64,000 bases of DNA from Flavobacterium sp. xlx-214 (lineage in GTDB: Bacteria > Bacteroidota > Bacteroidia > Flavobacteriales > Flavobacteriaceae), in contig NZ_CP059431.1 in assembly GCF_013874595.1 (NCBI RefSeq), forward strand, positions 2,046,001 to 2,110,000. The letters are read 5' to 3'. Position numbers and translations under genes: made by a program. Shown here one piece after another: positions 1 through 64,000 of this stretch; position 1 is the first letter of the stretch, and every line of letters starts with the position of its first letter. The notes below the pieces were generated by a model. It saw only the letters and a list, made by a program, of their open reading frames with translations. It was not told the origin of the DNA and made no database searches.

Positions 1-275
1 GCCAATTTAAAGGTGCTGCAAGTAACTTAATTGTGGCTAATGATGTCCTAATTTTTGGGAATACAAAAGTTTCAGACTCAATGACTTTTTCTGGAACATT
101 GTATGCATTAGAAGCAAAAAATGGCAAAGAAATATGGAAGATGGAAACAAATTCGTCCTTTACACAAGGAATTGTTGCGGTGGAAGATGTTATCCTATAT
201 ACAGGGACAGAATTACCTCCCGTAGAGAGTGGTGATTTTGGCAATTCTACAGATCATCTCTATTTCGTAAAATAG
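1..275 (+). CDS. PQQ-like beta-propeller protein, C-terminal fragment
   Basis: The frame is open from the left edge of the window, so only about the last 90 residues are seen. The segment TLYALEAKNGKEIWKME is a typical blade of PQQ-type (BamB-like) beta-propellers, in which each repeat carries a G-x-x-x-W motif. Such proteins are usually periplasmic or secreted scaffolds or enzymes. No sorting domain follows the propeller. The start, signal peptide and full blade count lie outside the window, so a specific role cannot be assigned. Confidence 0.6.
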   Translation, partial: QFKGAASNLIVANDVLIFGNTKVSDSMTFSGTLYALEAKNGKEIWKMETNSSFTQGIVAVEDVILYTGTELPPVESGDFGNSTDHLYFVK

Positions 276-525
276 TAAACAATGTAGAATAATGTATTAT
301 TTATAGTTTATTAAAGTTAAGGATTTTTAAATCCCTCATTTGTTTTTGTTTAATTGTCATTCTTTATTTATATCTGAACGTCACATCTAATGGTTTAGGC
401 GAATCGCATAGGACGACTGCATCTTCGATAACATCTTCTTTTCCATTTCCCCTCTTGTTCTTGTGGGGTAATGGAAAGAAGAATCTTTCTGTCGATGGCA
501 GGCTGTTCCCTTTTTCAATGGATTT

Positions 526-898
526 ATGGTTTCTGCCCAGCAAACCGTAGGAACGCCACTTAACGGAACGGTGAAAATAGATGGCTGTTTCCTAAAACCG
601 ATTACTTCGCACAGTGTACGTAAGCATTATAAAAATCGATATGAACGGAAATATGACAGCTGTATGGCAGGACACTTTTGCGACTACAAAAGCCGTAGAT
701 CAGGATTTTACCTTGCCCCAAACGGTAGAAAATGGCGAAAGGTTTGTATTTAAAGTGGCTTCACAGTCAAATATCGATTGGAAAACATTATCATTGACAC
801 CTCGTTTATACTATATCTACCTATCTGGCGATGACCGTGGTAACCAATCCAGACGGTTCGCCGATGTTGGAGTTTTTACCAGCGATACATTAGGTTAA
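526..898 (+). pseudogene. Decayed fragment of a large secreted/Rhs-like protein
   Basis: Two overlapping frames carry parts of one protein. Frame 1 (from 526) reads SAQQTVGTPLNGTVKIDG and then becomes nonsense. The other frame, from about 614 to 898, reads VSIIKIDMNGNMTAVWQDTF and later FVFKVASQSNIDWKTLSLTP. That last pattern (FKV-S-S-I-W-P) recalls beta-sandwich segments of big SpvB/Rhs-like surface proteins, but the resemblance is from memory and weak. No good start exists and the ends are truncated, so I read this as the leftover of a disrupted gene. The flanks 276-525 and 899-1101 show no other gene. Confidence 0.35.
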
Positions 899-955
899 AA
901 AAACAATACTTTTGATCTACTCATAATTACCTAAGTGAATTTGAACGGTTTTTAG

Positions 956-963
956 TATATTTG
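956..963 (+). promoter_or_regulatory. Candidate -7 box before the Fe-S protein
   Basis: TATATTTG matches the Bacteroidota sigma-ABfr -7 consensus TAnnTTTG and lies about 140 bp before the gene starting at 1102. No clear -33 TTG is visible at the usual spacing. Confidence 0.35.
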
Positions 964-1101
964 CTATTGAGCGAACGGAAACGTATTGAAAAGCAAAGCA
1001 ATAAGCACCGTTACCAAATCGTTACCTGACTTTTTTGATAATCTTTATAAAAGCTTAGTATTCAGACGATACAGCTTTTTCCTGAAAACTTTAAAATAAA
1101 A

Positions 1102-1305
1102 ATGGAAGTACACGAATATACAAACGGAGAAGTTACTATTTTATGGAAACCAAATTTATGCGCACACGCAGGTGTTTGTGTAAAAATGTTGCCTAACGTT
1201 TACAATCCAAAAAATAGACCTTGGATAGTTCCTGAAAATGCAACCTCAAATCAAATAATAGAGCAAGTAAATAAATGTCCTAGTGGTGCTTTAAGTATAA
1301 AATAA
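1102..1305 (+). CDS. Small (4Fe-4S)-binding protein, divergent mono-cluster ferredoxin family
   Basis: A 67-residue protein matching in layout the divergent single-cluster ferredoxins (Fer4_19/YjdI type). Cysteines appear in CAHAGVC in the N-terminal half and in NKCPSGAL near the C-terminus, the last being the usual CP motif of ferredoxin cluster ligands. The family is probably cytosolic and its partner is usually unknown. The ATG at 1102 leaves the expected short N-terminus. It ends three bases before the convergent gene at 1309-1953, with no room for a separate terminator. Confidence 0.7.
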   Translation: MEVHEYTNGEVTILWKPNLCAHAGVCVKMLPNVYNPKNRPWIVPENATSNQIIEQVNKCPSGALSIK

Positions 1306-1308
1306 CAA

Positions 1309-1953
1309 CTATTTTACTTTATTGTTTTTCTTCCACTGTTTAATATAATCAAACACTTTATTGTATGAAAATTCACCATAATAGGTATTGTAATCTCCAT
1401 TAGGAAAAATAATTACAAAGCTGGCATACCAATAATGATATTCAGCAAAAAAACGTTTTTCTATTTCCCCTTTTGGATCTTTTTTCCATGGCATGTATTC
1501 ATGATTTTTATACACGTTCCTAGATTCTTTTTTGTACAAAAATAAAGTTTGTCCTTCTATTGTTTTGTTCAACTTATCTTCAAAAGCATCGGTTTCTTCT
1601 TTGAAAATTTTAGGACCATTAGGATTTGGGTTTTTAGAAGTATTTGCTGCATCAGGTCCTGGATAATAATAAATAAACAACGGTTTTTCGGAACTTAAAT
1701 TTGTAGATAATGAACCGTTTAAGCTATTTATTAGTTCTTTATAATCTTTAATTTTTCCTTTACTTTCACGTTCTTTAATAAGTTTAAAGGTAGTTCCTTC
1801 TTCATTTTGTCCAACCAAAACACCTTTGCTTTGAATTTCGTTGAATTTACTATAGCTAATTTCTTTTCCATCAAAATTGAAATATTTTTTCTGAGTTTGA
1901 GATGTTGCTAATAAAGGCAAAAAAGTAAGTAACAAAAGAACTGTTTTTTTCAT
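1309..1953 (-). CDS. Secreted hypothetical protein
   Basis: A 214-residue protein with a clear signal peptide (MKKTVLLLLTFLPLLATSQ), probably cleaved after TSQ. The mature part is rich in Lys, Tyr and Phe; the C-terminal half contains WYASFVIIFPNGDYNTYYGEF. I do not recognise a named family. The pattern of a short signal and a soluble body suggests a periplasmic or surface protein. It is convergent with the small Fe-S gene and divergent from ychF. Confidence 0.6.
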   Translation of the reverse strand: MKKTVLLLLTFLPLLATSQTQKKYFNFDGKEISYSKFNEIQSKGVLVGQNEEGTTFKLIKERESKGKIKDYKELINSLNGSLSTNLSSEKPLFIYYYPGPDAANTSKNPNPNGPKIFKEETDAFEDKLNKTIEGQTLFLYKKESRNVYKNHEYMPWKKDPKGEIEKRFFAEYHYWYASFVIIFPNGDYNTYYGEFSYNKVFDYIKQWKKNNKVK

Positions 1954-2038
1954 AAGAGGTTATTTTTTTATAAATATACTTTTTAAAATGTATAAATCAA
2001 ACTGTTAAGTAATATCGAAAAAATTCAATAAAAAAAGA

Positions 2039-2046
2039 TATATTTG
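2039..2046 (+). promoter_or_regulatory. -7 box of the ychF promoter
   Basis: TATATTTG is a full match to TAnnTTTG and lies 34 bp before the ychF ATG, a normal leader length for this phylum. The -33 element is not obvious. Confidence 0.5.
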
Positions 2047-2079
2047 CAACTTCAAAAATCGACATAATAATACATATAT

Positions 2080-3174
2080 ATGAAAGCAGGAATTGTAGGA
2101 TTACCAAATGTAGGAAAATCAACGTTATTTAACTGTTTATCAAATGCTAAAGCGCAAAGTGCTAACTTTCCGTTTTGTACTATAGAACCTAATGTTGGTG
2201 TGGTAAATGTACCCGATCCAAGAATCAATAAGTTAGAAGAATTGGTAAAACCAGAGCGCGTGCAAATGGCAACTGTTGAAATAGTTGATATTGCTGGTTT
2301 GGTTAAAGGTGCAAGTAAAGGCGAAGGTTTAGGAAATCAATTTTTAGGAAATATACGCGAGTGTAACGCTATTATTCACGTTTTGCGTTGTTTTGATAAT
2401 GATAATATTGTGCACGTTGATGGTAGTGTTGATCCTATTCGCGATAAAGAAACCATTGATATTGAATTACAATTAAAAGATTTAGAAACGGTTGAAAAGC
2501 GCTTAGAAAAAGTAAAAAAAGCAGCAAAAACAGGAAACAAAGAAGCACAAGTTGAGGCAGCTTTGTTAGAGCGTATTCGCGAAGCTTTATTACAAGCAAA
2601 ATCAGCACGTACTATTACTCCTCAAAGTCAAGAAGAAGAAGCTTTATTTGATGCTTTTCAATTAATTACTGCAAAACCTGTTCTTTATGTTTGTAATGTA
2701 AATGAGGATGCAGCAGTAAATGGAAACGTTTATGTTGATAAAGTAAAAGAATTGGTTAAGGATGAAGATGCTGAAGTAATTATTTTATCGGTTGGTGCAG
2801 AGGCTGATATTACTGAGTTGGAAAGTTATGAAGAACGTCAGGTTTTCTTAGAAGATATGGGATTATCAGAACCAGGGTCGGCTGTTTTAATTCGTGCAGC
2901 TTATAAGTTACTTAACTTGCAAACATATTTTACAGCAGGTGTAAAAGAAGTGCGTGCGTGGACCATTAATGTAGGTGATACAGCACCTAAAGCGGCAGGC
3001 GTTATTCATACCGATTTTGAAAAAGGATTTATTCGTGCTGAAGTAATTGCTTTTAATGATTACGAATCTTACGGATCTGAAGCTAAAGTGAAAGAAGCAG
3101 GAAAACTTCGTGTTGAAGGTAAAGAATATATAGTGAAAGATGGTGATGTAATGCATTTCCGTTTTAACGTTTAA
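2080..3174 (+). CDS. ychF: Redox-regulated ATPase/GTPase YchF
   Basis: A 364-residue OBG-family P-loop protein, the usual length for YchF/OLA1. It binds nucleotide (ATP preferred in studied members) and associates with ribosomes. G1 is GLPNVGKST at residues 5-13, G3 is [10 protein letters not shown], and the NVNE segment near residue 205 is the unusual G4 that explains relaxed nucleotide choice. A central coiled coil (about 125-190) and a C-terminal TGS domain ending in [11 protein letters not shown] complete the fold. It is monocistronic: its own promoter lies upstream and a hairpin terminator follows directly. Confidence 0.95.
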
Positions 3175-3175
3175 A

Positions 3176-3210
3176 TAAAAAGTCGAATTTTAAAATTCGA
3201 CTTTTTTTTA
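3176..3210 (+). terminator. Rho-independent terminator after ychF
   Basis: An 11-bp stem (AGTCGAATTTT / AAAATTCGACT) is flanked by an A-run on the left and a T-run on the right, so it could work in both directions. Confidence 0.8.
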
Positions 3211-3247
3211 TCCTTTTTTTTTCTACTTTTGGTAAAAACCAAAAAAC

Positions 3248-4339
3248 ATGAAAAAACTATTATTCTTTAGCTCAATGCTTTGTATTTTATTGAGTATCAC
3301 GTCTTGTGCTACTTTTTTAAATGATAATTACAAGCATGTAACCGTTTACTCAAATATAAAAAATGCTACTATTATTTTAAACGATAGTTTGTATACTTCA
3401 CCAGCATCTATAAAAGTAAAACGCGATAATAAACCTTTAAAGTTTACATTAAAAAGCGATAGTTTAAATCTTTCAAAAGAGTTTCTTATAAAATCTAAAA
3501 GTAAGGGTGCTTTTGTGTGGGGAAATTTACCTATGACTATAGCTGCTCCCGTTGGTTTATTGATTGATGTAACCAATGAAAAACGATTTGAATATCCATC
3601 GATCATTCATCTTAATTATTTTGATGAAAACTTAACGGTAAAGGAAATGAGAGCGGCGCGTCATAAATATTTTACAGAGAATGAAGATTATATGGAAGAT
3701 TATGCGCAAGAACTTCGTAGAGAAGAGCGCGCAAAAGCTTTTGAAAAAAATAAGTTAAGAACCAAAGGAGATATTATTCATAATTACATTTTGCCAGGTT
3801 TAACTGTTTTTAATGCTAGACCAGAAGGACCTAAAATGAATACCGCAGGATTAATGAAAGTAGGATACGGAATGGATTATCTTTATAAGGATAACATGTT
3901 TGTAAATGCCGATGTTATTTTGAAAACTAATTTTTTTGATCCAATTTTTTCAACAATTTTTTTAAAAACGAGGATTGCTAATCCAGAATTAAGTATTACA
4001 AATAATCACAGATTGAATCGTTTTGAAGTAGGTTATGGATTGTCTTTCCAATATTTCTTTTATTTTACGTCTGTTAGATGTATAGGATGTAGTAGTGAGA
4101 GACCTGAATTTGCAGGAGATTTGATCACAGAACAAAAGCCTAATATCAAAGAAGGTTATTTTACCCTGAGTCCAAAAATTAAAACGGCTTATCAATTAAA
4201 TAGAAGATTGTATGTTGGTGCGTTTTATCAACCTTCTTTGTTAAAATTCAGTAGTTCTAGTAATAATACAGGTGTTGATCATATCTTTGGTATCGATTTT
4301 CGTTTCAAAGCAAAATCTTCTAAAAAATTCAACCAATAA
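3248..4339 (+). CDS. Lipoprotein, first of two tandem paralogues
   Basis: A 363-residue protein with a lipoprotein signal ending LSITSC (lipidated Cys20). Residues 30-75 (VTVYSNIKNATIILND, then PASIKVKRDNKPLKF) look like a PEGA-type beta domain that decorates envelope proteins. A short hydrophobic stretch (PMTIAAPVGLLIDVTNEKRFEYP) follows, then a charged helix and a C-terminal region with alternating aromatic strands that may be a small barrel or sandwich. The next gene has the same architecture, and the two are 8 bp apart, so they are co-transcribed. Function unknown. Confidence 0.6.
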   Translation: MKKLLFFSSMLCILLSITSCATFLNDNYKHVTVYSNIKNATIILNDSLYTSPASIKVKRDNKPLKFTLKSDSLNLSKEFLIKSKSKGAFVWGNLPMTIAAPVGLLIDVTNEKRFEYPSIIHLNYFDENLTVKEMRAARHKYFTENEDYMEDYAQELRREERAKAFEKNKLRTKGDIIHNYILPGLTVFNARPEGPKMNTAGLMKVGYGMDYLYKDNMFVNADVILKTNFFDPIFSTIFLKTRIANPELSITNNHRLNRFEVGYGLSFQYFFYFTSVRCIGCSSERPEFAGDLITEQKPNIKEGYFTLSPKIKTAYQLNRRLYVGAFYQPSLLKFSSSSNNTGVDHIFGIDFRFKAKSSKKFNQ

Positions 4340-4347
4340 AAACCAAA

Positions 4348-5442
4348 ATGAAACACTTTTTTACAGCTTGCATTATTTTATGTGCGCTTATTTTTACATC
4401 ATGCAGCACTATTTTAGGAACAAAAAATCAACGATTGTATGTTTTTTCTAATGCAGAATCAGCTCAAGTAACCGTAAATGATTCTGTTTATAATTTGCCT
4501 GCCAACATTTATGTAAAGCGTAGTAAAAATCCTTTAAAAATGTCTTATCAATCCAATACAAAACAAGTTGATACCTTATTAAAGGCAAGACACGGCGCTT
4601 TGTTTGTTTTAGGAAATGTTTTAAACGCACCTGCTTTTGGTGCTGGCTATATTGTAGATTTAACCAATCATAAGCGCTTTAGATATAAGAAAAACATTTT
4701 TTTTAACGATAAAGATAGTTTGCAAACTTATGAGTTAAATGCTGAACGATATTTAGCAAAACGCAATATTGTTGACGAAGCTCAAAAAGACTCTGTACAT
4801 CAGAAATTTAAAACTAGTTTCTTTGCTGCCGATGCTAAAAGAAAAATTAGTGAAGCCAAAGAATTTAAGAAATTTAATCCTACCGAAGGTACTCTTAGGT
4901 TTAATTTACAGCCACCTACTTTATTTTTAATAGGTTTATCTAAAGAAAATCAAAAAATAAATCGTTTTACTAATACAGTAGGGGGTGTTGGTTTAGGTTT
5001 AGGTTTTGATTATTATTATAAAAATGACCGCTTTTTCTCTTTTGAAACTTCGGTAAAAGGAAATGTTTTCGATATTATGTGGTGGACATCAAACGATAGA
5101 GAGTCTTATAAATATGATGTTTCTTTGCGTAATGGGCATCGTTGGAAACGATTTGAGGTTAGTTATGGCGCCTCTTTTACTTATTCTGAGTATAATTACA
5201 AGGTATTTAGACAACCAAACTATGGTAATGTTGTACCTATGTTTTCTGACGATGATGATTATTCAACTAAATTCTATACAAATTATCAAACGTTTGGGTT
5301 TTCTACATTGTTTCATTATCAATTAACATCAGTTATGTTTGTTGGTATTCGTTATAATCCATCTATTTACAGTACTAGACAAACAGGAAGTGGTTTTAAT
5401 TATGAACATGTTTTAGGCTTTGATTACCGCATAAAATTTTAA
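4348..5442 (+). CDS. Lipoprotein, second of two tandem paralogues
   Basis: A 364-residue protein, nearly the same length as its neighbour. It has a lipobox (IFTSC, Cys19), a PEGA-like segment (RLYVFSNAESAQVTVND, PANIYVKRSKNPLKM), the same hydrophobic hinge with IVDLTNHKRFRY, and a C-terminal strand-rich region ending HVLGFDYRIKF. The match along the whole length shows a local gene duplication that has since diverged strongly. It is followed after one base by the 177-aa gene, forming a three-gene unit. Confidence 0.6.
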   Translation: MKHFFTACIILCALIFTSCSTILGTKNQRLYVFSNAESAQVTVNDSVYNLPANIYVKRSKNPLKMSYQSNTKQVDTLLKARHGALFVLGNVLNAPAFGAGYIVDLTNHKRFRYKKNIFFNDKDSLQTYELNAERYLAKRNIVDEAQKDSVHQKFKTSFFAADAKRKISEAKEFKKFNPTEGTLRFNLQPPTLFLIGLSKENQKINRFTNTVGGVGLGLGFDYYYKNDRFFSFETSVKGNVFDIMWWTSNDRESYKYDVSLRNGHRWKRFEVSYGASFTYSEYNYKVFRQPNYGNVVPMFSDDDDYSTKFYTNYQTFGFSTLFHYQLTSVMFVGIRYNPSIYSTRQTGSGFNYEHVLGFDYRIKF

Positions 5443-5443
5443 T

Positions 5444-5977
5444 ATGTACAATCGTTTTAATTTTTACAAACATACTTTTGCCATTTTTAATAAGGTTGCG
5501 GCACCTGATAATTTCGAAAAAGCACAATATATAAGCAAGCATGGCAGTCAATATTTTTTTACTACTAACGGAGTTTATCGTTATTCAAATCATTGGGGCA
5601 GAGTAGGAAATTGTAGATGGCGCTTAAATGGGATTGATTTTAAACAGCAAACCTCTTTTTGGGGATATTGCCCTTGGACCAATTTTTATAAGAACAATGA
5701 TTCTGAAGCTTTATTTTTTATTGAAAATGTAGGTGCCGATAAATTTTCTTATAATCATATAAATAACACAGATAAAGCAAATGTAACTGTAAGATCTGCA
5801 ACAGAAACGGCTAGAGTTTTAAAAAAAATAAGTGAAATTTTAACCGATGAATCTTGGGCTAAACATTTGTTATTTGATGATTATCAAGTAGTACAGCAAC
5901 ATTTTATCTATCAGTTAATTCAAACTAAAAAAAGTTTTCTTCAAATAAAACAAGAATATATTGCCATAAAAAAGTAA
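5444..5977 (+). CDS. Hypothetical protein, 177 aa
   Basis: A soluble protein without signal peptide or membrane segment. It is rich in Trp, Phe and Tyr near residues 45-75 (HWGRVGNCRWRL, FWGYCPWTNFY), suggesting a compact beta domain, followed by a helical C-terminal half. It starts one base after the second lipoprotein stop, so it is probably translated from the same mRNA. I do not recognise the family. Confidence 0.5.
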   Translation: MYNRFNFYKHTFAIFNKVAAPDNFEKAQYISKHGSQYFFTTNGVYRYSNHWGRVGNCRWRLNGIDFKQQTSFWGYCPWTNFYKNNDSEALFFIENVGADKFSYNHINNTDKANVTVRSATETARVLKKISEILTDESWAKHLLFDDYQVVQQHFIYQLIQTKKSFLQIKQEYIAIKK

Positions 5978-6028
5978 AAAAAGGTACTTTTCTTATCAAA
6001 TTTCGTATTTTTAAATAAAAATAGAATT

Positions 6029-6706
6029 GTGAAAATAGTTAAGAAAATTATTGGTTATCTTTTTATAGGGCTTGGTGTTTTGGTAGTTTATGCCATTATT
6101 GCTACGCTGTTGTCTTATGTTCCCGTAAATTCAGATCAATCTGATAATAAGGATCAAAATACTTCAATTTATATTTTAACAAATGGAGTGCATACAGATA
6201 TTGTGGTTCCGTATTTTAACGAAACGTATGATTGGCGTACTTATTTAGATACTTCTTTAACTCCTGGGAAAAGAACTTCTGCTGAATGGGTTGGTTTTGG
6301 TTGGGGCGATAAAGGCTTTTATTTACAAACACCTGAATGGAAAGATTTAAAAGCGTCTGTTGCTTTTAATGCTGCTTTTGGTTTGAGTGAATCTGCCATG
6401 CATGTTACTTATCATGATAAATTAATTGCAGGTGAAGATTGTGTAGAAATTAAACTGAACAAAGATCAGTACAAAGCTTTATGCAATTTTATTTTAGAAC
6501 GTTTTGATCAAAAGAATGATAAATTTGTAATGATAAATACAGACCAAAATTATGGTTTAAATGATGTTTTTTACGAAGCAAAAGGTAAGTACAGTTTGTT
6601 TTATACTTGTAATTCTTGGGCAAACGGAGCCTTAAAATCTGCAGGATTAAAGGCAAGTTTATTCACACTTTGGGATAAAGGAATTTTTTATCAATACAAG
6701 AAATAA
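6029..6706 (+). CDS. DUF2459/TIGR02117 family membrane-anchored protein
   Basis: 225 residues with an N-terminal membrane anchor (about residues 6-29) and an outside domain opening YILTNGVHTDIVVPY, the hallmark of DUF2459. Further conserved-looking pieces are WVGFGWGDKGFYLQTPEW and YTCNSWANGALKSAG, where His, Cys and Asn could form a hydrolase-like site. The family has been called urease-associated, but its reaction is not known. The start is GTG at 6029, chosen because it gives a short positive N-terminus before the anchor. The stop is 2 bp before the yihY-like gene. Confidence 0.75.
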   Translation: MKIVKKIIGYLFIGLGVLVVYAIIATLLSYVPVNSDQSDNKDQNTSIYILTNGVHTDIVVPYFNETYDWRTYLDTSLTPGKRTSAEWVGFGWGDKGFYLQTPEWKDLKASVAFNAAFGLSESAMHVTYHDKLIAGEDCVEIKLNKDQYKALCNFILERFDQKNDKFVMINTDQNYGLNDVFYEAKGKYSLFYTCNSWANGALKSAGLKASLFTLWDKGIFYQYKK

Positions 6707-6708
6707 TT

Positions 6709-7668
6709 ATGGTAAAAGATAAATTTAAAGGCATATTTAATTTATTTAAGGTTTCGGTAAACGAGTTTATCGATGATAACTGTATGAAATTAAGTGCTTC
6801 ACTTTCTTATTATACCATATTTTCTATACCGCCATTAGCTATTTTAATTATTTCGTTAGCAGGTTATTTTTTTGGAGAAGAGGCGGTGACTGGCGAGTTT
6901 TTTGGTCAAATTCAAAATTTAGTTGGTGATAAAGCTGCATTTCAAATTCAAGAAGCCATTAAAAACATCAAACTATCTAATAATTTAAGCATTGCAACTA
7001 TTATTGGGGTTATAACTTTGTTATTTTCAGCATCAGGAATTTTTGCCGAAATACAAAGTTCAATCAATTATATTTGGGAGCTTAAGCCCAAACCTAAAAA
7101 AGGATTCATTCGTTTTATTGTTAATAGATTGCTTTCTTTTTCAATGGTTGGTGCCTTAGGATTTATCCTTTTAGTCAGTTTAATTGTAAATACGGTAATT
7201 GATTATTTATACGATTATTTAAGTGGATTGTTTCACAGCGATACAGTAGCTCTAGCTTCGTGGATAAATACAGGCATTGTGGCATTAATTATTACTGTTA
7301 TTTTTGGATTTATTTTTAAAACGTTACCCGATGGTAAATTAGGTTGGAAAGAAACTATTGTAGGTTCTAGCTTTACTGCTATTTTATTTATGATTGGTAA
7401 ATGGGGAATTGGTTTGTATTTAGGTAATTCTGATAAAATGGATTTATACGGTGCTGCGGGTTCTATCTTAATAATTTTGGTTTGGGTGTATTATTCTGCC
7501 ATTATTCTTTATTTTGGTGCGGTTTTTACCAAAAATTACTCCGAAATGTACGGAAAACCTATTCAACCCAATGCGTATACAATGCGAGTTATTTTTAAAG
7601 AAGAAGAAGTAAAGTTTGCTAAAACCGATCAAGAAATTAATGAGAAATTAGCTTCAAATCAAAAGTAA
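6709..7668 (+). CDS. YihY/BrkB family inner-membrane protein
   Basis: 319 residues with about six membrane helices, as usual for this family. The N-terminal motif CMKLSASLSYYTIFSIPPLAIL is the signature segment of the YihY/BrkB group (older name RNase BN, now thought wrong). The central EIQSSINYIWELKPKPKKG loop and the C-terminal GAAGSILIILVWVYYSAIILYFGA helix are also typical. A role in envelope integrity is assumed for the family but not proven. It is translationally close to the DUF2459 gene upstream. Confidence 0.85.
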   Translation: MVKDKFKGIFNLFKVSVNEFIDDNCMKLSASLSYYTIFSIPPLAILIISLAGYFFGEEAVTGEFFGQIQNLVGDKAAFQIQEAIKNIKLSNNLSIATIIGVITLLFSASGIFAEIQSSINYIWELKPKPKKGFIRFIVNRLLSFSMVGALGFILLVSLIVNTVIDYLYDYLSGLFHSDTVALASWINTGIVALIITVIFGFIFKTLPDGKLGWKETIVGSSFTAILFMIGKWGIGLYLGNSDKMDLYGAAGSILIILVWVYYSAIILYFGAVFTKNYSEMYGKPIQPNAYTMRVIFKEEEVKFAKTDQEINEKLASNQK

Positions 7669-7723
7669 ATACTTTTAAATCTGCTTAAAAATCTGTATTT
7701 TTACAGAAAATCACTACTTTTTT

Positions 7724-9577
7724 ATGCAACAAGAATCTCAGTATACTGAAGATAATATCCGATCACTCGATTGGAAAGAACATATTCGTACACGCCCTGG
7801 AATGTATATTGGTAAATTAGGTGATGGATCATCGCCCGATGATGGTATTTACATTCTTATAAAAGAGGTACTGGATAACTGTATCGACGAATTTGTAATG
7901 GGAGCTGGAAAAACCATCGAAGTTACTGTGAAAGATCGCACTGTATCAGTACGCGATTACGGTCGTGGTATTCCTTTGGGTAAAGTTGTTGAAGTAGTGT
8001 CAAGAATGAATACCGGTGGTAAGTACGATTCAAAAGCCTTTAAAAAATCAGTAGGTTTAAATGGGGTAGGTACAAAAGCCGTTAATGCGTTATCGTCTTT
8101 TTTTCGTGTAGAATCTGTACGTGATAATCAGCAAAAAGCAGCCGAATTTAGTGCGGGTAATTTAACTTTAGAAGAAGATTTAGTTGAGACCACAAAGCGT
8201 AAAGGAACAAAAGTTACTTTCACTGCTGATGATACCATCTTTAAAAACTATAAATTCCGTAACGATTATATTGTTCGGATGCTTAAAAACTACTGTTATT
8301 TAAATAAAGGATTAACCATTATTTATAACGGTGAAAAGTTTTTCTCTGAAAACGGATTAAAAGATTTACTTCAAGAAACCATTACCGAAGATGATATGAT
8401 TTACCCAATTATTCATTTGGAAGGAAATGATATCGAAATTGCTTTAACACATAGCAAATCACAGTATTCTGAAGAGTATTATTCGTTTGTTAACGGTCAA
8501 AATACAACGCAAGGGGGTACACATTTAGCAGCTTTTAAAGAGGCGGTTGTACGTACTTTAAAAGAGTTTTATAATAAAAATTTCGAAGCATCTGATATTC
8601 GTAAATCCATTGTTTCTGCAATTTCGTTAAAGGTTGAAGAACCTGTTTTTGAGTCGCAAACCAAAACCAAGTTAGGATCAACTGATATGGGACCTAATTT
8701 GCCTACAGTGCGTACTTTTGTAAATGATTTTATCAAAACAAAACTTGATAATTTCTTGCATAAAAACCCAGAAGTAGCCGATGCTTTATTACGTAAAATT
8801 CTTCAAGCCGAACGCGAGCGTAAAGAACTTTCTGGTATCAGGAAATTAGCTAAAGATCGTGCTAAAAAAGCATCTTTACACAATAAAAAATTACGTGATT
8901 GCCGTGTGCACTTAACCGATGCTAAAAATCCGCGCAGTTTAGAAAGTACCTTGTTTATTACAGAGGGTAATTCGGCTTCGGGGTCTATTACCAAATCACG
9001 CGATGTTAATACGCAAGCCGTTTTTAGCTTACGAGGAAAACCTTTGAATACGTATGGAATGACCAAAAAAATTGTATACGAAAATGAGGAGTTTAACTTA
9101 CTGCAAGCTGCTTTAAACATCGAAGAAGATTATGAAGATTTACGTTACAACAACATTGTTTTAGCAACCGATGCTGATGTTGATGGTATGCACATTCGTT
9201 TGCTAATGATTACGTTTTTCTTACAATTTTTCCCCGAATTAATTAAAGAAGGACATTTGTATATTTTGCAAACACCCTTGTTTCGTGTGCGTAATAAAAA
9301 GAAAACCATTTATTGTTATACCGATCAGGAAAGAATTGACGCCATTGAAGAGTTAAAACCAAAACCTGAAATTACCCGATTTAAAGGTTTGGGTGAAATT
9401 TCACCAGACGAGTTTAAAAATTTTATTGGCCAAGACATTCGTTTAGAGCCTGTAATGTTAGATAAAGCATCGTCTATAGAAAAATTGTTAGAGTTTTATA
9501 TGGGTAAAAATACACCAGATAGGCAAGAGTTTATCATAGATAATTTAAAAGTTGAATTGGATAAAGTAGAAGCATAG
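7724..9577 (+). CDS. parE: DNA topoisomerase IV subunit B
   Basis: The 617-residue ATPase subunit of a type IIA topoisomerase, which decatenates and relaxes DNA. The GHKL ATP site is seen in [17 protein letters not shown] and [14 protein letters not shown]. The transducer domain follows, then the TOPRIM domain with [13 protein letters not shown] (catalytic Glu) and the metal-binding [10 protein letters not shown]. The length fits ParE rather than the longer GyrB of many phyla. parC begins 10 bp downstream, and the pair form an operon. Confidence 0.93.
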
Positions 9578-9587
9578 CTTTTTAATA

Positions 9588-12239
9588 ATGACAGAAGAAG
9601 AATTAAATAATTTGAACGAAGATTCTGAATTAAACAATCACGAACCAGAATTAGATCACGATCATTTAGAAAGTACAGAAGCCGAAACAATTAAAAAGGT
9701 TTCTGGAATGTACGAGGATTGGTTTTTAGAATATGCTTCCTACGTTATTTTAGAACGTGCGGTACCTGCAATTGAAGATGGTTTTAAACCAGTTCAACGT
9801 AGAATTATGCACTCCATGAAAGAGTTAGACGATGGACGTTACAACAAAGTAGCAAACATTGTGGGGCACACTATGCAGTATCATCCGCATGGTGATGCCA
9901 GTATTGGCGATGCTATGGTGCAAGTTGGACAGAAAGATTTGCTAATTGACACACAAGGTAACTGGGGAAATATTTTAACGGGTGATGAAGCAGCAGCTTC
10001 GCGTTATATTGAAGCACGTTTAAGTAAATTTGCCTTGGATGTTTTGTATTCTCCAAAAATTACACCTTGGCAGCTTTCATATGATGGACGTAGAAACGAA
10101 CCGATTAATTTACCTGCAAAATTTCCTATTTTATTAGCGCAAGGTGGCGAAGGTATTGCTGTAGGATTATCGACTAAAATTTTACCGCATAATTTTTTAG
10201 AGTTAATTGATGCATCCATCAAAATTTTAAAAGGAAAAACGTTTATCTTATATCCCGATTTTGCAACAGCCGGAATTGCAGATGTATCTAATTATAACGA
10301 TGGTGCTCGTGGTGGTAGAGTTCGTGTTCGTGCAAGAATTTCTCAACTCGATAAAAACACTTTAGTAGTTAAAGAAATACCTTTCTCAACCACAACTACT
10401 AATTTGATTGACAGTATTTTAAAAGCAAACGAAAAAGGTAAAATTAAAATTAAAAAGGTAGAAGATAATACATCTTCTGATGTTGAAATTTTAATTCATT
10501 TACCACCAGGTGTTTCGCCAGATAAAACCATTGATGCTTTATACGCTTTCACAAATTGCGAGGTTTCTATTGCGCCTTTAGGCTGTGTTATTCAAAATAA
10601 CAAACCTTTGTTTACAGGGGTTTCTGATATGTTAAAACAATCAACAGATCGTACTGTTGATTTGTTAAAACAAGAGCTTATTATTGAACTTGGTGAGTTA
10701 GAAGAACAATGGCATTTTTCATCTTTAGAACGAATTTTTATCGAAAATCGCATCTATCGTAGAATTGAGGAAGAAGAAACTTGGGAAGGAGTTATAAAAG
10801 CTATTGACGAAGGTTTAAAACCATTCACTAAACATTTAAAACGCGCAGTAACTACGGATGATATTGTACGTTTAACTGAAATTAAAATTAAACGTATTTC
10901 TCGTTTCGATTTAGATAAAGCACAAGAAAAGTTAGATGCTTTAGAAGGTGATATTGAGAAAGTTAAATATAATATTGAGCATATAATTGATTTTACTATT
11001 TCGTTTTTTACCACTTTAAAAGAGAAGTACGGTAAAGGTAGAGAGCGTAAAACTGAGTTACGAAATTTTGATAATATCGAAGCTACAAAGGTAGTTTTAC
11101 GTAATCAAAAATTATATGTAAACAAAGAAGAAGGCTTTATTGGTACCAGTTTGCGTAAAGATGAATACGTGGGCGATTGTTCTGATATTGACGATGTTAT
11201 TGTTTTTCTACGAGATGGAAGCATGATTGTTTCTAAAATTGAAGAAAAGAAATTTGTGGGCAAAGACATTATTCATGTTGCCATTTTTAACAAAAATGAT
11301 AAACGTACCATTTACAATATGATTTATCGAGACGGAAAAGCGGGAAGCTCTTATGTAAAACGTTTTAATGTTTCGGGTGTTACACGTGATAAAGTGTACG
11401 ATTTAACACAAGAAAAACCAGGTTCGCAAGTTCTTTATTTTTCAAGTAATCCTAACGGAGAAGCCGAAGTTGTAACCATTTTACTGCGACAGCTAAGCAA
11501 TATAAAGAAACTAAAATTCGACTTAGATTTTGCCGAACTTTTAATCAAAGGACGTGTTTCTAAAGGTAATATCGTAACAAAATATCCAATCAAAAAAATT
11601 GAATTAAAAGAGAAAGGAATATCAACCTTACGTCCTCGAAAAATTTGGTTCGATGATACGGTACATCGTTTAAATGTTGATGGAAGAGGTGAGTTGTTAG
11701 GTGAATTTAAGCCCGAAGATCGTTTGTTAATTATCACACAAAGCGGAAGAGCTAAAACAATTATACCTGAATTAACCACGCATTTTGAGGATGATATTAT
11801 TGTTTTAGAAAAATGGATTACAACAAAACCTATTTCTGCCATTTATTTTGATCCAGAAAAAGATAAATATTTTGTAAAGCGCTTTTTAATTGAATCTGTA
11901 ACAAAAGAAGAATCGTTCATTTCAGAACATCCACATTCAAAATTAGAAATAGTTTCAACAGATTATCGACCAATGGCTGAAATTTTGTTTGCTAAAAATA
12001 AAGGCATTGAAAAAGAACCTATTACGTTAAATTTTGAAGAGTTTATTTCGGTAAAAGGCATAAAAGCACAAGGAAATCAGTTAACCAGCGATAAAATCAA
12101 AATGATTAATTTGTTAGAATCGTTGCCTTATGATGATTTAATTGAGCAAGAAGAAACACCTAAGGATTTTATTGACACAGTAGATGAAAACTCTTTAACT
12201 GTTGAAGAAGACGGGCAAATTGGGTTTAATTTAGAGTAG
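9588..12239 (+). CDS. parC: DNA topoisomerase IV subunit A
   Basis: The 883-residue DNA-cleaving subunit. An acidic leader of about 35 residues precedes the core beginning VSGMYEDWFLEYASYVILERAVP. The catalytic tyrosine is Y140 in ASRYIEARL. QPVQRRI-like FKPVQRRIMHSM and the PHGDAS loop mark the winged helix. The coiled-coil arms and a C-terminal beta-pinwheel region (from about 500) follow, with weaker repeats than in GyrA. The acidic C-terminus is normal for this lineage. Co-transcribed with parE. Confidence 0.93.
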   Translation: MTEEELNNLNEDSELNNHEPELDHDHLESTEAETIKKVSGMYEDWFLEYASYVILERAVPAIEDGFKPVQRRIMHSMKELDDGRYNKVANIVGHTMQYHPHGDASIGDAMVQVGQKDLLIDTQGNWGNILTGDEAAASRYIEARLSKFALDVLYSPKITPWQLSYDGRRNEPINLPAKFPILLAQGGEGIAVGLSTKILPHNFLELIDASIKILKGKTFILYPDFATAGIADVSNYNDGARGGRVRVRARISQLDKNTLVVKEIPFSTTTTNLIDSILKANEKGKIKIKKVEDNTSSDVEILIHLPPGVSPDKTIDALYAFTNCEVSIAPLGCVIQNNKPLFTGVSDMLKQSTDRTVDLLKQELIIELGELEEQWHFSSLERIFIENRIYRRIEEEETWEGVIKAIDEGLKPFTKHLKRAVTTDDIVRLTEIKIKRISRFDLDKAQEKLDALEGDIEKVKYNIEHIIDFTISFFTTLKEKYGKGRERKTELRNFDNIEATKVVLRNQKLYVNKEEGFIGTSLRKDEYVGDCSDIDDVIVFLRDGSMIVSKIEEKKFVGKDIIHVAIFNKNDKRTIYNMIYRDGKAGSSYVKRFNVSGVTRDKVYDLTQEKPGSQVLYFSSNPNGEAEVVTILLRQLSNIKKLKFDLDFAELLIKGRVSKGNIVTKYPIKKIELKEKGISTLRPRKIWFDDTVHRLNVDGRGELLGEFKPEDRLLIITQSGRAKTIIPELTTHFEDDIIVLEKWITTKPISAIYFDPEKDKYFVKRFLIESVTKEESFISEHPHSKLEIVSTDYRPMAEILFAKNKGIEKEPITLNFEEFISVKGIKAQGNQLTSDKIKMINLLESLPYDDLIEQEETPKDFIDTVDENSLTVEEDGQIGFNLE

Positions 12240-12288
12240 TTTTGCTAATACAAATCTAGTATTTGTTTTAACAATTGTTTTTTTTATG

Positions 12289-12296
12289 TATTTTTG
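12289..12296 (+). promoter_or_regulatory. -7 box for the chromosomal response regulator
   Basis: TATTTTTG matches TAnnTTTG and overlaps the first in-frame ATG (12286), which argues that translation begins instead at 12361. An upstream TTTG at 12262-12265 could be the -33 box, though the 23-bp spacer is slightly long. Confidence 0.45.
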
Positions 12297-12360
12297 TTTA
12301 TCAGTTCTGTTCAAATGCAAAATACCTGAACTGAAAATAAAACAAAACAACAAAAAACCT

Positions 12361-13008
12361 ATGAATTTTGTCCTTATTGATGACCATCCTTTCATTTTAG
12401 AAGGGTATGGTAATGTTATATGTCAATATTATCCCGAAAGTAAAATAAAAAAATTAACTTCGTGTAAAGATACTTTTGATTATTTTGTGAATACATCTGA
12501 ATCAAAAAAGACTGATGTTGCTATTATTGATTATAATATTCCCTCTTTTGATGAAGAAAATTTAAAAAATGGTATTGATCTTTGTAATTTGGTTCGCAAA
12601 GTAATTCCTTATTGTAAAGTAATTTTATTAACTGCCCATACAGAGAAAATTTTTATACTTGATATTATTAAAAATGCCAAGCCAAATGGTTTTGCTACTA
12701 AAGGTGAGGTTACTCCTGATAGTCTTAAGATGATAATTGAGAATGTGGTAAATAATGATAAATATTACAGCGATTATGTAAAATCAACACTAAATGATTC
12801 TTTAGATGATAAATCATTAATTGATGATTATAACCGACAAATTTTGTATCTTTTATCAAAAGGATATAAAATTATAGAGTTAAATAAAATTATTCCAATA
12901 TCTTATAGTGCTATTCAAAAACGTATTGCAAAAATGAAGCAAATGATGGATGTACAAGATGATAAAGGACTTGTAAAAGCTGCAATAGAAAGAGGTTATC
13001 TTTCGTAA
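12361..13008 (+). CDS. LuxR-type response regulator (chromosomal paralogue)
   Basis: A 215-residue two-component regulator. Its receiver opens MNFVLIDDH (acidic pair D7/D8), has phospho-acceptor D57 in AIIDYNIPS, the switch Thr in VILLTAH and the Lys in ATKGEV. The C-terminal helix-turn-helix (YLLSKGYKIIELNKIIPISYSAIQKRIAKM) is a divergent GerE/LuxR fold. It shares the same layout, the DYN(I/V/L)P motif and the AIQKR-type recognition helix with the two ICE-borne regulators at 44341 and 51867. I chose ATG 12361 because the longer frame would start inside the -7 box. No kinase gene is adjacent. Confidence 0.8.
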   Translation: MNFVLIDDHPFILEGYGNVICQYYPESKIKKLTSCKDTFDYFVNTSESKKTDVAIIDYNIPSFDEENLKNGIDLCNLVRKVIPYCKVILLTAHTEKIFILDIIKNAKPNGFATKGEVTPDSLKMIIENVVNNDKYYSDYVKSTLNDSLDDKSLIDDYNRQILYLLSKGYKIIELNKIIPISYSAIQKRIAKMKQMMDVQDDKGLVKAAIERGYLS

Positions 13009-13245
13009 AATAATAGAGTAAGCATTTTGCTCATATTTTGTTAAGTTTTTACATCAATTTAGGAAATATTTAAAACCTAGCATACATTTGTAAAGCATTT
13101 GAACAACTATTTTAAAATTATTGGGCAAAAATAATTAGGGAATATTAAGGTTGTACGTTTTTAGTTTATAGGTTAGATTATTTAGTTTGAAACGTATTTG
13201 TTGTTTTGTTGATTACTTAAGGTTCAAATGAGATTATATATAGAA

Positions 13246-13275
13246 AGTCCTGCTTTTATATGCAGGATTTTTTTA
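13246..13275 (+). terminator. Terminator between the response regulator and ssrA
   Basis: The stem TCCTGC/GCAGGA around an 8-base AT-rich loop is followed by a run of seven T. It isolates ssrA from upstream transcription. Confidence 0.75.
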
Positions 13276-13276
13276 T

Positions 13277-13284
13277 TACATTTG
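13277..13284 (+). promoter_or_regulatory. -7 box of the ssrA promoter
   Basis: TACATTTG fits TAnnTTTG and ends 12 bases before the mature 5' end of tmRNA, directly after the preceding terminator. Confidence 0.5.
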
Positions 13285-13296
13285 CATTCACTTTTT

Positions 13297-13692
13297 GGGG
13301 CCGATCGGTTTTGACAGCAGGTGGAATTGAATAGTAAGCACGTCGAGCGCTGGAACACAGCTCGTTAATATCATGATTCAAACTTTTTACACGGCGAAAA
13401 TAACTACGCTTTAGCTGCTTAATCTGAATTATAGTAAGATTGCCTAGTTCCTATTAGATAGGAAAGCTAGATTCCTCTAAAAAGCCTTGGTTTATGGCGT
13501 TTTGTTAAGGGGAACCGTAAAAATAAACCTAGAATAATTAGTATCTCGGATATTATTTGAAAACTAAGAGGTTAAGTAAAAAGTGGTTGTTTTTGACCTA
13601 GCTTTTTATCGAAAATTTAATCAAAAACTAAACATGTAGAAAGCTATTGGATTGCTTGTTTGGACCAGGGTTCGATTCCCTGCGGCTCCACC
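13297..13692 (+). ncRNA. ssrA: tmRNA (ssrA)
   Basis: Transfer-messenger RNA, which rescues stalled ribosomes and tags the nascent peptide. The 5' end GGGGCCGATCGGTTTTGACA pairs with the 3' end GGCTCC to form the tRNA-like acceptor stem, and GGTTCGATTCC is the T-arm. The tag frame at 13393-13422 encodes GENNYALAA followed by TAA, the form expected in flavobacteria. The terminal bases read CCT where CCA would be needed, so the last A must be added after transcription. The 3' end is the apparent integration site of the downstream ICE, and the gene stays intact after insertion. Confidence 0.95.
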
Positions 13693-15221
13693 TTTGGGGA
13701 CAAATCTAAAAAAGATAGATTTGTCCCCTTTTTTTTGCCTCTTAACTTGTTGCTATTCTGGTATATAAGTGTAATTGCTTCGTTTAGTCTTTGAGTTCGA
13801 TGTTGGGTTCCGTCAAACTCCAAATTTTCGGGAAACATCGAACTTATTATAATTCTCTTTTCTTCAATGGTACCATTTTCATAGCGTTCTGATAGATTTG
13901 ATATCTTATTAAAACTTGTTTTCATCAAGTCTTTTATTTCTACATCTACATTTGAGAGGTTGTTAAGTTCGTCTTCTAATTTTTCAATGCTTTTTTTTGT
14001 TATTTTTTTTAGTTCTAAAAAATCTTGATCATCCATAATACCATCTGCATTTTTAATTAATGCTTTTGTATGGCGATCATTTAGTTGCCTAATTTTTTCT
14101 AATATGTTTTTTCTTTCTCTATTCTGAGTTTTTGTTTCTACTTCATAATTGTAAATGAAAGAGTCAAGAAAAATATCAATCATTTCCTTTCTAGGGGAAA
14201 GTTCTTTTAGCTGGCTGGTAAATGTTTCATTTACTAGTTCTGCTTTATATCTAACCCCACAATCTGTAGAGCAATGGTAGTAATTATAATATACACCCAT
14301 TTTTCCTTTTGATGAGCTTCCAGTTAACATTCTGTTACAATTGGGACATTTCAAAAAACCTCGTAAGGGAAGATTTTCTGCGGATACTATTTTTGGTTTT
14401 ATTTGTTTTTTTCTTCCATCTAAAATTGATTGAACTTCATTAAAGTCATGAACACTAATTAGTGGTTCATGTTGACCTAATACAAAAAAACCTTCTTCTT
14501 CTTTGTATGGTGGTATGAAGATTTTTCCACAGTATAAAGGATTTCTTAATGCTATCCAGAAATTATTTTTACTAAATCTACCTTTTCCTTTACATTTTTG
14601 CCATAATTGTTTCCAAATTTGATCAGTATTAAAATTATTTGCAAGTATCTGTTCAAATGCCCATTTTAATAATGGACCTTCATAAGCATCTATACCAATA
14701 TATTTTTTCTTATCTTCTGTTATACGGTTAACATAGCCTAAAGGTGCTGTCCCCATATATCTACCTTCTTTTTTTGCTCGTCTCATTCCATGAAAAATAT
14801 TTAATGCACGTCTATCATTCTCTACTTCAGGAGAAGCAAGATAGAATGCAAGCATAATTTTATTTTCAGGTATAGATAAGTCGAGGGGTTGTTCTATCGC
14901 CCCAGGTTCAACTCCAAAACTTCTTAGAATATTAAGCATTTGATAAGCATCACCTGCATTTCGGCTAAATCTGTCCCATTTTGTGAAAAGAAGTATAGTC
15001 GAATTTTTATTGTTTTTTATCTTTCTTAAGGTAGAAAGGTATTTTTGCCATTGTGGTCTATTAAAAGATTTGGCTGAGTGATCTTCTATAAATATATATC
15101 TAACAGAAATTTCCTTTAATTCGCAGTATTTGCGCAGTCTTTCTTCCTGATCTCTTTGTGAATATCCTTTATCAGCTTGTTCTTCTGTTGAAACCCTGAT
15201 ATACAAGTCTGCTTGTCTCAT
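13644..15221 (-). CDS. Large serine recombinase (ICE integrase) at ssrA
   Basis: A 525-residue large serine recombinase that should cut and rejoin the att sites of the element. The resolvase domain starts MRQADLYIRVSTEEQ, with catalytic Ser11 beside Arg9. Next come the recombinase domain (about 170-270), a zinc ribbon with CPNC and CSTDC near 290-325, and a long coiled coil (about 350-440). Residues after about 495 are encoded by the ssrA terminator, and the last 16 (510-525) are antisense to the tmRNA 3' end, containing the GIEPWSKQ read-through typical of T-arm antisense. The gene's end is thus supplied by its target. A 53-aa ORF lies directly upstream. Confidence 0.88.
   Translation of the reverse strand: MRQADLYIRVSTEEQADKGYSQRDQEERLRKYCELKEISVRYIFIEDHSAKSFNRPQWQKYLSTLRKIKNNKNSTILLFTKWDRFSRNAGDAYQMLNILRSFGVEPGAIEQPLDLSIPENKIMLAFYLASPEVENDRRALNIFHGMRRAKKEGRYMGTAPLGYVNRITEDKKKYIGIDAYEGPLLKWAFEQILANNFNTDQIWKQLWQKCKGKGRFSKNNFWIALRNPLYCGKIFIPPYKEEEGFFVLGQHEPLISVHDFNEVQSILDGRKKQIKPKIVSAENLPLRGFLKCPNCNRMLTGSSSKGKMGVYYNYYHCSTDCGVRYKAELVNETFTSQLKELSPRKEMIDIFLDSFIYNYEVETKTQNRERKNILEKIRQLNDRHTKALIKNADGIMDDQDFLELKKITKKSIEKLEDELNNLSNVDVEIKDLMKTSFNKISNLSERYENGTIEEKRIIISSMFPENLEFDGTQHRTQRLNEAITLIYQNSNKLRGKKKGTNLSFLDLSPKVEPQGIEPWSKQAIQ
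13696..13736 (+). terminator. Terminator of ssrA
   Basis: A 13-bp perfect stem (GGGGACAAATCTA and its complement) with a short A-rich loop and eight T. It lies inside the reading frame of the convergent serine recombinase, which therefore translates through it on the other strand. Confidence 0.85.
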
Positions 15222-15239
15222 AAGTCAAAAGTTTTAGTA

Positions 15240-15401
15240 TTAAAATCTTTTGCTAAGGTATTGAATAACTGCTAGCTGCGCAATTTTGTTAATAAATTTT
15301 GATATAATTGCGGCTTCATTTATTGTCACAGTTGATCCTTTTTTTTGTAGCAGAACTTTAATTCTTTCTGGTGTAAGTTCTTTATATTTAGTATCTCTCA
15401 T
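15240..15401 (-). CDS. Small helical protein upstream of the recombinase
   Basis: A 53-residue ORF: ATG at 15401, stop 18 bp before the recombinase start, so the two should be one transcript. It begins MRDTKYKELTPERIKVLL and has two predicted helices, the second being INEAAIISKFINKIAQLAV. Short acidic/helical ORFs of this type often accompany recombinases in Bacteroidota, which suggests a directionality factor or regulator, but this is inference from position only. Confidence 0.5.
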   Translation of the reverse strand: MRDTKYKELTPERIKVLLQKKGSTVTINEAAIISKFINKIAQLAVIQYLSKRF

Positions 15402-15936
15402 ATTATAGTTTTAAGACAAACTTATAATTGATGATTATCAAGATTTTGTTACTGACATTATAGGACGCTCTTTGTCCATTTTTAAACTTTAAAAGTTGCT
15501 GAGAATTTGTAAGTAACTAATGTAATGCAAGCATTTTTACTCTAACTATCGTTTTTTGTAAAAAAACTTTTATTACTTTATAACAGAAAATTGAAAATTC
15601 CCTATTCTGTCATTTTCAAATATCTGCCATAGGCTTTCAAAGCCTCTTGTTTTTTATGAAATAGTTGAAGTAATATTTCAAAATCAACCGATAAAAAGGC
15701 AGCTAATTTATAGTGGTCTTCCCTTGCCACTTCCTAACCAAAAGACTACGGCATAAACGGTTTCCACCCTAAAAGGTAACCCTCCAATTATTCCGTTTCC
15801 TTTTGGTTGTTCTTCATAGACCACTTTGTTTATCTGCTTTCTTTTTTCCGGTTTTTCTTTTGGAAATATTTCAAAAAAAAATAAAAAGTGAGAATTGAAA
15901 TACGAGCAGAGTTTTAATCATTTAAACAATACTATT
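15402..15936. other. Intergenic region with a degraded minus-strand ORF
   Basis: 535 bp between the recombinase unit and ssb. On the minus strand one frame reads YEEQPKGNGIIGGLPF and VVFWLGSGKGRPL before a stop. A second frame picks up directly (15602-15730) with HYKLAAFLSVDFEILLQLF to GRYLKMTE. This looks like one small protein broken by a frameshift. No strong promoter or hairpin is evident, except that ssb transcription must start here. Confidence 0.3.
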
Positions 15937-16326
15937 ATGAACATTATTGGAAGATTGACAAAGAATGCGGAAGTACGCACTTTGTCTAATGAAAAACAGG
16001 TAGTGAATTTTTCAATTGCTACTAATGAGTACTTTAAAAATAAACTTGGAGAGCGAGTAGAACAGACAACTTATTTTGATTGTAGTTATTGGATTTCTAC
16101 AAGGGTAGCTAGTTTACTTACAAAAGGTACTTTGGTGGAACTTATAGGGAGGGTAAGCACAAGGGCGTGGGTAAACAAGGATGGCGAAGCAAGAGCGGGT
16201 CTTAATTTTCATACCTCACAAATCAAATTGCACAGTAGTGGTAAAAATAACTATAACCAATCAAATGCCATTTCAGAAAATAAGAATAGTAACCATGAAC
16301 AAAAAGAAGATGATTTGCCTTTTTAA
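15937..16326 (+). CDS. ssb: Single-stranded DNA-binding protein
   Basis: 129 residues with one OB fold: MNIIGRLTKNAEVRTL, then VNFSIATNEYF, TTYFDCSYW and LTKGTLVELIGRVSTRAW. The C-terminal tail is acidic and ends EDDLPF, the conserved tip that recruits partner proteins. It probably coats the single strand during ICE transfer or replication. A longer frame from a TTG at 15895 exists, but the ATG at 15937 begins exactly at the first OB strand. It is the first gene of the rightward PRTRC operon. Confidence 0.9.
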   Translation: MNIIGRLTKNAEVRTLSNEKQVVNFSIATNEYFKNKLGERVEQTTYFDCSYWISTRVASLLTKGTLVELIGRVSTRAWVNKDGEARAGLNFHTSQIKLHSSGKNNYNQSNAISENKNSNHEQKEDDLPF

Positions 16327-16510
16327 AGTAACGGATTTACATGGGTGCGAAATTGAAATAACCAATTTGAATGAAGCCATCAAAATTGCTAAAATGTATA
16401 AAGGATATAGGCATAAGAAAAAAAACTTATCGGAGTTTGATGGAAGGCAAAATGCGTATTGGTCAGATATGTACGAGAAACTTAAAGCAATCAAAAATCA
16501 CAATCAATAA
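16295..16510 (+). CDS. Small basic hypothetical protein
   Basis: 71 residues from the ATG at 16295, overlapping the end of ssb by 32 bp in another frame; 16310 is an alternative start. It reads ICLFKVTDLHGCEIEITNLNEAI, then a lysine-rich helix ending KLKAIKNHNQ. Translational coupling to ssb is likely. No family is recognised, but similar short ORFs sit before PRTRC E in related elements as far as I recall. Confidence 0.5.
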   Translation: MNKKKMICLFKVTDLHGCEIEITNLNEAIKIAKMYKGYRHKKKNLSEFDGRQNAYWSDMYEKLKAIKNHNQ

Positions 16511-16527
16511 ATTAAAATTCTTGAATA

Positions 16528-17145
16528 ATGAATACTAATTTTTTTAATCAAATAGCAAAGTTAAGCATTACGGGAGTACTGCAACTGAGTATTGTCAAAG
16601 GAACCAAAGACAACCTTATCGTATCGGTTATTCTACAAAACGAAGGTTGCGGAGATACTGCTAAAAACCTTATTCCACCTCTTAATCTACGAGGAACATC
16701 AGATGAACTTGACGAGGAATTTTTTCAGCAGATAGCCATGCCTATACAAACTGCATCGGGTTTAATGGTAGATATGGAAGCTTTTATGAAACAATTGGAA
16801 GAAGCCAAAAAACAATCAGCGATTGAAAAAGATAAAACGGAAAAGGCTAAAAAGGAGAAGGAAACCAAAGACAAAAAGTTTAAAGACGGTATGACAAAAG
16901 CTGATGAATTAGAGAAAGAGGGAAAGTTCCGTGATGCATGGATGAAAGTACCTGATATTACTGAGTTTCCCGAAAAAGCAGACGAGATACGCAAACGTAA
17001 AACGGCATTATCTGCAAAGTTTGAAACACCAAGTCTTTTTGAAACGTCTGAAACAACTGAAGAAAAACATTCTAATAGTAAAGCTTTATACCCAACGCAT
17101 CCAAATGATGATTTGGAATTAGATAATGAAGAAGAACAAGAATAG
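16528..17145 (+). CDS. PRTRC system protein E
   Basis: 205 residues. The N-terminal 75 form a domain (FNQIAKLSITGVLQLSIVKG, LIVSVILQNEGCGDTAKNLIPPL, FFQQIAMPIQTASGLM) typical of PRTRC E. A highly charged coiled coil (about 85-120) and a short helical piece (EGKFRDAWMKVPDI) follow, and the tail is acidic. PRTRC cassettes (ParB-related, ThiF-related) are found on plasmids and ICEs; their task is unknown, with maintenance or modification as the usual guesses. Confidence 0.7.
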   Translation: MNTNFFNQIAKLSITGVLQLSIVKGTKDNLIVSVILQNEGCGDTAKNLIPPLNLRGTSDELDEEFFQQIAMPIQTASGLMVDMEAFMKQLEEAKKQSAIEKDKTEKAKKEKETKDKKFKDGMTKADELEKEGKFRDAWMKVPDITEFPEKADEIRKRKTALSAKFETPSLFETSETTEEKHSNSKALYPTHPNDDLELDNEEEQE

Positions 17146-17166
17146 TAACCCTAAAAAAGAAGAGAT

Positions 17167-17385
17167 ATGTTAGTAACAACACAATTAGAACGAGTATTCG
17201 TACTCAAAGATAAAGGACAAGAAATTAGACTGACCGACCCAGAACCACGTTGGAGCATAGAAGCCGTAATGAATTTTTATGCTAATATGTATCCGATACT
17301 TACAACAGCTAAAGTATCTGGTCCACTGATAAAGGATGATGCTGTGGAGTACAGATTTGAAAGTGTAATGGGAACGAAAGGTTAA
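17167..17385 (+). CDS. PRTRC system protein C
   Basis: 72 residues starting MLVTTQLERVFVLKDKGQ, with LTDPEPRWSIEAVMNFYANMYPILTTAKV in the middle and YRFESVMGTKG at the end. This compact ubiquitin-like fold and its closing GTKG fit PRTRC C. The small size plus a glycine near the C-terminus, encoded with a ThiF/E1-like gene, recalls ubiquitin-like partners of E1 enzymes, though here one lysine and the stop follow. Confidence 0.7.
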   Translation: MLVTTQLERVFVLKDKGQEIRLTDPEPRWSIEAVMNFYANMYPILTTAKVSGPLIKDDAVEYRFESVMGTKG

Positions 17386-17403
17386 ACTAAATAGTTAAAT
17401 GAG

Positions 17404-18558
17404 ATGAATTATGAACAAACATATTCTATCGGGAATTATCACGATACCCGAACAGCAACAACAAAGGCAGTTGCACCGTCAGTTAAACGAGTTCGCCAAT
17501 TGGATGCAAAAGCCGAAAGATACAAGCGAGGTTTTAAAAGACAAACGCAATTCTGTACCAATTCAGATGCTACCAATGGTTTTCTAAAAAGCACATTTTT
17601 ACCTAAGTTGCAAGAAACGAAATTTGTACAAACTCGCAGAAAATTGAATAAAACGGAAAGGGATTTTTTTCAATCTCTTTCCGAACTATCTAAGTATTAT
17701 AATATTGAGCCATTACCATCCAACGAATTTTCTTTTCCTTATAATATGATGCTTGCGCTGAATGATGTAGAAGAAAAGTTGAAGAATAAGGTTTTGAATT
17801 GGAACCAAATCCGTTTGATTCAAACCAATAGAAAAATCTATATTTTAAGTAATGAACACTATAATACAGGAGCAACACTTTTTTACATTCCTATTGTGCC
17901 CTTATATCGCCTTTTATGTGATAAAAAGAGAAAAAAGAATGCACATTTATTACTGTCTGTATGCACTTATTTATATCACATAGTTAACATTCCATATTAC
18001 AGAAGTGAAACAAGCTACCTCTATTGGATTTACGAAATGATGAATGATTGGCTTGAACAAGACGATTATTCAGAAGAAACGAAAAGGCATTTATCTGAGT
18101 TAAAGCAAGCTGAGTTTATTGGGGATTTTATGGAGCAACGTATTTACAATTATATCAATTTAAATGTCTTTGAAATGCGTATTTCCAAGTTCAAAATTAA
18201 GAATGATTTTGATAGTGAATGTTTAACTATAGCAAAAGAAGCCTTTGCTTTGTATCAAACATACCCTAATGAAAACGTATTTAGAAATGCGAAAATCCAA
18301 GAAGAGGTATGCGAAGAGGATTTAGAAAATATGATAGGAATGGAAAAATATATTTCATTTTACGCCGATCATAAAGGCTGGCTCAATGAAATGCTTATTC
18401 AATCGGTCAATAGCGAGTTTCAAGAATGCTCTATAATTGAAGAGCCTACTATAAGTAAGCGATTTGACGGTACTGATATTTCTAACAACAATTTATGCTT
18501 TGAAAATAAGCTATTTGAACTGCTACAGAAACTAAGCAATATTTTGAATCAATTATAA
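17404..18558 (+). CDS. PRTRC-linked protein, possibly PRTRC protein F
   Basis: 384 residues in the slot where some PRTRC cassettes have protein F. The N-terminal 60 residues are basic (KRVRQLDAKAERYKRGFKRQ). The remainder is largely helical and aromatic (for example LFYIPIVPLYRLLCDKKRKKN, HIVNIPYYRSETSYLYWIYEMMNDWL) with no membrane span or catalytic motif I can identify. It lies 18 bp after C and 10 bp before B, so it belongs to the operon. The F assignment rests on position. Confidence 0.45.
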   Translation: MNYEQTYSIGNYHDTRTATTKAVAPSVKRVRQLDAKAERYKRGFKRQTQFCTNSDATNGFLKSTFLPKLQETKFVQTRRKLNKTERDFFQSLSELSKYYNIEPLPSNEFSFPYNMMLALNDVEEKLKNKVLNWNQIRLIQTNRKIYILSNEHYNTGATLFYIPIVPLYRLLCDKKRKKNAHLLLSVCTYLYHIVNIPYYRSETSYLYWIYEMMNDWLEQDDYSEETKRHLSELKQAEFIGDFMEQRIYNYINLNVFEMRISKFKIKNDFDSECLTIAKEAFALYQTYPNENVFRNAKIQEEVCEEDLENMIGMEKYISFYADHKGWLNEMLIQSVNSEFQECSIIEEPTISKRFDGTDISNNNLCFENKLFELLQKLSNILNQL

Positions 18559-18568
18559 ATATAAGAGT

Positions 18569-19291
18569 ATGGAAACGATAAATGACATAACACAAGATTT
18601 TGGAACATTGTATTATCCTAAATCTGCTTTGGTGTTTTATGAAACTAAAGGACAAATAAAAGACGTATATGTGGAGCATTTTGATATAGATAAGAATGGT
18701 AATCCTATCAACGCTCATCCTTTAACCGTACGAGAAGCAAAAGCTTTGACAAAGGCACTGCGTATTGAAAACGAAATAGATAAAGCTTTTCTAAAATCAA
18801 GTGGAATTTTGCCAACAAACATTTTATACATTAACCCAAGCAGTGAAAAAGGCACGGTAATTTGGTACACCAAAGCACAGCAAAAGAAGTTGTTTTTTGT
18901 AGATGCACTGGAAATATCAAACGGCGAAGCTTGTGTACCACCAATGGTTTGGAAAGCAACAAAAAACACCCTCAACATTTTTGCCCTTATGAGTGAAAGA
19001 AGACCTAACGATAAAACCAAACTGTATCATGCTCCATTTTTTAATGTGTATGAAGATGGAAAAGTCTGCATGGGAACCGTAAGTATTGATATAAAGAAAT
19101 CTGCTTCGGTTGAAGAATTTATTCATGCTTGGGAAGACTATTTTTTTAATAGTTATTTCAGTCATTCATTATGCGAAAACGTAACCAAAACAAATATTGA
19201 AAGTCTTTGGAAAGACCTTGTTGATACTGCTAAACCTTTTCCAAAATCCATTTTAAAAGAAAATGATAAAACCCTTAAAAATTTATTGTAA
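18569..19291 (+). CDS. PRTRC system protein B
   Basis: 240 residues. It carries PKSALVFYETKGQIKDVYVEHF, LPTNILYINPSSEKGTVIWYTKAQQKKLFF and a C-terminal YFFNSYFSHSLCENVTKTNIESLW, in the order expected of PRTRC B, a protein distantly related to E2/JAB-pathway companions of ThiF proteins. Its stop codon overlaps the start of the ThiF gene (TAATG), showing strict translational coupling. Confidence 0.65.
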   Translation: METINDITQDFGTLYYPKSALVFYETKGQIKDVYVEHFDIDKNGNPINAHPLTVREAKALTKALRIENEIDKAFLKSSGILPTNILYINPSSEKGTVIWYTKAQQKKLFFVDALEISNGEACVPPMVWKATKNTLNIFALMSERRPNDKTKLYHAPFFNVYEDGKVCMGTVSIDIKKSASVEEFIHAWEDYFFNSYFSHSLCENVTKTNIESLWKDLVDTAKPFPKSILKENDKTLKNLL

Positions 19292-20106
19292 TGAATACAG
19301 ATAAAACCAAAGTACATTTTACGGATAATTCTTTTTTGAATCCACCAAACCCTATTGAAGTAAATATAATAGGAGCGGGGGGAACAGGTTCAAAAGTACT
19401 TACTGCTTTAATGGAAATGAGCCATAGTTTACAAGAATTAGGTCATCCAGGATTGCTAGTGCGTTTGTGGGATGATGATGTTATTACAAACGCCAATTTG
19501 GGTAGACAGCGTTTTGCACCAAGTGAAATAGGCTTGTTTAAATCAGTAGCTTTGATAAACCGAGTGAATCGATTTATGGGAACTAATTGGAAAGCAGAGA
19601 TACAAAAATTTGAGAAAGACTGTTTGGGTAAATTACCTCCTAATGCAAACGCAACAATAACCATTACATGTGTAGACAATGTGAAAGCAAGGTTTGATGT
19701 TGCTGAAATTTTAGAAGAGCTAAATAATCAAAGAAATTATGGTAGAGATAAACCAAAATATTGGTTGGATTTTGGTAATAGCCAATATACAGGTCAAGTA
19801 TTATTATCAACTATCGGGGAAATTAAGCAACCTAAATCAGAAAAATATCAAACGGTTGCAAGTTTGCCTTTTGTTACCGAGGAATTTGAAGAATTGTTAA
19901 AAGAGTCAGAGAAAATAGATTATACGCCAAGTTGTAGTTTGGCTGAAGCATTGGAAAAACAAGATTTGTACATTAATGGAACATTGGCTCAAATAGGTTG
20001 TTCATTGTTGTGGAATATGTTTCGCAATGGAATGACTGAAACCAGAGGTTTTTTTATTAATCTCAAAAATTGTAGAATGCAACCTATTAAAGTGGAGGAA
20101 GCATAA
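19291..20106 (+). CDS. PRTRC system ThiF family protein
   Basis: 271 residues with the Rossmann nucleotide site NIIGAGGTGSKVLTAL (about 24-39) and the E1-type motif DDVITNANLGRQRF, in which Asn and Arg contact ATP. Later CVDNVKARF and a Cys-containing segment TPSCSLAEAL occur. E1/ThiF proteins adenylate the C-terminus of a small protein; by analogy the partner could be PRTRC C. It is the last gene of the operon. No ParB or PRTRC D gene is present nearby, so the cassette is incomplete relative to the classic set. Confidence 0.8.
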   Translation: MNTDKTKVHFTDNSFLNPPNPIEVNIIGAGGTGSKVLTALMEMSHSLQELGHPGLLVRLWDDDVITNANLGRQRFAPSEIGLFKSVALINRVNRFMGTNWKAEIQKFEKDCLGKLPPNANATITITCVDNVKARFDVAEILEELNNQRNYGRDKPKYWLDFGNSQYTGQVLLSTIGEIKQPKSEKYQTVASLPFVTEEFEELLKESEKIDYTPSCSLAEALEKQDLYINGTLAQIGCSLLWNMFRNGMTETRGFFINLKNCRMQPIKVEEA

Positions 20107-20110
20107 AAAT

Positions 20111-20159
20111 GAGGCAAAAATGCAATTCCTTCCTGTGGTCGGAAACGCATTTTTGCCTC
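20111..20159. repeat. Inverted repeat A after the PRTRC operon
   Basis: Perfect 13-bp arms GAGGCAAAAATGC/GCATTTTTGCCTC enclose a 23-base loop in which TTCC/GGAA can pair as well. No T-run follows. Confidence 0.7.
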
Positions 20160-20168
20160 AGATAAGGT

Positions 20169-20215
20169 GTAACTATTTTGACAAAGGATAAATCCTATTT
20201 TGTCAAAGAAGTTAC
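20169..20215. repeat. Inverted repeat B, nested
   Basis: GTAACT pairs with AGTTAC at the outside, TTTTGACAAA with TTTTGTCAAA inside, and GGAT with ATCC at the tip. The near-complete dyad of 47 bp is stronger than a terminator needs and could be a protein-binding or processing site. Confidence 0.7.
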
Positions 20216-20227
20216 TAGAATTTGTGC

Positions 20228-20250
20228 GGGATATTCGGTATCCCTTTTTT
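20228..20250 (+). terminator. Terminator of the PRTRC operon
   Basis: GGGATA and TATCCC pair across a 5-base loop, followed by six T, on the strand of the PRTRC genes. Confidence 0.75.
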
Positions 20251-20257
20251 ACTACTC

Positions 20258-20294
20258 CTACTTTCTTTCAAGAGTTAAACGGGAAAGAAAGTAG
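20258..20294. repeat. Inverted repeat C
   Basis: Perfect 12-bp arms CTACTTTCTTTC/GAAAGAAAGTAG with a 13-base loop, 24 bp from the stop of the convergent T9SS gene. It may act as the weak end of that minus-strand unit. Confidence 0.6.
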
Positions 20295-20318
20295 CAAAGA
20301 AAGCAATTACTATTGTAT

Positions 20319-22343
20319 TTAGAGTTTAACAACTTTAACTGTTGCGCTACTACCTTGTTGGGTGGTTACTTTAATAAAATACGTACCTGCGGTTACACCG
20401 TGTAGGTTTATTTGGTTGTTGCTGTTAAATAAACCTTTTTGTAGTTGTTGCCCTAATACATTGTATACCTCATAGCTTTGCAAGGTTTCTTGGGTTTCTA
20501 TATTTATGATATCATTGGTTGGGTTGGGGTAAACCTTAAGGTTAAGTTTGGTAAAATCTTGGGTACTTGCTCCAGAGCCACACGCACTTGCAGCTAATTT
20601 GGCCACAAAGAAATCTGCTTGCCCAGTGCTTACTAAAGGGGTAATGCCCAGTGTGTTGTTCATAAATAAATTCGCCTGAAAAGTACCAGCAGTTATATAG
20701 TTACCATCGTTATCAGTAGCTACGGCAGTCATTCTTTGGTTGCCACCCGAGTCGCCATAAATATCGTGTACTGCTATTACATTACCTGTTTGTTTGTTAA
20801 ATCGTACTAAAATGGGGTCAGGTTGAAAACCTGTTAATGGACGTACTATTTCTATGGCATCCCAAAATTCATTGGCTCCTTGTGCACCAAAAGCAACCTC
20901 GTTTCCGTTTAACGCAATGCCTTTTCCTTGTCTTGGACCTGGAGGGGGAGCACCTGGACTACTTGCTGAAGTTGCCTGTACCCACTGTACGGTACCGCTG
21001 CTGTTAAGTTTAACTATCATTGGTATGGTATAATCTGCACCAGGTGTAAATAAATAGGGTTGTACGTTTGTATTGGTAGGGTCGTAGAACTTTACATTTT
21101 GATCATTAGAATCGATCCATAAATTACCACCAATATAAATATCCGAATTTGTATCTGTTTTTAAAGAATTAAAACGGTTATTTGCTAACTGATTGTATAA
21201 AGGGTTAGAATAAAGTTCTCTACGCCATACTTCGTTACCATTACTGCCGTTTAGTGCTAAAATAAACGATTTGTTTACGGTAGCTTTGCTATTATATACA
21301 ATTTGCCCAGAATTCTGTACTTCGCCTGCTAAATAATACCTGTTTAAAGTTTTATCATAGGCAAAACGAGTTTTACCATTTTCAATTACCGATGTATCGC
21401 TAATGGGCAATACCATACTGTTAACATAGTTTAAATTGGTATTGTATTGTACCAAAAGATACTGAAAGTGATACGTCCACGTACTTGGATCATACACATA
21501 TTGCGATGGTACAGTTACCTGATTATCTAAATGCGTACCGTTTAATAAACCTACAATAAAGTGTAATTTATTCTGGCTGTCCATCACAAGGTCTAATATT
21601 TGTGCTTCCCGATTTGTTGAACTGACCGTTCCCTGCAATGCTTTTTTACCTTGAAACACACCATTGCTGTCATATTTAACCAAATAAATACGCTTATGTG
21701 CGTCTGGATTAGCAGGTAGCGGCATAATATCGTCTGCGGGATTAGGGCTAAAATGAATATTATAATTGCTGTCACTGGTTATGTAAGCCCCTACATATAC
21801 ATTATTGTTACTATCTAATACTAAATTATAAGCTCGGTCATCATGTTCACCACCAATTGCTTGGCTCCAACGTATGGTACCATCGCAGGTGGTTGAGAAT
21901 AAAAAGATATCATTACCTCCCATTGATGAATTATAAACAGTTACTGTTTGTCCGTTTAATTGTGGGCTTTGGTTGCCTATCATGGTACCTATAAAATAAT
22001 AGTTGCCATCGGTACCTACTTTTACATCGTAAATTTGTTCTTCGTCTGTTCCACCTATACTACCACCGCCTTTCATAGCCCATTTCCAGTTGTAGGTTTG
22101 GGCTTGTGAGAAGAAAGAGGAAAGAAAAAAGAGAATAGATAGAATTTGCAAATTTAGAAATTTGGAAATTTGGAAAGTAAGTATTTTGTTTATTGAGACT
22201 CCTACGGAGTGACAAACTGGATGAGATACTGACCCGAGTTTGTCGAAAACTTTATGTTGGCATCTCGACAGGCTCGATGTGACGGTATTTACTTTATACT
22301 TCTGTACGGGATGACATGTTGTGGTGTGTAGTTTATTTTTCAT
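20319..22343 (-). CDS. T9SS-exported beta-propeller protein
   Basis: 674 residues. The body is built of repeats such as FLFSTTCDGTIRWSQAIGG and YLVKYDSNGVFQG, an SBBP-like propeller. The last 75 residues (LKVYPNPTNDIINIE to FIKVTTQQGSSATVKVVKL) are a type A sorting domain for type IX secretion, so the protein should reach the cell surface or medium. The signal peptide (ILSILFFLSSFFSQAQ) lies unusually deep, at about residues 68-83, because roughly 45 codons of a repeat-like sequence separate it from the only ATG. It reads in the same direction as the tra operon and the neighbouring 1628-aa gene. Confidence 0.8.
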   Translation of the reverse strand: MKNKLHTTTCHPVQKYKVNTVTSSLSRCQHKVFDKLGSVSHPVCHSVGVSINKILTFQISKFLNLQILSILFFLSSFFSQAQTYNWKWAMKGGGSIGGTDEEQIYDVKVGTDGNYYFIGTMIGNQSPQLNGQTVTVYNSSMGGNDIFLFSTTCDGTIRWSQAIGGEHDDRAYNLVLDSNNNVYVGAYITSDSNYNIHFSPNPADDIMPLPANPDAHKRIYLVKYDSNGVFQGKKALQGTVSSTNREAQILDLVMDSQNKLHFIVGLLNGTHLDNQVTVPSQYVYDPSTWTYHFQYLLVQYNTNLNYVNSMVLPISDTSVIENGKTRFAYDKTLNRYYLAGEVQNSGQIVYNSKATVNKSFILALNGSNGNEVWRRELYSNPLYNQLANNRFNSLKTDTNSDIYIGGNLWIDSNDQNVKFYDPTNTNVQPYLFTPGADYTIPMIVKLNSSGTVQWVQATSASSPGAPPPGPRQGKGIALNGNEVAFGAQGANEFWDAIEIVRPLTGFQPDPILVRFNKQTGNVIAVHDIYGDSGGNQRMTAVATDNDGNYITAGTFQANLFMNNTLGITPLVSTGQADFFVAKLAASACGSGASTQDFTKLNLKVYPNPTNDIINIETQETLQSYEVYNVLGQQLQKGLFNSNNQINLHGVTAGTYFIKVTTQQGSSATVKVVKL
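22195..22325. repeat. Dispersed-repeat-like insertion in a signal-peptide coding region
   Basis: The segment contains several short pieces common in dispersed repeats of flavobacterial genomes (GAGACTCCTACGGAGTGAC, TCTCGACAGGCTCGATGTGA, TTTGTCGAAAAC). It is GC-richer than its flanks and has internal short dyads such as CTCCTACGGAG. It was inserted without breaking the reading frame of the 674-aa T9SS protein. No second copy is seen in this window. Confidence 0.45.
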
Positions 22344-22410
22344 AATTTTTGGTTTTAGGTTGTTGTTAAGTTGTTGGTTATTATAAAAATAGTGAAAATA
22401 AATGAAAATA

Positions 22411-22441
22411 ACTCCAACAGTGTCTTAAACACTGTTGGAGT
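22411..22441. terminator. Hairpin between the two T9SS genes
   Basis: A perfect 13-bp stem ACTCCAACAGTGT/ACACTGTTGGAGT with a 5-base loop. A short T-rich stretch follows on the minus strand, so it can end or attenuate the 1628-aa transcript before the 674-aa gene. Confidence 0.65.
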
Positions 22442-22480
22442 TTGCTTATAGCTTACTGCTTAAAGCTTACAACTATAAGG

Positions 22481-25400
22481 TTATTTTTTAATTAATTTTT
22501 GTGTGGCAATAAGCTGTCCATCGGCTTGTAGGCTTATTACATAAGTGCCCGGTGCCAAATGGCTTACGTTAAAGGTAACTTCACCTTTAGTACCGTTTAC
22601 TTTTTGTTGGTAACGTTGTATACCTGTTAAATCATAAACGGTAATGCTTTGTGCATTTTGGTACTCAGCACCAATAGTATAGCTTACCACTGTGGTTTCA
22701 ATTGCAGGGTTTGGTGCTGCTTCTAAGGTAGGTGCTTGTACTACCGCTGGTTTGCCCCAATAAACTTCGCCTAATTGAACAGTTACTGTATCTGCACAAT
22801 TTGTACCTGTTATTACAAATATATCGTTTGCACCAGGGGTAAACGTACCGTTAACGTAAAAGTACACCATAAAGGTATTAGTACCTGGGTTTAATATATG
22901 TGTAGCAGGTGAAAAAGTACCGTATCCGTAAAAACTACTTAAGCTTATTGCTTGTGGAACCGATAAAGGATTTACTATGGTTACATAATACATAAAGCCT
23001 CCTTGTACTGTTTCTGCCAATTTAAAACTTACTTTAAATTTACATGGATTTGGTGGGCAGTTTTTAATATCAGGTACAATATTAGGTATGTTGCTGCCAA
23101 AAGTACAGCCCATTTGGGTTAAGAACAATTGGTAAGTACCACCTGCTATTATTGGTTGGTTAGGTACCATACCACCACCACTTTGCGAGGTTGTACCGTT
23201 TATTTGCCATTCATAATTTTGGTACATACCTAAAGGTCCTAATAAATACGAATCTTTACAAACCGTGTAACAGCCACTTGGTACTATCCATAAAGCACGT
23301 TCTGGGTTGTGCGGTGCTTGTATATAACCAGTAGCACTACAGCCAGTAGTTTCTGTATAGGTAACGCTATATGCCCCACCGTGTGTTACATAAATGGTTT
23401 GCCCTGTTGCACCGTTACTCCAGTTATAAGTACCCGTAGTTGGGCCGCTTGCTGTTAACTGTAACGTGTACGGATTGCAACTGTATACGCTGTAACTTAC
23501 ACTTGGTGCTGTTACCTGTGGGTGTACGGTTACTGTTGCAGTAAAGCTACCTGTACAAGTAGGGTCGCTGGTTAAACGGGTTTCAAAGGTGTAATTATAG
23601 GTACCAGGTGTTAAACTGTTCAGGTTTAAAACCATATTAGCGTTGCCACTTACCCAGTTGTTGTACCCTGCTGGTAAGCCACTACCTGTCCATCTATGTT
23701 GTAAGGCAGGGCTTGGGTCGGTTGTTATGCCGTAAAGTATACCGCTGTCTCCGTAACACAAGCTGGTAGTGCCGCTAATGCTGGCAAAAGGTGGTTGGCG
23801 CAATACATAACTGCGTGCAAATCCTGCCATTATATAGCTTTTACAGCCGTTACCATCTACCAATACCGGCCAGTAACTGCCGCTTTGGGTTGGTAAATAG
23901 CTGCTGCCTGTACCTACCTGTACGTTGTCTTTCATCCATATTAAACCACTTAAAGTACTGGTTCCACCCGCTGGATTATACGTTAAAGGCACTGTACTGC
24001 CTACACAGAAATCGGCAGGATTAGGGCTGATAGTTCCCGGATTAAAGTTAGCTTTGTTAATTTTTACAGTCACATTATTAGATTCATAAGAACAACCATA
24101 AGGGGTCTCTATTCTTAGCTTAATAGGGTAATCACCGGCATCCTGAAACTGGATTTGTGTAACAGGCCCGTTGGCTATATACCAAGTGTTGTTAAAGCCC
24201 CACCAGTACTCATACGCAGGGTTGTAACCTGGTACGTTTAAAGTAATTGCCTCGTCTGCACAATAAATAAGTGGTGTAAGCGCAAAATTAGGGTTTGGTA
24301 TTGGGTCTAAGGTTACTGGTATGGTAACTTGGCAATCAGGGTACCCTGGTGAGCTTAACGTTAAGGTATAGCTGTACGTGCCCGGTGCCATATTGGTAAC
24401 AGTAAAGCTTTGCCCTGTTGTATTTGCAGGAACACCTGGCCCCGCATAGGTATAGGTAATAGGCACGTTACCATGTATGCGCGAATTGTTTAACAGCGTT
24501 ATGTTGTACGTATTATTGGCATTACAGGTAATGGCAGTTTTTAGTATAGGTTCGTAGTATTTCTCTATTTCTACACTTCTTATTACTACACAACCGTTGT
24601 AGTTTAAATATACCGTAGCAATATGTACCCCAGGTACCGTAGTAGTAAATACGGCATTAGGCGTATTTATGGTAAGGGGATCTATAGTAAGATGCTGGCT
24701 ACCCTGCCATGTAATAACCGGACTGCCGGTATAGGTAACATTGGCATTTATTCTTGTGCAGTTGGTAGGATCCCAGTTACCGTTAATGGTTATAGTAGGC
24801 GTAGGTGTAATGGTACAGCCGGTGCTACCGCCACAATTTTCTACCACCACTACTTTTTGCGATTGTACCAAGCAGGTGTTTAAATCGCTCACTTCTACAT
24901 AATACTCGCCACCTGGGTTTGGTCCCGTTATGCTGTATGAAGATAAATTTCCTATAGACATTGGATTACCAACCTTATACCATGCAAAAGTGGTAGAGGC
25001 TGTAATACCTGTTGATACGGTGGCATTTAACGTAATAGGCGCGTAGCTGCTTGGGCAAACTACAAAAGCATAACCAGGTGTAATGCTAACTTTTGTTAAA
25101 GGATATACCGTAACTGTTTGCGATGCATTGGCACTGTAGTTACACAAGCCTTGTAAATAAACTGTAATGGTTTGTGAAACATTACCGCTGGTATTGTTTA
25201 CAAAGGCATTAGGTATGTTAGCCGATACATTGGTACCGCTACCTGTTACAGTATAAGGGCCTACTGGTGTAGCACCGTTAAAACTTACCTTTATTTGCTG
25301 CCCGCTTGGTAATGAAACAGAGCTTGATATATTTAAAGTGATATTTGTATTACCAGGGCAAATGCCTGCTAATGGTGCCAGCGTAAGTACGGGTTGTGGT

Positions 25401-27367
25401 ATTAAATTTATAGTGAACGTTTTAGTTTCTGTTTTACCACATTTGGTCACTTTTACCGTTAAAATACCTGTTGCAGAGCTGCTTATTTCATTAAAACCAA
25501 CAGTAACAGTAGCGCTGTTAATACCATTAATAATACTACCAAAATTGGTGTTACCTGTAGTACTGCTTGCAATACTCCATTCAATATGATCTGGTGTAAA
25601 ACCAGGTGTGCTTACTGAAAATGTTGTCGTACTACTTGGGCAAAATTGGGTTAAACCACTGTTGTTTATAATAACTGGATTGTTTACAATTTGTGTTACA
25701 GCAAAAGATACAGGATCTGAACTGCATATTTTACCATTTTTAACAGCTTGTTTTACCACACTAACACTACCAGAGCCTGTAAAAATTGCGGTTACTTGTT
25801 GCCCGGTATTGTTACCCGAAATAGTACCACCAGTGGCACTCCAAACATATATAAAACCAGCTTCGTTTTCACTTAAGGTGTATACATAAGGTGTATTAGG
25901 GCACACGTTAACCGTACCACTAATGGTACCTGTTAATACCGGTTTTGCTATAACATCTACTACTACAGGATCTGTAATACATCCGTTGTAATCTCCTGTT
26001 ACAATATAAGACCCTGGATTAGGGAAGTTATAATTAGTGCTACTGCTATAAGCAGAGTGAACTACTGTACCACCTAACAATATTTGCCACTGTACAGCTA
26101 CACCGTTGTGGGTACTGAATGTTTTGCTTGTATTTGGACAAATGGTTAATTCAGGGTCGGTTATAATCTGCGGACGTTCTTCTACCGAAAATTTCATTTC
26201 AGCATATCCTTCACATTTACCAAAATCAATAAGCGTGTTGCGGTAACGCACACTTAGGGTATAGGTTCCTGGGTTACTTCCATCTACTACAATTTCATTG
26301 CGGAATTCTGTTTTCACCAACATTGGGTGATTAGGATCTCCGTCAATCATCCATTCAAATTCGGTTGTTGGCCATTGCGGTAAGATATATCTGCCTTGAG
26401 CATTTTGGCAAACTACTTCAGGTCCTTTAATTTTAGCATTTCGTAATATAACAGGTATTTTAACTGTTGTCCAGAAAGGACAAGAACAATTAGAGCGATA
26501 ACTAACGTAACCAAAACCATCTGAAGGGTCTACTTGGTTCCATTCTACTTCAATCCATGTTCCGTTATTAGCCACAATATCTCCGCCAATAACTTTCCAC
26601 TCGCCACCACAACCATCGTTTACGCTGTAGGTTTCACGGCTGTTTTCACAGGTAATGCTTGCACAGGTAATTTCAAAAGCTTTTGCATCTTTTACGTATA
26701 TATCCATTTCGTATACCGAAGCACAATTACAACTGTTGGTAACTGTTAGTTTTACAGTATAAGCTCCTTCGGTTGTGTATGTATGCGTAGGTTCAAAGGT
26801 GCTAGAAGTGGTTCCATCGCCAAAGTCCCATAAGTAATTAACAATAGCTGTTCCGTTATTTTCTGTAGAAAGATTATCAAAAGAAATCGGCATATTGGTA
26901 CAAAACTCTTTTTGCCAAGGGTCAAGACCATCAATTTGGAATGCTGCTTTAGGGCTTATAATTTTTTCTACACAAATAGTCAGCGATTCTACCGTATTAT
27001 TGGTATAGGTTATTGTTAATGTAATAGCACCACTACCACTGGCACCCCATGTTATGGCTGCACCAGTATTGCTGCTACTTTGAACGGTGCCTCCTGGGGC
27101 ATTCCAAGCAACATTTTGTACATTGTTGGCTGTAAAACTATAATTTACTGTAGTGCCTTCACAAAAACGTAAACAGGCACCTGCTTCAATGTACTCGATA
27201 AGGTTCACATAGTCTCGTTCTCCTTTGTCGTCGTACTCAATACAACCTACTTCCTGATCCCAGGTAAGTACAGGATTGTTTGCAGTTTGGGCCTTTAATC
27301 CTAAAGACCACAGGAGCATTAGTATAATGCCCAATGCCCTAATGGGCGGTCTGGTAATGTTTTTCAT
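22481..27367 (-). CDS. Giant T9SS-exported PKD/Ig-repeat protein
   Basis: 1628 residues with an N-terminal signal (IRALGIILMLLWSLGLKAQ). A PKD domain lies at about 145-230 (YLWDFGDGTTSS with THTYTTEGAYTVKLTVTNSC). About ten further Ig/PKD-like units follow, each with phrases such as VCPNTPYVYTLSE or FCPSSTTTFSVS, and a type A T9SS sorting domain ends APNPAIETTVVSY to LIATQKLIKK. Such proteins are surface adhesins or matrix components. It is cargo downstream of the tra operon rather than part of the transfer machine. Its region is visibly richer in G+C than the tra genes. The upstream 250 bp carries one copy of the 26-bp element found near the ICE regulators. Confidence 0.85.
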   Translation of the reverse strand: MKNITRPPIRALGIILMLLWSLGLKAQTANNPVLTWDQEVGCIEYDDKGERDYVNLIEYIEAGACLRFCEGTTVNYSFTANNVQNVAWNAPGGTVQSSSNTGAAITWGASGSGAITLTITYTNNTVESLTICVEKIISPKAAFQIDGLDPWQKEFCTNMPISFDNLSTENNGTAIVNYLWDFGDGTTSSTFEPTHTYTTEGAYTVKLTVTNSCNCASVYEMDIYVKDAKAFEITCASITCENSRETYSVNDGCGGEWKVIGGDIVANNGTWIEVEWNQVDPSDGFGYVSYRSNCSCPFWTTVKIPVILRNAKIKGPEVVCQNAQGRYILPQWPTTEFEWMIDGDPNHPMLVKTEFRNEIVVDGSNPGTYTLSVRYRNTLIDFGKCEGYAEMKFSVEERPQIITDPELTICPNTSKTFSTHNGVAVQWQILLGGTVVHSAYSSSTNYNFPNPGSYIVTGDYNGCITDPVVVDVIAKPVLTGTISGTVNVCPNTPYVYTLSENEAGFIYVWSATGGTISGNNTGQQVTAIFTGSGSVSVVKQAVKNGKICSSDPVSFAVTQIVNNPVIINNSGLTQFCPSSTTTFSVSTPGFTPDHIEWSIASSTTGNTNFGSIINGINSATVTVGFNEISSSATGILTVKVTKCGKTETKTFTINLIPQPVLTLAPLAGICPGNTNITLNISSSVSLPSGQQIKVSFNGATPVGPYTVTGSGTNVSANIPNAFVNNTSGNVSQTITVYLQGLCNYSANASQTVTVYPLTKVSITPGYAFVVCPSSYAPITLNATVSTGITASTTFAWYKVGNPMSIGNLSSYSITGPNPGGEYYVEVSDLNTCLVQSQKVVVVENCGGSTGCTITPTPTITINGNWDPTNCTRINANVTYTGSPVITWQGSQHLTIDPLTINTPNAVFTTTVPGVHIATVYLNYNGCVVIRSVEIEKYYEPILKTAITCNANNTYNITLLNNSRIHGNVPITYTYAGPGVPANTTGQSFTVTNMAPGTYSYTLTLSSPGYPDCQVTIPVTLDPIPNPNFALTPLIYCADEAITLNVPGYNPAYEYWWGFNNTWYIANGPVTQIQFQDAGDYPIKLRIETPYGCSYESNNVTVKINKANFNPGTISPNPADFCVGSTVPLTYNPAGGTSTLSGLIWMKDNVQVGTGSSYLPTQSGSYWPVLVDGNGCKSYIMAGFARSYVLRQPPFASISGTTSLCYGDSGILYGITTDPSPALQHRWTGSGLPAGYNNWVSGNANMVLNLNSLTPGTYNYTFETRLTSDPTCTGSFTATVTVHPQVTAPSVSYSVYSCNPYTLQLTASGPTTGTYNWSNGATGQTIYVTHGGAYSVTYTETTGCSATGYIQAPHNPERALWIVPSGCYTVCKDSYLLGPLGMYQNYEWQINGTTSQSGGGMVPNQPIIAGGTYQLFLTQMGCTFGSNIPNIVPDIKNCPPNPCKFKVSFKLAETVQGGFMYYVTIVNPLSVPQAISLSSFYGYGTFSPATHILNPGTNTFMVYFYVNGTFTPGANDIFVITGTNCADTVTVQLGEVYWGKPAVVQAPTLEAAPNPAIETTVVSYTIGAEYQNAQSITVYDLTGIQRYQQKVNGTKGEVTFNVSHLAPGTYVISLQADGQLIATQKLIKK

Positions 27368-27499
27368 ACATTTAAAATTTAAATTAATAAAATTTATTGA
27401 TAGTATGCTACCGATACCTAAACCGATAGTTTAAAGGTTAGTAATTGATTTTTTGTTATCTTATTTCCCTATCATTATATAGAGTATAGATTTTGTTGT

Positions 27500-27575
27500 A
27501 AGTTTTTTTTTTAAAAAAAACTTGAATATTAGTTAAAAATTAAGGTTAGATGTTAATTAAAGTGAACTTTAATTA
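27500..27575. other. AT-rich dyads upstream of the giant T9SS gene
   Basis: This part of the 351-bp gap 27368-27718 contains an AT-rich self-complementary stretch at 27500-27523 and a 9-bp inverted repeat (TAATTAAAG, 4-base spacer, CTTTAATTA) at 27554-27575. Both could be regulator sites for the minus-strand gene. No ORF is supported in the gap. Confidence 0.4.
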
Positions 27576-27615
27576 GTTATTTTACTAAATTAAGTAAACG
27601 TTAACAAATGATTGC

Positions 27616-27641
27616 TGTAGCAACGCTACCCAAAAAGTTAA
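27616..27641 (-). promoter_or_regulatory. 26-bp regulatory element, copy C
   Basis: On the minus strand it reads TTAAC, TTTTT, GGGTAG, CGTT, GCTACA. This is the same order and spacing as copies at 44252, 52547 and 56192. It points toward the 1628-aa T9SS gene, 249 bp from its start. The core GTAGC-GTT-GCTAC is a dyad. Confidence 0.6.
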
Positions 27642-27683
27642 AGTTTGAGTATGATTTTGGAAAACAGAAAGTGTTTGAATTGT

Positions 27684-27720
27684 AAAAAGTAAGGCTTTTT
27701 TAAAACAGCCTTACTTTTTT
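27684..27720. terminator. Bidirectional terminator at the end of the tra operon
   Basis: A 12-bp stem AAAAAGTAAGGC/GCCTTACTTTTT has A/T runs on both sides. It overlaps the traQ stop codon and separates the transfer operon from the T9SS cargo. Confidence 0.75.
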
Positions 27721-28162
27721 AATTGGTAGTGTTAAATTTAAATTTTAGATGCTTTTCATTTCCAAAATGATCTACAATCCAAATCTCAAAAGCTTGTGTG
27801 ACGGAAGAGGTTGAGGTGTAATACAGTCTAAATTGCTTTTCTGGTAGTGGGTATAAGTCATTAGGAACATAGGGTGGTTCATCGTAATACTGCAAAGTAC
27901 CCTGTCCATCAAATTGAAAATAACGGAGGTAGTAGCTGGTATTTTGATACAAACCACTCGGTTGTATTGTTAGGCGTATTTCTACTGTTTTTCCATTGGC
28001 TATGTCTTTGGGTACAGGCAGTACTTGAACTTCAAATGGGAAATTGTCTTGTATTTCAAGTTGATCCTCTTTATTACAAGAAGTACAAAAGATTATTAGT
28101 AGTAATAAAATTAAAGATCTTGAAAATGATCTTATCGTAGATTGAGCATATGGTATATTCAT
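27719..28162 (-). CDS. traQ: Conjugative transposon protein TraQ (DUF3872)
   Basis: 147-residue lipoprotein: a hydrophobic segment and lipobox IIFCTSC (Cys29) are followed by one beta-sandwich domain (FPFEVQVLPVPKDIANGKTVEIRLTI, YLRYFQFDGQGTLQYYD). This layout fits the DUF3872 family encoded last in Bacteroidota tra operons. It should sit in the periplasm at the outer part of the mating apparatus. It comes directly after traO; no traP (zinc-finger/primase-type protein in CTnDOT) is present between them. Confidence 0.75.
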   Translation of the reverse strand: MNIPYAQSTIRSFSRSLILLLLIIFCTSCNKEDQLEIQDNFPFEVQVLPVPKDIANGKTVEIRLTIQPSGLYQNTSYYLRYFQFDGQGTLQYYDEPPYVPNDLYPLPEKQFRLYYTSTSSVTQAFEIWIVDHFGNEKHLKFKFNTTN

Positions 28163-28174
28163 TGGTTTTTTTCT

Positions 28175-28735
28175 TTAAAAGTTAATTCTTAATCCTAAGC
28201 CAGCTGATGGACGAATTTGTTGTAAATCAGTTCCCCATAAGATTTTTGATCTTCCTTGAAGCAAGAATACCAACCGGTCTGATAAATAGGTTTCAAATGT
28301 TAGTCGTCCTCCAACTCCATAGATGAAATGATCTTTGCTTATTAATTTTACTCCATCTTGCAGTTGGTCTTTACCTCGGTTAATACTTTCGTATCCTCCA
28401 ACTCCTGTTATTCCAAAATTCAACGTAATGTTTCTTTGAGTATCGCCTAAGAGAAAAAAACTATAGCCTCCTTCAGCGGTATAGGTTTCTTGTGGAATAC
28501 GAATGTTATTGTAGAAATGGTTTTTATAGGTGTATTCAATTCCCCAAATATGATAGTTACCATTTTTAGTGTTTACTGTTATGGCAAGGTTGATGAAATA
28601 GCTGTTTTCTATTTTGCCTTTGTCTGTTATGCCTGTCTTTATTTCTAATCCTTTTTGATTGGGTAACAGACGTTGAGCATGTAATTTAGGGGTGTTTAAG
28701 ATGAGCAATAATAGTGTGAAAATATAATAGTTCAT
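28175..28735 (-). CDS. traO: Conjugative transposon protein TraO
   Basis: 186 residues with signal peptide (LLLLILNTPKLHAQ). The body alternates hydrophobic and polar residues with glycine turns (FGITGVGGYESINRG, IYGVGGRLTFETYLSDRLVFLLQGRSKILWG, LGLRINF at the end), which suggests a small outer-membrane barrel, the accepted picture for TraO. It lies between traN and traQ in the leftward transfer operon. Confidence 0.8.
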   Translation of the reverse strand: MNYYIFTLLLLILNTPKLHAQRLLPNQKGLEIKTGITDKGKIENSYFINLAITVNTKNGNYHIWGIEYTYKNHFYNNIRIPQETYTAEGGYSFFLLGDTQRNITLNFGITGVGGYESINRGKDQLQDGVKLISKDHFIYGVGGRLTFETYLSDRLVFLLQGRSKILWGTDLQQIRPSAGLGLRINF

Positions 28736-28746
28736 ATGTAATCGTT

Positions 28747-29640
28747 TTATAATATTAAGTGCATTTGATCAATTAATGTCGCTTTTGCTAAATCTGTATT
28801 TTCTACTTGAAAAGATTGATGACGACCACCATTTTTCTCAAAGAGCTCTATAATTAATACTTTGTCATCTGCAATCGTAAATGCTTCCAATAGAAAAATA
28901 TTTCGATCAATACTTTGTGAAGGTATTTCTGTTAGCGGCTTGTAGATGGTTTTTGGGATGATTGTTTTTTCTTGTATTGCAGTTCGTTTGGCTATTTTTT
29001 TATCTACTTTTTTAAATGTCATAAAGTCAATTTGAAATGGTACACTGGTTTTGTTTTTACTTTCTAAATGAACATAGTAGTTTCCGTTGTGTATGTATAA
29101 TCCTTTCATTGTAAATTGAATGCCAAAGCTTTTAGAACCTAAGTGCTTAATGGTGCGTTTGTTATTTTTGTAAATGGTTTCTAATAGTAAATGAACTAAA
29201 GAAGGGGAATTGGTACCTAATTCTTCAAACAAAATGGGATTGTTTTCCGTTTTATCTTTTGTTTTTTGCAACTTATTTAAATCATAACTCAAGGCTTCTG
29301 GTTCATCGTTGTAAATAACATTGAAATTATAAAAGCAACCTTCTTTTGTAATGACTGAGAAATTGGTTTCTGCTTCAAAATCTCTTGTAGTGGCTTTTAT
29401 TCGCAATACGTTTTCTGCATCTTCTGCTTTACTGGCAATAAGATATTCACTGCCTAAATCAACATAGCGAATTGAGGAGGGAAAGATGAGATGTGTGGTT
29501 TTATCATAAGTCACTTCTAATTTATAGGGCTCAATTTTACCTAGAATGAGTGGAAAGTTAAGAGTATCTTGAGCATATGAAGCTGTTGAAAATAGCAGTG
29601 TAATGACAAATGCCCAGAAGGTTTTAATGATGTTTTGCAT
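28747..29640 (-). CDS. traN: Conjugative transposon protein TraN (DUF4138)
   Basis: 297 residues with a signal peptide (FWAFVITLLFSTASYAQ). Segments such as EVTYDKTTHLIFPSSIRYVDLGSEYLIAS and the later FGIQFTMKGLYIHNGNYYVHLESKNKTSVPFQIDFMTF are the hallmark of TraN, thought to be the VirB9-like outer ring component that works with TraM and TraO. The ribosome binding context is ordinary and the gene is 27 bp downstream of traM. Confidence 0.85.
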   Translation of the reverse strand: MQNIIKTFWAFVITLLFSTASYAQDTLNFPLILGKIEPYKLEVTYDKTTHLIFPSSIRYVDLGSEYLIASKAEDAENVLRIKATTRDFEAETNFSVITKEGCFYNFNVIYNDEPEALSYDLNKLQKTKDKTENNPILFEELGTNSPSLVHLLLETIYKNNKRTIKHLGSKSFGIQFTMKGLYIHNGNYYVHLESKNKTSVPFQIDFMTFKKVDKKIAKRTAIQEKTIIPKTIYKPLTEIPSQSIDRNIFLLEAFTIADDKVLIIELFEKNGGRHQSFQVENTDLAKATLIDQMHLIL

Positions 29641-29667
29641 AGTTTTGATTTTTAAAATGTTACGGTA

Positions 29668-31011
29668 TTATTTTTTTGATACAAGAAATACCTGATGTCC
29701 TGCTTTTAGGGTAATCTTTGGTGTACGGACTTTTTTCGCAAAGTATCCTGAAATACCTTGGAGGGCACTTTTGCTTAAGTCAGAAGTAAGTTGTTGACCT
29801 GTGGAGGAGCTCATACTAAAACTAGATCCTGTAACATTACCCATATTTGCTATAATATCTGTTGCAGCATTTCGTTCTAGAGAAAAGGGTATCAATAAAC
29901 CTGCTTGTCCGTCTAAATCATAAATGGTTAGCTCTACAGGGATAATCGTACCGTTTATTTCAAAGGTGTTGACTTTTAATTGTAATCTCCCTTCTTGAAA
30001 TTTTGTGATAGCTGTTAAAAGGCTGCCTTTTGGAATGATGTGACTGGCTATTTGTGCATCTTCTAATAGTCTCAACTGAACACTTGAATGATCGATTACT
30101 GTTTGTGTAACATGTATGCAAGCGTTAATACTGTTTTTAGGTTGTACAGATTTTAAGGAATCATCTATCCCATAAAAATGACGATTTTTGATTTGGTTCC
30201 AATCGGATATAAAGGCGCTATCGGATGGTTCTCTATATAACGCAGAAACCGTTTGCTTTTTTGCTGAGGTGATTGCTACCAAATTTTCTTTTTGGTTTCT
30301 AATAATGGGAGCAGAAGTATTACTTGGAATGGTCTCTTTTGTTTCGGAAGAAGATGGCTGCGTTTGGTTGTTTTGTGGAAGGTATTTTGCAGCCATTTGA
30401 TAAGATTTTTCCATTAATGTGAGTTGATCATCTATAGTGACGGTTTTAGGAACTTCTTGTTCATTTAATTGATTTTTTAAATCTTCTATTTCTCTTCGAA
30501 GTTTTTGTGTTTCAGTATCATCATTTTTGTAAAAAGAGTCTAACGTGCTTTGTGCATTACGGTAACTATCCAATGCAGGGTTTTTATTTTGTTGTGTATC
30601 GCTTTCAAGTGGACTGTCTTTTTTATTGCTTTGAGTAAATAAAGGAATAGTTTCTTGTTGATCTTCGAAGTGCCAATAATCTGCAAGAGTGGTAAAGGCA
30701 TTGTTTTTTTCTACTGATTTTTGTGATAGTAATTCCTCTTCATATGCTTTGCCTTTATCAGTTGGCATTCCAATGTTAGTGGCTTGTGGCACAACAGGAT
30801 TTAAACCAATTAGTTCTTTCTTTGTGTCGTCAGTTGTGGGTTTAAAAATCAAATACATGCATCCTAAAAAAACGAGGAACATCAAACTAAATAGCAATGG
30901 TTTTTTGAATTTTTCTATTTTATGTTTAGGCTCTTGAAACAAAGCACCTTCTTTATTGGCGTGGTTCTCTGTTACCCGAACCACTGATTTTTTTTGATTA
31001 TTTTCAGACAT
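29668..31011 (-). CDS. traM: Conjugative transposon protein TraM
   Basis: 447 residues. A cytosolic N-terminus and one membrane span (about 33-53, LLFSLMFLVFLGCMYLIF) precede a long polar linker with a coiled coil (about 165-190, KLRREIEDLKNQLNEQE). The C-terminal VirB10-like domain includes ASHIIPKGSLLTAI and ITLKAGHQVFLVSKK at the end. It is the bridge between inner and outer membranes in the mating pore. The start overlaps the end of traL by 8 bp. Confidence 0.87.
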   Translation of the reverse strand: MSENNQKKSVVRVTENHANKEGALFQEPKHKIEKFKKPLLFSLMFLVFLGCMYLIFKPTTDDTKKELIGLNPVVPQATNIGMPTDKGKAYEEELLSQKSVEKNNAFTTLADYWHFEDQQETIPLFTQSNKKDSPLESDTQQNKNPALDSYRNAQSTLDSFYKNDDTETQKLRREIEDLKNQLNEQEVPKTVTIDDQLTLMEKSYQMAAKYLPQNNQTQPSSSETKETIPSNTSAPIIRNQKENLVAITSAKKQTVSALYREPSDSAFISDWNQIKNRHFYGIDDSLKSVQPKNSINACIHVTQTVIDHSSVQLRLLEDAQIASHIIPKGSLLTAITKFQEGRLQLKVNTFEINGTIIPVELTIYDLDGQAGLLIPFSLERNAATDIIANMGNVTGSSFSMSSSTGQQLTSDLSKSALQGISGYFAKKVRTPKITLKAGHQVFLVSKK

Positions 31012-31282
31012 AGTTTTTGTTTTTTGAAAAGTTTACTAATGAATTCATTGCTTTTGACTGATTTTTGATTGCTATCGGAATAGGATTTTCAAATTGCTCC
31101 AAGGCTATTTCCTTGTACGTTCCCGCATCAAACCATATTTTACAAATCAATCCTGCTGTCAAAATGAGATAGATAATGAATATATAAAGGGTGTAATGTT
31201 GTTGTTTTTGAATAGGTAAGGATTTCCAATGAGTGTTTAACTGATCAAAATACTGACTTACTTTTGTTCTTATTTCTTTCAT
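31004..31282 (-). CDS. traL: Conjugative transposon protein TraL (DUF3989-type)
   Basis: 92 residues with one central membrane span (YTLYIFIIYLILTAGLICKIWF, about 30-51), a basic N-terminal part and a short external tail. Small size, single span and the exact slot between traK and traM support TraL. Its role is structural and poorly known. Confidence 0.75.
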   Translation of the reverse strand: MKEIRTKVSQYFDQLNTHWKSLPIQKQQHYTLYIFIIYLILTAGLICKIWFDAGTYKEIALEQFENPIPIAIKNQSKAMNSLVNFSKNKNYV

Positions 31283-31294
31283 CTTTTTTAAGTT

Positions 31295-31918
31295 TTAACG
31301 TTCTATGATTTCCATATCCTTGTTTTCGATTACTGTAAATTTTTCCATTGTAAAACCTTGAGGATTGTTGTCTGATCTTACGGAGTTAACCAAAAAGCAG
31401 GTAGAAATAAGGTTGCGTTTAGTTACATTACTAGAGCGAATGATGTACTGTTTTGCATAGGTGCGTACTGAATAAGGATACTGATCAAAATTGCATACAA
31501 CGCTGTCTACTTCTGTACGCTGTTGTACGTTACCTGAAATAATGCGGTTGTAATAGCCTTTTTCTGCGAGGTCTTTGTAGTAATCAAAAGCACTTTTATC
31601 TGCTAAATGAAAGGCTCGTTTCATATTGCTTTCAATTGCGTTTTTATCGGGAGCTAAAGTAAAGAACAGTTCATGAAAGCGCCTAACATGTTCTCTGGCT
31701 TCTACTGGGCGGTTGATGCTTGTATCTTGTGAAAGAGCAACCATGAGTGATTTTCCGTTGTCTAAAACGTAGACTTTTTGACGCTGTTGCTCTGCAAAGT
31801 GGTAGGATTTCCAAACGGAAAATCCTACCACAATAACGCAAAGCGTGGCAAATACAAGGGCATACAATCTAATTTGTTTAAAACTGTTTTCTATATTTCT
31901 TAATGTTTTAAATTCCAT
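31295..31918 (-). CDS. traK: Conjugative transposon protein TraK
   Basis: 207 residues from the ATG at 31918. The open frame extends upstream into traJ, but that extension is nonsense, and MEFKTLRNIENSFKQIRLYALVFATL is the typical TraK start. One membrane span (about 18-38) is followed by a periplasmic NTF2-like domain (REHVRRFHELFFTLAPDKNAIESNMKRAFHLAD) as in VirB8-type proteins. It nucleates the inner-membrane complex. Confidence 0.87.
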   Translation of the reverse strand: MEFKTLRNIENSFKQIRLYALVFATLCVIVVGFSVWKSYHFAEQQRQKVYVLDNGKSLMVALSQDTSINRPVEAREHVRRFHELFFTLAPDKNAIESNMKRAFHLADKSAFDYYKDLAEKGYYNRIISGNVQQRTEVDSVVCNFDQYPYSVRTYAKQYIIRSSNVTKRNLISTCFLVNSVRSDNNPQGFTMEKFTVIENKDMEIIER

Positions 31919-31935
31919 GTTGCTATTTTTTAGTT

Positions 31936-32928
31936 TTATTTGAGTAATTGACCTCCAATATTTCCTGCTACGGCACCAGCTCCTGCACTGGATACATTTG
32001 CTGCTTTTGTAGCTGTTTGAGAAATGTTTCGCATAAAGTTGCCACCGCCACCAGCTTGAATAATCCAGCCTGTTACTGTGGGTATGGTAAAGTAGCCAAC
32101 AATACCAATTATCATAAAGATGATGTAAATGGTGTTGCTGGTATCGGGGATATAGGTTGGGTCTACTAGCATGGCTATGTCTCGTTCTAAAATCAAGGTT
32201 TGTATTCTTGCTAACATAGAACTGAATAAATCGGAAACGGGTAGCCATAAATACACACTTACGTACCTTGTGAACCACTGCGTGAGTGTCGTTTGAAAAC
32301 CGTCCCAGACGGAAATGGCAAACGCAATAGGACCGAGTATAGACAAGACAATTAGAAAAAAGGTACGTATGGTATCAATGACTAAAGCGGCAGCTTGAAA
32401 CAAAACTTCTAATAAATTACGAAACCAGTCTTTCATCGCTTTTTCTATTTGGTAAGCTTGTCTGTCCATATACATACCTGCCATCGTACCAATGTCTGAA
32501 GGAGACCAACCGAGTTCTTCTAATTTTTTGTCAAATTGTTCGTCAGAAACCATATATGCTGTTTCGGGATTTCGAACCATTGCCTCATATTCCAATTGGT
32601 CTTTTTGTTGTTGCAGTTTGTTTAAGTCCAACACTTGATTTTCAAGAATACTATGGGTTCCTGTAACTATAGGTCTCAAAATAGCATTGATAGACCCCAA
32701 AACAATGGTGGGAAAAAACATGATGCATAGTCCTAATGCAAAGGGACGCAAGAGGGGATAGACATCAATTGGCTCTGCTCTGCTTATAGCCTGCCAGACT
32801 CTTAAAGCAACATAAAACAAGGCACCCAATCCTGCCAAACCTTTGGCTACAGCTGCCATTGCACCTGCAAGGGGCATCATATCATCGTACAACGAACGCA
32901 GTACTTCATGTAGGTTGTTCCATTCCAT
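31936..32928 (-). CDS. traJ: Conjugative transposon protein TraJ
   Basis: 330 residues with five or six membrane helices, among them GLAGLGALFYVALRVW, PFALGLCIMFFPTIVLGSI, FFLIVLSILGPIAFAISVW and TIYIIFMIIGIVGYFTIPTV, followed by a Gly/Ala-rich tail. This is a VirB6-like inner-membrane channel component. It begins 3 bp after the traI stop and ends 18 bp before traK. Confidence 0.87.
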   Translation of the reverse strand: MEWNNLHEVLRSLYDDMMPLAGAMAAVAKGLAGLGALFYVALRVWQAISRAEPIDVYPLLRPFALGLCIMFFPTIVLGSINAILRPIVTGTHSILENQVLDLNKLQQQKDQLEYEAMVRNPETAYMVSDEQFDKKLEELGWSPSDIGTMAGMYMDRQAYQIEKAMKDWFRNLLEVLFQAAALVIDTIRTFFLIVLSILGPIAFAISVWDGFQTTLTQWFTRYVSVYLWLPVSDLFSSMLARIQTLILERDIAMLVDPTYIPDTSNTIYIIFMIIGIVGYFTIPTVTGWIIQAGGGGNFMRNISQTATKAANVSSAGAGAVAGNIGGQLLK

Positions 32929-32930
32929 TG

Positions 32931-33563
32931 TTACCAGTATTTTTGGTTGCTTGTTCCATAAAGTTCTAATACTCGTTTGCCATCGTTTTTCTTTTTTGCT
33001 CTTAGATAGCTAACCGATATGTTTTTATTGGTGTAATACCGAACTAAGCTGTGGTAGTTTTTAACTTCATTATACACACGATCAACAACATCCATACGTT
33101 CTTTATCGTTCAATGAAAGATTGGTTGCGCTCACAATTTGTTTTAGTTCTTTTAGTAATTCTGTACTTTCATTTAACAAGGAGGTGTATCCATTACCTAT
33201 TGCAACTAATTCTTGTGGTGTGAAATTGGGATCGTTCAGCATTTTGTTAAAATTTTGTACATACATTTCTGATACATCTCCAACCAGTAGTACGGTCTGT
33301 TGTACTTTTCTGGCATCTTTAACTAAATTGGTTACGGCTTTGAGTTTGTCATAGTACTCTTTACCTTGTTTATATACCTTTTCAACTTCTTTAAAGTTTT
33401 TCACTACGTTGCTTACGGTAGAAGAGGTTTGTATGATTTCGTTTGCTGAATTTAGGATGCCTGAAGCCAAATTTGCTGGATCTGCAACGATCATTTGAGC
33501 ATGCGCAGTTGGTGATTGGACTAAGAAAAGTGCCATTACCACCGTAAAAATTATTTTTTTCAT
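32931..33563 (-). CDS. traI: Conjugative transposon protein TraI (DUF4141)
   Basis: 210 residues with a signal peptide (KIIFTVVMALFLVQSPTAHAQ). The mature protein is nearly all helical with heptad patterning (VVKNFKEVEKVYKQGKEYYDKLKAVTNLV), similar to VirB5-type proteins in fold class. It sits between the VirB4-like traG and the VirB6-like traJ, as VirB5 does. Confidence 0.83.
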   Translation of the reverse strand: MKKIIFTVVMALFLVQSPTAHAQMIVADPANLASGILNSANEIIQTSSTVSNVVKNFKEVEKVYKQGKEYYDKLKAVTNLVKDARKVQQTVLLVGDVSEMYVQNFNKMLNDPNFTPQELVAIGNGYTSLLNESTELLKELKQIVSATNLSLNDKERMDVVDRVYNEVKNYHSLVRYYTNKNISVSYLRAKKKNDGKRVLELYGTSNQKYW

Positions 33564-33582
33564 TTTATTAAAGTTTAAATAG

Positions 33583-36084
33583 TTATTTGATGTTTTCGCG
33601 TTTCAACATAGCAATGTGTTTGATAGCTAGTGCTATATCTCCTCCTAGCTCTGAGGCAACTTTCATTACTTCTATTTTTTCTGTTTCTTCAGTTGTATAG
33701 GCTAAGTACTCCTCTGTGGACACCTCGGTTGCGTAAACAGCTGAGTGCGTTCCTCCTAAACCAATCCATACTTCTTTGTACAATCGGTTTGGATCGTTGT
33801 TCATATTAATAGAAAGGATTTGTGCTTTTTCTTTTTCGGTTAATCCTAGCATGGTCTGTATAGCATCAAATTTGTTCATATACTTGCGTTGATCAAGCAG
33901 AATTTTGCAGTCGGAATTATTGATAATGCTTTCTTTTACAATAGGGGATTGTATAATGTCATCTACTTCTTGTGTTACAACAATAGCTTCTCCAAAGAAT
34001 TTACGAACTGTTTTAAACAAATATTTGATGTACTCTGCCATGCCTTCCTTTGCAATGGCTTTCCATGCCTCTTCAATTAAAATAAGCTTTCGGATGCCTT
34101 TTAGTCTTCTCATTTTATTAATGAAAACCTCCATAATGATAATGGTGACAATAGGAAACAGGATTTTGTGGTCTTTAATGGCATCAATCTCAAATACGAT
34201 AAATCGCTTGGAAAGCAGATCGAGCTCTTGATCTGAATTGAGCAAATAATCATACTCGCCACCTTTGTAGTAAGGTTCTAAAACGTTGAGGAAATTAGCA
34301 ATGTCAAAGTCCTTTTCTCGTACTTGCTTTTCGTTCAGTAGGTTTCTATAGTCGTTTTGTACATACTCATAAAAACCATTGAAAGAAGCTACTTCATGCT
34401 GTTGTTTAATACGTTCTATGTAGCCACTTACTGCATTTGATAAGGCTACTTCTTCTGAACGACTAGGAGGTTCGTCATCTCGCTTCCATAGGGTGAGGAT
34501 TAGAGTCTTAATACTTTCTCTTTTCTCGATGTCAAAAATGCCGTCTTCTGTGTAAAAGGGGTTAAAAGCAATGGGATGTTCTTCTGTGTAGGTGAAATAC
34601 ACACCATCGTCGCCCTTGGTTTTACTTTTTATGAGTTCGCATAATCCTTGATAGGAGTTTCCTGTATCTACCAATAAAACATGGGCTCCTTGTTCGTAAT
34701 ACTGGCGTACCATATGGTTGGTAAAGAATGATTTTCCACTACCAGAAGGACCTAATATAAACTTGTTTCTATTAGTAATAATTCCTCGTTTCATTGGTAA
34801 ATCTGAAATGTCCAAATGAATGGGTTTCCCAGTCAGGCGATCCGCCATTTTAATACCGAAAGGCGAAGGAGAGTTGTGGTAATTGGTTTCTTCTGTGAAA
34901 AAGCATAAAGCAGGTTCCATAAAGGTGTAAAAACTCTCTTCGCTTGGAAAATCACCTGCATTACCTGGTATGCCAGCCCAGTACAAAGTAGCAACATCTG
35001 TTGTATTGTGTCTCGGCTTGCACTCCATAAGTGCTAGTGCGCTACCGCAATCATTCTTTAACTGTTTTAACTCTAGAGGATCTTCCGCCCATGCCATTAC
35101 ATTGAAGTGTGCTCGAATAGAGGAGAAACCAAAACTATGTGCTTCATTTAAGTATTTTTCTATCCATTCTTTATTGATCTGATTGGCTCGGCTGTATCTA
35201 GCCAAAGAATGCATGTTGCGTGCGGATTTTTCAAATTTTTGGAGGTTACTTTCACTATTGTCTAAGAACAAATATTGGTTGTAGATGTGATTGCAATTAA
35301 GGAGTAATCCTACAGGTGAAGCAAAGGATAAGCGGCAATCGCTTCTATCAGTGGATAGTTTTTCATAACGGCTATCCGCAGATACGCTTGCTGGTAAATC
35401 ATCGGTATCGGATAGGGTATGTAAACACAACCTTTTATTGCCAATTCTCATTTCTTCTGAACCTAAAGTAATGTCTTGCAGTGGCGTGTTTTGATCTCTT
35501 GATAAACTGAAGTATTGAGATAACAAACCCTGCTTAGTTTCATTTCCCATAATATCCTCTTCATCTAGTCGTTCCAGTTTTATATAACTACTGTCGTTGA
35601 TGATGCGTTCAAATTGGGATACAGCTTCCATAAATCGATGGATTGTTTCTTTGTCTTGCATCTCTTTTGGTATGAGCTTACCCTTGCAAAGCGATGAAAA
35701 ATTGCTTTGCATCCGCATGCGTTCTTTGGTTGTTTTTGTTAAAAAGAGATAGCAATAATGGTTTAGAAACGGACGTTCGTTAAAATGTTGTTGATACGAT
35801 TTTGACAAAAAACTTTGATTCTCTTCTGCTAAATCAGCAACATAGTTTTCCTTGATGTACCAATCTTGTTTGTGTACAATCGTATAATCGGGCAGGGTTT
35901 TAATGGCTTTAAACCAAGCAGCATGTATGGCTTCATATTCCGAAGAAGTTACTGTAAATAGTTCAGGTAAGTACACTTTGAAACAGGCGGTTATATCGGC
36001 TTCTTTTGAAACAATACAATTGTTTTCTAAAGCTAACAGAGGAAACTTACTTTCAAGTGTTGTAATTTTAGCTGTATTTCTCAT
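33583..36084 (-). CDS. traG: Conjugation ATPase TraG (VirB4-like)
   Basis: 833 residues. The N-terminal half is the VirB4/TraG-specific domain. Walker A is FILGPSGSGKSFFTNH (near residue 440) and Walker B is KLILIEEAWKAI. The late motifs VVTQEVDDI and DCKILLDQRKYMNKF are also typical. It powers assembly of the mating apparatus and substrate transfer. Its start overlaps traF by 17 bp, indicating coupled translation. It should not be confused with the VirD4-type TraG of proteobacteria; that role is played here by mobC. Confidence 0.92.
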   Translation of the reverse strand: MRNTAKITTLESKFPLLALENNCIVSKEADITACFKVYLPELFTVTSSEYEAIHAAWFKAIKTLPDYTIVHKQDWYIKENYVADLAEENQSFLSKSYQQHFNERPFLNHYCYLFLTKTTKERMRMQSNFSSLCKGKLIPKEMQDKETIHRFMEAVSQFERIINDSSYIKLERLDEEDIMGNETKQGLLSQYFSLSRDQNTPLQDITLGSEEMRIGNKRLCLHTLSDTDDLPASVSADSRYEKLSTDRSDCRLSFASPVGLLLNCNHIYNQYLFLDNSESNLQKFEKSARNMHSLARYSRANQINKEWIEKYLNEAHSFGFSSIRAHFNVMAWAEDPLELKQLKNDCGSALALMECKPRHNTTDVATLYWAGIPGNAGDFPSEESFYTFMEPALCFFTEETNYHNSPSPFGIKMADRLTGKPIHLDISDLPMKRGIITNRNKFILGPSGSGKSFFTNHMVRQYYEQGAHVLLVDTGNSYQGLCELIKSKTKGDDGVYFTYTEEHPIAFNPFYTEDGIFDIEKRESIKTLILTLWKRDDEPPSRSEEVALSNAVSGYIERIKQQHEVASFNGFYEYVQNDYRNLLNEKQVREKDFDIANFLNVLEPYYKGGEYDYLLNSDQELDLLSKRFIVFEIDAIKDHKILFPIVTIIIMEVFINKMRRLKGIRKLILIEEAWKAIAKEGMAEYIKYLFKTVRKFFGEAIVVTQEVDDIIQSPIVKESIINNSDCKILLDQRKYMNKFDAIQTMLGLTEKEKAQILSINMNNDPNRLYKEVWIGLGGTHSAVYATEVSTEEYLAYTTEETEKIEVMKVASELGGDIALAIKHIAMLKRENIK

Positions 36085-36409
36085 ACTGTTTATTTTTAAG
36101 AGTGTACCTTAAATGCTTGCGAACGTCTTTTCGAGAAATGATGTATTGCGGATGTTTTTTTCTTGCACCTAACTTCATGATTCCATGTTCTCCGTACTTT
36201 TTGTTAAGTGAAAATGTTTGCCATACAATCAATGTAGCACTTCCTACACCAAGGATGAGGCAGATGTAGGAGTTTAAACCTGCCATGTATAAGATCATTA
36301 CCAGGATAAGTGTACCAAGCAATCCACCAGCAAAAATGAACAGGTACTGTGCTTTCAGACCTTTAAACTCTACTGTTCTTCCAATACCTTTGTTGATGTC
36401 GTAGTTCAT
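36068..36409 (-). CDS. traF: Conjugative transposon protein TraF (DUF4133, VirB3-like)
   Basis: 113 residues with two adjacent membrane helices (YLFIFAGGLLGTLILVMILYM and YICLILGVGSATLIVWQTF) after the conserved start INKGIGRTVEFKGLKAQY. This and the position before the VirB4-like gene fit VirB3. The C-terminus is basic and cytosolic. Confidence 0.87.
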   Translation of the reverse strand: MNYDINKGIGRTVEFKGLKAQYLFIFAGGLLGTLILVMILYMAGLNSYICLILGVGSATLIVWQTFSLNKKYGEHGIMKLGARKKHPQYIISRKDVRKHLRYTLKNKQYEKYS

Positions 36410-36419
36410 AAGGCGAAGT

Positions 36420-36728
36420 TTAAAGAAAGAAGGAGCGTAGGATTGTAGCTGCTACAATTAAGAAAATACAGGCACCAAACCAAGAAGCGGCTGTTTTGCT
36501 TGTATCTGGATCTCCTGAACTGAATTTGTTGTACACTTTTACACCTCCAATCAATCCAACCACTGCACCAATGGCGTAGATTAATTGGGTGGCAGGATCA
36601 AAATAGGAGGTAACCATTTGTGTCGCTTCGTTGATTCCTGCGCTTCCATTTCCTTGACCAAATGTGGTCAGTGTTGCAAACATAAAGACTACTAAAGCCG
36701 CTTGCATTTTTCTTTGTTTTTTCATCAT
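36420..36728 (-). CDS. traE: Conjugative transposon protein TraE (DUF4134, pilin-like)
   Basis: 102 residues. A signal peptide (ALVVFMFATLTTFGQ) is followed by the conserved INEATQMVTSYFDPATQLIYAIGAVVGLIGGVKVYNKFSSGD and a second hydrophobic helix. This two-helix layout resembles VirB2/TrbC pilins, so TraE is the probable pilus or channel subunit. It is the first gene of the leftward traE-Q unit. Confidence 0.87.
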   Translation of the reverse strand: MMKKQRKMQAALVVFMFATLTTFGQGNGSAGINEATQMVTSYFDPATQLIYAIGAVVGLIGGVKVYNKFSSGDPDTSKTAASWFGACIFLIVAATILRSFFL

Positions 36729-37036
36729 TTTTAGATTAATTAGTTATTGTTTATCCCGCTCTTTACAGGCTTTCGGAACAAAGATGTGATTGAAATGCAA
36801 GGAATAGGGTACATTGGCAGTTAATGGAAGAACTTGAGTTTAAGTGTCTTGTTAAAGGGTGCTTTGGAAAACATTTATGTAATCTTGATTTTAAAGTGGC
36901 TTGTATTGAAACTTGAACTATTTCATAGATAGGTTGCTGTGATAGGTAAGGAGATAAAAAAACGATATTTAAAAAGCTTCATTTTTAAATATCGTTTCAA
37001 TAAGGATGTTCGGATGCAGTTCTTTTTGAAGAGGGT
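36729..37036. other. Gap between traE and the traD-like gene
   Basis: 308 bp without a supported ORF. The right part holds the terminator at 36960-36997. The left part must contain the leftward promoter of traE-Q, but I could not pick a convincing -7 box. Confidence 0.4.
36960..36997 (-). terminator. Terminator after the traA-B-D unit
   Basis: A 16-bp stem (AAACGATATTTAAAAA and its complement) with a 6-base loop follows the traD-like gene. It separates the traA-D transcript from the main traE-Q operon. Confidence 0.7.
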
Positions 37037-37669
37037 CTAGAGAAATTCTTCAATATCGAAATCGCTAAGAGGGATGTTTTCTTGTTTTGTAGGACTACTA
37101 TTAATGGGTTCAGATGCCAGTGTGTTATCTAATAGTTGTGCAATTTTGGTAGATACATTTTCAATTGAGTTTTCTAATAGATCAAATAGTTCTGTACCTT
37201 GTATTTTATGAACAATGGAAATTACTTCATCCTCTTGACCTTTCTTTAAAGCATCATTTTGAAGAAAGGTACTTACCATACCTAATTCTTCAAAAGTAAC
37301 GCCTTGTGCAAAACCTGGATCTACTGTAGATAAATGATGTTGATACCATTCTTCTTCCTCTTCTTCTAGATCAATAACATTTGTGCCTTCTTTGTCTTGC
37401 TCTTTTTTTGAAATTGGATGGTACAATGTTTCATTTTCATCGTATTCAATTTCTAAATCATTTGGGTCAATAGGAGGTTTTTCTGGTATGCTTTCTACTT
37501 GTGATGGTTTTCGGATGGGTTGCAATTTAGGTTTTCCCATAATGTCGGGTAGATGTGGATTTGTTTTCTTCTCGTCAAAGGTTTTATGAGAGGGTGATTT
37601 AAAAATCGTTCGATCATATAAAAGGATTACGATGATGAGAATCAAACAGACGATGATGATTTTTTCCAT
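37037..37669 (-). CDS. Conjugal transfer protein, TraD-like
   Basis: 210 residues with one N-terminal membrane helix (KIIIVCLILIIVILLYD) and a long acidic cytosolic part (IDLEEEEEEWYQ). The central segment STVDPGFAQGVTFEELGMVSTFLQND is the likely conserved core. It follows traB with a 3-bp gap. In CTnDOT-type elements traC and traD occupy this interval; only one gene is present here and its naming is by position. Confidence 0.55.
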   Translation of the reverse strand: MEKIIIVCLILIIVILLYDRTIFKSPSHKTFDEKKTNPHLPDIMGKPKLQPIRKPSQVESIPEKPPIDPNDLEIEYDENETLYHPISKKEQDKEGTNVIDLEEEEEEWYQHHLSTVDPGFAQGVTFEELGMVSTFLQNDALKKGQEDEVISIVHKIQGTELFDLLENSIENVSTKIAQLLDNTLASEPINSSPTKQENIPLSDFDIEEFL

Positions 37670-37672
37670 AGT

Positions 37673-38083
37673 TTAGAGAATGGGTTTGAAATGGTGGTTG
37701 AAGTAATTCGTTATATCATCTCCAAATTCTTTGAAATGATGTTCCAAAATGTTGTCTATGTAGGCATACAGCGTTGTTTTTTCTTCTTTGGTAAGTTGTA
37801 CCATGCGTAATAGCCTTTCGTGGTATTCAGGACGTATATAAACCACTTTTCCACTCCTTGCGGAATGGTAATGATTCACTAAAAAAGTTTCTTCGTAGTT
37901 GATTTTTTTACTTGAACTTACTTTAGTTTTTTCTCTTGACTTTACTTTTTCTTGATTTTTATTTTCAACTACATGATTATCTTGTGGTTCTAAAATTGTT
38001 TCATCGCCACTTATAATGTTCATTAGGTAATCCTCGTCAACATTTGGCTTTTTAAGTTTATTATTTTTATTTTCTGAGTTCAT
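37673..38083 (-). CDS. traB: Conjugal transfer protein TraB (DUF3408)
   Basis: 136 residues. The C-terminal half carries the DUF3408 signature: HSARSGKVVYIRPEYHERLLRMVQL, then LYAYIDNILEHHF. This is a ribbon-helix-helix-like DNA-binding unit. The N-terminal half is charged and disordered. It lies just after the ParA-type gene, so the pair may form a ParA/partner module or regulate tra genes. Confidence 0.75.
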   Translation of the reverse strand: MNSENKNNKLKKPNVDEDYLMNIISGDETILEPQDNHVVENKNQEKVKSREKTKVSSSKKINYEETFLVNHYHSARSGKVVYIRPEYHERLLRMVQLTKEEKTTLYAYIDNILEHHFKEFGDDITNYFNHHFKPIL

Positions 38084-38096
38084 AGATTCATTGGTT

Positions 38097-38864
38097 TTAG
38101 AGATGTGTTATTTTTAAAAATTCATAAATAAACAAATTCATTCGTGTGGCTTTAAGCAAGTTTACTTCAGCGGGTAAAAGACTTGATCGAAATATGTAGT
38201 TTTCTGTTCCATCTGTTTCTTTTCTAAAACGTTTACTGTCTCTAATCTTGGTCTGCATCAAAGGGATTTTTAGTGCTTCGATTACATTTTGATAGGCTGC
38301 ATACAGTTCTGTTTTTTCTCTTCCATCTACTTGATTCCAAAATAACCACAGTTCTTGCTTTTCGTTTCCTTCTACGGTCTTAGGTAATTCAAGGAAGGCT
38401 TTACTAAAACTCAATGAACTTTCTACTACTAAACGGTCAGCCGTGATAGGAGAGAAGATGAAGTCCATCATTTTCAAAGTTGTAAGTACTCCAGTGGTAT
38501 TTGCGGTTCCTGGTAGGTCAAAAAAAATAACATCGGGTGTTACAGGTGATTTTTCTTCATATTCTGCGGCTTTGTCTAAAGCATATTGCGACTTGGTTTT
38601 AATGATGGGGTAGGCTTTTTTGTTGATGTTATGAAACTGCTTCATAGCAGCTTTTTTATGATACTCGTTCTGGATGATGTTGTTTTTGTCTCGCTCCCGC
38701 ATATGGGTAAGGCTGTGCTGCGGAAAATCGCAATCTATAACTACTACATTGTAACCTAAACGGTAATGCAACACACTTGCGACTAGTGTTGTCAGGGTAG
38801 ATTTTCCAACACCTCCTTTCTGTGTAGAGAAACTAATTTTTAAAGGTTTTTTGCTTGTTTTCAT
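38097..38864 (-). CDS. traA: Conjugal transfer protein TraA (ParA-family ATPase)
   Basis: 255 residues. The deviant Walker A box is FSTQKGGVGKSTLTTLV (about 11-27), followed by VIDCDFPQ and FFDLPGTANTTG. This is a ParA/MinD-type ATPase. In related elements TraA begins the transfer region and may place DNA or the mating apparatus. It reads leftward from the candidate oriT and diverges from mobA. Confidence 0.87.
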   Translation of the reverse strand: MKTSKKPLKISFSTQKGGVGKSTLTTLVASVLHYRLGYNVVVIDCDFPQHSLTHMRERDKNNIIQNEYHKKAAMKQFHNINKKAYPIIKTKSQYALDKAAEYEEKSPVTPDVIFFDLPGTANTTGVLTTLKMMDFIFSPITADRLVVESSLSFSKAFLELPKTVEGNEKQELWLFWNQVDGREKTELYAAYQNVIEALKIPLMQTKIRDSKRFRKETDGTENYIFRSSLLPAEVNLLKATRMNLFIYEFLKITHL

Positions 38865-39329
38865 TTCTTAAAAATTTAGGGTTATTTGTTTTGTTTTGTG
38901 TGAATAGTACGAAACATCTTTTTTGAAATTTTTGTTTGAATTTGTATTTCGATAGGCTCATTTTCCTGTATTCTTGGTGATTTTTATGTAATTGTTGGCT
39001 TAGGGTTTTATGTGCTTAATGGTCATTGTGTGTGTTGCTTTTTTTATGCTTTTACGCTTTTAAAACTTTACGTTTTTACATGCTGTTATTTGTGTTTTTA
39101 CAGGTTTTTCTTACTTGATTTCTTTCTTATTGTGCAACTATATGTGACACATTACAGCAAATAAAGGGTATGTGTACCTGCCAAAATTTTTTGTGGAATT
39201 GTTTGGCTTCGATAGTCGTAACTTGGTTTTATAGCGTAAAGTGTGTATTGCTTGAAGGGGCTTTTCTTTGTATAAAGTTTAATTTAAGAGTGATGCTAGA
39301 GTGTAACGATCAAATGGATTTTAGATTTA
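38865..39329. other. Divergent control region between traA and mobA, T-rich part
   Basis: No gene is supported here. Between 39046 and 39115 the short motif TTTTAC/TTTTTAC recurs about every ten bases (TTTTATG, TTTTACG, TTTTACATG, TTTTACAGG), which may be a binding array or bent DNA. A 258-bp frame from 39170 has no family features and runs into the hairpin cluster, so I treat it as noise. Confidence 0.4.
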
Positions 39330-39458
39330 AGGGCGTTAAGCCCTATTTCTCTTTTACATGCAATCCTTCCCGAAGGGAGGATTTTTGTGTTCTCAAGAAC
39401 ACGGCAAGTTGTGTTTTGAGCATCTAGAAAAGATTTCTGATGCGCAAAACAACTTGCC
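39330..39458. other. oriT: Hairpin cluster, candidate origin of transfer
   Basis: Four dyads follow one another. AGGGC/GCCCT at 39330-39344; AATCCTTCCC-GAA-GGGAGGATT ending in five T at 39362-39385; the palindrome GTGTTCT-CA-AGAACAC at 39387-39402; and a long imperfect inverted repeat 39403-39458 with arms GGCAAGTTG..GCATC and GATGC..CAACTTGCC. They lie 64 bp before mobA in the traA-mobA gap, where nicking sites of these elements are expected. The exact nick cannot be seen. Confidence 0.5.
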
Positions 39459-39521
39459 CTTTGCAGGGGGCTGAAAAACCTCCGAAGTCTGTTTTTATAA
39501 TGTATTTAAAGTGGTTTAATT

Positions 39522-39965
39522 ATGAATGATTTTAATAAAAATATAAGGAAAAAGACGGGGAGACCTCCAAAAAAAGATCCTGTGAAATTTCGATATACCA
39601 TTTCTTTTAACGAGGAAGAACATGCTCGTTTTCTAGGGTTATTTGATCAATCGGGAATGCACATTAAAGCGCATTTTATAACTTCTTGCATTTTTGAAAA
39701 GACGGTAAAAACAATTCAGATGGATAAAGGGACTTTAGATTTTTATATGCGTTTAACTTCTTTTCATAGCCAGTTTCGTTCGGTTGGTGTAAACTATAAT
39801 CAAATTGTAAAGTTGTTGTATCGTCATTTTTCGGAAAAAAAAGCAGCGGCTTTCCTTTTTAAACTTGAAAAGCAGACCGCTGAATTAGCAATTTTGTGTA
39901 AAAAGGTTGTTTTGTTAGCTGAGGAGTTTGATGAAAAACACTTGAAAAAAGAGGAGGATAAATGA
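39522..39965 (+). CDS. mobA: Mobilization protein MobA (ribbon-helix-helix)
   Basis: 147 residues. The basic start KKTGRPPKKDPVKFRYTISFNEEEHARFLGLF resembles a ribbon-helix-helix DNA-binding region; the rest is helical with SQFRSVGVNYNQIVKLLY, the conserved segment of MobA/MobC relaxosome accessory proteins. It should bind oriT and help the relaxase. The stop overlaps the mobB start (ATGA). Confidence 0.85.
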   Translation: MNDFNKNIRKKTGRPPKKDPVKFRYTISFNEEEHARFLGLFDQSGMHIKAHFITSCIFEKTVKTIQMDKGTLDFYMRLTSFHSQFRSVGVNYNQIVKLLYRHFSEKKAAAFLFKLEKQTAELAILCKKVVLLAEEFDEKHLKKEEDK

Positions 39966-41242
39966 TTGCTAAAATAGGTAAAAGTGGAAATCTTTATGGG
40001 GCATTAGCGTATAATAATATTAAAGTTGCAAACGAAAATGGAAAAATATTGATGGTAAGCAAAATGATGGAAACAAGGAATGGTAAGTATACTGTAGCGC
40101 AATTGGCTCGATCTTTTGAGCCTTATCTCGTGGCAAATCGAAATACTGAAAAACATACGTTGCATATTTCTCTTAATCCTGATCCTAAAGACAAGGTAAG
40201 TGATGAAAATTTTTGCGAATTGGCAGAGCGGTATATGCAACAAATGGGCTATGGTGAACAGCCTTATGTTGTCTTTAAACATACAGATATTGACCGTACG
40301 CACATACATATTGTATCAGTTTGTGTGGATGAATTGGGTAAAAAGATTTCGGATAAATTTGAGAAAATACGGTCCATGAAAATCTGTCGTGAATTGGAAA
40401 AGCAATATGGATTGATACCTGCAACTGATAAGGAACGCGCAGAGAGCAATATGATTTTTCACCCGGTGAATTATAAGGCTGGTAACGTAAAAAAACAAAT
40501 CGCTTCTGTAATACAAACGTTACCCAATCATTATAAATTTCAAACTTTGGGCGAATACAATGCTTTGTTATCGTTATTTAATATTACCTGCGAAAAAATA
40601 GAAAGCGAATTGCCTGAAACTTCACTACGTGGTTTAATCTACTTTTCTTTAAATGAAAAATCGGAGAAAGTTGGAAATCCGTTCAAAGCTTCTCTTTTTG
40701 GCAAAAACAAGGGGATTATTGATTTAGAAACGCATTTTAATAAAAGTAAGTTGGGTGTGAAAGACCATCTTAGTAAGCAAACCTTAAAAGCGATAATAGA
40801 TGATGTTTTAAAAACAACAAACGATGAGATTGGCTTTAAAAAGCATTTAATTCAGCAAGGAATCAATGTGGTGGTGCGTAGAAATGATGCTGATAGATTG
40901 TATGGTATTACTTTCATAGACCATAATACCAAAATGGTATGGAATGGTTCTAGGCTAGGTAAAGAATATGCTGCGAATGTTTTTAATGATTTATGGAATT
41001 GTAATACACAACGTGTACATGCTGTATCAAATAATACGTCTTCATTAGTAAGATTTTCAAATGATATAGAGGATGTTCTTTTGGAGAAAGCACATGCATT
41101 GTTTGATTTTTTGAATAGTGATATTAAGGAATACAATACTATCGAAACACTAGGAGGACTGCTACCTGAAACACTGGGCGAAGATTATGAAGAATTGGAT
41201 TTTGCTCAGAAGATGAAAAAGAGGAAATACAAAAAGAGATAG
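39962..41242 (+). CDS. mobB: Relaxase MobB
   Basis: 426 residues. The N-terminal relaxase domain (MobP-like) has the early region MIAKIGKSGNLYGALAYN, where Tyr12 or Tyr16 could be catalytic, and the metal-binding histidines in FKHTDIDRTHIHIVSV, with HTLHISLNP before. It nicks one DNA strand at oriT and stays bound during transfer. The C-terminal part is helical and basic. It is coupled to mobA. Between mobB and mobC two unrelated minus-strand genes are inserted. Confidence 0.9.
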   Translation: MIAKIGKSGNLYGALAYNNIKVANENGKILMVSKMMETRNGKYTVAQLARSFEPYLVANRNTEKHTLHISLNPDPKDKVSDENFCELAERYMQQMGYGEQPYVVFKHTDIDRTHIHIVSVCVDELGKKISDKFEKIRSMKICRELEKQYGLIPATDKERAESNMIFHPVNYKAGNVKKQIASVIQTLPNHYKFQTLGEYNALLSLFNITCEKIESELPETSLRGLIYFSLNEKSEKVGNPFKASLFGKNKGIIDLETHFNKSKLGVKDHLSKQTLKAIIDDVLKTTNDEIGFKKHLIQQGINVVVRRNDADRLYGITFIDHNTKMVWNGSRLGKEYAANVFNDLWNCNTQRVHAVSNNTSSLVRFSNDIEDVLLEKAHALFDFLNSDIKEYNTIETLGGLLPETLGEDYEELDFAQKMKKRKYKKR

Positions 41243-41254
41243 CGTACGAATTTA

Positions 41255-41287
41255 GCTACAGATTTGGAGAAACTTTAAATCTGTAGC
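41255..41287. terminator. Hairpin between mobB and the SRPBCC gene
   Basis: A perfect 11-bp stem GCTACAGATTT/AAATCTGTAGC with an 11-base loop lies between two convergent genes. There is no T-run, so termination is likely but not certain. Confidence 0.5.
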
Positions 41288-41316
41288 CACCGTTTATGAT
41301 GCATTAATTAAAAATG

Positions 41317-41763
41317 TTAAGCATCTGGAATATTGGGTTCGACCAATTTTTTAAGTTTATCTAAACTTTCTTGCCAACCTAAATAACACATTTCAGTAGG
41401 AATAGAATCTGGAATTCCTTCTTGCGTAGCTGTGATTTCAGTTCCAGATAGTACTTTTTTAAATGTAATCGTGGTAATCATTTCTCCAGGTAGGTTTGGA
41501 TCATCAAAGCGGTCGGTATATTTCAATAGCATATCTTGAATAATTTCTAAATACTCACCACCAAAAGAATGGCTGTTGCCTGTTGAAAAATTGGTAAACG
41601 ACATTTTATAAGTACCGCCTACTTTAAAATCCATTTGATAAACTTTGGCTGTAAAACCATATGGTGGCAGCCAAGAAGCTATTGCATCGGCATTTGAAAA
41701 GGCTTTGAATACTTTTTCAGGACTTGCTGTTAGTATTCTGTGTAAGGTTACTTTGCTAGGCAT
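41317..41763 (-). CDS. SRPBCC (AHSA1-like) domain protein
   Basis: 148 residues. The start VTLHRILTASPEKVFKAFSNADAIASWLPPYGF and the later FTNFSTGNSHSFGGEYLEI, TITFKKVLSGTEITATQEGIPD and CYLGWQESLDKLKKLVEP are the regular landmarks of the AHSA1/START-like family, which binds hydrophobic ligands. The protein is probably cytosolic and not needed for transfer: it is cargo placed between mobB and mobC. Confidence 0.85.
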   Translation of the reverse strand: MPSKVTLHRILTASPEKVFKAFSNADAIASWLPPYGFTAKVYQMDFKVGGTYKMSFTNFSTGNSHSFGGEYLEIIQDMLLKYTDRFDDPNLPGEMITTITFKKVLSGTEITATQEGIPDSIPTEMCYLGWQESLDKLKKLVEPNIPDA

Positions 41764-41823
41764 ACTGAATATTTTTAAGATTTTTTAAATTTAGTTTTTT
41801 TAGCGTTGTAAGTTTCAATGCTT

Positions 41824-42018
41824 TTATTCTACGTTAATTAGTTCTACATTTTTTGCAAGGGTTTTAAATCGTACATTATTTTCTTGCTTTACTGTAATAG
41901 TGAAATGACCTGTTTTGGATGCTTTTAAATCTTGAATAATGCCCTGCTTTCCTTTATGGGCACCAGATATTACTTTACAATAATCACCATCTTTTAGTTC
42001 AATTAAATTATGTTCCAT
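41824..42018 (-). CDS. Small KOW-motif protein
   Basis: 64 residues from the ATG at 42018 (a further in-frame ATG at 42078 would add 20 residues that look non-coding). The segment KDGDYCKVISGAHKGKQGIIQDLKAS is a KOW motif as in NusG and ribosomal L24, which bind RNA or the ribosome. As a stand-alone unit its role is unknown. Together with the SRPBCC gene it forms a minus-strand cargo pair. Confidence 0.65.
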   Translation of the reverse strand: MEHNLIELKDGDYCKVISGAHKGKQGIIQDLKASKTGHFTITVKQENNVRFKTLAKNVELINVE

Positions 42019-42130
42019 TTTGGTAGTTTCAAATAGTTTATATTCAAATTTAATAATTATTAGGTTTTGGATGTTCAAATTCTAAATTAAAAAATGCCTG
42101 CATTTATAGTTAATTGATCATTTTAATACC

Positions 42131-42191
42131 AAAGACGGTCAAGTGATGCCGTAAACAGCTACAATCCTATAATCACTATTTTACCGTCTTT
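42131..42191. repeat. Nested inverted repeat before mobC
   Basis: The outer arms AAAGACGGT/ACCGTCTTT and inner arms AGTGAT/ATCACT enclose 61 bp, ending 32 bp before the mobC start. It may be a leader structure, an operator, or a secondary transfer-related site. Confidence 0.55.
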
Positions 42192-42223
42192 AAATTAAGT
42201 CCGAACATTTAAAATTTAAAAAA

Positions 42224-44215
42224 ATGCAAGGAGAAGACGATTTAAGAGGACTTGCCAAGATTATGGCTTTTATGCGGGCAGTTAGTATTCTATTACTACT
42301 GATGCATCTGTATTGGTTTTGCTATGTTTTTTTTATGGAACGTGGTTGGGTATTGGAAATTCTTAATAAAATACTAAGCAATTTTCAACGAACTGCTGGT
42401 TTGTTTTCGCATGTACTGTATACCAAAGTTTTTGCTTTGGTTTTGTTGGCTTTGAGTTGTTTGGGAACGAAAGGTGTAAAGAATGAGAAAATCACCTGGC
42501 GTAAAATATATGGGGTGTTGATTACGGGATTTTTATTGTTTTTTTTAAATACACCGTTGCTAAAGCTTTCTTCTGTAGTTGGTCATTTTCTGTACATCAT
42601 AACACTTTCTTTAGGATACATTGCTTTGCTTATGGCAGGGTTATGGATGAGTCGTTTGCTTCGTACAAATTTAATGCATGATGTTTTCAATAATGAAAAT
42701 GAAAGCTTTCTGCAAGAAACCAAATTAAAGGAAAATGAATACTCTGTTAACCTTCCTACTAAATTTTACTATAAAGGCAAGTGGAATAATGGTTGGATTA
42801 ATATTGTAAATCCTTTTAGAGCAACGATAGTACTCGGAACACCCGGTTCTGGCAAATCATATGCTGTTGTAAATAACCTTATTAAACAACAGATTGAGAA
42901 AGGCTTTTCTATGTATTTATATGATTTTAAATTTGATGATCTTTCTACAATTGCTTACAATCACTTATTAAAACATCAAGATAAATATACGGTTGCTCCT
43001 AAATTTTATGTAATCAATTTTGATAATCCACGTAAGAGCCACCGCTGCAATCCACTAAATCCAAGTTTTATGACGGATATCTCTGATGCCTATGAAGCTG
43101 CATACACCATTATGCTGAATTTGAACAGATCATGGATACAGAAACAAGGTGATTTCTTTGTGGAAAGCCCAATTATTTTATTGGCAGCCATTATTTGGTA
43201 TCTGAAAATCTATGATAACGGCAAGTATTGCACTTTTCCACATGCTATTGAATTGTTGAATAAAAAATATGAAGATGTTTTTACTATTTTGACTTCTTAC
43301 ACTGAATTGGAAAATTATCTTTCTCCTTTTATGGATGCTTGGAAGGGTGGTGCACAAGATCAATTGCAAGGTCAAATAGCGTCTGCTAAAATTCCTTTGT
43401 CTCGAATGATTTCGCCTCAATTGTATTGGGTAATGACGGGTAATGATTTTTCTTTAGATATTAATAATCCTAAAGAGCCTAAGATTTTATGTATGGGAAA
43501 TAATCCTGATAGGCAAAATATTTATTCAGCAGCTTTAGGATTGTATAATTCAAGAATTGTCAAACTAATTAATAAGAAAGGGCAGCTTAAAAGTTCGGTT
43601 ATCATAGATGAATTACCTACCATTTATTTTCGAGGATTAGATAATTTAATTGCAACAGCAAGAAGTAATAAAGTAGCTGTTTGCTTAGGCTTCCAAGATT
43701 TTTCTCAATTAACAAGGGATTATGGTGATAAAGAAAGTAAAGTAATACAAAACACAGTAGGTAATATTTTTAGCGGACAAGTAGTAGGTGAAACTGCTAA
43801 AAGTTTATCAGAACGTTTTGGGAAAGTCCTGCAAAAACGCCAGAGTTTGTCTATTAATAGAAATGATACGTCAACATCAATTTCTACTCAGTTGGATAGC
43901 TTGATACCAGCTTCCAAAATTTCAACGCTTACTCAAGGTATGTTCGTTGGTGCTGTTTCTGATAATTTTAATGAACGCATTGAACAAAAGATTTTCCATG
44001 CGGAAATTGTAGTTGATAATGAGAAAGTAAGTGCTGAGACTAGTCGATATAATATAATTCCAGAAATACGTTCTTTTAAAGATGAACAGGGTAATGATAG
44101 GATGAAGAAGGAAATAGAGATGAACTATACTATGATAAAGTCAGATATTCTACATATAGTTGAAAATGAGTTGGAACGTATCAAGAACGATCCTGATTTA
44201 CAACATTTGATTTAA
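42224..44215 (+). CDS. mobC: Type IV coupling protein MobC (TraG/VirD4 family)
   Basis: 663 residues. Four membrane helices fill the first 150 residues. The ATPase domain begins VLGTPGSGKSYAVVNNLI (Walker A near 206-213), with Walker B SVIIDELPTIY (about 460) and ATARSNKVAVCLGFQDFSQL. It links the relaxosome to the mating pore and pumps DNA. The C-terminal IEMNYTMIKSDILHIVENEL is typical of the Bacteroidota MobC. It is the last conserved transfer gene before the peptide system. Confidence 0.92.
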   Translation: MQGEDDLRGLAKIMAFMRAVSILLLLMHLYWFCYVFFMERGWVLEILNKILSNFQRTAGLFSHVLYTKVFALVLLALSCLGTKGVKNEKITWRKIYGVLITGFLLFFLNTPLLKLSSVVGHFLYIITLSLGYIALLMAGLWMSRLLRTNLMHDVFNNENESFLQETKLKENEYSVNLPTKFYYKGKWNNGWINIVNPFRATIVLGTPGSGKSYAVVNNLIKQQIEKGFSMYLYDFKFDDLSTIAYNHLLKHQDKYTVAPKFYVINFDNPRKSHRCNPLNPSFMTDISDAYEAAYTIMLNLNRSWIQKQGDFFVESPIILLAAIIWYLKIYDNGKYCTFPHAIELLNKKYEDVFTILTSYTELENYLSPFMDAWKGGAQDQLQGQIASAKIPLSRMISPQLYWVMTGNDFSLDINNPKEPKILCMGNNPDRQNIYSAALGLYNSRIVKLINKKGQLKSSVIIDELPTIYFRGLDNLIATARSNKVAVCLGFQDFSQLTRDYGDKESKVIQNTVGNIFSGQVVGETAKSLSERFGKVLQKRQSLSINRNDTSTSISTQLDSLIPASKISTLTQGMFVGAVSDNFNERIEQKIFHAEIVVDNEKVSAETSRYNIIPEIRSFKDEQGNDRMKKEIEMNYTMIKSDILHIVENELERIKNDPDLQHLI

Positions 44216-44251
44216 AGTATTGGTTTAGAAGCTGGTTTTGTTTAGTAAAGA

Positions 44252-44277
44252 TTAACAAAATGGGTAGTGTTGCTACC
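44252..44277 (+). promoter_or_regulatory. 26-bp regulatory element, copy A
   Basis: TTAAC, AAAAT, GGGTAG, TGTT, GCTACC, ending 63 bp before the response regulator start at 44341. The core GGTAG/CTACC pairs and is followed by five T, so it could also be a weak mobC terminator. Confidence 0.6.
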
Positions 44278-44300
44278 TTTTTATTTGAAAGAAATCTTTT

Positions 44301-44325
44301 TCCTTTGTAAGGTAAAGGATTTTTT
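44301..44325 (+). terminator. Terminator or attenuator before the response regulator
   Basis: TCCTTT/AAAGGA with a 7-base loop and six T lies 16 bp before the ATG at 44341. It either ends mobC transcription or attenuates the regulator's own leader. Confidence 0.5.
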
Positions 44326-44340
44326 AAGTTTTCTATACAG

Positions 44341-44967
44341 ATGAATATATTATTGCTTGATGATCATGAATTGATTGTAGAAGGTTATATTGCTATATTA
44401 GATGATACTTCTAATAACTTTACTAAATTGTATTCTTGTAAACAATTATACCATACTTTGCTAGAAGGATTTAAGCCAGATATTGCTATTCTTGACTATA
44501 ATGTACCATCTTACCCTGAACAGAATATGTACTCAGGAGCGGATTGCGCTGTTTTTATAAAAGAATATGTACCAAGATGCAAAATTATATTGATTACGGC
44601 ACAAGAAGAAGCTACCGTTCTTTATAAAATTTATAAAAAAACAAATGCTGATGCACTTATTACTAAGTCTGATTTTAAATCTGAAGATTTAAGGAATATT
44701 GTAAACGAAATTATTCCAACTCCTTATTTAAGCACTAGAGTACTTAATGCTTTGAATGAAATTAGAGGTAAAAACTCTTTACTAAGCGTAACAAATATGG
44801 AAATATTAATGTATTTAGCACAAGGTTTTAAGGTTAACCAAATTAGTGATTTTGTTGAATTAAGTACACCTGCTATTCAAAAGAGGGTTAATAAAATGTT
44901 ACAAGAATTTGAAGTTGCTGACTCGCAAAAATTAGTGTTGTTTTGTAAACAACAGAACTTACTTTAA
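44341..44967 (+). CDS. LuxR-type response regulator 1 (ICE)
   Basis: 208 residues. Receiver: DDH at 7-9, phospho-acceptor D52 in AILDYNVPS, Thr in IILITAQ and Lys in ITKSDF. The C-terminal GerE-like helix-turn-helix has EILMYLAQGFKVNQISDFVELSTPAIQKRVNKML. Same length and layout as the regulator at 51867, with which it clearly shares a recent ancestor. It lies at the start of the peptide locus under copy A of the 26-bp element, so it may bind this element itself. The HisKA_3-type kinase at 54190 is the natural partner. Confidence 0.85.
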   Translation: MNILLLDDHELIVEGYIAILDDTSNNFTKLYSCKQLYHTLLEGFKPDIAILDYNVPSYPEQNMYSGADCAVFIKEYVPRCKIILITAQEEATVLYKIYKKTNADALITKSDFKSEDLRNIVNEIIPTPYLSTRVLNALNEIRGKNSLLSVTNMEILMYLAQGFKVNQISDFVELSTPAIQKRVNKMLQEFEVADSQKLVLFCKQQNLL

Positions 44968-44976
44968 ATGGTTTTT

Positions 44977-45002
44977 TTAACATTTGGTATTTATGTAGAA
45001 CC
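44977..45002 (+). promoter_or_regulatory. Degenerate copy of the 26-bp element
   Basis: It starts TTAACATTT, exactly like copy D, and ends ACC at the same distance, but the central GGGTAG/GCTAC blocks are mutated. It lies before the peptide gene. Confidence 0.25.
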
Positions 45003-45051
45003 TGAAATTATAATTTTGATATGAAAATTTTTACCTGAATTAATTTTAGCA

Positions 45052-45059
45052 TACGTTTG
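45052..45059 (+). promoter_or_regulatory. -7 box of the peptide gene
   Basis: TACGTTTG matches TAnnTTTG, 97 bp before the ATG at 45157. A second match, TAATTTTG, is at 45011-45018. Confidence 0.45.
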
Positions 45060-45156
45060 AAATGAAAACTTTAAAATATTGAAAGATTCAAGTGCACATG
45101 ATTCAAGTACATAGCAAGTTTTCAAATAATAATTGTTTAATGAAATTTTTTTAATT

Positions 45157-45399
45157 ATGAAAGAATCATTTATGAATTTAGAAGGTATTAAATCTCTATC
45201 TAACCAAGAACAAAAAAATATATTTGGTGGAACTGATAGGGTATGGACTTTAACTTGCAAAGATGGAACTCAGTTTTGCTTAAACCCTAATGGAGTGTCA
45301 CAACAAACTATGGTTAATATGTGTAGTAATTATGGGGGATATTTAAAACAATCTATGGAGCCTGTTGCAAATTCAGTTGGTTTAATGCCAAATCCTTAA
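45157..45399 (+). CDS. Double-glycine-leader peptide precursor (bacteriocin or signal)
   Basis: 80 residues from ATG 45157 (ATG 45172 is also possible). The leader MNLEGIKSLSNQEQKNIFGG has the E/L/L pattern and final Gly-Gly (24-25) cut by C39 peptidases. The predicted product is 55 residues with Cys34, Cys41 and Cys56 and the glycine-rich piece CSNYGGYLKQ. An odd number of cysteines leaves one free or used for a dimer. The mature part begins near TDRVWTLTCKDG. The gene is followed by its own terminator and then by oxidation and export genes. The arrangement resembles the bacteroidetocins of Bacteroidales, but the core sequence is not one I recognise. It could be a toxin or a pheromone. Confidence 0.75.
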   Translation: MKESFMNLEGIKSLSNQEQKNIFGGTDRVWTLTCKDGTQFCLNPNGVSQQTMVNMCSNYGGYLKQSMEPVANSVGLMPNP

Positions 45400-45406
45400 T
45401 TTTTTT

Positions 45407-45437
45407 GAGAACTCTGTCAAGCAGGGTTCTCGTTTTT
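45407..45437 (+). terminator. Terminator between peptide gene and export genes
   Basis: GAGAACTCTG and CAGGGTTCTC form a 10-bp stem with one wobble pair and a 5-base loop, followed by five T after one G. It would let the precursor be made in excess over the exporter. Confidence 0.7.
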
Positions 45438-45460
45438 ACAAAATGTTTTTTATCTATTAA

Positions 45461-46732
45461 ATGAAAACAATAAAAAAAATTGTTCAAGTATTTTTCTTTT
45501 TTTATTTCCTTTTTAATTATACATATTCACATAGCCAAATAATTGATCCAGTAAATTGGAATTGCGAAGTAAAAGTAATTGACAAAAAAAATGTTAAACT
45601 TATTTTCAATGTTGAATTAGAAGAAGGATGGCACTTGTATACAACAAAAAGTGAAATAGGTGGAGGTGAACCATTAAAATTATCATTTGAAAATTTAGAG
45701 AACAACTATAAGTTAAATGGTGATATTGTTGAATTGAACACCCAAAGTGAATTTAGTGATATTTTTGAGGTCACTGAAATTTTTTTTTCCACAAATGGAA
45801 CCATTGAACAGTCCGTTATACTAGAAAATGATAATTTAGAAACTATACAAGTAGCAATAAATTATCAAGTATGCAAAGATGCTTGTATTCAAGATTTAAA
45901 ATTATTTGAATTTAATCTTAAAAATAGATCTGTAAAAATAGTATCCCAATTCTCACAAGATAAAGCAAAAATAAAAAAAGTAGAAGAAAACATCAATAGC
46001 AAACCTAGACGTTTTTTTTTGTTAGAATTGGTATTCATTGTTTTATTATTAATAACCTATTCTTTTAATTGCTTTTCAGATAAAAGGAATATTTTTAAAC
46101 TATTTGTATTTGTAGCCATAAATGCATTGGTGATTTTTTTGAATTTTAAGTTGCAAGTTTCATTAGTTTTCGTTATAATTACAATAATTATAGTAACCTT
46201 TATTTTAATATTTCATATTATACTTTTGATAAAATATAATAAAAAAGTTTTGGATAAAGGTGATGCTTTTTTTATTGGTGGAATAGTCATAATAATGACT
46301 GTTTCTAATTCAATTTATGAAACAGGTAGATTTGGATGGTTAGAGTCTTTTTATTATTTTGTACCATTGGTATTTTCTACTATTTTAGGAAAATTTTTGT
46401 CTAGTAAAAAATATATTTTAGATAAAAGAACTCAGGTAATTATAACTGTTTTTTTATACATAGTATTATTACTTTATATTTTGAAATTATTGAATATTTT
46501 CATGCCAAATATGAGTTTAGACAACAAGCAGATTATCAATTCGTTATTAATAGTTTCTCTTTTATTTGCTGTTTCAATTGTACTTAATTTCGTAAAATTA
46601 GTTAATACTGATGAAAATAGAGTTAGAGTAAGTGAACTATTCTTAGCTCTTATTTTACTAATATTTGCAATATATTTGTTACCAAGCTTATGGGGAGCAC
46701 CTGTTACTAAATTTAATTTTTTATTGAACTAA
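45461..46732 (+). CDS. DsbD N-terminal-domain membrane protein
   Basis: 423 residues. After a signal peptide, residues 30-155 resemble the DsbD alpha domain, with GWHLYTTKSEIGGGEPLKL and the redox pair C138-x3-C142 in YQVCKDACIQD. Eight membrane helices follow in about 185-415, but they lack the usual cysteines of the DsbD channel. It therefore could pass thiol reduction or oxidation between membrane and periplasm only through the outside domain. The context between a cysteine peptide and a VKOR/thioredoxin protein fits a disulfide-handling role. Confidence 0.65.
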   Translation: MKTIKKIVQVFFFFYFLFNYTYSHSQIIDPVNWNCEVKVIDKKNVKLIFNVELEEGWHLYTTKSEIGGGEPLKLSFENLENNYKLNGDIVELNTQSEFSDIFEVTEIFFSTNGTIEQSVILENDNLETIQVAINYQVCKDACIQDLKLFEFNLKNRSVKIVSQFSQDKAKIKKVEENINSKPRRFFLLELVFIVLLLITYSFNCFSDKRNIFKLFVFVAINALVIFLNFKLQVSLVFVIITIIIVTFILIFHIILLIKYNKKVLDKGDAFFIGGIVIIMTVSNSIYETGRFGWLESFYYFVPLVFSTILGKFLSSKKYILDKRTQVIITVFLYIVLLLYILKLLNIFMPNMSLDNKQIINSLLIVSLLFAVSIVLNFVKLVNTDENRVRVSELFLALILLIFAIYLLPSLWGAPVTKFNFLLN

Positions 46733-46758
46733 GAAAGTAAATAAAAATTATTAAATTA

Positions 46759-48330
46759 ATGTTAATGGAGAACCTTGTAATTAAATACTTACAAAACAAT
46801 AATTATCATCAGAATGTTATTAATAACTTCAAAGAAAATTATTTTTCTCATCCAAACTATCCAAGTTTATTCTCAGTTACTGACAGTTTAGGATTTTTAG
46901 GTATTGAAAATTTTGCAGTTTCTGTACCAAAAGAACATTTTAGAAAACTGCCTGAAATATTTATAGCTTCTGTTCTTTTAGATAATAAAACAGAGTTTGT
47001 TTTGATTAAAAAAAAGGAAAAAGACATCTCATATGAAAATCAAAATGGACAAATATTAAACATATCTTTTGATGAGTTTAAGATTTTTTGGGACGGAGTT
47101 ATTTTGGTTATTGAAGAGAATGAAACAAAAGAAAATTCTGATTCTTCATTTAGAAGAAATAAAATGATTCGCTTTATAATTCCTTTGATTTTATTATTCT
47201 TTGTGGGATTTTTGAATCTGATAGATACACAAATGCTTTTTTTGAATTACATAACATTTTTGTTACTTTCAATGATAGGGCTTATGTTATCATTTTTTAT
47301 AATTCAAGAATCTTTGGGAGAAGTAAATCCTTTTGTTTCTAAAATCTGTAATAGTTCAAATAAAAATATAGCTTGTGATTTTGTTGTAAAATCAAAAGAA
47401 AGTAAGTTTTTTTTCGCGATCAATTTTTCTGATTTACCAATTGTTTTCTTTCTTTCAAATTTGTTACTGATTTCTTTAAAACCATCTTTTTTTATACAGA
47501 TAGGTTTTTCCTCTCTTCTGTCTGTGCCTGTAATTATATATTCTATTTATTTGCAGAAATTCAAAGTAAGAAAATGGTGTGTTTTATGCTTAGGAGTATC
47601 CGTTATTTTATTATTACAAGCAATGTTTTTTCTTATTTCATACAAACAAATAACTTGGAATATTTATAATTACTCGCAGTATTTTATAATTACTATTATA
47701 ATTTGGTTGATATGGAAAGCAGTTGAAAAAGCTCTTGTCAATAAAAATAAAATGGTTTCAAAAAACACAATATTATCCCGATTCAAACGAAAATTCGAGG
47801 TATTTGAATTTCTATTAAATAATAATTCCGTTAGTGAAGACATTCAAACATTGAATGGAATTATTATAAACAAGCAACTAAACCCGATTAAGCTAAGATT
47901 ATTTCTAAGTCCGAGTTGCGGACATTGTTACACAATTTATAAAGAAGGAATAAAACTTGCAAAAAAATACCCTGAAAAAATTACTATAGAGATATTGTTC
48001 AATGTAAATATCCAAAATACAGAAAATCCTTTTATCTCTGTCGTTGAAAGTTTACATGAAATATTCATATCTAAAAAAGAAGACATTTTAAATACTCTTG
48101 ACGATTGGTATCTTAAAGAAATGACATTAGAAAATTGGCTTAGAAAATGGAAACAAACACAAATTTCAACAACAACAAGAACAGAATTAGAAAAGCAACA
48201 TCTATTTTGTGTTGAAAATGATTTAAGATATACTCCTATAATTATTTTAGGAAAAAATATGTATCCAGATGATTTTGTGTTGGAAGAACTAAAATATTTT
48301 ATTTCAGATTTGGAAGAAAAAAATGGCTAA
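46759..48330 (+). CDS. Degenerate C39 / VKOR / thioredoxin fusion protein
   Basis: 523 residues in three parts. Residues 1-120 look like a peptidase C39 fold (HPNYPSLFSVTDSLGFLGIEN, then FDEFKIFWDGVILVI) without the DCG catalytic cysteine, so they may bind the leader but not cut it. Residues 135-330 form a VKOR-type four- or five-helix membrane domain, with Cys197/Cys206 in the loop and active site C274-VL-C277. Residues 375-520 are a thioredoxin domain with C387-GH-C390. Such fusions make disulfides outside the membrane. The stop overlaps the exporter start (ATGGCTAA). Confidence 0.8.
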   Translation: MLMENLVIKYLQNNNYHQNVINNFKENYFSHPNYPSLFSVTDSLGFLGIENFAVSVPKEHFRKLPEIFIASVLLDNKTEFVLIKKKEKDISYENQNGQILNISFDEFKIFWDGVILVIEENETKENSDSSFRRNKMIRFIIPLILLFFVGFLNLIDTQMLFLNYITFLLLSMIGLMLSFFIIQESLGEVNPFVSKICNSSNKNIACDFVVKSKESKFFFAINFSDLPIVFFLSNLLLISLKPSFFIQIGFSSLLSVPVIIYSIYLQKFKVRKWCVLCLGVSVILLLQAMFFLISYKQITWNIYNYSQYFIITIIIWLIWKAVEKALVNKNKMVSKNTILSRFKRKFEVFEFLLNNNSVSEDIQTLNGIIINKQLNPIKLRLFLSPSCGHCYTIYKEGIKLAKKYPEKITIEILFNVNIQNTENPFISVVESLHEIFISKKEDILNTLDDWYLKEMTLENWLRKWKQTQISTTTRTELEKQHLFCVENDLRYTPIIILGKNMYPDDFVLEELKYFISDLEEKNG

Positions 48331-50533
48331 AAAGTTTCCTCATTATAAGCAAGCGGACGTTAAAGACTGTGGACCGACTTGTCTTAAAATAATAACTAAA
48401 CATTATAATAAAAGTTTAAATATTCAAACCTTGCGAGAATTATCAGAGACTACTCGTGAAGGGAGTAATCTTTTGACTTTAAGTGAAGCGGCAGAAAAAA
48501 TAGGCTTCCGTACATTAGGTGTTAAGCTATCTTTAGAAAAACTTCTAGAGGCTCCTTTTCCTTGCATTCTCCATTGGAACAAAAATCATTATGTGGTTTT
48601 ATATAAAATTAAAAGCCGAAAATCGAAAATTGAAAAGCTTTATATTTCTGATCCTGCTTTTGGTTTATTGGAGTATACACAAGAAGAATTTTTAAAATTT
48701 TGGATAGGTAATAATGCAGATGAAAATACAGAAGAAGGTATCGCTCTATTGTTAGAACCAACACCAGTATTTTACAAACAAGATTCTTACAATGAAGAAA
48801 AGAAAGAATATAGTATAATTTATCTATCCAAATATTTAATACGTTATAAATCTTTTATTGCACAATTGGTTATTGGTTTGTTGGCTGGAAGTATTTTGCA
48901 GTTAATCTTTCCGTTTCTAACCCAGAGCATTGTAGATGTGGGTATTCAGAACCAAAATATTCACTTTATTTGGTTAGTGCTTATCGCACAGCTTTTTTTA
49001 TTTTTTGGAAAAACAGCTTTAGAGTTTTTTAGGAGCTGGATTATGTTACATCTTTCGACACGAATTAACATCTCATTAATTTCAGATTTCTTTATTAAAT
49101 TGATGAACCTTCCTATTTCATTTTTCGATGTGCGAATGACAGGGGATATTATGCAACGAATTAATGACCATAGCCGGATAGAAAGGATCTTGACTACTTC
49201 TTCGTTGAATGTTTTATTTTCGTTTGTGAATATGCTCATCATGGGAGGAATTCTAGCATATTATAATTTGCAAATATTTACTGTTTTTTTTATAGGAAGC
49301 TTCCTATATTTTGGTTGGATACTGATTTTTCTTAAGCGCAGGGAAACATTGGATTATAAGCGATTCTCTGAAATAAGTCAGGAACAAAGCAAAGTAATGG
49401 AGCTGATCAACGGAATGCAGGAAATTAAGCTTCATAATGCAGAAAAACAAAAACGCTGGGGTTGGGAATATGTACAGGCACGATTGTTTAAAGTTTCTAT
49501 GCAAGGATTGGTTTTGGAGCAAACCCAAAGTATAGGTTCTAATTTCATAAATGAATTAAAAAATATACTCATTGTTTTTCTATCAGCAAAACTAGTTATA
49601 GATGGTGAAATTACCTTAGGGATGATGATGGCAATATCATCTATTGTAGGAAACCTGAACGGTCCAATAATTCAATTGATTGAATTTGTAAGAGAATTAC
49701 AAGATGCTAAAATATCGTTAGCTCGCTTGGGAGAGATTCACGACAAAGAAGATGAAGTACAAAACGAAGATGAAACAATTAAAGACATTCCTAAAAAAGC
49801 AAACATTACTCTTAAAAATATATCTTTTCGATACACTGGTTCTGATCAAATTGTATTAAAAGACTTGAATTTAACCATTCCTGCTAACAAAATTACAGCA
49901 ATAGTAGGTACTAGTGGTAGTGGAAAAACCACTCTTATGAAAATGCTCTTAAAATTTTACGAACCGATTGAAGGAATTGTTAATTATGACCAATTAGACT
50001 TAAAAAATATCTCGCAAAAAACTTGGAGGGCTCATATTGGTTCAGTAATGCAAGAAGGCTACATATTTAACGATACTCTGGCAAATAATATTGCTATTGG
50101 TGTTGATATAATTGATAAAGAACGATTACGATATGCTTCAGATGTAGCTAATATAAAAGATTATGTAGACAGTCTGCCTTTAGGCTTTAATACAAAAATT
50201 GGAATGGAGGGAATAGGAATGAGTACTGGGCAAAAGCAACGTCTTTTAATTGCAAGAGCAGTTTATAAAAACCCTGAAATGTTATTTTTTGACGAGGCAA
50301 CTAGTGCTTTAGATGCCAATAACGAAAAAGAAATTATGGAAAAACTAAATGTTTTTTATAAAAACAAAACGGTTGTGGTAATTGCACATAGGTTAAGTAC
50401 TGTAATGAATGCAGACCAAATTGTTGTTTTAGATAAAGGAAAAATAATAGAACAGGGAACACATATGGAATTAGTAGCTTTAAAAGGGAATTATTACGAA
50501 TTGGTTAAAAATCAACTACAATTGGGAAATTAA
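48323..50533 (+). CDS. Peptidase-containing ABC exporter (PCAT)
   Basis: 736 residues. The C39 peptidase has Q10 and catalytic C16 in KQADVKDCGPTCLKI, His in HWNKNHYVVLY and Asp in ISDPAFG. The membrane domain covers about 165-440. The nucleotide domain has Walker A VGTSGSGKTTLMK (near 528), signature MSTGQKQRLLIARA (near 632), Walker B EMLFFDEATSALD and H-loop IAHRLST. It should cut the leader after Gly-Gly and pump the peptide out, with an HlyD-type adaptor. It is translationally coupled on both sides. Confidence 0.92.
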   Translation: MAKKFPHYKQADVKDCGPTCLKIITKHYNKSLNIQTLRELSETTREGSNLLTLSEAAEKIGFRTLGVKLSLEKLLEAPFPCILHWNKNHYVVLYKIKSRKSKIEKLYISDPAFGLLEYTQEEFLKFWIGNNADENTEEGIALLLEPTPVFYKQDSYNEEKKEYSIIYLSKYLIRYKSFIAQLVIGLLAGSILQLIFPFLTQSIVDVGIQNQNIHFIWLVLIAQLFLFFGKTALEFFRSWIMLHLSTRINISLISDFFIKLMNLPISFFDVRMTGDIMQRINDHSRIERILTTSSLNVLFSFVNMLIMGGILAYYNLQIFTVFFIGSFLYFGWILIFLKRRETLDYKRFSEISQEQSKVMELINGMQEIKLHNAEKQKRWGWEYVQARLFKVSMQGLVLEQTQSIGSNFINELKNILIVFLSAKLVIDGEITLGMMMAISSIVGNLNGPIIQLIEFVRELQDAKISLARLGEIHDKEDEVQNEDETIKDIPKKANITLKNISFRYTGSDQIVLKDLNLTIPANKITAIVGTSGSGKTTLMKMLLKFYEPIEGIVNYDQLDLKNISQKTWRAHIGSVMQEGYIFNDTLANNIAIGVDIIDKERLRYASDVANIKDYVDSLPLGFNTKIGMEGIGMSTGQKQRLLIARAVYKNPEMLFFDEATSALDANNEKEIMEKLNVFYKNKTVVVIAHRLSTVMNADQIVVLDKGKIIEQGTHMELVALKGNYYELVKNQLQLGN

Positions 50534-50534
50534 T

Positions 50535-51846
50535 ATGTCAGACGAAAGAGAAATAGAGCTAAGAAGCGAAGAAGTACAAGATATATTAACCCGTGTCCCT
50601 CATTGGATGATTCGTTGGGGAAATGTCATCATTCTTATTATAATATTGTTTATTTTATTTTTTTCTTGGTTCATTAAATATCCCGATATTGTTAGTACTC
50701 AAGTAACAATAACAACACAAATTCCTCCTGAAAAATTGGTAGCAAAAAGTTCAGGAAGAATTGAAAAGATATTTATTAAAGATAGAGATTCGGTTGCTAA
50801 TAATACTCCTTTAGCTGTAATAGAGAATCCTGCCAGTTATAAAGATGTATTTTTTTTAAAGGAACTTATTGATAGTATTAATACAACTAATGAAACCTTT
50901 GTTTTTTCTATAGATGAGTTACCACCTTTAAATCTCGGTTCTATTGAAAGTGCTTATAGTGTTTTTGAAAAAGATTATATGGCTTATAGATTAAATAAGG
51001 ATTTGGATCCTTATCAAATTGATATAAATGCTAACAATGTTGAAAGCTCTCATCAAAATGAAAGGTTAGTTTTATTAGTAGAGCAAAAGGAAATAGGACA
51101 AAAAGAATTACTATTAAAAAAACAAGAACTTGACAGAAATAAAAAGCTTTATGATAAGGGAGTGATTTCAACACAAGAATGGGAGCTAAAAAATATTGAA
51201 TATTTACAACAAGAAAAGAATATAAATAGTCTGAACTCTCAAATTTCACAGTTGCGCTCTTCGTCAAATGATTTAAATCGGAACAAAAGAAGTAATTTAG
51301 TCAATAAATCTAAAGATGATGTTAGTTTGTTGCGAAATGTAATACTTTCCTTTAATCAACTAAAAAAAGCAATAACAGAATGGGAACTGGCTTATGTACT
51401 TCGCTCTTCTATTTCTGGGCAAGTATCTTTTATGCAGATTTGGACTGAAAATCAAACTATAAATGCAGGTGAAAATGCTTTTGTAATATTACCTAAAATC
51501 CAATCTGATTTTTTAGGTAAAATTAAAGCTCCTATTTTAAACTCTGGAAAAATTAAAGTGGGGCAAGCCAGTTAACATCCGCTTAATAAATTATCCAGAT
51601 CGTGAATTTGGACTTTTAAAAGGAAAAATTAAATCTATTTCGCTGACACCTGATAAGGAAAATAATTTACTAATAGATGTTATTTTACCTGAAGGATTGC
51701 AAACATCCTACAAAAAACAAATTGTATTTCAACAAGAAATGTCAGGTACAGCAGATATTATTACTGAGGATTTAAGATTAATAGAGCGTTTGTTATATCA
51801 ATTTAGAGATCTATTTAGTAGACAAACCGATAGTAAAAGATTATAA
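50535..51846 (+). pseudogene. HlyD family adaptor, frameshifted
   Basis: The first frame gives 346 residues: a cytosolic start, one membrane span (VIILIIILFILFFSWFI), a lipoyl-like region (VAKSSGRIEKIFIKDRDSV), and a coiled coil. It stops right after GKIKVGQAS. Removing one G at about 51567 restores PVNIRLINYPDREFGLLKGKI and continues to a stop at 51846, giving the full adaptor of about 436 residues. The rest of the gene is well preserved, so the shift is young, a sequencing error, or phase-like variation. Without the repair the exporter would lack its C-terminal adaptor domain. The start is 2 bp after the exporter stop. Confidence 0.85.
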
Positions 51847-51866
51847 ATTTAGCTATCAAAATGTTT

Positions 51867-52493
51867 TTACAATAGATTATCCTTTTTCAAGATTTGTATT
51901 AGCTCATGATAGTCATTTACATTAAAGTCTTGAAGCATTTTAGTTATTTTCTTCTGAATTCCACTTTGGCTTAAATTAATGAATTGAGACAACTGACTTG
52001 ATTTGAAACCTTGTGACAAGTACAAAAGTATTTCTCTGCTATTACTATCTAGTAGCGTATTTTTTCTAGTTATTTTTGTAAAGGCTTCTTTTACTTTTGG
52101 TGAATAATAAGGTGCTTTTGTAGCAGTATTCAGTAATTCATTAATTAGTTCTTGATTAAAGTCTATTTTTGAAATAATAGCATACGGATTTACTTTCTTA
52201 TTCATTTCATAAAGAAAAACAGCTTCATCATGAGCAGTAACTAAAATAATCTTACAATTAGGTTGTGCTTGTTGAAGTAAAAGAGCACAATCAGAACCAT
52301 TAAACAAACTTGCAGCATTGTACGGTGGCAAATTATAATCTATTAAAGCAATGTCTACAAGAGTATCAGTAAATAACCAGTTGTAGAACTCTTCACAGTT
52401 TGAAACTTTATAAAAACTGTTCATTTCTGGCTGAAGATACAAAGCATACCCATCAAGTGTCATTAAATGATCGTCAAGTAGTAATATATTCAT
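51867..52493 (-). CDS. LuxR-type response regulator 2 (ICE)
   Basis: 208 residues, a close paralogue of the regulator at 44341. It shows DDH at 7-9, D52 in ALIDYNLPP, the Thr of ILVTAH and the Lys of IISKID, then EILLYLSQGFKSSQLSQFINLSQSGIQKKITKMLQDF as helix-turn-helix. It reads toward the HlyD gene and away from the LytTR gene. Copy B of the 26-bp element is 54 bp before its start. Two such regulators with one kinase in the same locus suggest a branched output. Confidence 0.85.
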   Translation of the reverse strand: MNILLLDDHLMTLDGYALYLQPEMNSFYKVSNCEEFYNWLFTDTLVDIALIDYNLPPYNAASLFNGSDCALLLQQAQPNCKIILVTAHDEAVFLYEMNKKVNPYAIISKIDFNQELINELLNTATKAPYYSPKVKEAFTKITRKNTLLDSNSREILLYLSQGFKSSQLSQFINLSQSGIQKKITKMLQDFNVNDYHELIQILKKDNLL

Positions 52494-52546
52494 ACTAGTT
52501 TAAGCAAAAGATAATTTATTCTGCAACTAATTTAGCGAAAAATAAT

Positions 52547-52572
52547 TTAACAAAGTGGGTACCTACGCTACA
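52547..52572 (+). promoter_or_regulatory. 26-bp regulatory element, copy B
   Basis: TTAAC, AAAGT, GGGTAC, CTAC, GCTACA in the divergent promoter region of response regulator 2 and the LytTR gene. GTTAA at 52574-52578 is a mirrored outer half. The core dyad is weaker than in the other copies. Confidence 0.6.
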
Positions 52573-52594
52573 CGGTTAATATTTTTAAAGTATA

Positions 52595-52602
52595 TAATTT
52601 TG
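52595..52602 (+). promoter_or_regulatory. -7 box of the LytTR gene
   Basis: TAATTTTG matches TAnnTTTG. The centre of element B lies about 44 bp before the predicted start of transcription, a suitable position for activation. Confidence 0.5.
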
Positions 52603-52621
52603 ATGAGTCTATATTTTAGGG

Positions 52622-53338
52622 GTGCAATATTCTTTTGTTGTTATTGGAAATCAAGAAGTTGAAGGGCTGAGGTTAGAGGAGATTTCTTCTTTTTATCCTC
52701 AATATCGTTATTATGGTACTTTTCCAAATGAAAAGAAAACAATTGAGAGTATTTTAAAATTGAAGCCTCACTTGGTTTTTTTTAATGTGGCTTCAGAATA
52801 TGCTGATAATGCCATAACATTTACTGTTTTAAGTGAAATGTTGCAATATTTGAAATGTGTCCCTTATTTTATCGCATTACACAATAGTCCAATTTATTCT
52901 TTAGAAGCAATCCAAAGCGGGTTCTCAGATTACTTAGTCTGTACTGACATACATTCTTTGAGTTTATCGTTGGCGAAGTTTGAAAAAAGAATGCCAATTC
53001 CAATTCAGCAGAGTTTATGCATTAGATCTTATAGTGATTACCAGATTTTAAAGTTTAATGATATCGTTTATTTAAAAGCAGATAATAACAGTACAGACTT
53101 TAAAATGATTAATGGTAAAACGATAACTGCATACAAAACATTGAAATACTACGAAGAAACACTTCCTGTTAATTTTGTCCGAATACACAAAAGCTATATT
53201 GTAAATATTCATTACGTTTCGAGGATCGTTTTTAGTAAATCAAAATGTTTTTTAAATTTTAATGAACAACTTCCCTTTTCGAACTCTTATCGAGTAATAG
53301 TTGAAAATATTCTTGTTCAGAATGGAATCGAACTATAG
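52622..53338 (+). CDS. LytTR DNA-binding protein with inactive receiver
   Basis: 238 residues from a GTG start. Residues 1-120 fold like a receiver but lack the acidic pair at the start (VVIGNQEV) and carry Asn in place of the phospho-Asp (LVFFNVAS). Residues 135-238 are a LytTR domain with FNDIVYLKADNNSTDFKMING, TLKYYEETLPVNFVRIHKSYIVNIHYV and the closing LPFSNSYRVIVENIL. Such regulators often control peptide production. Loss of phosphorylation sites suggests that expression level, not phosphorylation, sets its activity. The -7 box at 52595 supports this start. Confidence 0.82.
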   Translation: MQYSFVVIGNQEVEGLRLEEISSFYPQYRYYGTFPNEKKTIESILKLKPHLVFFNVASEYADNAITFTVLSEMLQYLKCVPYFIALHNSPIYSLEAIQSGFSDYLVCTDIHSLSLSLAKFEKRMPIPIQQSLCIRSYSDYQILKFNDIVYLKADNNSTDFKMINGKTITAYKTLKYYEETLPVNFVRIHKSYIVNIHYVSRIVFSKSKCFLNFNEQLPFSNSYRVIVENILVQNGIEL

Positions 53339-53680
53339 ATAAGATTAGTGATATTCAAATATGAAATTTCTCCATTTTTACAAAATTCTACCAATATTCG
53401 AATTTGAGATTTTAAAAATACGGCTTTTCACCATGTAAATTATTCTTAATCCTAACAGACTAAGGTTGTCCACATGATATACCTTTAAAATCACTGTTAA
53501 GTAGTTGTTTTTCAATTTCTTTGTTAAACACAAAAGGTAGTAATTCAAAGTAGTTATTACTAAAAAAAATAAGAAGTTCAAGAAAGAACATTTTTTGTTG
53601 TGTATGAATCATGCATGGTTCAAACTTGCTTGTAGAAACTGCAGATATACAGGCTTTTCCAACATTTAATTTATTTAAAA
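53339..53680. other. Gap between the LytTR gene and the Gly/Thr lipoprotein
   Basis: 342 bp without a supported gene. It contains the near-palindrome GAATCATGCATGGTTC at 53606-53621. A leftward frame spanning most of the gap also covers the start of the lipoprotein and shows no family feature. Confidence 0.35.
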
Positions 53681-54076
53681 ATGAAAAAGCAATTTTTTGT
53701 AATGGCATTATTATGCCTATCTGCAACATTTGTTTCATGTTCTAACGACGATGAAACTAAATATGAAATCGAAAAACAAGAGGAATTTCAAATAAAGCAA
53801 TTACAAGCTCAGAAAGATACACCTCAAACAAAGTCTACATCTTCTACAAATAGTGATGATCCTGAATCAGGAGGAGAAAATCCAAATGAAGACGAAAATA
53901 ATCCAGAAAGCGGAATTGATCCTGGAAGTGGTACAAATCCGGGGACGGGAGTGGGTATTACTCCAGGAACTGGAACTGGAACAACACCAAATACAGGAAT
54001 AGGTACAACACCAGGTACTGGTAATGGAGATGATGATGATGTTCATATAAAACCTACTAAACCGATAAAACCTTAA
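53681..54076 (+). CDS. Lipoprotein with Gly/Thr/Pro repeats
   Basis: 131 residues. The lipobox LSATFVSC (Cys20) is followed by a charged helix (EIEKQEEFQIKQLQAQKD). Then comes a low-complexity tail with about seven imperfect repeats of the type PGTG-GT (for example TNPGTGVGITPGTGTGTT), an Asp run and basic KPTKPIKP. It is surface-exposed or periplasmic and probably disordered. Its place between the LytTR and kinase genes suggests a link to the peptide (immunity, anchor or sensor), without direct proof. Confidence 0.6.
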   Translation: MKKQFFVMALLCLSATFVSCSNDDETKYEIEKQEEFQIKQLQAQKDTPQTKSTSSTNSDDPESGGENPNEDENNPESGIDPGSGTNPGTGVGITPGTGTGTTPNTGIGTTPGTGNGDDDDVHIKPTKPIKP

Positions 54077-54080
54077 GTTA

Positions 54081-54113
54081 AAAAGAAACCTTAAAAAAAA
54101 GGTTTCTTTTTTT
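54081..54113 (+). terminator. Terminator after the lipoprotein gene
   Basis: AAAGAAACC/GGTTTCTTT with an A-rich loop and a T-run. Confidence 0.8.
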
Positions 54114-54189
54114 ATGTTTTAAGATATAGTTCGTTAATTTGTTTCGCAAGGGATTGTTATTTTTAGATACCGTTAAAATTTTTTTTTAA

Positions 54190-56187
54190 ATGAAATTTTT
54201 ATTTTTTTTAATATTATTAGGTTCTCTGTTAATTGGATGTAGCAAAAAATCTGATCAAAATAGTTTAAAAGGTTTCTGGGATAGTTTCGAAATGGCAACT
54301 GATAAGGATAAATGGTTAGATCATTATTATTCAAATTTACAAGAAAATGTAAATAAGAAAGACTATACTACAGAGCTTTTAAATGTTGCATTAGCATATA
54401 AAGAGCTTGGTAATGTTCAAAAAAATTACAATATACTTCACAAGGTCAATAAATTAGCTAAAAAACAAGGAAATCTAAGCCAATTAGGACTTGTTAATAG
54501 GTATTTAGGTGATTATTTTGAATCAATTGAAGTATTAGATAGTTCTTTTTATTATTATACCAAGGCCGAGAAATATTATAGTGATATTGAGTCTGAGCGA
54601 GTTGAATTTGCTAGAGTAATTTTATATAAAGCAGATGTTTTGTATGATATGGGCATTACAACAGAAAGTGAGGTGGAAACAGTAAGAGCATTGTCTATTT
54701 TATCACAAAATAAGGATCATAGATTGACATATGAAGCTACTGTAAAAATGACTTTAATTCTTAAAGAACTAAATGGCTTTGCTAGTGCAAAAAAATATTA
54801 TGATAAAATTCCAGAACTTTTAAGTATTCTTGAACAAGAGGGATATGATAAAGAAAATATTGATAGGGACTGGTTATCTTATTACAATAACATTGGTGGG
54901 TATTATGATAAAATGGAAGATTTTGAAAAAGCACAATCTTATTATAAGTTAGCTTTACAAAAGCCATATGTTGAAAACCATGCAAAGCTTCATGCAATGA
55001 TTCTAAATAACTATGCAAATAGTTTGATTAATAGTAATGTAGATGATTTAAAAATTGATTCTTTATTAAAGAAATCGCTACTAATTAGAGAAGAACTAAA
55101 TCATCAACAAGGAATAATTGCCAGTAGGGTACGTATGTCGGAATATTATTTAAAGAAAAAAGATACCGTACAATCGTTAAGAAATATGAAGCAGGCATAT
55201 AAATTAGCTGTTGAAACAAATAGTAATTCAGATGTATTGAGGATTTTGAAATTTTTAGCAGAAAATGAAAAAGAAGAGAAAAATTATTATTTAAATAAAT
55301 ACGTTATAGTAAAGGATAGTTTGTATGAAGTAGAAAAGTCAACTCGAAACAAATTTGCTCGAATTGCTTATGAAACAGACGAAATTGAAAAAGAAAATAC
55401 TATTTTGATTAAACGAACACTTTATTATGGGGTAAGTGCTATTATCTTTTTGTTACTTATACTTATATTATTTATTATCTACCGTTTAAAACTTCGAAAT
55501 AGAAAGTTAGAGTATCAAAAGAAAGAGCAAGATAATGTACAAAGAATTCAAGAATTACTTTTTGAACAACAGATTGCCTCAGAGCATGCTAAAAATGAAG
55601 AAAGAGCTAGAATAGCAAGAGATTTACACGATTCTGTTGTAAACCGAATTTTCACAACGCGTCTTAATCTTGAAAAAATAGCTACAGAAGATATTGAATC
55701 CAAAAGTAAAGTAATAAATGAACTACTAAAAAGCGAGCAACAAATTAGAGATATATCTCACGATATACATGATAATCTATTTCATCAAAAACAAAGTTTT
55801 TCCTCTGTTTTAGAAGAATTGGTACTTTCTCAATCCAATAGTTTTAACACCGTTTTTAAATGTTCGGTTGATGCTCAGATTGATTGGTCTGTGTTAACAA
55901 TTCAGCAAAAAACACAACTATTTTTAATTTTACAAGAATTGTTACAAAATGTAAATAAGCATTCTAAGGCTTCAAATTGTTTTGTTTTTTTTATTAAAAA
56001 TGAAGAAGGCATCCTTTTGAAAGTTCATGATGATGGAGTTGGTTTCAATTTTAATGTAAAGCCTAATGGTTTAGGTTTAAAAAGCATTCAAATAAGAACA
56101 AAAAAATTGGAAGGTATTTTTGAAATAAAGAGATTAAATAATGTGACTATATCAATTTTACAGATTCCATTTAAAATAATTAATTAA
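54190..56187 (+). CDS. TPR-containing sensor histidine kinase
   Basis: 665 residues. A lipoprotein-like signal (FLILLGSLLIGCSKK) leads to a periplasmic TPR array (about 55-360, for example YNNIGGYYDKMEDFEKAQSYYKLAL). A membrane span (about 412-435) is followed by a HisKA_3 dimer domain with phospho-acceptor H480 in RDLHDSVVNRIF. The HATPase has LLQNVNKHSKAS, HDDGVGFNF and NGLGLKSI. This class pairs with LuxR-type regulators; two are encoded in this locus and one on the chromosome beside ssrA. The TPR part could sense a peptide or a protein partner. Confidence 0.9.
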   Translation: MKFLFFLILLGSLLIGCSKKSDQNSLKGFWDSFEMATDKDKWLDHYYSNLQENVNKKDYTTELLNVALAYKELGNVQKNYNILHKVNKLAKKQGNLSQLGLVNRYLGDYFESIEVLDSSFYYYTKAEKYYSDIESERVEFARVILYKADVLYDMGITTESEVETVRALSILSQNKDHRLTYEATVKMTLILKELNGFASAKKYYDKIPELLSILEQEGYDKENIDRDWLSYYNNIGGYYDKMEDFEKAQSYYKLALQKPYVENHAKLHAMILNNYANSLINSNVDDLKIDSLLKKSLLIREELNHQQGIIASRVRMSEYYLKKKDTVQSLRNMKQAYKLAVETNSNSDVLRILKFLAENEKEEKNYYLNKYVIVKDSLYEVEKSTRNKFARIAYETDEIEKENTILIKRTLYYGVSAIIFLLLILILFIIYRLKLRNRKLEYQKKEQDNVQRIQELLFEQQIASEHAKNEERARIARDLHDSVVNRIFTTRLNLEKIATEDIESKSKVINELLKSEQQIRDISHDIHDNLFHQKQSFSSVLEELVLSQSNSFNTVFKCSVDAQIDWSVLTIQQKTQLFLILQELLQNVNKHSKASNCFVFFIKNEEGILLKVHDDGVGFNFNVKPNGLGLKSIQIRTKKLEGIFEIKRLNNVTISILQIPFKIIN

Positions 56188-56191
56188 TTAT

Positions 56192-56217
56192 TTAACATTT
56201 CGGGTAGCTCAGCTACC
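56192..56217 (+). promoter_or_regulatory. 26-bp regulatory element, copy D
   Basis: TTAAC, ATTTC, GGGTAG, CTCA, GCTACC, five bases after the kinase stop. It has the best dyad of the four copies: GGTAGC/GCTACC inside and TAACATTT/AAATGTTA outside. Confidence 0.6.
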
Positions 56218-56280
56218 TAAAATCATAAATGTTAGTGAGAAATTTTTATTTTTGTTATTGAACTCTTACTTTTGATACCA

Positions 56281-56367
56281 ATCAAGATAAATATTTACGA
56301 ATTAGCTTCAAAAGTAATTGAGCAATTGCTATGAAAAACCTAGAAAGTACTCTTTCTAGGTTTTTTT
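56281..56367 (+). ncRNA. Possible small RNA after the kinase gene
   Basis: A -7 match TACTTTTG at 56267-56274 and a strong terminator ending at 56367 would define an RNA of about 87 bases without an ORF. Copy D of the regulatory element lies upstream. It could instead be only the kinase's 3' end. Confidence 0.3.
56337..56367 (+). terminator. Strong terminator downstream of the kinase
   Basis: An 11-bp or longer stem (ACCTAGAAAG/CTTTCTAGGT) with a 4-base loop and seven T. Confidence 0.85.
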
Positions 56368-56818
56368 GGATTGAATTAGAATAAGTTTTTGAAAATGTTT
56401 ATCTTTGAATTTAAGTGTTTTTTTTGGTTATATAAGGGTGTTTTCTTTTAAGAAAATGCTCTTATTTTTTATAGATGTAATACTTTTATTAATTATAATT
56501 ATAGCCTTACTTCATAAAAGCTTTCACTTAAGATAATAACTTATTTCTATAACTTTCGGGAAGCCTCATTCTGTTACTGATATGCTATTTGTTGTAGATT
56601 TTTTATTGTTTTTCATAACTAAAAATAAGTTTTGGTTTGTGTATAAACCAAATCCTTATAAATTTTTCGGATATTCATCTTTTGGATTGTTAGATTCTAT
56701 ATGTGATTTTTTAGTTAAGTTGTGAATAAAATATGTTTTTACATTGTATTAATTAAAAGCGCTGAGTAAAGAAGTAGTTTACGATTTAATTATTTTCTAA
56801 TCTTTTGAATTAACATAC
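56368..56818. other. AT-rich gap before the methylase/helicase gene
   Basis: 451 bp with no gene. At 56443-56475 a hairpin (AAGGGTGTTTTCTT paired with AAGAAAATGCTCTT through wobbles) precedes a T-run and looks like another terminator. Nothing else is recognised. Confidence 0.45.
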
Positions 56819-59800
56819 TTAAAATTTTCGTTTTATACTTATAATTTGGTTTTTACTTTCTTCTTTTGCCATAATACCGTTCATTTGAGGTTCGGTGTAG
56901 GGGTTTGTTTTGATTATTTGGGGTAAAGTTTCAGCTGTTTTTTTATTTGTTTGTTTTGCGTCTTCATCACTAGTTTTTTGACTATCATTAGGAGTAATTG
57001 AGAGCTGTATTTTTCGGTCTATGGCAGCAAGTTCGGTTTTAAGTTCGCTTAATTTCTTTTCTTTAGTCCAAATACTTGTGACCACTTCTTCAAGTACGGG
57101 GATGTCTTTTTGGAAAGCTTCTATATGTTCTTGTTCTTTTTCGATATAACTAGGTATTTTTTCTAATGCTCTTAAAAAATTCATTGAAGCTGTTTCTGGA
57201 TCTTTGGCTAGTATACCATTATTAAACGTGTATTTGATGGTTCCTTCTCCTTGTACAAAGAAGCGGTTTAGTCGTATGTCCAGCTCGTCTTTTTTAGACA
57301 GCTCCGTTTTTACTAAAAGCTGAAAACCGTAAAGGGTTCCAATTTCTTCGTAATCTCCTCCTGTACGAGCTTTATCTGCCAGATCATTAAGTTTGGTACC
57401 CAATTGTTTTGGATTTGCATTTGTTTTTAAATCGGTTAATTGTAATGCATTGATAATAGAGCCATCTTGTTTTTTTTGAATACGTCCTTGAAAATTGTTC
57501 CAATCAATGTTCATTCGATCAAAACGAGATCGAGCTTTAGCTAATTCAGCTTTAAAATCTTCCAATTTGTATTTAGCACTTAATTTTGAACGATTAAAAG
57601 CTTGTTTTTCACTTTCCAGTCCTGCAATCTGTTTTTCTACTTTTGCCTTATCTAAAAGGTCGGTATTTCCTGAAAGGATTGCTACATATTCTGAGAAATT
57701 CATACCTGATTTTTCATCCATACTACCTTCGTCTATTGTTCGTTTGCCTAACTTGTTGGATTTTAGCTGGTCAATAAAAAGCTGTTTGTTAAATAATAAA
57801 TTGAATTTGTAACTATCCAGAGATTTCTCAACTGCATAGATGATCACGTCTAGTTTGTTATCGGCAAAATGCTTGGCTATTTCATTACCTTTACGTATGC
57901 CTCTTCCGTCCCGTTGTGCTAAATCACTTGGACGCCATGGGGTATCTAAATGATGAATAGCAACAGCTCTTTTCTGTGCGTTTACTCCCGTACCAAGCAT
58001 GCTTGTTGAACCAAACAGTACACGAATCTTGCCTTGGTTCATATCGGTAATAAGTTCTTTGCGTTGCTTGTCTGTTTTGGCTTCTTGTATAAACCGTATT
58101 TCATGAGCTGGGATTTGATGATCTTCTACAAGTTTGCGTTTTATTTCAGAATACACATTCCATTCGTTTGGCTTGTAAGTTCCCAAATCAGAGAATACAA
58201 ACTGTGTTCCTTTTTGTGCATTGAATTTGTTATAGTATTGTGCAATAGTATGGGCACAATGGGAAGCTTTACTGTCTGGATGGTCTTGGTAAACTTCACT
58301 TATCATGCGCATATCCAATGACATTTTACGGGCGTAATCGGTAGCAATGAGCATTTTTGCTTTTTCTTCGGACGGGGACAATGGCGCTCTTCCAAGCAAG
58401 GTGGCATTTCCTGTTTTAGCAAACTCCATTAAGTTCTTTATAAAAACTTCTTGGTCAGGAGTAGGAGGAATGTTGTAAAGGATCTCGTTTTTTGTTGGTC
58501 GGTCTATACCAATATCCTTTGCGGTTCGGTAGTCTGTGATTTCAGAATAGAATTGGGCAAGTTCTGGTACTTTGATAAAGTATCGAAATCGTTCTTTTGC
58601 CACGATATTATTGGCAACCGAAAATTCATAGTCTGTTGTTTTACGTGCATAGATGGCTGCCCATGCATCAAAACAGTTAATACCCTGCTTTTCCAATGCT
58701 TTAGGTCTTAGGTATTTAAAAAGCAGGTACAACTCGGTTAATGAGTTACTAATGGTTGTCCCCGACAGAAAAGTAGCTCCCATATCTGAATCTATGCGTT
58801 TTTGTATTGTTCTGATGGCAAATAATAGGTTTAATGCTTTTTGACTACCGTCTGCATTTCCTAAACCTGCTACACGACTATGTCGGGTGTTAAACATCAG
58901 GTTTTTGAATTGGTGGCTCTCATCAACAAACAAATGATCTATACCCATCATTTTAAAATCGACCACATCATCTTTGCGGTTTGCAATATCATGTTGTAAG
59001 GTTTTTAATTTTACTTCAAGGTTTTCTTTTCTTTTGATAGCCCCTGCAAGCATACCTCTGGTTATTTCAGTTCCTTGAGATTGCATTGCATCAAGGTTTT
59101 GTTCTACATTATCCAATTCAATTTCAAGAATCTCTTTTTGAATTTCGGGTGATTGCGGTATCATTCCAAATTGATCATGCGTTAAAATTACACAATCCCA
59201 ATCGTTGTTTTTAATGTCTCCAAAAATGCGTAAACGTTTCTGTGGGGTAAAATCTGCTTTGCCTGGAAAAAGTATTTTAGCATGTGGATAAGCAGTTCTG
59301 TAGGCTTCGGCAATTTCATGTACATTGCTTTTTAAGCCGATAAACATAGGTTTGTGAGCCAAACCTAAGCGTTTCATTTCTTGTGCTGCTGTACACATAA
59401 TGAGTGTTTTTCCTGCACCTACTTCATGATCACAGATAGCGCCATTATTTAATTTTATCATTAATACGGCATCTTTTTGACTTCCATACAGGTCTTCTAT
59501 CCCTAAAGCAGTTCGATCTAAACCTGGAAACTCTTGGTGACTTCCATCATAATTTGGACGAACAAAACAGTTAAATTTATCGTTGTATTGTTTACTTAGT
59601 TGGTGTTTAAGGTCATCGCTCTGTGCATGAAGCCAATCAGTAAATGCGGTTCTGATTTCGTCAATTTTATTGTTAGCCATTTGTATCGCCTCCATATCTT
59701 TTACCTTGACTTCTTGGTCGTTAACCATGACTTTTTTGGTAATATTTGGTGTGGTATTTACAAGTGCGTGTTTAAGCAGTGCCACGCCATCAAAGGTTCT

Positions 59801-62284
59801 GCTTTCAGCTTTAACGGCGTATTTTACCCAAATATTCTGATTACCTTGCTTACAGATTACCGAAAAATCATCTGAACTGTTTGAATAATGTATGGTTATA
59901 TTTGTATCAAATAGATCAGAAGCAAATTGTGCATATAGCTCAGTAGGTATCCAGCGCTCTCCTAGATTAAAGTCTAATTCTTCAAATTCAATGCGTCTTG
60001 GTCGTGCTTCTTCTAACACCGCAAGACTTTGTTTTGCTTCTGGGTCTTCTGGATTGTTTGCTACGTATGTTTCTATTTCTTTTGCTTTTTCTACTACATT
60101 ACCCGCAATCCATCGCTCAGCTATTTCGTAAGTTTCTTGAAGGGGATTGTAAAAAATACGTCCATGCAATGCATTTTTTAAATCTGCGATAGTCATTTTG
60201 CTTATTTCAGACATATAGTCTAAATCTACACTTCCGTACTTGTTAAGCGAGGATGCTAAAGCTTCTTCGGGATTATCGGTTGTTAGTGTTTTTGTAGAGA
60301 AACTTACAGGATGATTAAATATGTCTGCTTTATGAATAATACCGCCTTTTACACGTTCCAAATAAGGGATTTCTTTACCAGAGCTATCTGTTTTAATGAG
60401 TTTGATATTTTCGGCACTATTCAAATGACCATATTTCTTTACAAAGGCATCATAGAGAAGATTAAGTTTTTGTCTTTGTTCTTTATGTTCGGTATGATGT
60501 TTTGCTTCTTTCTGATAAAGATCCAAATAGGTATCTCGTAAAACAATATAAGCTTCTGCTCTTACTTTCTGTAAGGTTGGTAACTGTAACGGATGGAATT
60601 GGGCTGTATCTTGTTCTTTGTTCACTTTTTGTAAATATCCAACATTGCCTTTATCAAATACAAGACAATCGTTGCGATGAAAGGATTGGATTTTAGTACT
60701 ATAAGGGGATGGTTCTAAATGGGTAGAGGAGATGCTCTGGGAAATAACGGGTTGGATTATAGGAACATCTCGATCGAATTGTGAAAACAAGTCATGGGTT
60801 GTTTCTTGTTTACTTGTAATTGGTTCTCTGGCTTTGTTTATTGCTTCATTAGTAGATACAGTAGCATTGGTTTGGTGCTGTGTAGTCTGAAATAGGTTTG
60901 TTTGGTAATTGTTGTTTGTTCTATTTTTTTTTCGAATTGGTTTTTTGGACGGAACAATCAAGGGTATGGCTTCTTCTGTGTTTTCAAAAAGATCAAAAAT
61001 ACTGAGTTGTTGTAATTCTTGTTTTGGGATAGATGCTGTGTGTTGTGGTTGATCTTGCGCAACCATTTTATCGTGAGTTAGTGAAGGTGCAGCGGTGGTT
61101 TGTGATGAAGTTGGTGCAATAGATTCCAATTTTCTATTGCTTTGATATAGTTCTCTGTCAAGATAAAGTGAAAAATCTGTTGATAACAGTTGTTTCAGCT
61201 CTTTTGCAATGCCTTCAATTCCGTCTTTATGTTCATAAATCAATGCTGGCTTGCCATAAGGATTGGTGCCTAAACGTACTTTGGTATGAACGGCTAAAGC
61301 GGGGTTATCAAGTAAGACATTCGTTGTAATGCCGTTTTGGGTTGTTTGTGTAGTGCAAAAAAGGAGTTCTCGTTGTGATAAAGACTTTTTTTCGATATTT
61401 TTCTGTAGAATAATCAAATCGCTTCCAACTTCTGTCCCCGCATATTCTGTAAAAAGATTGTTGGGTAATCGAACAGCTGAAACCAATGTATGTTCTTTCA
61501 TCAAGGCTTCGCGTATAAGTTGGTTGCTAGGGCTGTTAAGCACTCCTTGCGATGTTATAAAGGCTAATACGCCGCCATTACGTAACATATCGGTTCCCTT
61601 TAAAAAGAAATAATTATGAATGCTACGTGCGGCTTGAATTTTTGCTGCCTCATTGCTTCGTGAATAAGAAAGATCAAATACTGCGGTACCACCAAAAGGG
61701 ATGTTACTTGCAATAACATCGTAACTGTTTTGTTGGTTACCTAGTATTTCTTCAAATCCTTTTACATGAATGCTGTTTTCTGGATATAGTTGTTTGAGGA
61801 TTTTACCTGTTAGTTCATCTTTTTCGTAAGCGGTTACGTGGGTGTGATTATCTGCAAATGAATGAATAAATGACCCAATACCAGCGGATGGTTCTAGCAA
61901 ATTTTCAATTACTAGATCGTTGTCTTTCATTATTTGTGAAATAGCATCAATAACTAGCGGTGGTGTATAAAAAGCAGTAAGTACCGAGGTTTTCATACGG
62001 TCTACATAAAGCCTGTACTGTTTTTCATCTATGGCATTTTCTCTTAGTAAATGATATAGTTGCTGTGTACTATTAAAAAGATCTTGTTCGCTTTGTTTCC
62101 AATAGTTAATATCTGTTTCTTTTGATATGGGATTAAGAATGAATTTTAGACCACCAAATCCGCTGTATTGCATCATAAGCTGCCTTTCGGCACTAGTAGC
62201 GCTACGGTTTTCTTTTTCTAGTTGAAAAGCAATTTTTAAAGCGTCTATGTTCTGCTGGAGGTGTTGTTTCTTACTGAAGCCCAT
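56819..62284 (-). CDS. Giant N6-adenine methylase / SNF2-like helicase
   Basis: 1821 residues. The N-terminal methylase has [13 protein letters not shown] (about 108), [12 protein letters not shown] and the catalytic IASNIPFGG (about 193). Residues 380-560 are a Gln/Thr-rich linker. The helicase part has Walker [12 protein letters not shown] (about 955), DESHQFKN (about 1123) and the last motif [11 protein letters not shown] (about 1460). A coiled coil closes the protein. Such fusions are common on Bacteroidota ICEs and may modify or defend the transferred DNA. Its start overlaps the DUF1896 gene by 14 bp. It reads leftward against the kinase. Confidence 0.88.
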
Positions 62285-62708
62285 TTTCTTGTATCCAACT
62301 AGCTATAGTTCCTGTTATTTCGGTATAAAGAGCATCAAACGCATAGGTATATGCAAAATCATCGGTTAATGTGTAGTTGGAGAAAACAGGCTCGCATAGA
62401 GCAAACATTTTAAGGGCAAAAGGGCGCAACTCTTCATCTGCCATTAGGGTATCAAATTCTTGACAAACTACTTGAAAAATGGTATCAAATTTAGAAAAGT
62501 GCAATCCTTCAAAGAGTATGTAGTTGGCAATTTCATTGCATTGGTCTATGGTATTTCCTGCTATAAAGGCACCTTCATATGCATGAGCTGCTCTTGATGA
62601 GCGTTGGTCTATAAATTTTCGGTTGTGTGCTTTTTCAGGAAAGCTGTTGTTTAGGTGTTCTTGTAATTGTAAACGGAAATACGATAGGTCTTTTTGTTTT
62701 GTGCTCAT
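62271..62708 (-). CDS. DUF1896 protein
   Basis: 145 residues, helical. It begins [72 protein letters not shown], the conserved block of DUF1896, which is regularly coded next to the giant methylase/helicase on ICEs. Overlap with that gene implies coupled translation. Function unknown. Confidence 0.8.
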
Positions 62709-63185
62709 GGTTTTTAGATTTTTAATGAAAACCTAAAAGTAGAAGTGGTTTTATGAGCTTTTACTGAAATGGCAGTAATAGGAATTGATAGGGGAGGGTT
62801 GGCTTTTTTAGTTGTATTGACAGAATATTTTGTCTAGTTTTTTTACTGTAGAGAACGATATTTAAGAATGAAAAAACATTGTGATAAACCGTGACTTAAA
62901 GTGTTTTTCAAGTTGTGAATTCAAAAATAGGATAAAATTCGCAAGATTAATTCAAAAAAGGTAACAAGAATCTACGGAGGAATTAGGTGGAGAATCTGCA
63001 AAAATTGACCGCCTGATTCTGGCAATAGCAAGAGAGGTTTTATTTTTTTTGGTCTACATTTTACTTCAATTATACTAACTTAATTTTTATTTAAGTAAGA
63101 ATGGTAACGGGGTGTTTTTAATATAGATGACCGTTAATTCCTAAAAATTTTGTACTTTTAATTATAAACTATAAATCTATATGCT
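62709..63185. other. Gap between the DUF1896 gene and dps
   Basis: 477 bp. Around 62966-63078 one plus-strand frame reads ESTEELGGESAKIDRLILAIAREVLFF to a stop; it has no start and looks like a gene relic. No copy of the ssrA 3' end is found, so I cannot place the ICE end here. Confidence 0.35.
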
Positions 63186-63659
63186 ATGGAACCAAACATT
63201 GGAATCACAAAGAAAAATTTAAAAGAAGTATGTTCAATTTTAAACAATTGTCTTGCAGATGCACACATTCTCTACTTTAAGTTACGGAAATATCATTGGA
63301 ATGTGCAAGGGGATAATTTTATGGAATTACATAAGCTTTTCGAAAACCATTATGAGCAAGTTCAAGCAGCAATTGATGAAATTGCAGAGCGCGTAAGTCA
63401 ATTAGGAGGTATGGCAATTGGAACTACAAGTGAATTCGCTAAAGGCTCTTCCTTAAAAGAAACACCCGGTAAAAATCCAGTAAACAATCTAGATATGATA
63501 AAAGAATTACTGGCAGACCACGAAACAATTATACGAAATTTAAGAGTAGGAGTAGAAGAATCAGAAGAAAAGTACAGTGACCAAGGAACTTCAGATTTTC
63601 TTACAGGATTGATGCAAAAACATGAAATGATGGCATGGACTCTGAGAAGGTATCTATAA
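63186..63659 (+). CDS. dps: Dps family DNA-protection/ferroxidase protein
   Basis: 157 residues forming the four-helix ferritin-like fold. The ferroxidase segment is seen in KLRKYHWNVQGDNFMELHKLFENHYEQVQAAIDEIAERVSQLGG, with the conserved His, Asp and Glu at the subunit interface. The last helix has LMQKHEMMAWTLRRYL. It stores iron and shields DNA during oxidative stress. It may be cargo near the ICE end or the first gene of the chromosome beyond; the window cannot decide. Confidence 0.93.
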   Translation: MEPNIGITKKNLKEVCSILNNCLADAHILYFKLRKYHWNVQGDNFMELHKLFENHYEQVQAAIDEIAERVSQLGGMAIGTTSEFAKGSSLKETPGKNPVNNLDMIKELLADHETIIRNLRVGVEESEEKYSDQGTSDFLTGLMQKHEMMAWTLRRYL

Positions 63660-63660
63660 T

Positions 63661-63697
63661 AATAACAAAGCCTTAAATTTTTTAAGGCTTTGTTATT
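63661..63697. terminator. Terminator after dps
   Basis: A perfect 17-bp stem (AATAACAAAGCCTTAAA and its complement) with a 3-base loop, usable from both sides. Confidence 0.8.
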
Positions 63698-63749
63698 ATG
63701 TATACAAACTAAAAACTTTTAATAAGACATATTATAAAGATGGATTTCA

Positions 63750-64000
63750 TTATTTTCTTTTAATATTACTAGAAATAAGCCATTCATTTTTGTTGCAACG
63801 AGGACAATGGCAGTTGGTTTCTTCTAAAAAATTCAAAGTAAAACCACAGAATAAGCAAGAATAAAACGCTCCTGAAGATGGTTTATAAACTATTTTGGTC
63901 TCGTAATCAGGTAATACAGGTAAACCGTATTTAATTTCCTCGTCATCAAAATAATAAACACTAATTTCTCCAGATATTTCCAAAATAGCACATGAAACTT
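63750..64000 (-). CDS. Zinc-ribbon protein, 5' end outside window
   Basis: The frame is open to the right edge, so the start lies outside. The visible 83 residues end in a four-cysteine ribbon, CLFCGFTLNFLEETNCHCPRCNKNEWL, that should bind one zinc. An acidic segment (YYFDDEEIKYGLPVLPDYE) precedes it. No ATG is in frame within the window. Family not recognised; a small regulatory or rubredoxin-like protein is possible. Confidence 0.55.
   Translation of the reverse strand, partial: VSCAILEISGEISVYYFDDEEIKYGLPVLPDYETKIVYKPSSGAFYSCLFCGFTLNFLEETNCHCPRCNKNEWLISSNIKRK

What the first reader, a model, noticed from the sequence alone, without database searches (positions are those of the whole stretch)
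44341..56187. ICE-borne peptide production, oxidation, export and sensing locus
Seen: a double-glycine precursor with three core cysteines, a DsbD-like protein with CxxxC, a C39-like/VKOR/thioredoxin fusion, a C39 ABC exporter with intact catalytic residues, an HlyD adaptor, two LuxR-type regulators, a LytTR regulator and a TPR kinase, all within 12 kb and between two transfer-type genes. Known: C39 exporters cut Gly-Gly leaders, and VKOR/thioredoxin proteins form disulfides. Inference: a mobile bacteriocin or pheromone system, possibly coupled to ICE behaviour. The peptide core is not one I recognise.
Basis: partly seen in the sequence, partly recalled or inferred. Interest (0 to 1): 0.85.

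Follow-up and report, generated by a model that had tools for sequence, protein, structure and literature searches.

The report
Inside-out disulfide enzyme for exported peptides
A mobile DNA element in a Flavobacterium-type bacterium carries genes that likely make and export a small cysteine-containing peptide, using a three-part enzyme predicted to form the peptide's disulfide bond on the inner side of the membrane; one gene of the export machine is broken in this copy.

Summary
The genes are there, with one correction: the HlyD adaptor frame is broken near 51.57 kb, though open in 34 of 34 relatives. The precursor is a real double-glycine precursor: a leader profile built without it scores E 1.8e-9; the next of 551 window ORFs 2.4. 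No relative of its 55-residue core was found. The locus is an ICE-borne copy of a cluster common in Flavobacterium; it was in none of 20 sister-ICE stretches, 8 of which span the whole hotspot. Relatives' cores almost always have an even cysteine number (312 of 315); this one has three. The surprise is the VKOR fusion: a C39 fold without catalytic residues, an extra membrane helix, a VKOR core and a DsbA-like domain. Charge bias over 72 homologues, against other VKORs of the phylum, predicts that all three domains face the cytoplasm. I propose leader-docked oxidation inside the cell, then export. RR2, LytTR, lipoprotein and TPR kinase belong to a separate cassette that recurs in the genus; coupling to ICE transfer is unsupported.

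The parts
13644..15221 (-). large serine recombinase of the ICE, overlapping the 3' end of the tmRNA gene 13297-13692
   Evidence: Pfam Resolvase/Recombinase; tmRNA
39962..41242 (+). MobA/VirD2-type relaxase of the ICE
   Evidence: Pfam Relaxase 1.1e-28
42224..44215 (+). TraG/VirD4-type coupling protein, left edge of the cargo hotspot
   Evidence: Pfam YWFCY, T4SS-DNA_transf
44341..44967 (+). RR1, NarL/LuxR-type response regulator
   Evidence: Response_reg 6.4e-9, GerE just under cut-off; 3 paralogues in own genome
45157..45399 (+). peptide precursor: leader 1-25 ending IFGG, 55-residue core with 3 Cys
   Evidence: leader profile E 1.8e-9; no homologue of the core found
45406..45432 (+). terminator-like hairpin right after the precursor
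45461..46732 (+). DsbD-derived protein: nDsbD domain with C138/C142, degenerate membrane part without the two transmembrane Cys, no thioredoxin domain
   Evidence: Pfam DsbD_N 1.5e-7; the 22 other hits are DsbDs of 635-723 aa
46759..48330 (+). fusion: C39 fold without catalytic residues (1-123), extra TM helix (129-157), VKOR core (160-295), TM5, DsbA/ScsC-like domain (354-522)
   Evidence: Pfam VKOR 4.5e-12; AlphaFold pLDDT 89.4, pTM 0.62; fold matches; charge bias
48323..50533 (+). C39 peptidase ABC exporter
   Evidence: Pfam C39 1.6e-32, ABC_membrane, ABC_tran; the only PF03412 match in the genome
50535..51575 (+). HlyD-type adaptor, first 346 residues; frame broken
   Evidence: Pfam HlyD_3 1.1e-5
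51574..51846 (+). C-terminal part of the HlyD adaptor in another frame
   Evidence: matches the C-terminal part of intact HlyDs in relatives, searched as a separate piece
51867..52493 (-). RR2, response regulator; part of the separate regulatory cassette
52622..53338 (+). LytTR regulator with a degenerate receiver-like domain; regulatory cassette
   Evidence: LytTR 9.3e-16; match at E 1e-30 in 37 of 160 genus genomes, own included
53681..54076 (+). lipoprotein with Gly/Pro/Thr-rich tail; regulatory cassette
   Evidence: N-terminal part 61% identical in L148; a small lipoprotein at the same place in 20 of 34 loci by a pattern
54080..54111 (+). terminator-like hairpin right after the lipoprotein
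54190..56187 (+). TPR sensor histidine kinase; regulatory cassette
   Evidence: HisKA_3 1.0e-6; 92% identical copy elsewhere in the genome
56819..62284 (-). helicase/methylase-like ICE gene, right edge of the cargo hotspot
   Evidence: directly after TraG in 4 of 20 sister loci

Best explanation
This is an ICE-borne copy of a peptide cluster that is widespread in Flavobacterium, in which a double-glycine precursor is likely docked by its leader on a C39-like domain that lacks catalytic residues, predicted to be oxidised on the cytoplasmic side by an inverted VKOR-DsbA fusion, and would then be cut after Gly25 and exported by the C39 ABC transporter. Shown by sequence or comparison: the leader, the three-Cys core without known relatives, the three-domain fusion with all VKOR and thioredoxin cysteines, the loss of the C39 catalytic residues in the fusion and their presence in the exporter, the charge bias of the fusion's loops, and the broken HlyD frame. 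Inferred: leader docking, cytoplasmic oxidation with electrons passed to quinone, cleavage and export. The product is most likely a competition peptide (bacteriocin-like), because cores vary far more than leaders. In this strain the broken HlyD may block secretion. The regulators RR2-LytTR-lipoprotein-TPR kinase are a separate cassette that may have been recruited to control the cluster.
Against: Topology rests on charge bias and helix counts, not on an experiment. The N-linker and the TM1-TM2 loop are also rich in acids (net -0.53 and +0.62), so the clear net charges are in the TM3-TM4 turn and after TM5. Cys-containing exported peptides are usually oxidised outside. There is no sign that the C39-like domain binds a leader. 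The profile match of that domain to C39 has only 46% HHalign probability and Pfam C39 is not called on the window's protein (it is on 15 of the 120 homologues listed). The window's core has three Cys, against the rule of even numbers. HlyD is broken. The DsbD-derived protein was in none of the related loci (only a full-length DsbD in L092; 0 of 77). 85 of 315 cores have no Cys, so oxidation cannot be the only purpose of these clusters, if all those hits are real precursors.
Confidence: 0.5

Rival explanations
1. Canonical arrangement: the VKOR and DsbA-like domains face the periplasm, and the peptide is oxidised after or during export; the C39-like domain would then be periplasmic or the first TM helix not a true span.
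For: Usual place of disulfide formation; bacteroidetocin clusters carry a thiol oxidoreductase next to the C39 exporter (PMC6671954, passages; the side of the membrane is not given there); one C39-type protein (L314) scored only one TM helix before the core.
Against: K/R bias in the TM3-TM4 turn is the reverse of that in phylum VKORs without the C39-like domain; a 123-residue N-terminal domain without a signal peptide would have to cross the membrane.
Confidence: 0.22
2. Decaying relic: an imported peptide cluster that no longer works in this host, with a broken adaptor, an odd-Cys core and a degenerate DsbD piece.
For: HlyD frame broken, intact in 34 of 34 relatives; no second HlyD of this kind found in the genome; odd Cys number rare (3 of 315; 9 of 133); DsbD piece lacks the membrane Cys pair and thioredoxin domain.
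Against: The other frames of the cluster are open, catalytic residues of exporter, VKOR and thioredoxin are kept, the precursor has an intact leader; the break could be a sequencing error.
Confidence: 0.3
3. Peptide pheromone that controls transfer of the ICE through the neighbouring regulators.
For: Regulators adjoin the cluster; RR1/RR2-like genes near 4 of 20 exporter-chosen genus loci.
Against: RR1/RR2-like genes in 0 of 20 family loci and 1 of 77 named loci; the system is in none of 20 sister ICE stretches, 8 of them complete; relatives lie apart from ICE genes (0 of 40, 0 of 77); the regulatory cassette lives apart in most loci and its LytTR and kinase are near none of 77 named peptide loci.
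Confidence: 0.07
4. The RR2-LytTR-lipoprotein-TPR kinase cassette has nothing to do with the peptide and is just neighbouring cargo.
For: No peptide-maturation gene found near 26 of 33 cassette loci; in L148 the cassette sits beside a recombinase and, by eye, mobilisation-type genes, in L149 a version without LytTR lies beside VirB4- and Tra-type genes; 0 of 77 named peptide loci have its LytTR or kinase.
Against: 7 of 33 cassettes adjoin lanthipeptide, radical-SAM, C39, HlyD or VKOR genes against 0 of 20 arbitrarily placed stretches (p 0.028, or 4 of 33, p 0.14, with queries from the window only); L178 (same place as L102) shows a VKOR peptide cluster together with LytTR and kinase.
Confidence: 0.45

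Closest known systems
Bacteroidetocins (Bacteroidales class II peptide toxins, PMC6671954; passages seen)
   Same: GG leader, C39 ABC exporter and a thiol oxidoreductase encoded together in Bacteroidota; Cys-containing core
   Different: There a 15-residue leader, 42-residue cores and four Cys in the two founding members; here 25, 55 and three, an HlyD adaptor and a three-domain VKOR fusion; direct sequence comparison was not run
VKOR-thioredoxin fusions (e.g. cyanobacterial VKOR, recalled)
   Same: VKOR core with two Cys pairs followed by a thioredoxin-fold domain
   Different: Extra C39-like domain and extra TM helix in front; charge of the TM3-TM4 turn reversed relative to phylum VKORs without the C39-like domain
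Inverted archaeal VKOR (Aeropyrum, recalled; not seen in any call)
   Same: Predicted cytoplasmic active site
   Different: Here bacterial, fused to C39-like and DsbA-like domains and tied to peptide exporters
C39-like domain of HlyB (non-peptidase role recalled)
   Different: Here it sits on the oxidase, not on the transporter
Peptidase-containing ABC exporters (PCAT1, ComA) and double-glycine protease domains (LahT)
   Same: Exporter has the C39, membrane and ATPase domains and the catalytic motifs
   Different: No difference in the exporter was looked for beyond domains and motifs; the peptide is unrelated to known substrates as far as searched

Membership tests
Double-glycine leader peptides | leader ending in GG with the family pattern, plus a C39 exporter | tested here: met
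   leader profile E 1.8e-9; C39 exporter
Double-glycine leader peptides | secreted, leader-free peptide | not testable with these tools
   needs mass spectrometry
Class II bacteriocin | kills or inhibits related bacteria | not testable with these tools
   no assay; no NCBIfam hit for the precursor at E 0.01; of 10 relatives scanned, one passes a bacteriocin-signal cut-off and several resemble bacteriocin-type leader models below cut-off
Bacteroidetocin | leader of about 15 and mature peptide of about 42 residues | tested here: not met
   25 and 55 residues against the description in PMC6671954 (passages)
Bacteroidetocin | at least two Cys; C39 ABC transporter and, in most regions, a thiol oxidoreductase beside the precursor | tested here: met
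   three Cys; fusion and exporter adjoin
Bacteroidetocin | sequence similarity to known members and the companion multi-TM protein | not tested
   bacteroidetocin sequences were not fetched
VKOR family | VKOR domain above the curated cut-off and four catalytic Cys | tested here: met
   46.7 bits against 27.5; C197, C206, C274, C277 invariant in 72 sequences
Inverted VKOR | active site on the cytoplasmic side | tested here: inconclusive
   charge bias and helix count agree; no experiment
C39 peptidase (N-terminal domain of the fusion) | catalytic Cys and His | tested here: not met
   domain aligns from beyond the Cys position, Glu-Phe where the exporter has His-Tyr; no Cys before residue 197
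C39 peptidase (exporter) | catalytic Cys, His, Asp motifs | tested here: met
   motifs at residues 10, 88, 109; Pfam 112.5 bits
DsbD (window 45461-46732) | two Cys in the membrane domain and a C-terminal thioredoxin domain | tested here: not met
   alignment with 18 DsbDs
DsbD (window 45461-46732) | N-terminal DsbD domain with its Cys pair | tested here: met
   Pfam 1.5e-7, C138/C142 invariant
Integrative conjugative element | recombinase, relaxase, coupling protein, mating-pore ATPase | tested here: met
   first three by Pfam; the ATPase (33583-36084) was read by eye and is 77% identical to one in L149
Integrative conjugative element | direct repeats at the ends | tested here: inconclusive
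   no exact repeat of the tmRNA end longer than 9 bases found at the right side

The most novel reading that the evidence does not exclude
Flavobacteria carry an inside-out disulfide machine: an inverted VKOR-DsbA enzyme whose non-catalytic C39 domain holds the double-glycine leader, so that disulfides are put into bacteriocin precursors in the reducing cytoplasm, selectively and before export.
Probability: 0.42. Interest if true: 0.8.

Novelty: new variant of a known kind. Interest (0 to 1): 0.6.

Why it matters
Disulfide bonds are normally made outside the cytoplasm. A leader-guided, membrane-bound oxidase working inside the cell would be a new way to fold exported peptides, would fit the almost always even Cys numbers of the cores, and could become a tool for making disulfide-rich peptides. 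The family is common in Flavobacterium (424 of 582 stretches of one capped scan encode a relative), so it can be tested in laboratory strains. The loci also give several hundred candidate bacteriocin precursors (133 ORFs, 338), and the window shows that a mobile element can pick such a cluster up.

Tried and rejected
Coupling to ICE transfer: 20 sister stretches (8 complete hotspots), 40 and 77 related loci, no support. A relative of the peptide core: protein search (shared-word method), 133 and 315 neighbouring cores, fold of the precursor from its sequence alone (pLDDT 68.9, no PDB match below E 0.001): none. Shared operators: a dyad lies about 62-67 bases before both the precursor and the lipoprotein start, and a 14-base near-repeat before RR1 and between RR2 and LytTR. 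Overlapping 12-mers with one mismatch exceed simple shuffles (7 against a mean of 1.1, maximum 4 of 40), but exact 9-mers do not (0 against 0.35) and 14-mers only reach the shuffle maximum (13); the dyad is not seen by eye before the lipoprotein in other cassettes. Left as a lead. ICE end repeats: not found. Defence-system models: no hit for precursor, DsbD-like, fusion, LytTR, lipoprotein or kinase at E 0.001; the exporter hits the ABC-type model mad3 (5.8e-32), taken as ATPase likeness, and RR1 has two weak hits. First scan of genome contigs with the single protein found nothing; the alignment did. Literature: ten searches (titles and starts of abstracts seen) listed no description that I recognised of a C39-VKOR-DsbA fusion or an inverted bacterial VKOR in peptide clusters; only open-licence papers are held, so this is weak. 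Passages only were read of PMC6671954, PMC5524665, PMC10352776, PMC12715929, PMC5306230 and PMC3526497; the last two did not bear on inverted VKOR.

Rows dropped before counts: in the phylum VKOR control 9 of 30 loci did not parse with my motif, among them two long proteins that may be of C39 type; L310 is the window's own protein. TPR-kinase loci without a LytTR match (L146, L147, L149, L152, L155, L157, L160, L166-L168) were left out of the 33. The LanC, LanB, radical-SAM and one C39 query came from cassette loci themselves, which inflates 7 of 33. The numeric K/R maximum after TM4 overlaps between the two VKOR groups (L300 6; L306 4), so only the turn before the CxxC separates them. Relatives were mostly best hits, not random draws; 4 loci are in both the 40 and the 77.
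Full report
What is there. The window is 64 kb of a 3.0 Mb single-contig genome. An ICE starts with a large serine recombinase that overlaps the 3' end of the tmRNA gene and carries transfer-type genes (read by eye), a relaxase and a TraG/VirD4-type coupling protein. The 12-kb block at 44341-56187 lies between the coupling protein and a large helicase/methylase-like gene. In 20 sister loci found with the coupling protein, these two genes are direct neighbours in 4 (L118, L121, L126, L128), lie 4 to 14 kb apart in 4 (L117, L123, L125, L131), and in 12 the second gene was not within the fetched stretch of 5.5 to 19 kb. So this is a cargo hotspot. None of the 20 stretches shows the peptide system; one (L119) has a C39 exporter at 45% identity.

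The precursor. A profile of neighbours' leaders (87 leaders, duplicates removed, window precursor not included) finds the window precursor at E 1.8e-9; the next of 551 window ORFs is at 2.4. The leader is 25 residues long, as in 53 of those 87. No relative of the 55-residue core was found in a shared-word search of 5.8 billion proteins or among 133 and 315 neighbouring cores. That is normal for these loci: leaders are 41% identical on average, cores 15% (600 random pairs). What is not normal is the cysteine number. Of 133 cores in 40 loci 124 have an even number, of 315 distinct cores in 77 named loci 312 (85 with none). The window's core has three.

The cluster elsewhere. The VKOR fusion matches in 42 of 299 family genomes, own included. 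Of 20 loci chosen from the best exporter matches 18 also have the fusion; in the 40 loci, 34 have an exporter, 32 of these the fusion, always on the same strand. Leader ORFs are in 35 of 40 and 76 of 77 loci; four loci are in both sets, so 113 are distinct. ICE genes of the types in the window are in 0 of 40 and 0 of 77. The nearest relative (L092; fusion 62%, exporter 84%, HlyD 75% identical) lies, by eye, among chromosomal housekeeping genes, with a 99-residue precursor and a thioredoxin-type lipoprotein (Pfam) in the place of the DsbD-like gene. A match to that lipoprotein is in 8 of 40 loci.

The broken parts. HlyD stops after 346 residues; the rest is in another frame. In 34 of 34 relatives with both parts the frame is single. 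Searches of the genome found no second HlyD of this kind and no second C39 domain, so nothing obvious replaces it. Whether the break is real or a sequencing error cannot be told here. The DsbD-like protein keeps the N-terminal domain with C138/C142 but lacks the membrane Cys pair and the thioredoxin domain of the 18 aligned DsbDs; the 22 other hits are all DsbDs of 635-723 residues. It cannot pass electrons across the membrane in the DsbD way (inference).

Which side of the membrane. The fusion has one more helix (129-157) before the VKOR core than a canonical VKOR (recalled layout). With a soluble N-terminal domain and no signal peptide, six helices put both ends on the cytoplasmic side. The positive-inside rule agrees: K+R per 10 residues are 1.71, 1.25, 3.22 and 2.63 in the N-linker, TM1-TM2 loop, TM3-TM4 turn and post-TM5 segment, and 0.33, 0.15 and 0.38 in the other three loops; acids offset the first two, so the turn (net +3.1) and the post-TM5 segment (net +4.2) carry the argument. 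As a control I searched the phylum for VKORs: 26 of 118 genomes have one. Of 30 fetched loci 21 parsed. The 10 of C39 type (window included) have 2-4 K/R before the CxxC; of the 11 others 10 have 0 or 1 and one short protein (L298) has 2. Grouped by helix number, 10 of 10 with two or more helices before the core against 1 of 11 with one have at least 2 K/R (Fisher 3.4e-5); the sequences are related, so the p-value is only a guide. Around TM5 four VKOR-thioredoxin proteins without the C39-like domain (L300, L302, L316, L317) look reversed by eye, but the simple K/R maximum there overlaps between the groups.

How it likely works. Leader docked on the C39 domain without catalytic residues, core oxidised in the cytoplasm by the DsbA-like domain, electrons through VKOR to quinone, then hand-over to the exporter, cleavage after Gly25 and export through the ABC/HlyD channel. 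Only the anatomy is shown; each step is inferred. Bacteroidetocins are the tested precedent for GG peptides with a thiol oxidoreductase in Bacteroidota; there the authors infer that this enzyme makes the disulfides, and the peptides migrate differently when reduced (PMC6671954, passages).

The regulators. RR2, LytTR, a lipoprotein and the TPR kinase recur together across the genus: a LytTR match at E 1e-30 is in 37 of 160 genomes, own included. A small lipoprotein between LytTR and kinase was found by a pattern in 20 of 34 loci, and by BLAST in L148 as well. In 33 loci with LytTR, 7 adjoin LanC/LanB, radical-SAM, C39, HlyD or VKOR genes; 0 of 20 arbitrarily placed stretches do (p 0.028, or 4 of 33 and p 0.14 with only the window's own genes as queries). 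L178 (the same place as L102) holds a VKOR peptide cluster and the LytTR and kinase together. Against this, none of 77 named peptide loci has that LytTR or kinase within 5 kb, and only one has an RR1/RR2-like gene. A 92% identical copy of the kinase lies at 2400451 and a 50% one at 2392628 of the same genome, so the kinase may also act elsewhere.

Verdict. A real peptide cluster, ICE-borne but not ICE-specific, possibly disabled at HlyD in this copy. Its enzyme looks like an inverted VKOR dedicated to leader-bearing peptides, of which I saw no description in the listings of ten paper searches. That is the interesting part and it is testable.

Noticed in passing
window 51867-56187; L148, L150, L151, L153, L154, L156, L158, L159, L161-L165, L169-L188: Recurrent cassette RR - LytTR with degenerate receiver-like domain - small lipoprotein - TPR histidine kinase; the lipoproteins found elsewhere have 56-87 residues, often with a charged or Pro-rich tail. 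Not every part was found in every locus.
   Followed up: partly
G000:C1:2400451-2402445 and 2392628-2394589: Second copies of the TPR kinase, 92% and 50% identical, outside the window.
   Followed up: partly
L150, L154, L159: Lanthipeptide-type clusters beside the cassette: LanC-like genes (Pfam in L150 and L159, 83% identical in L154), GG-type small ORFs, and in L154 a large gene taken by eye for LanB.
   Followed up: no
window 12286-13008: A further RR1-like regulator just outside the ICE, next to the tmRNA gene.
   Followed up: no
window 45085-45115 and 53602-53622: Dyad-like sequences about 62-67 bases before the precursor and the lipoprotein start codons, sharing CATGRTTCAAR.
   Followed up: partly
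77 named loci: 85 of 315 leader-positive distinct cores contain no cysteine although a VKOR fusion is next door.
   Followed up: no
L298: A short VKOR (161 aa) with two helices before the core and K/R in the turn, possibly a stand-alone inverted VKOR.
   Followed up: no
L101 4299-4448, L103 18739-18879, L104 285-425: Small Cys-free GG peptides of another leader type at the edge of the peptide loci; in L101 and L103 genes that look like TPR proteins by eye lie near them.
   Followed up: no
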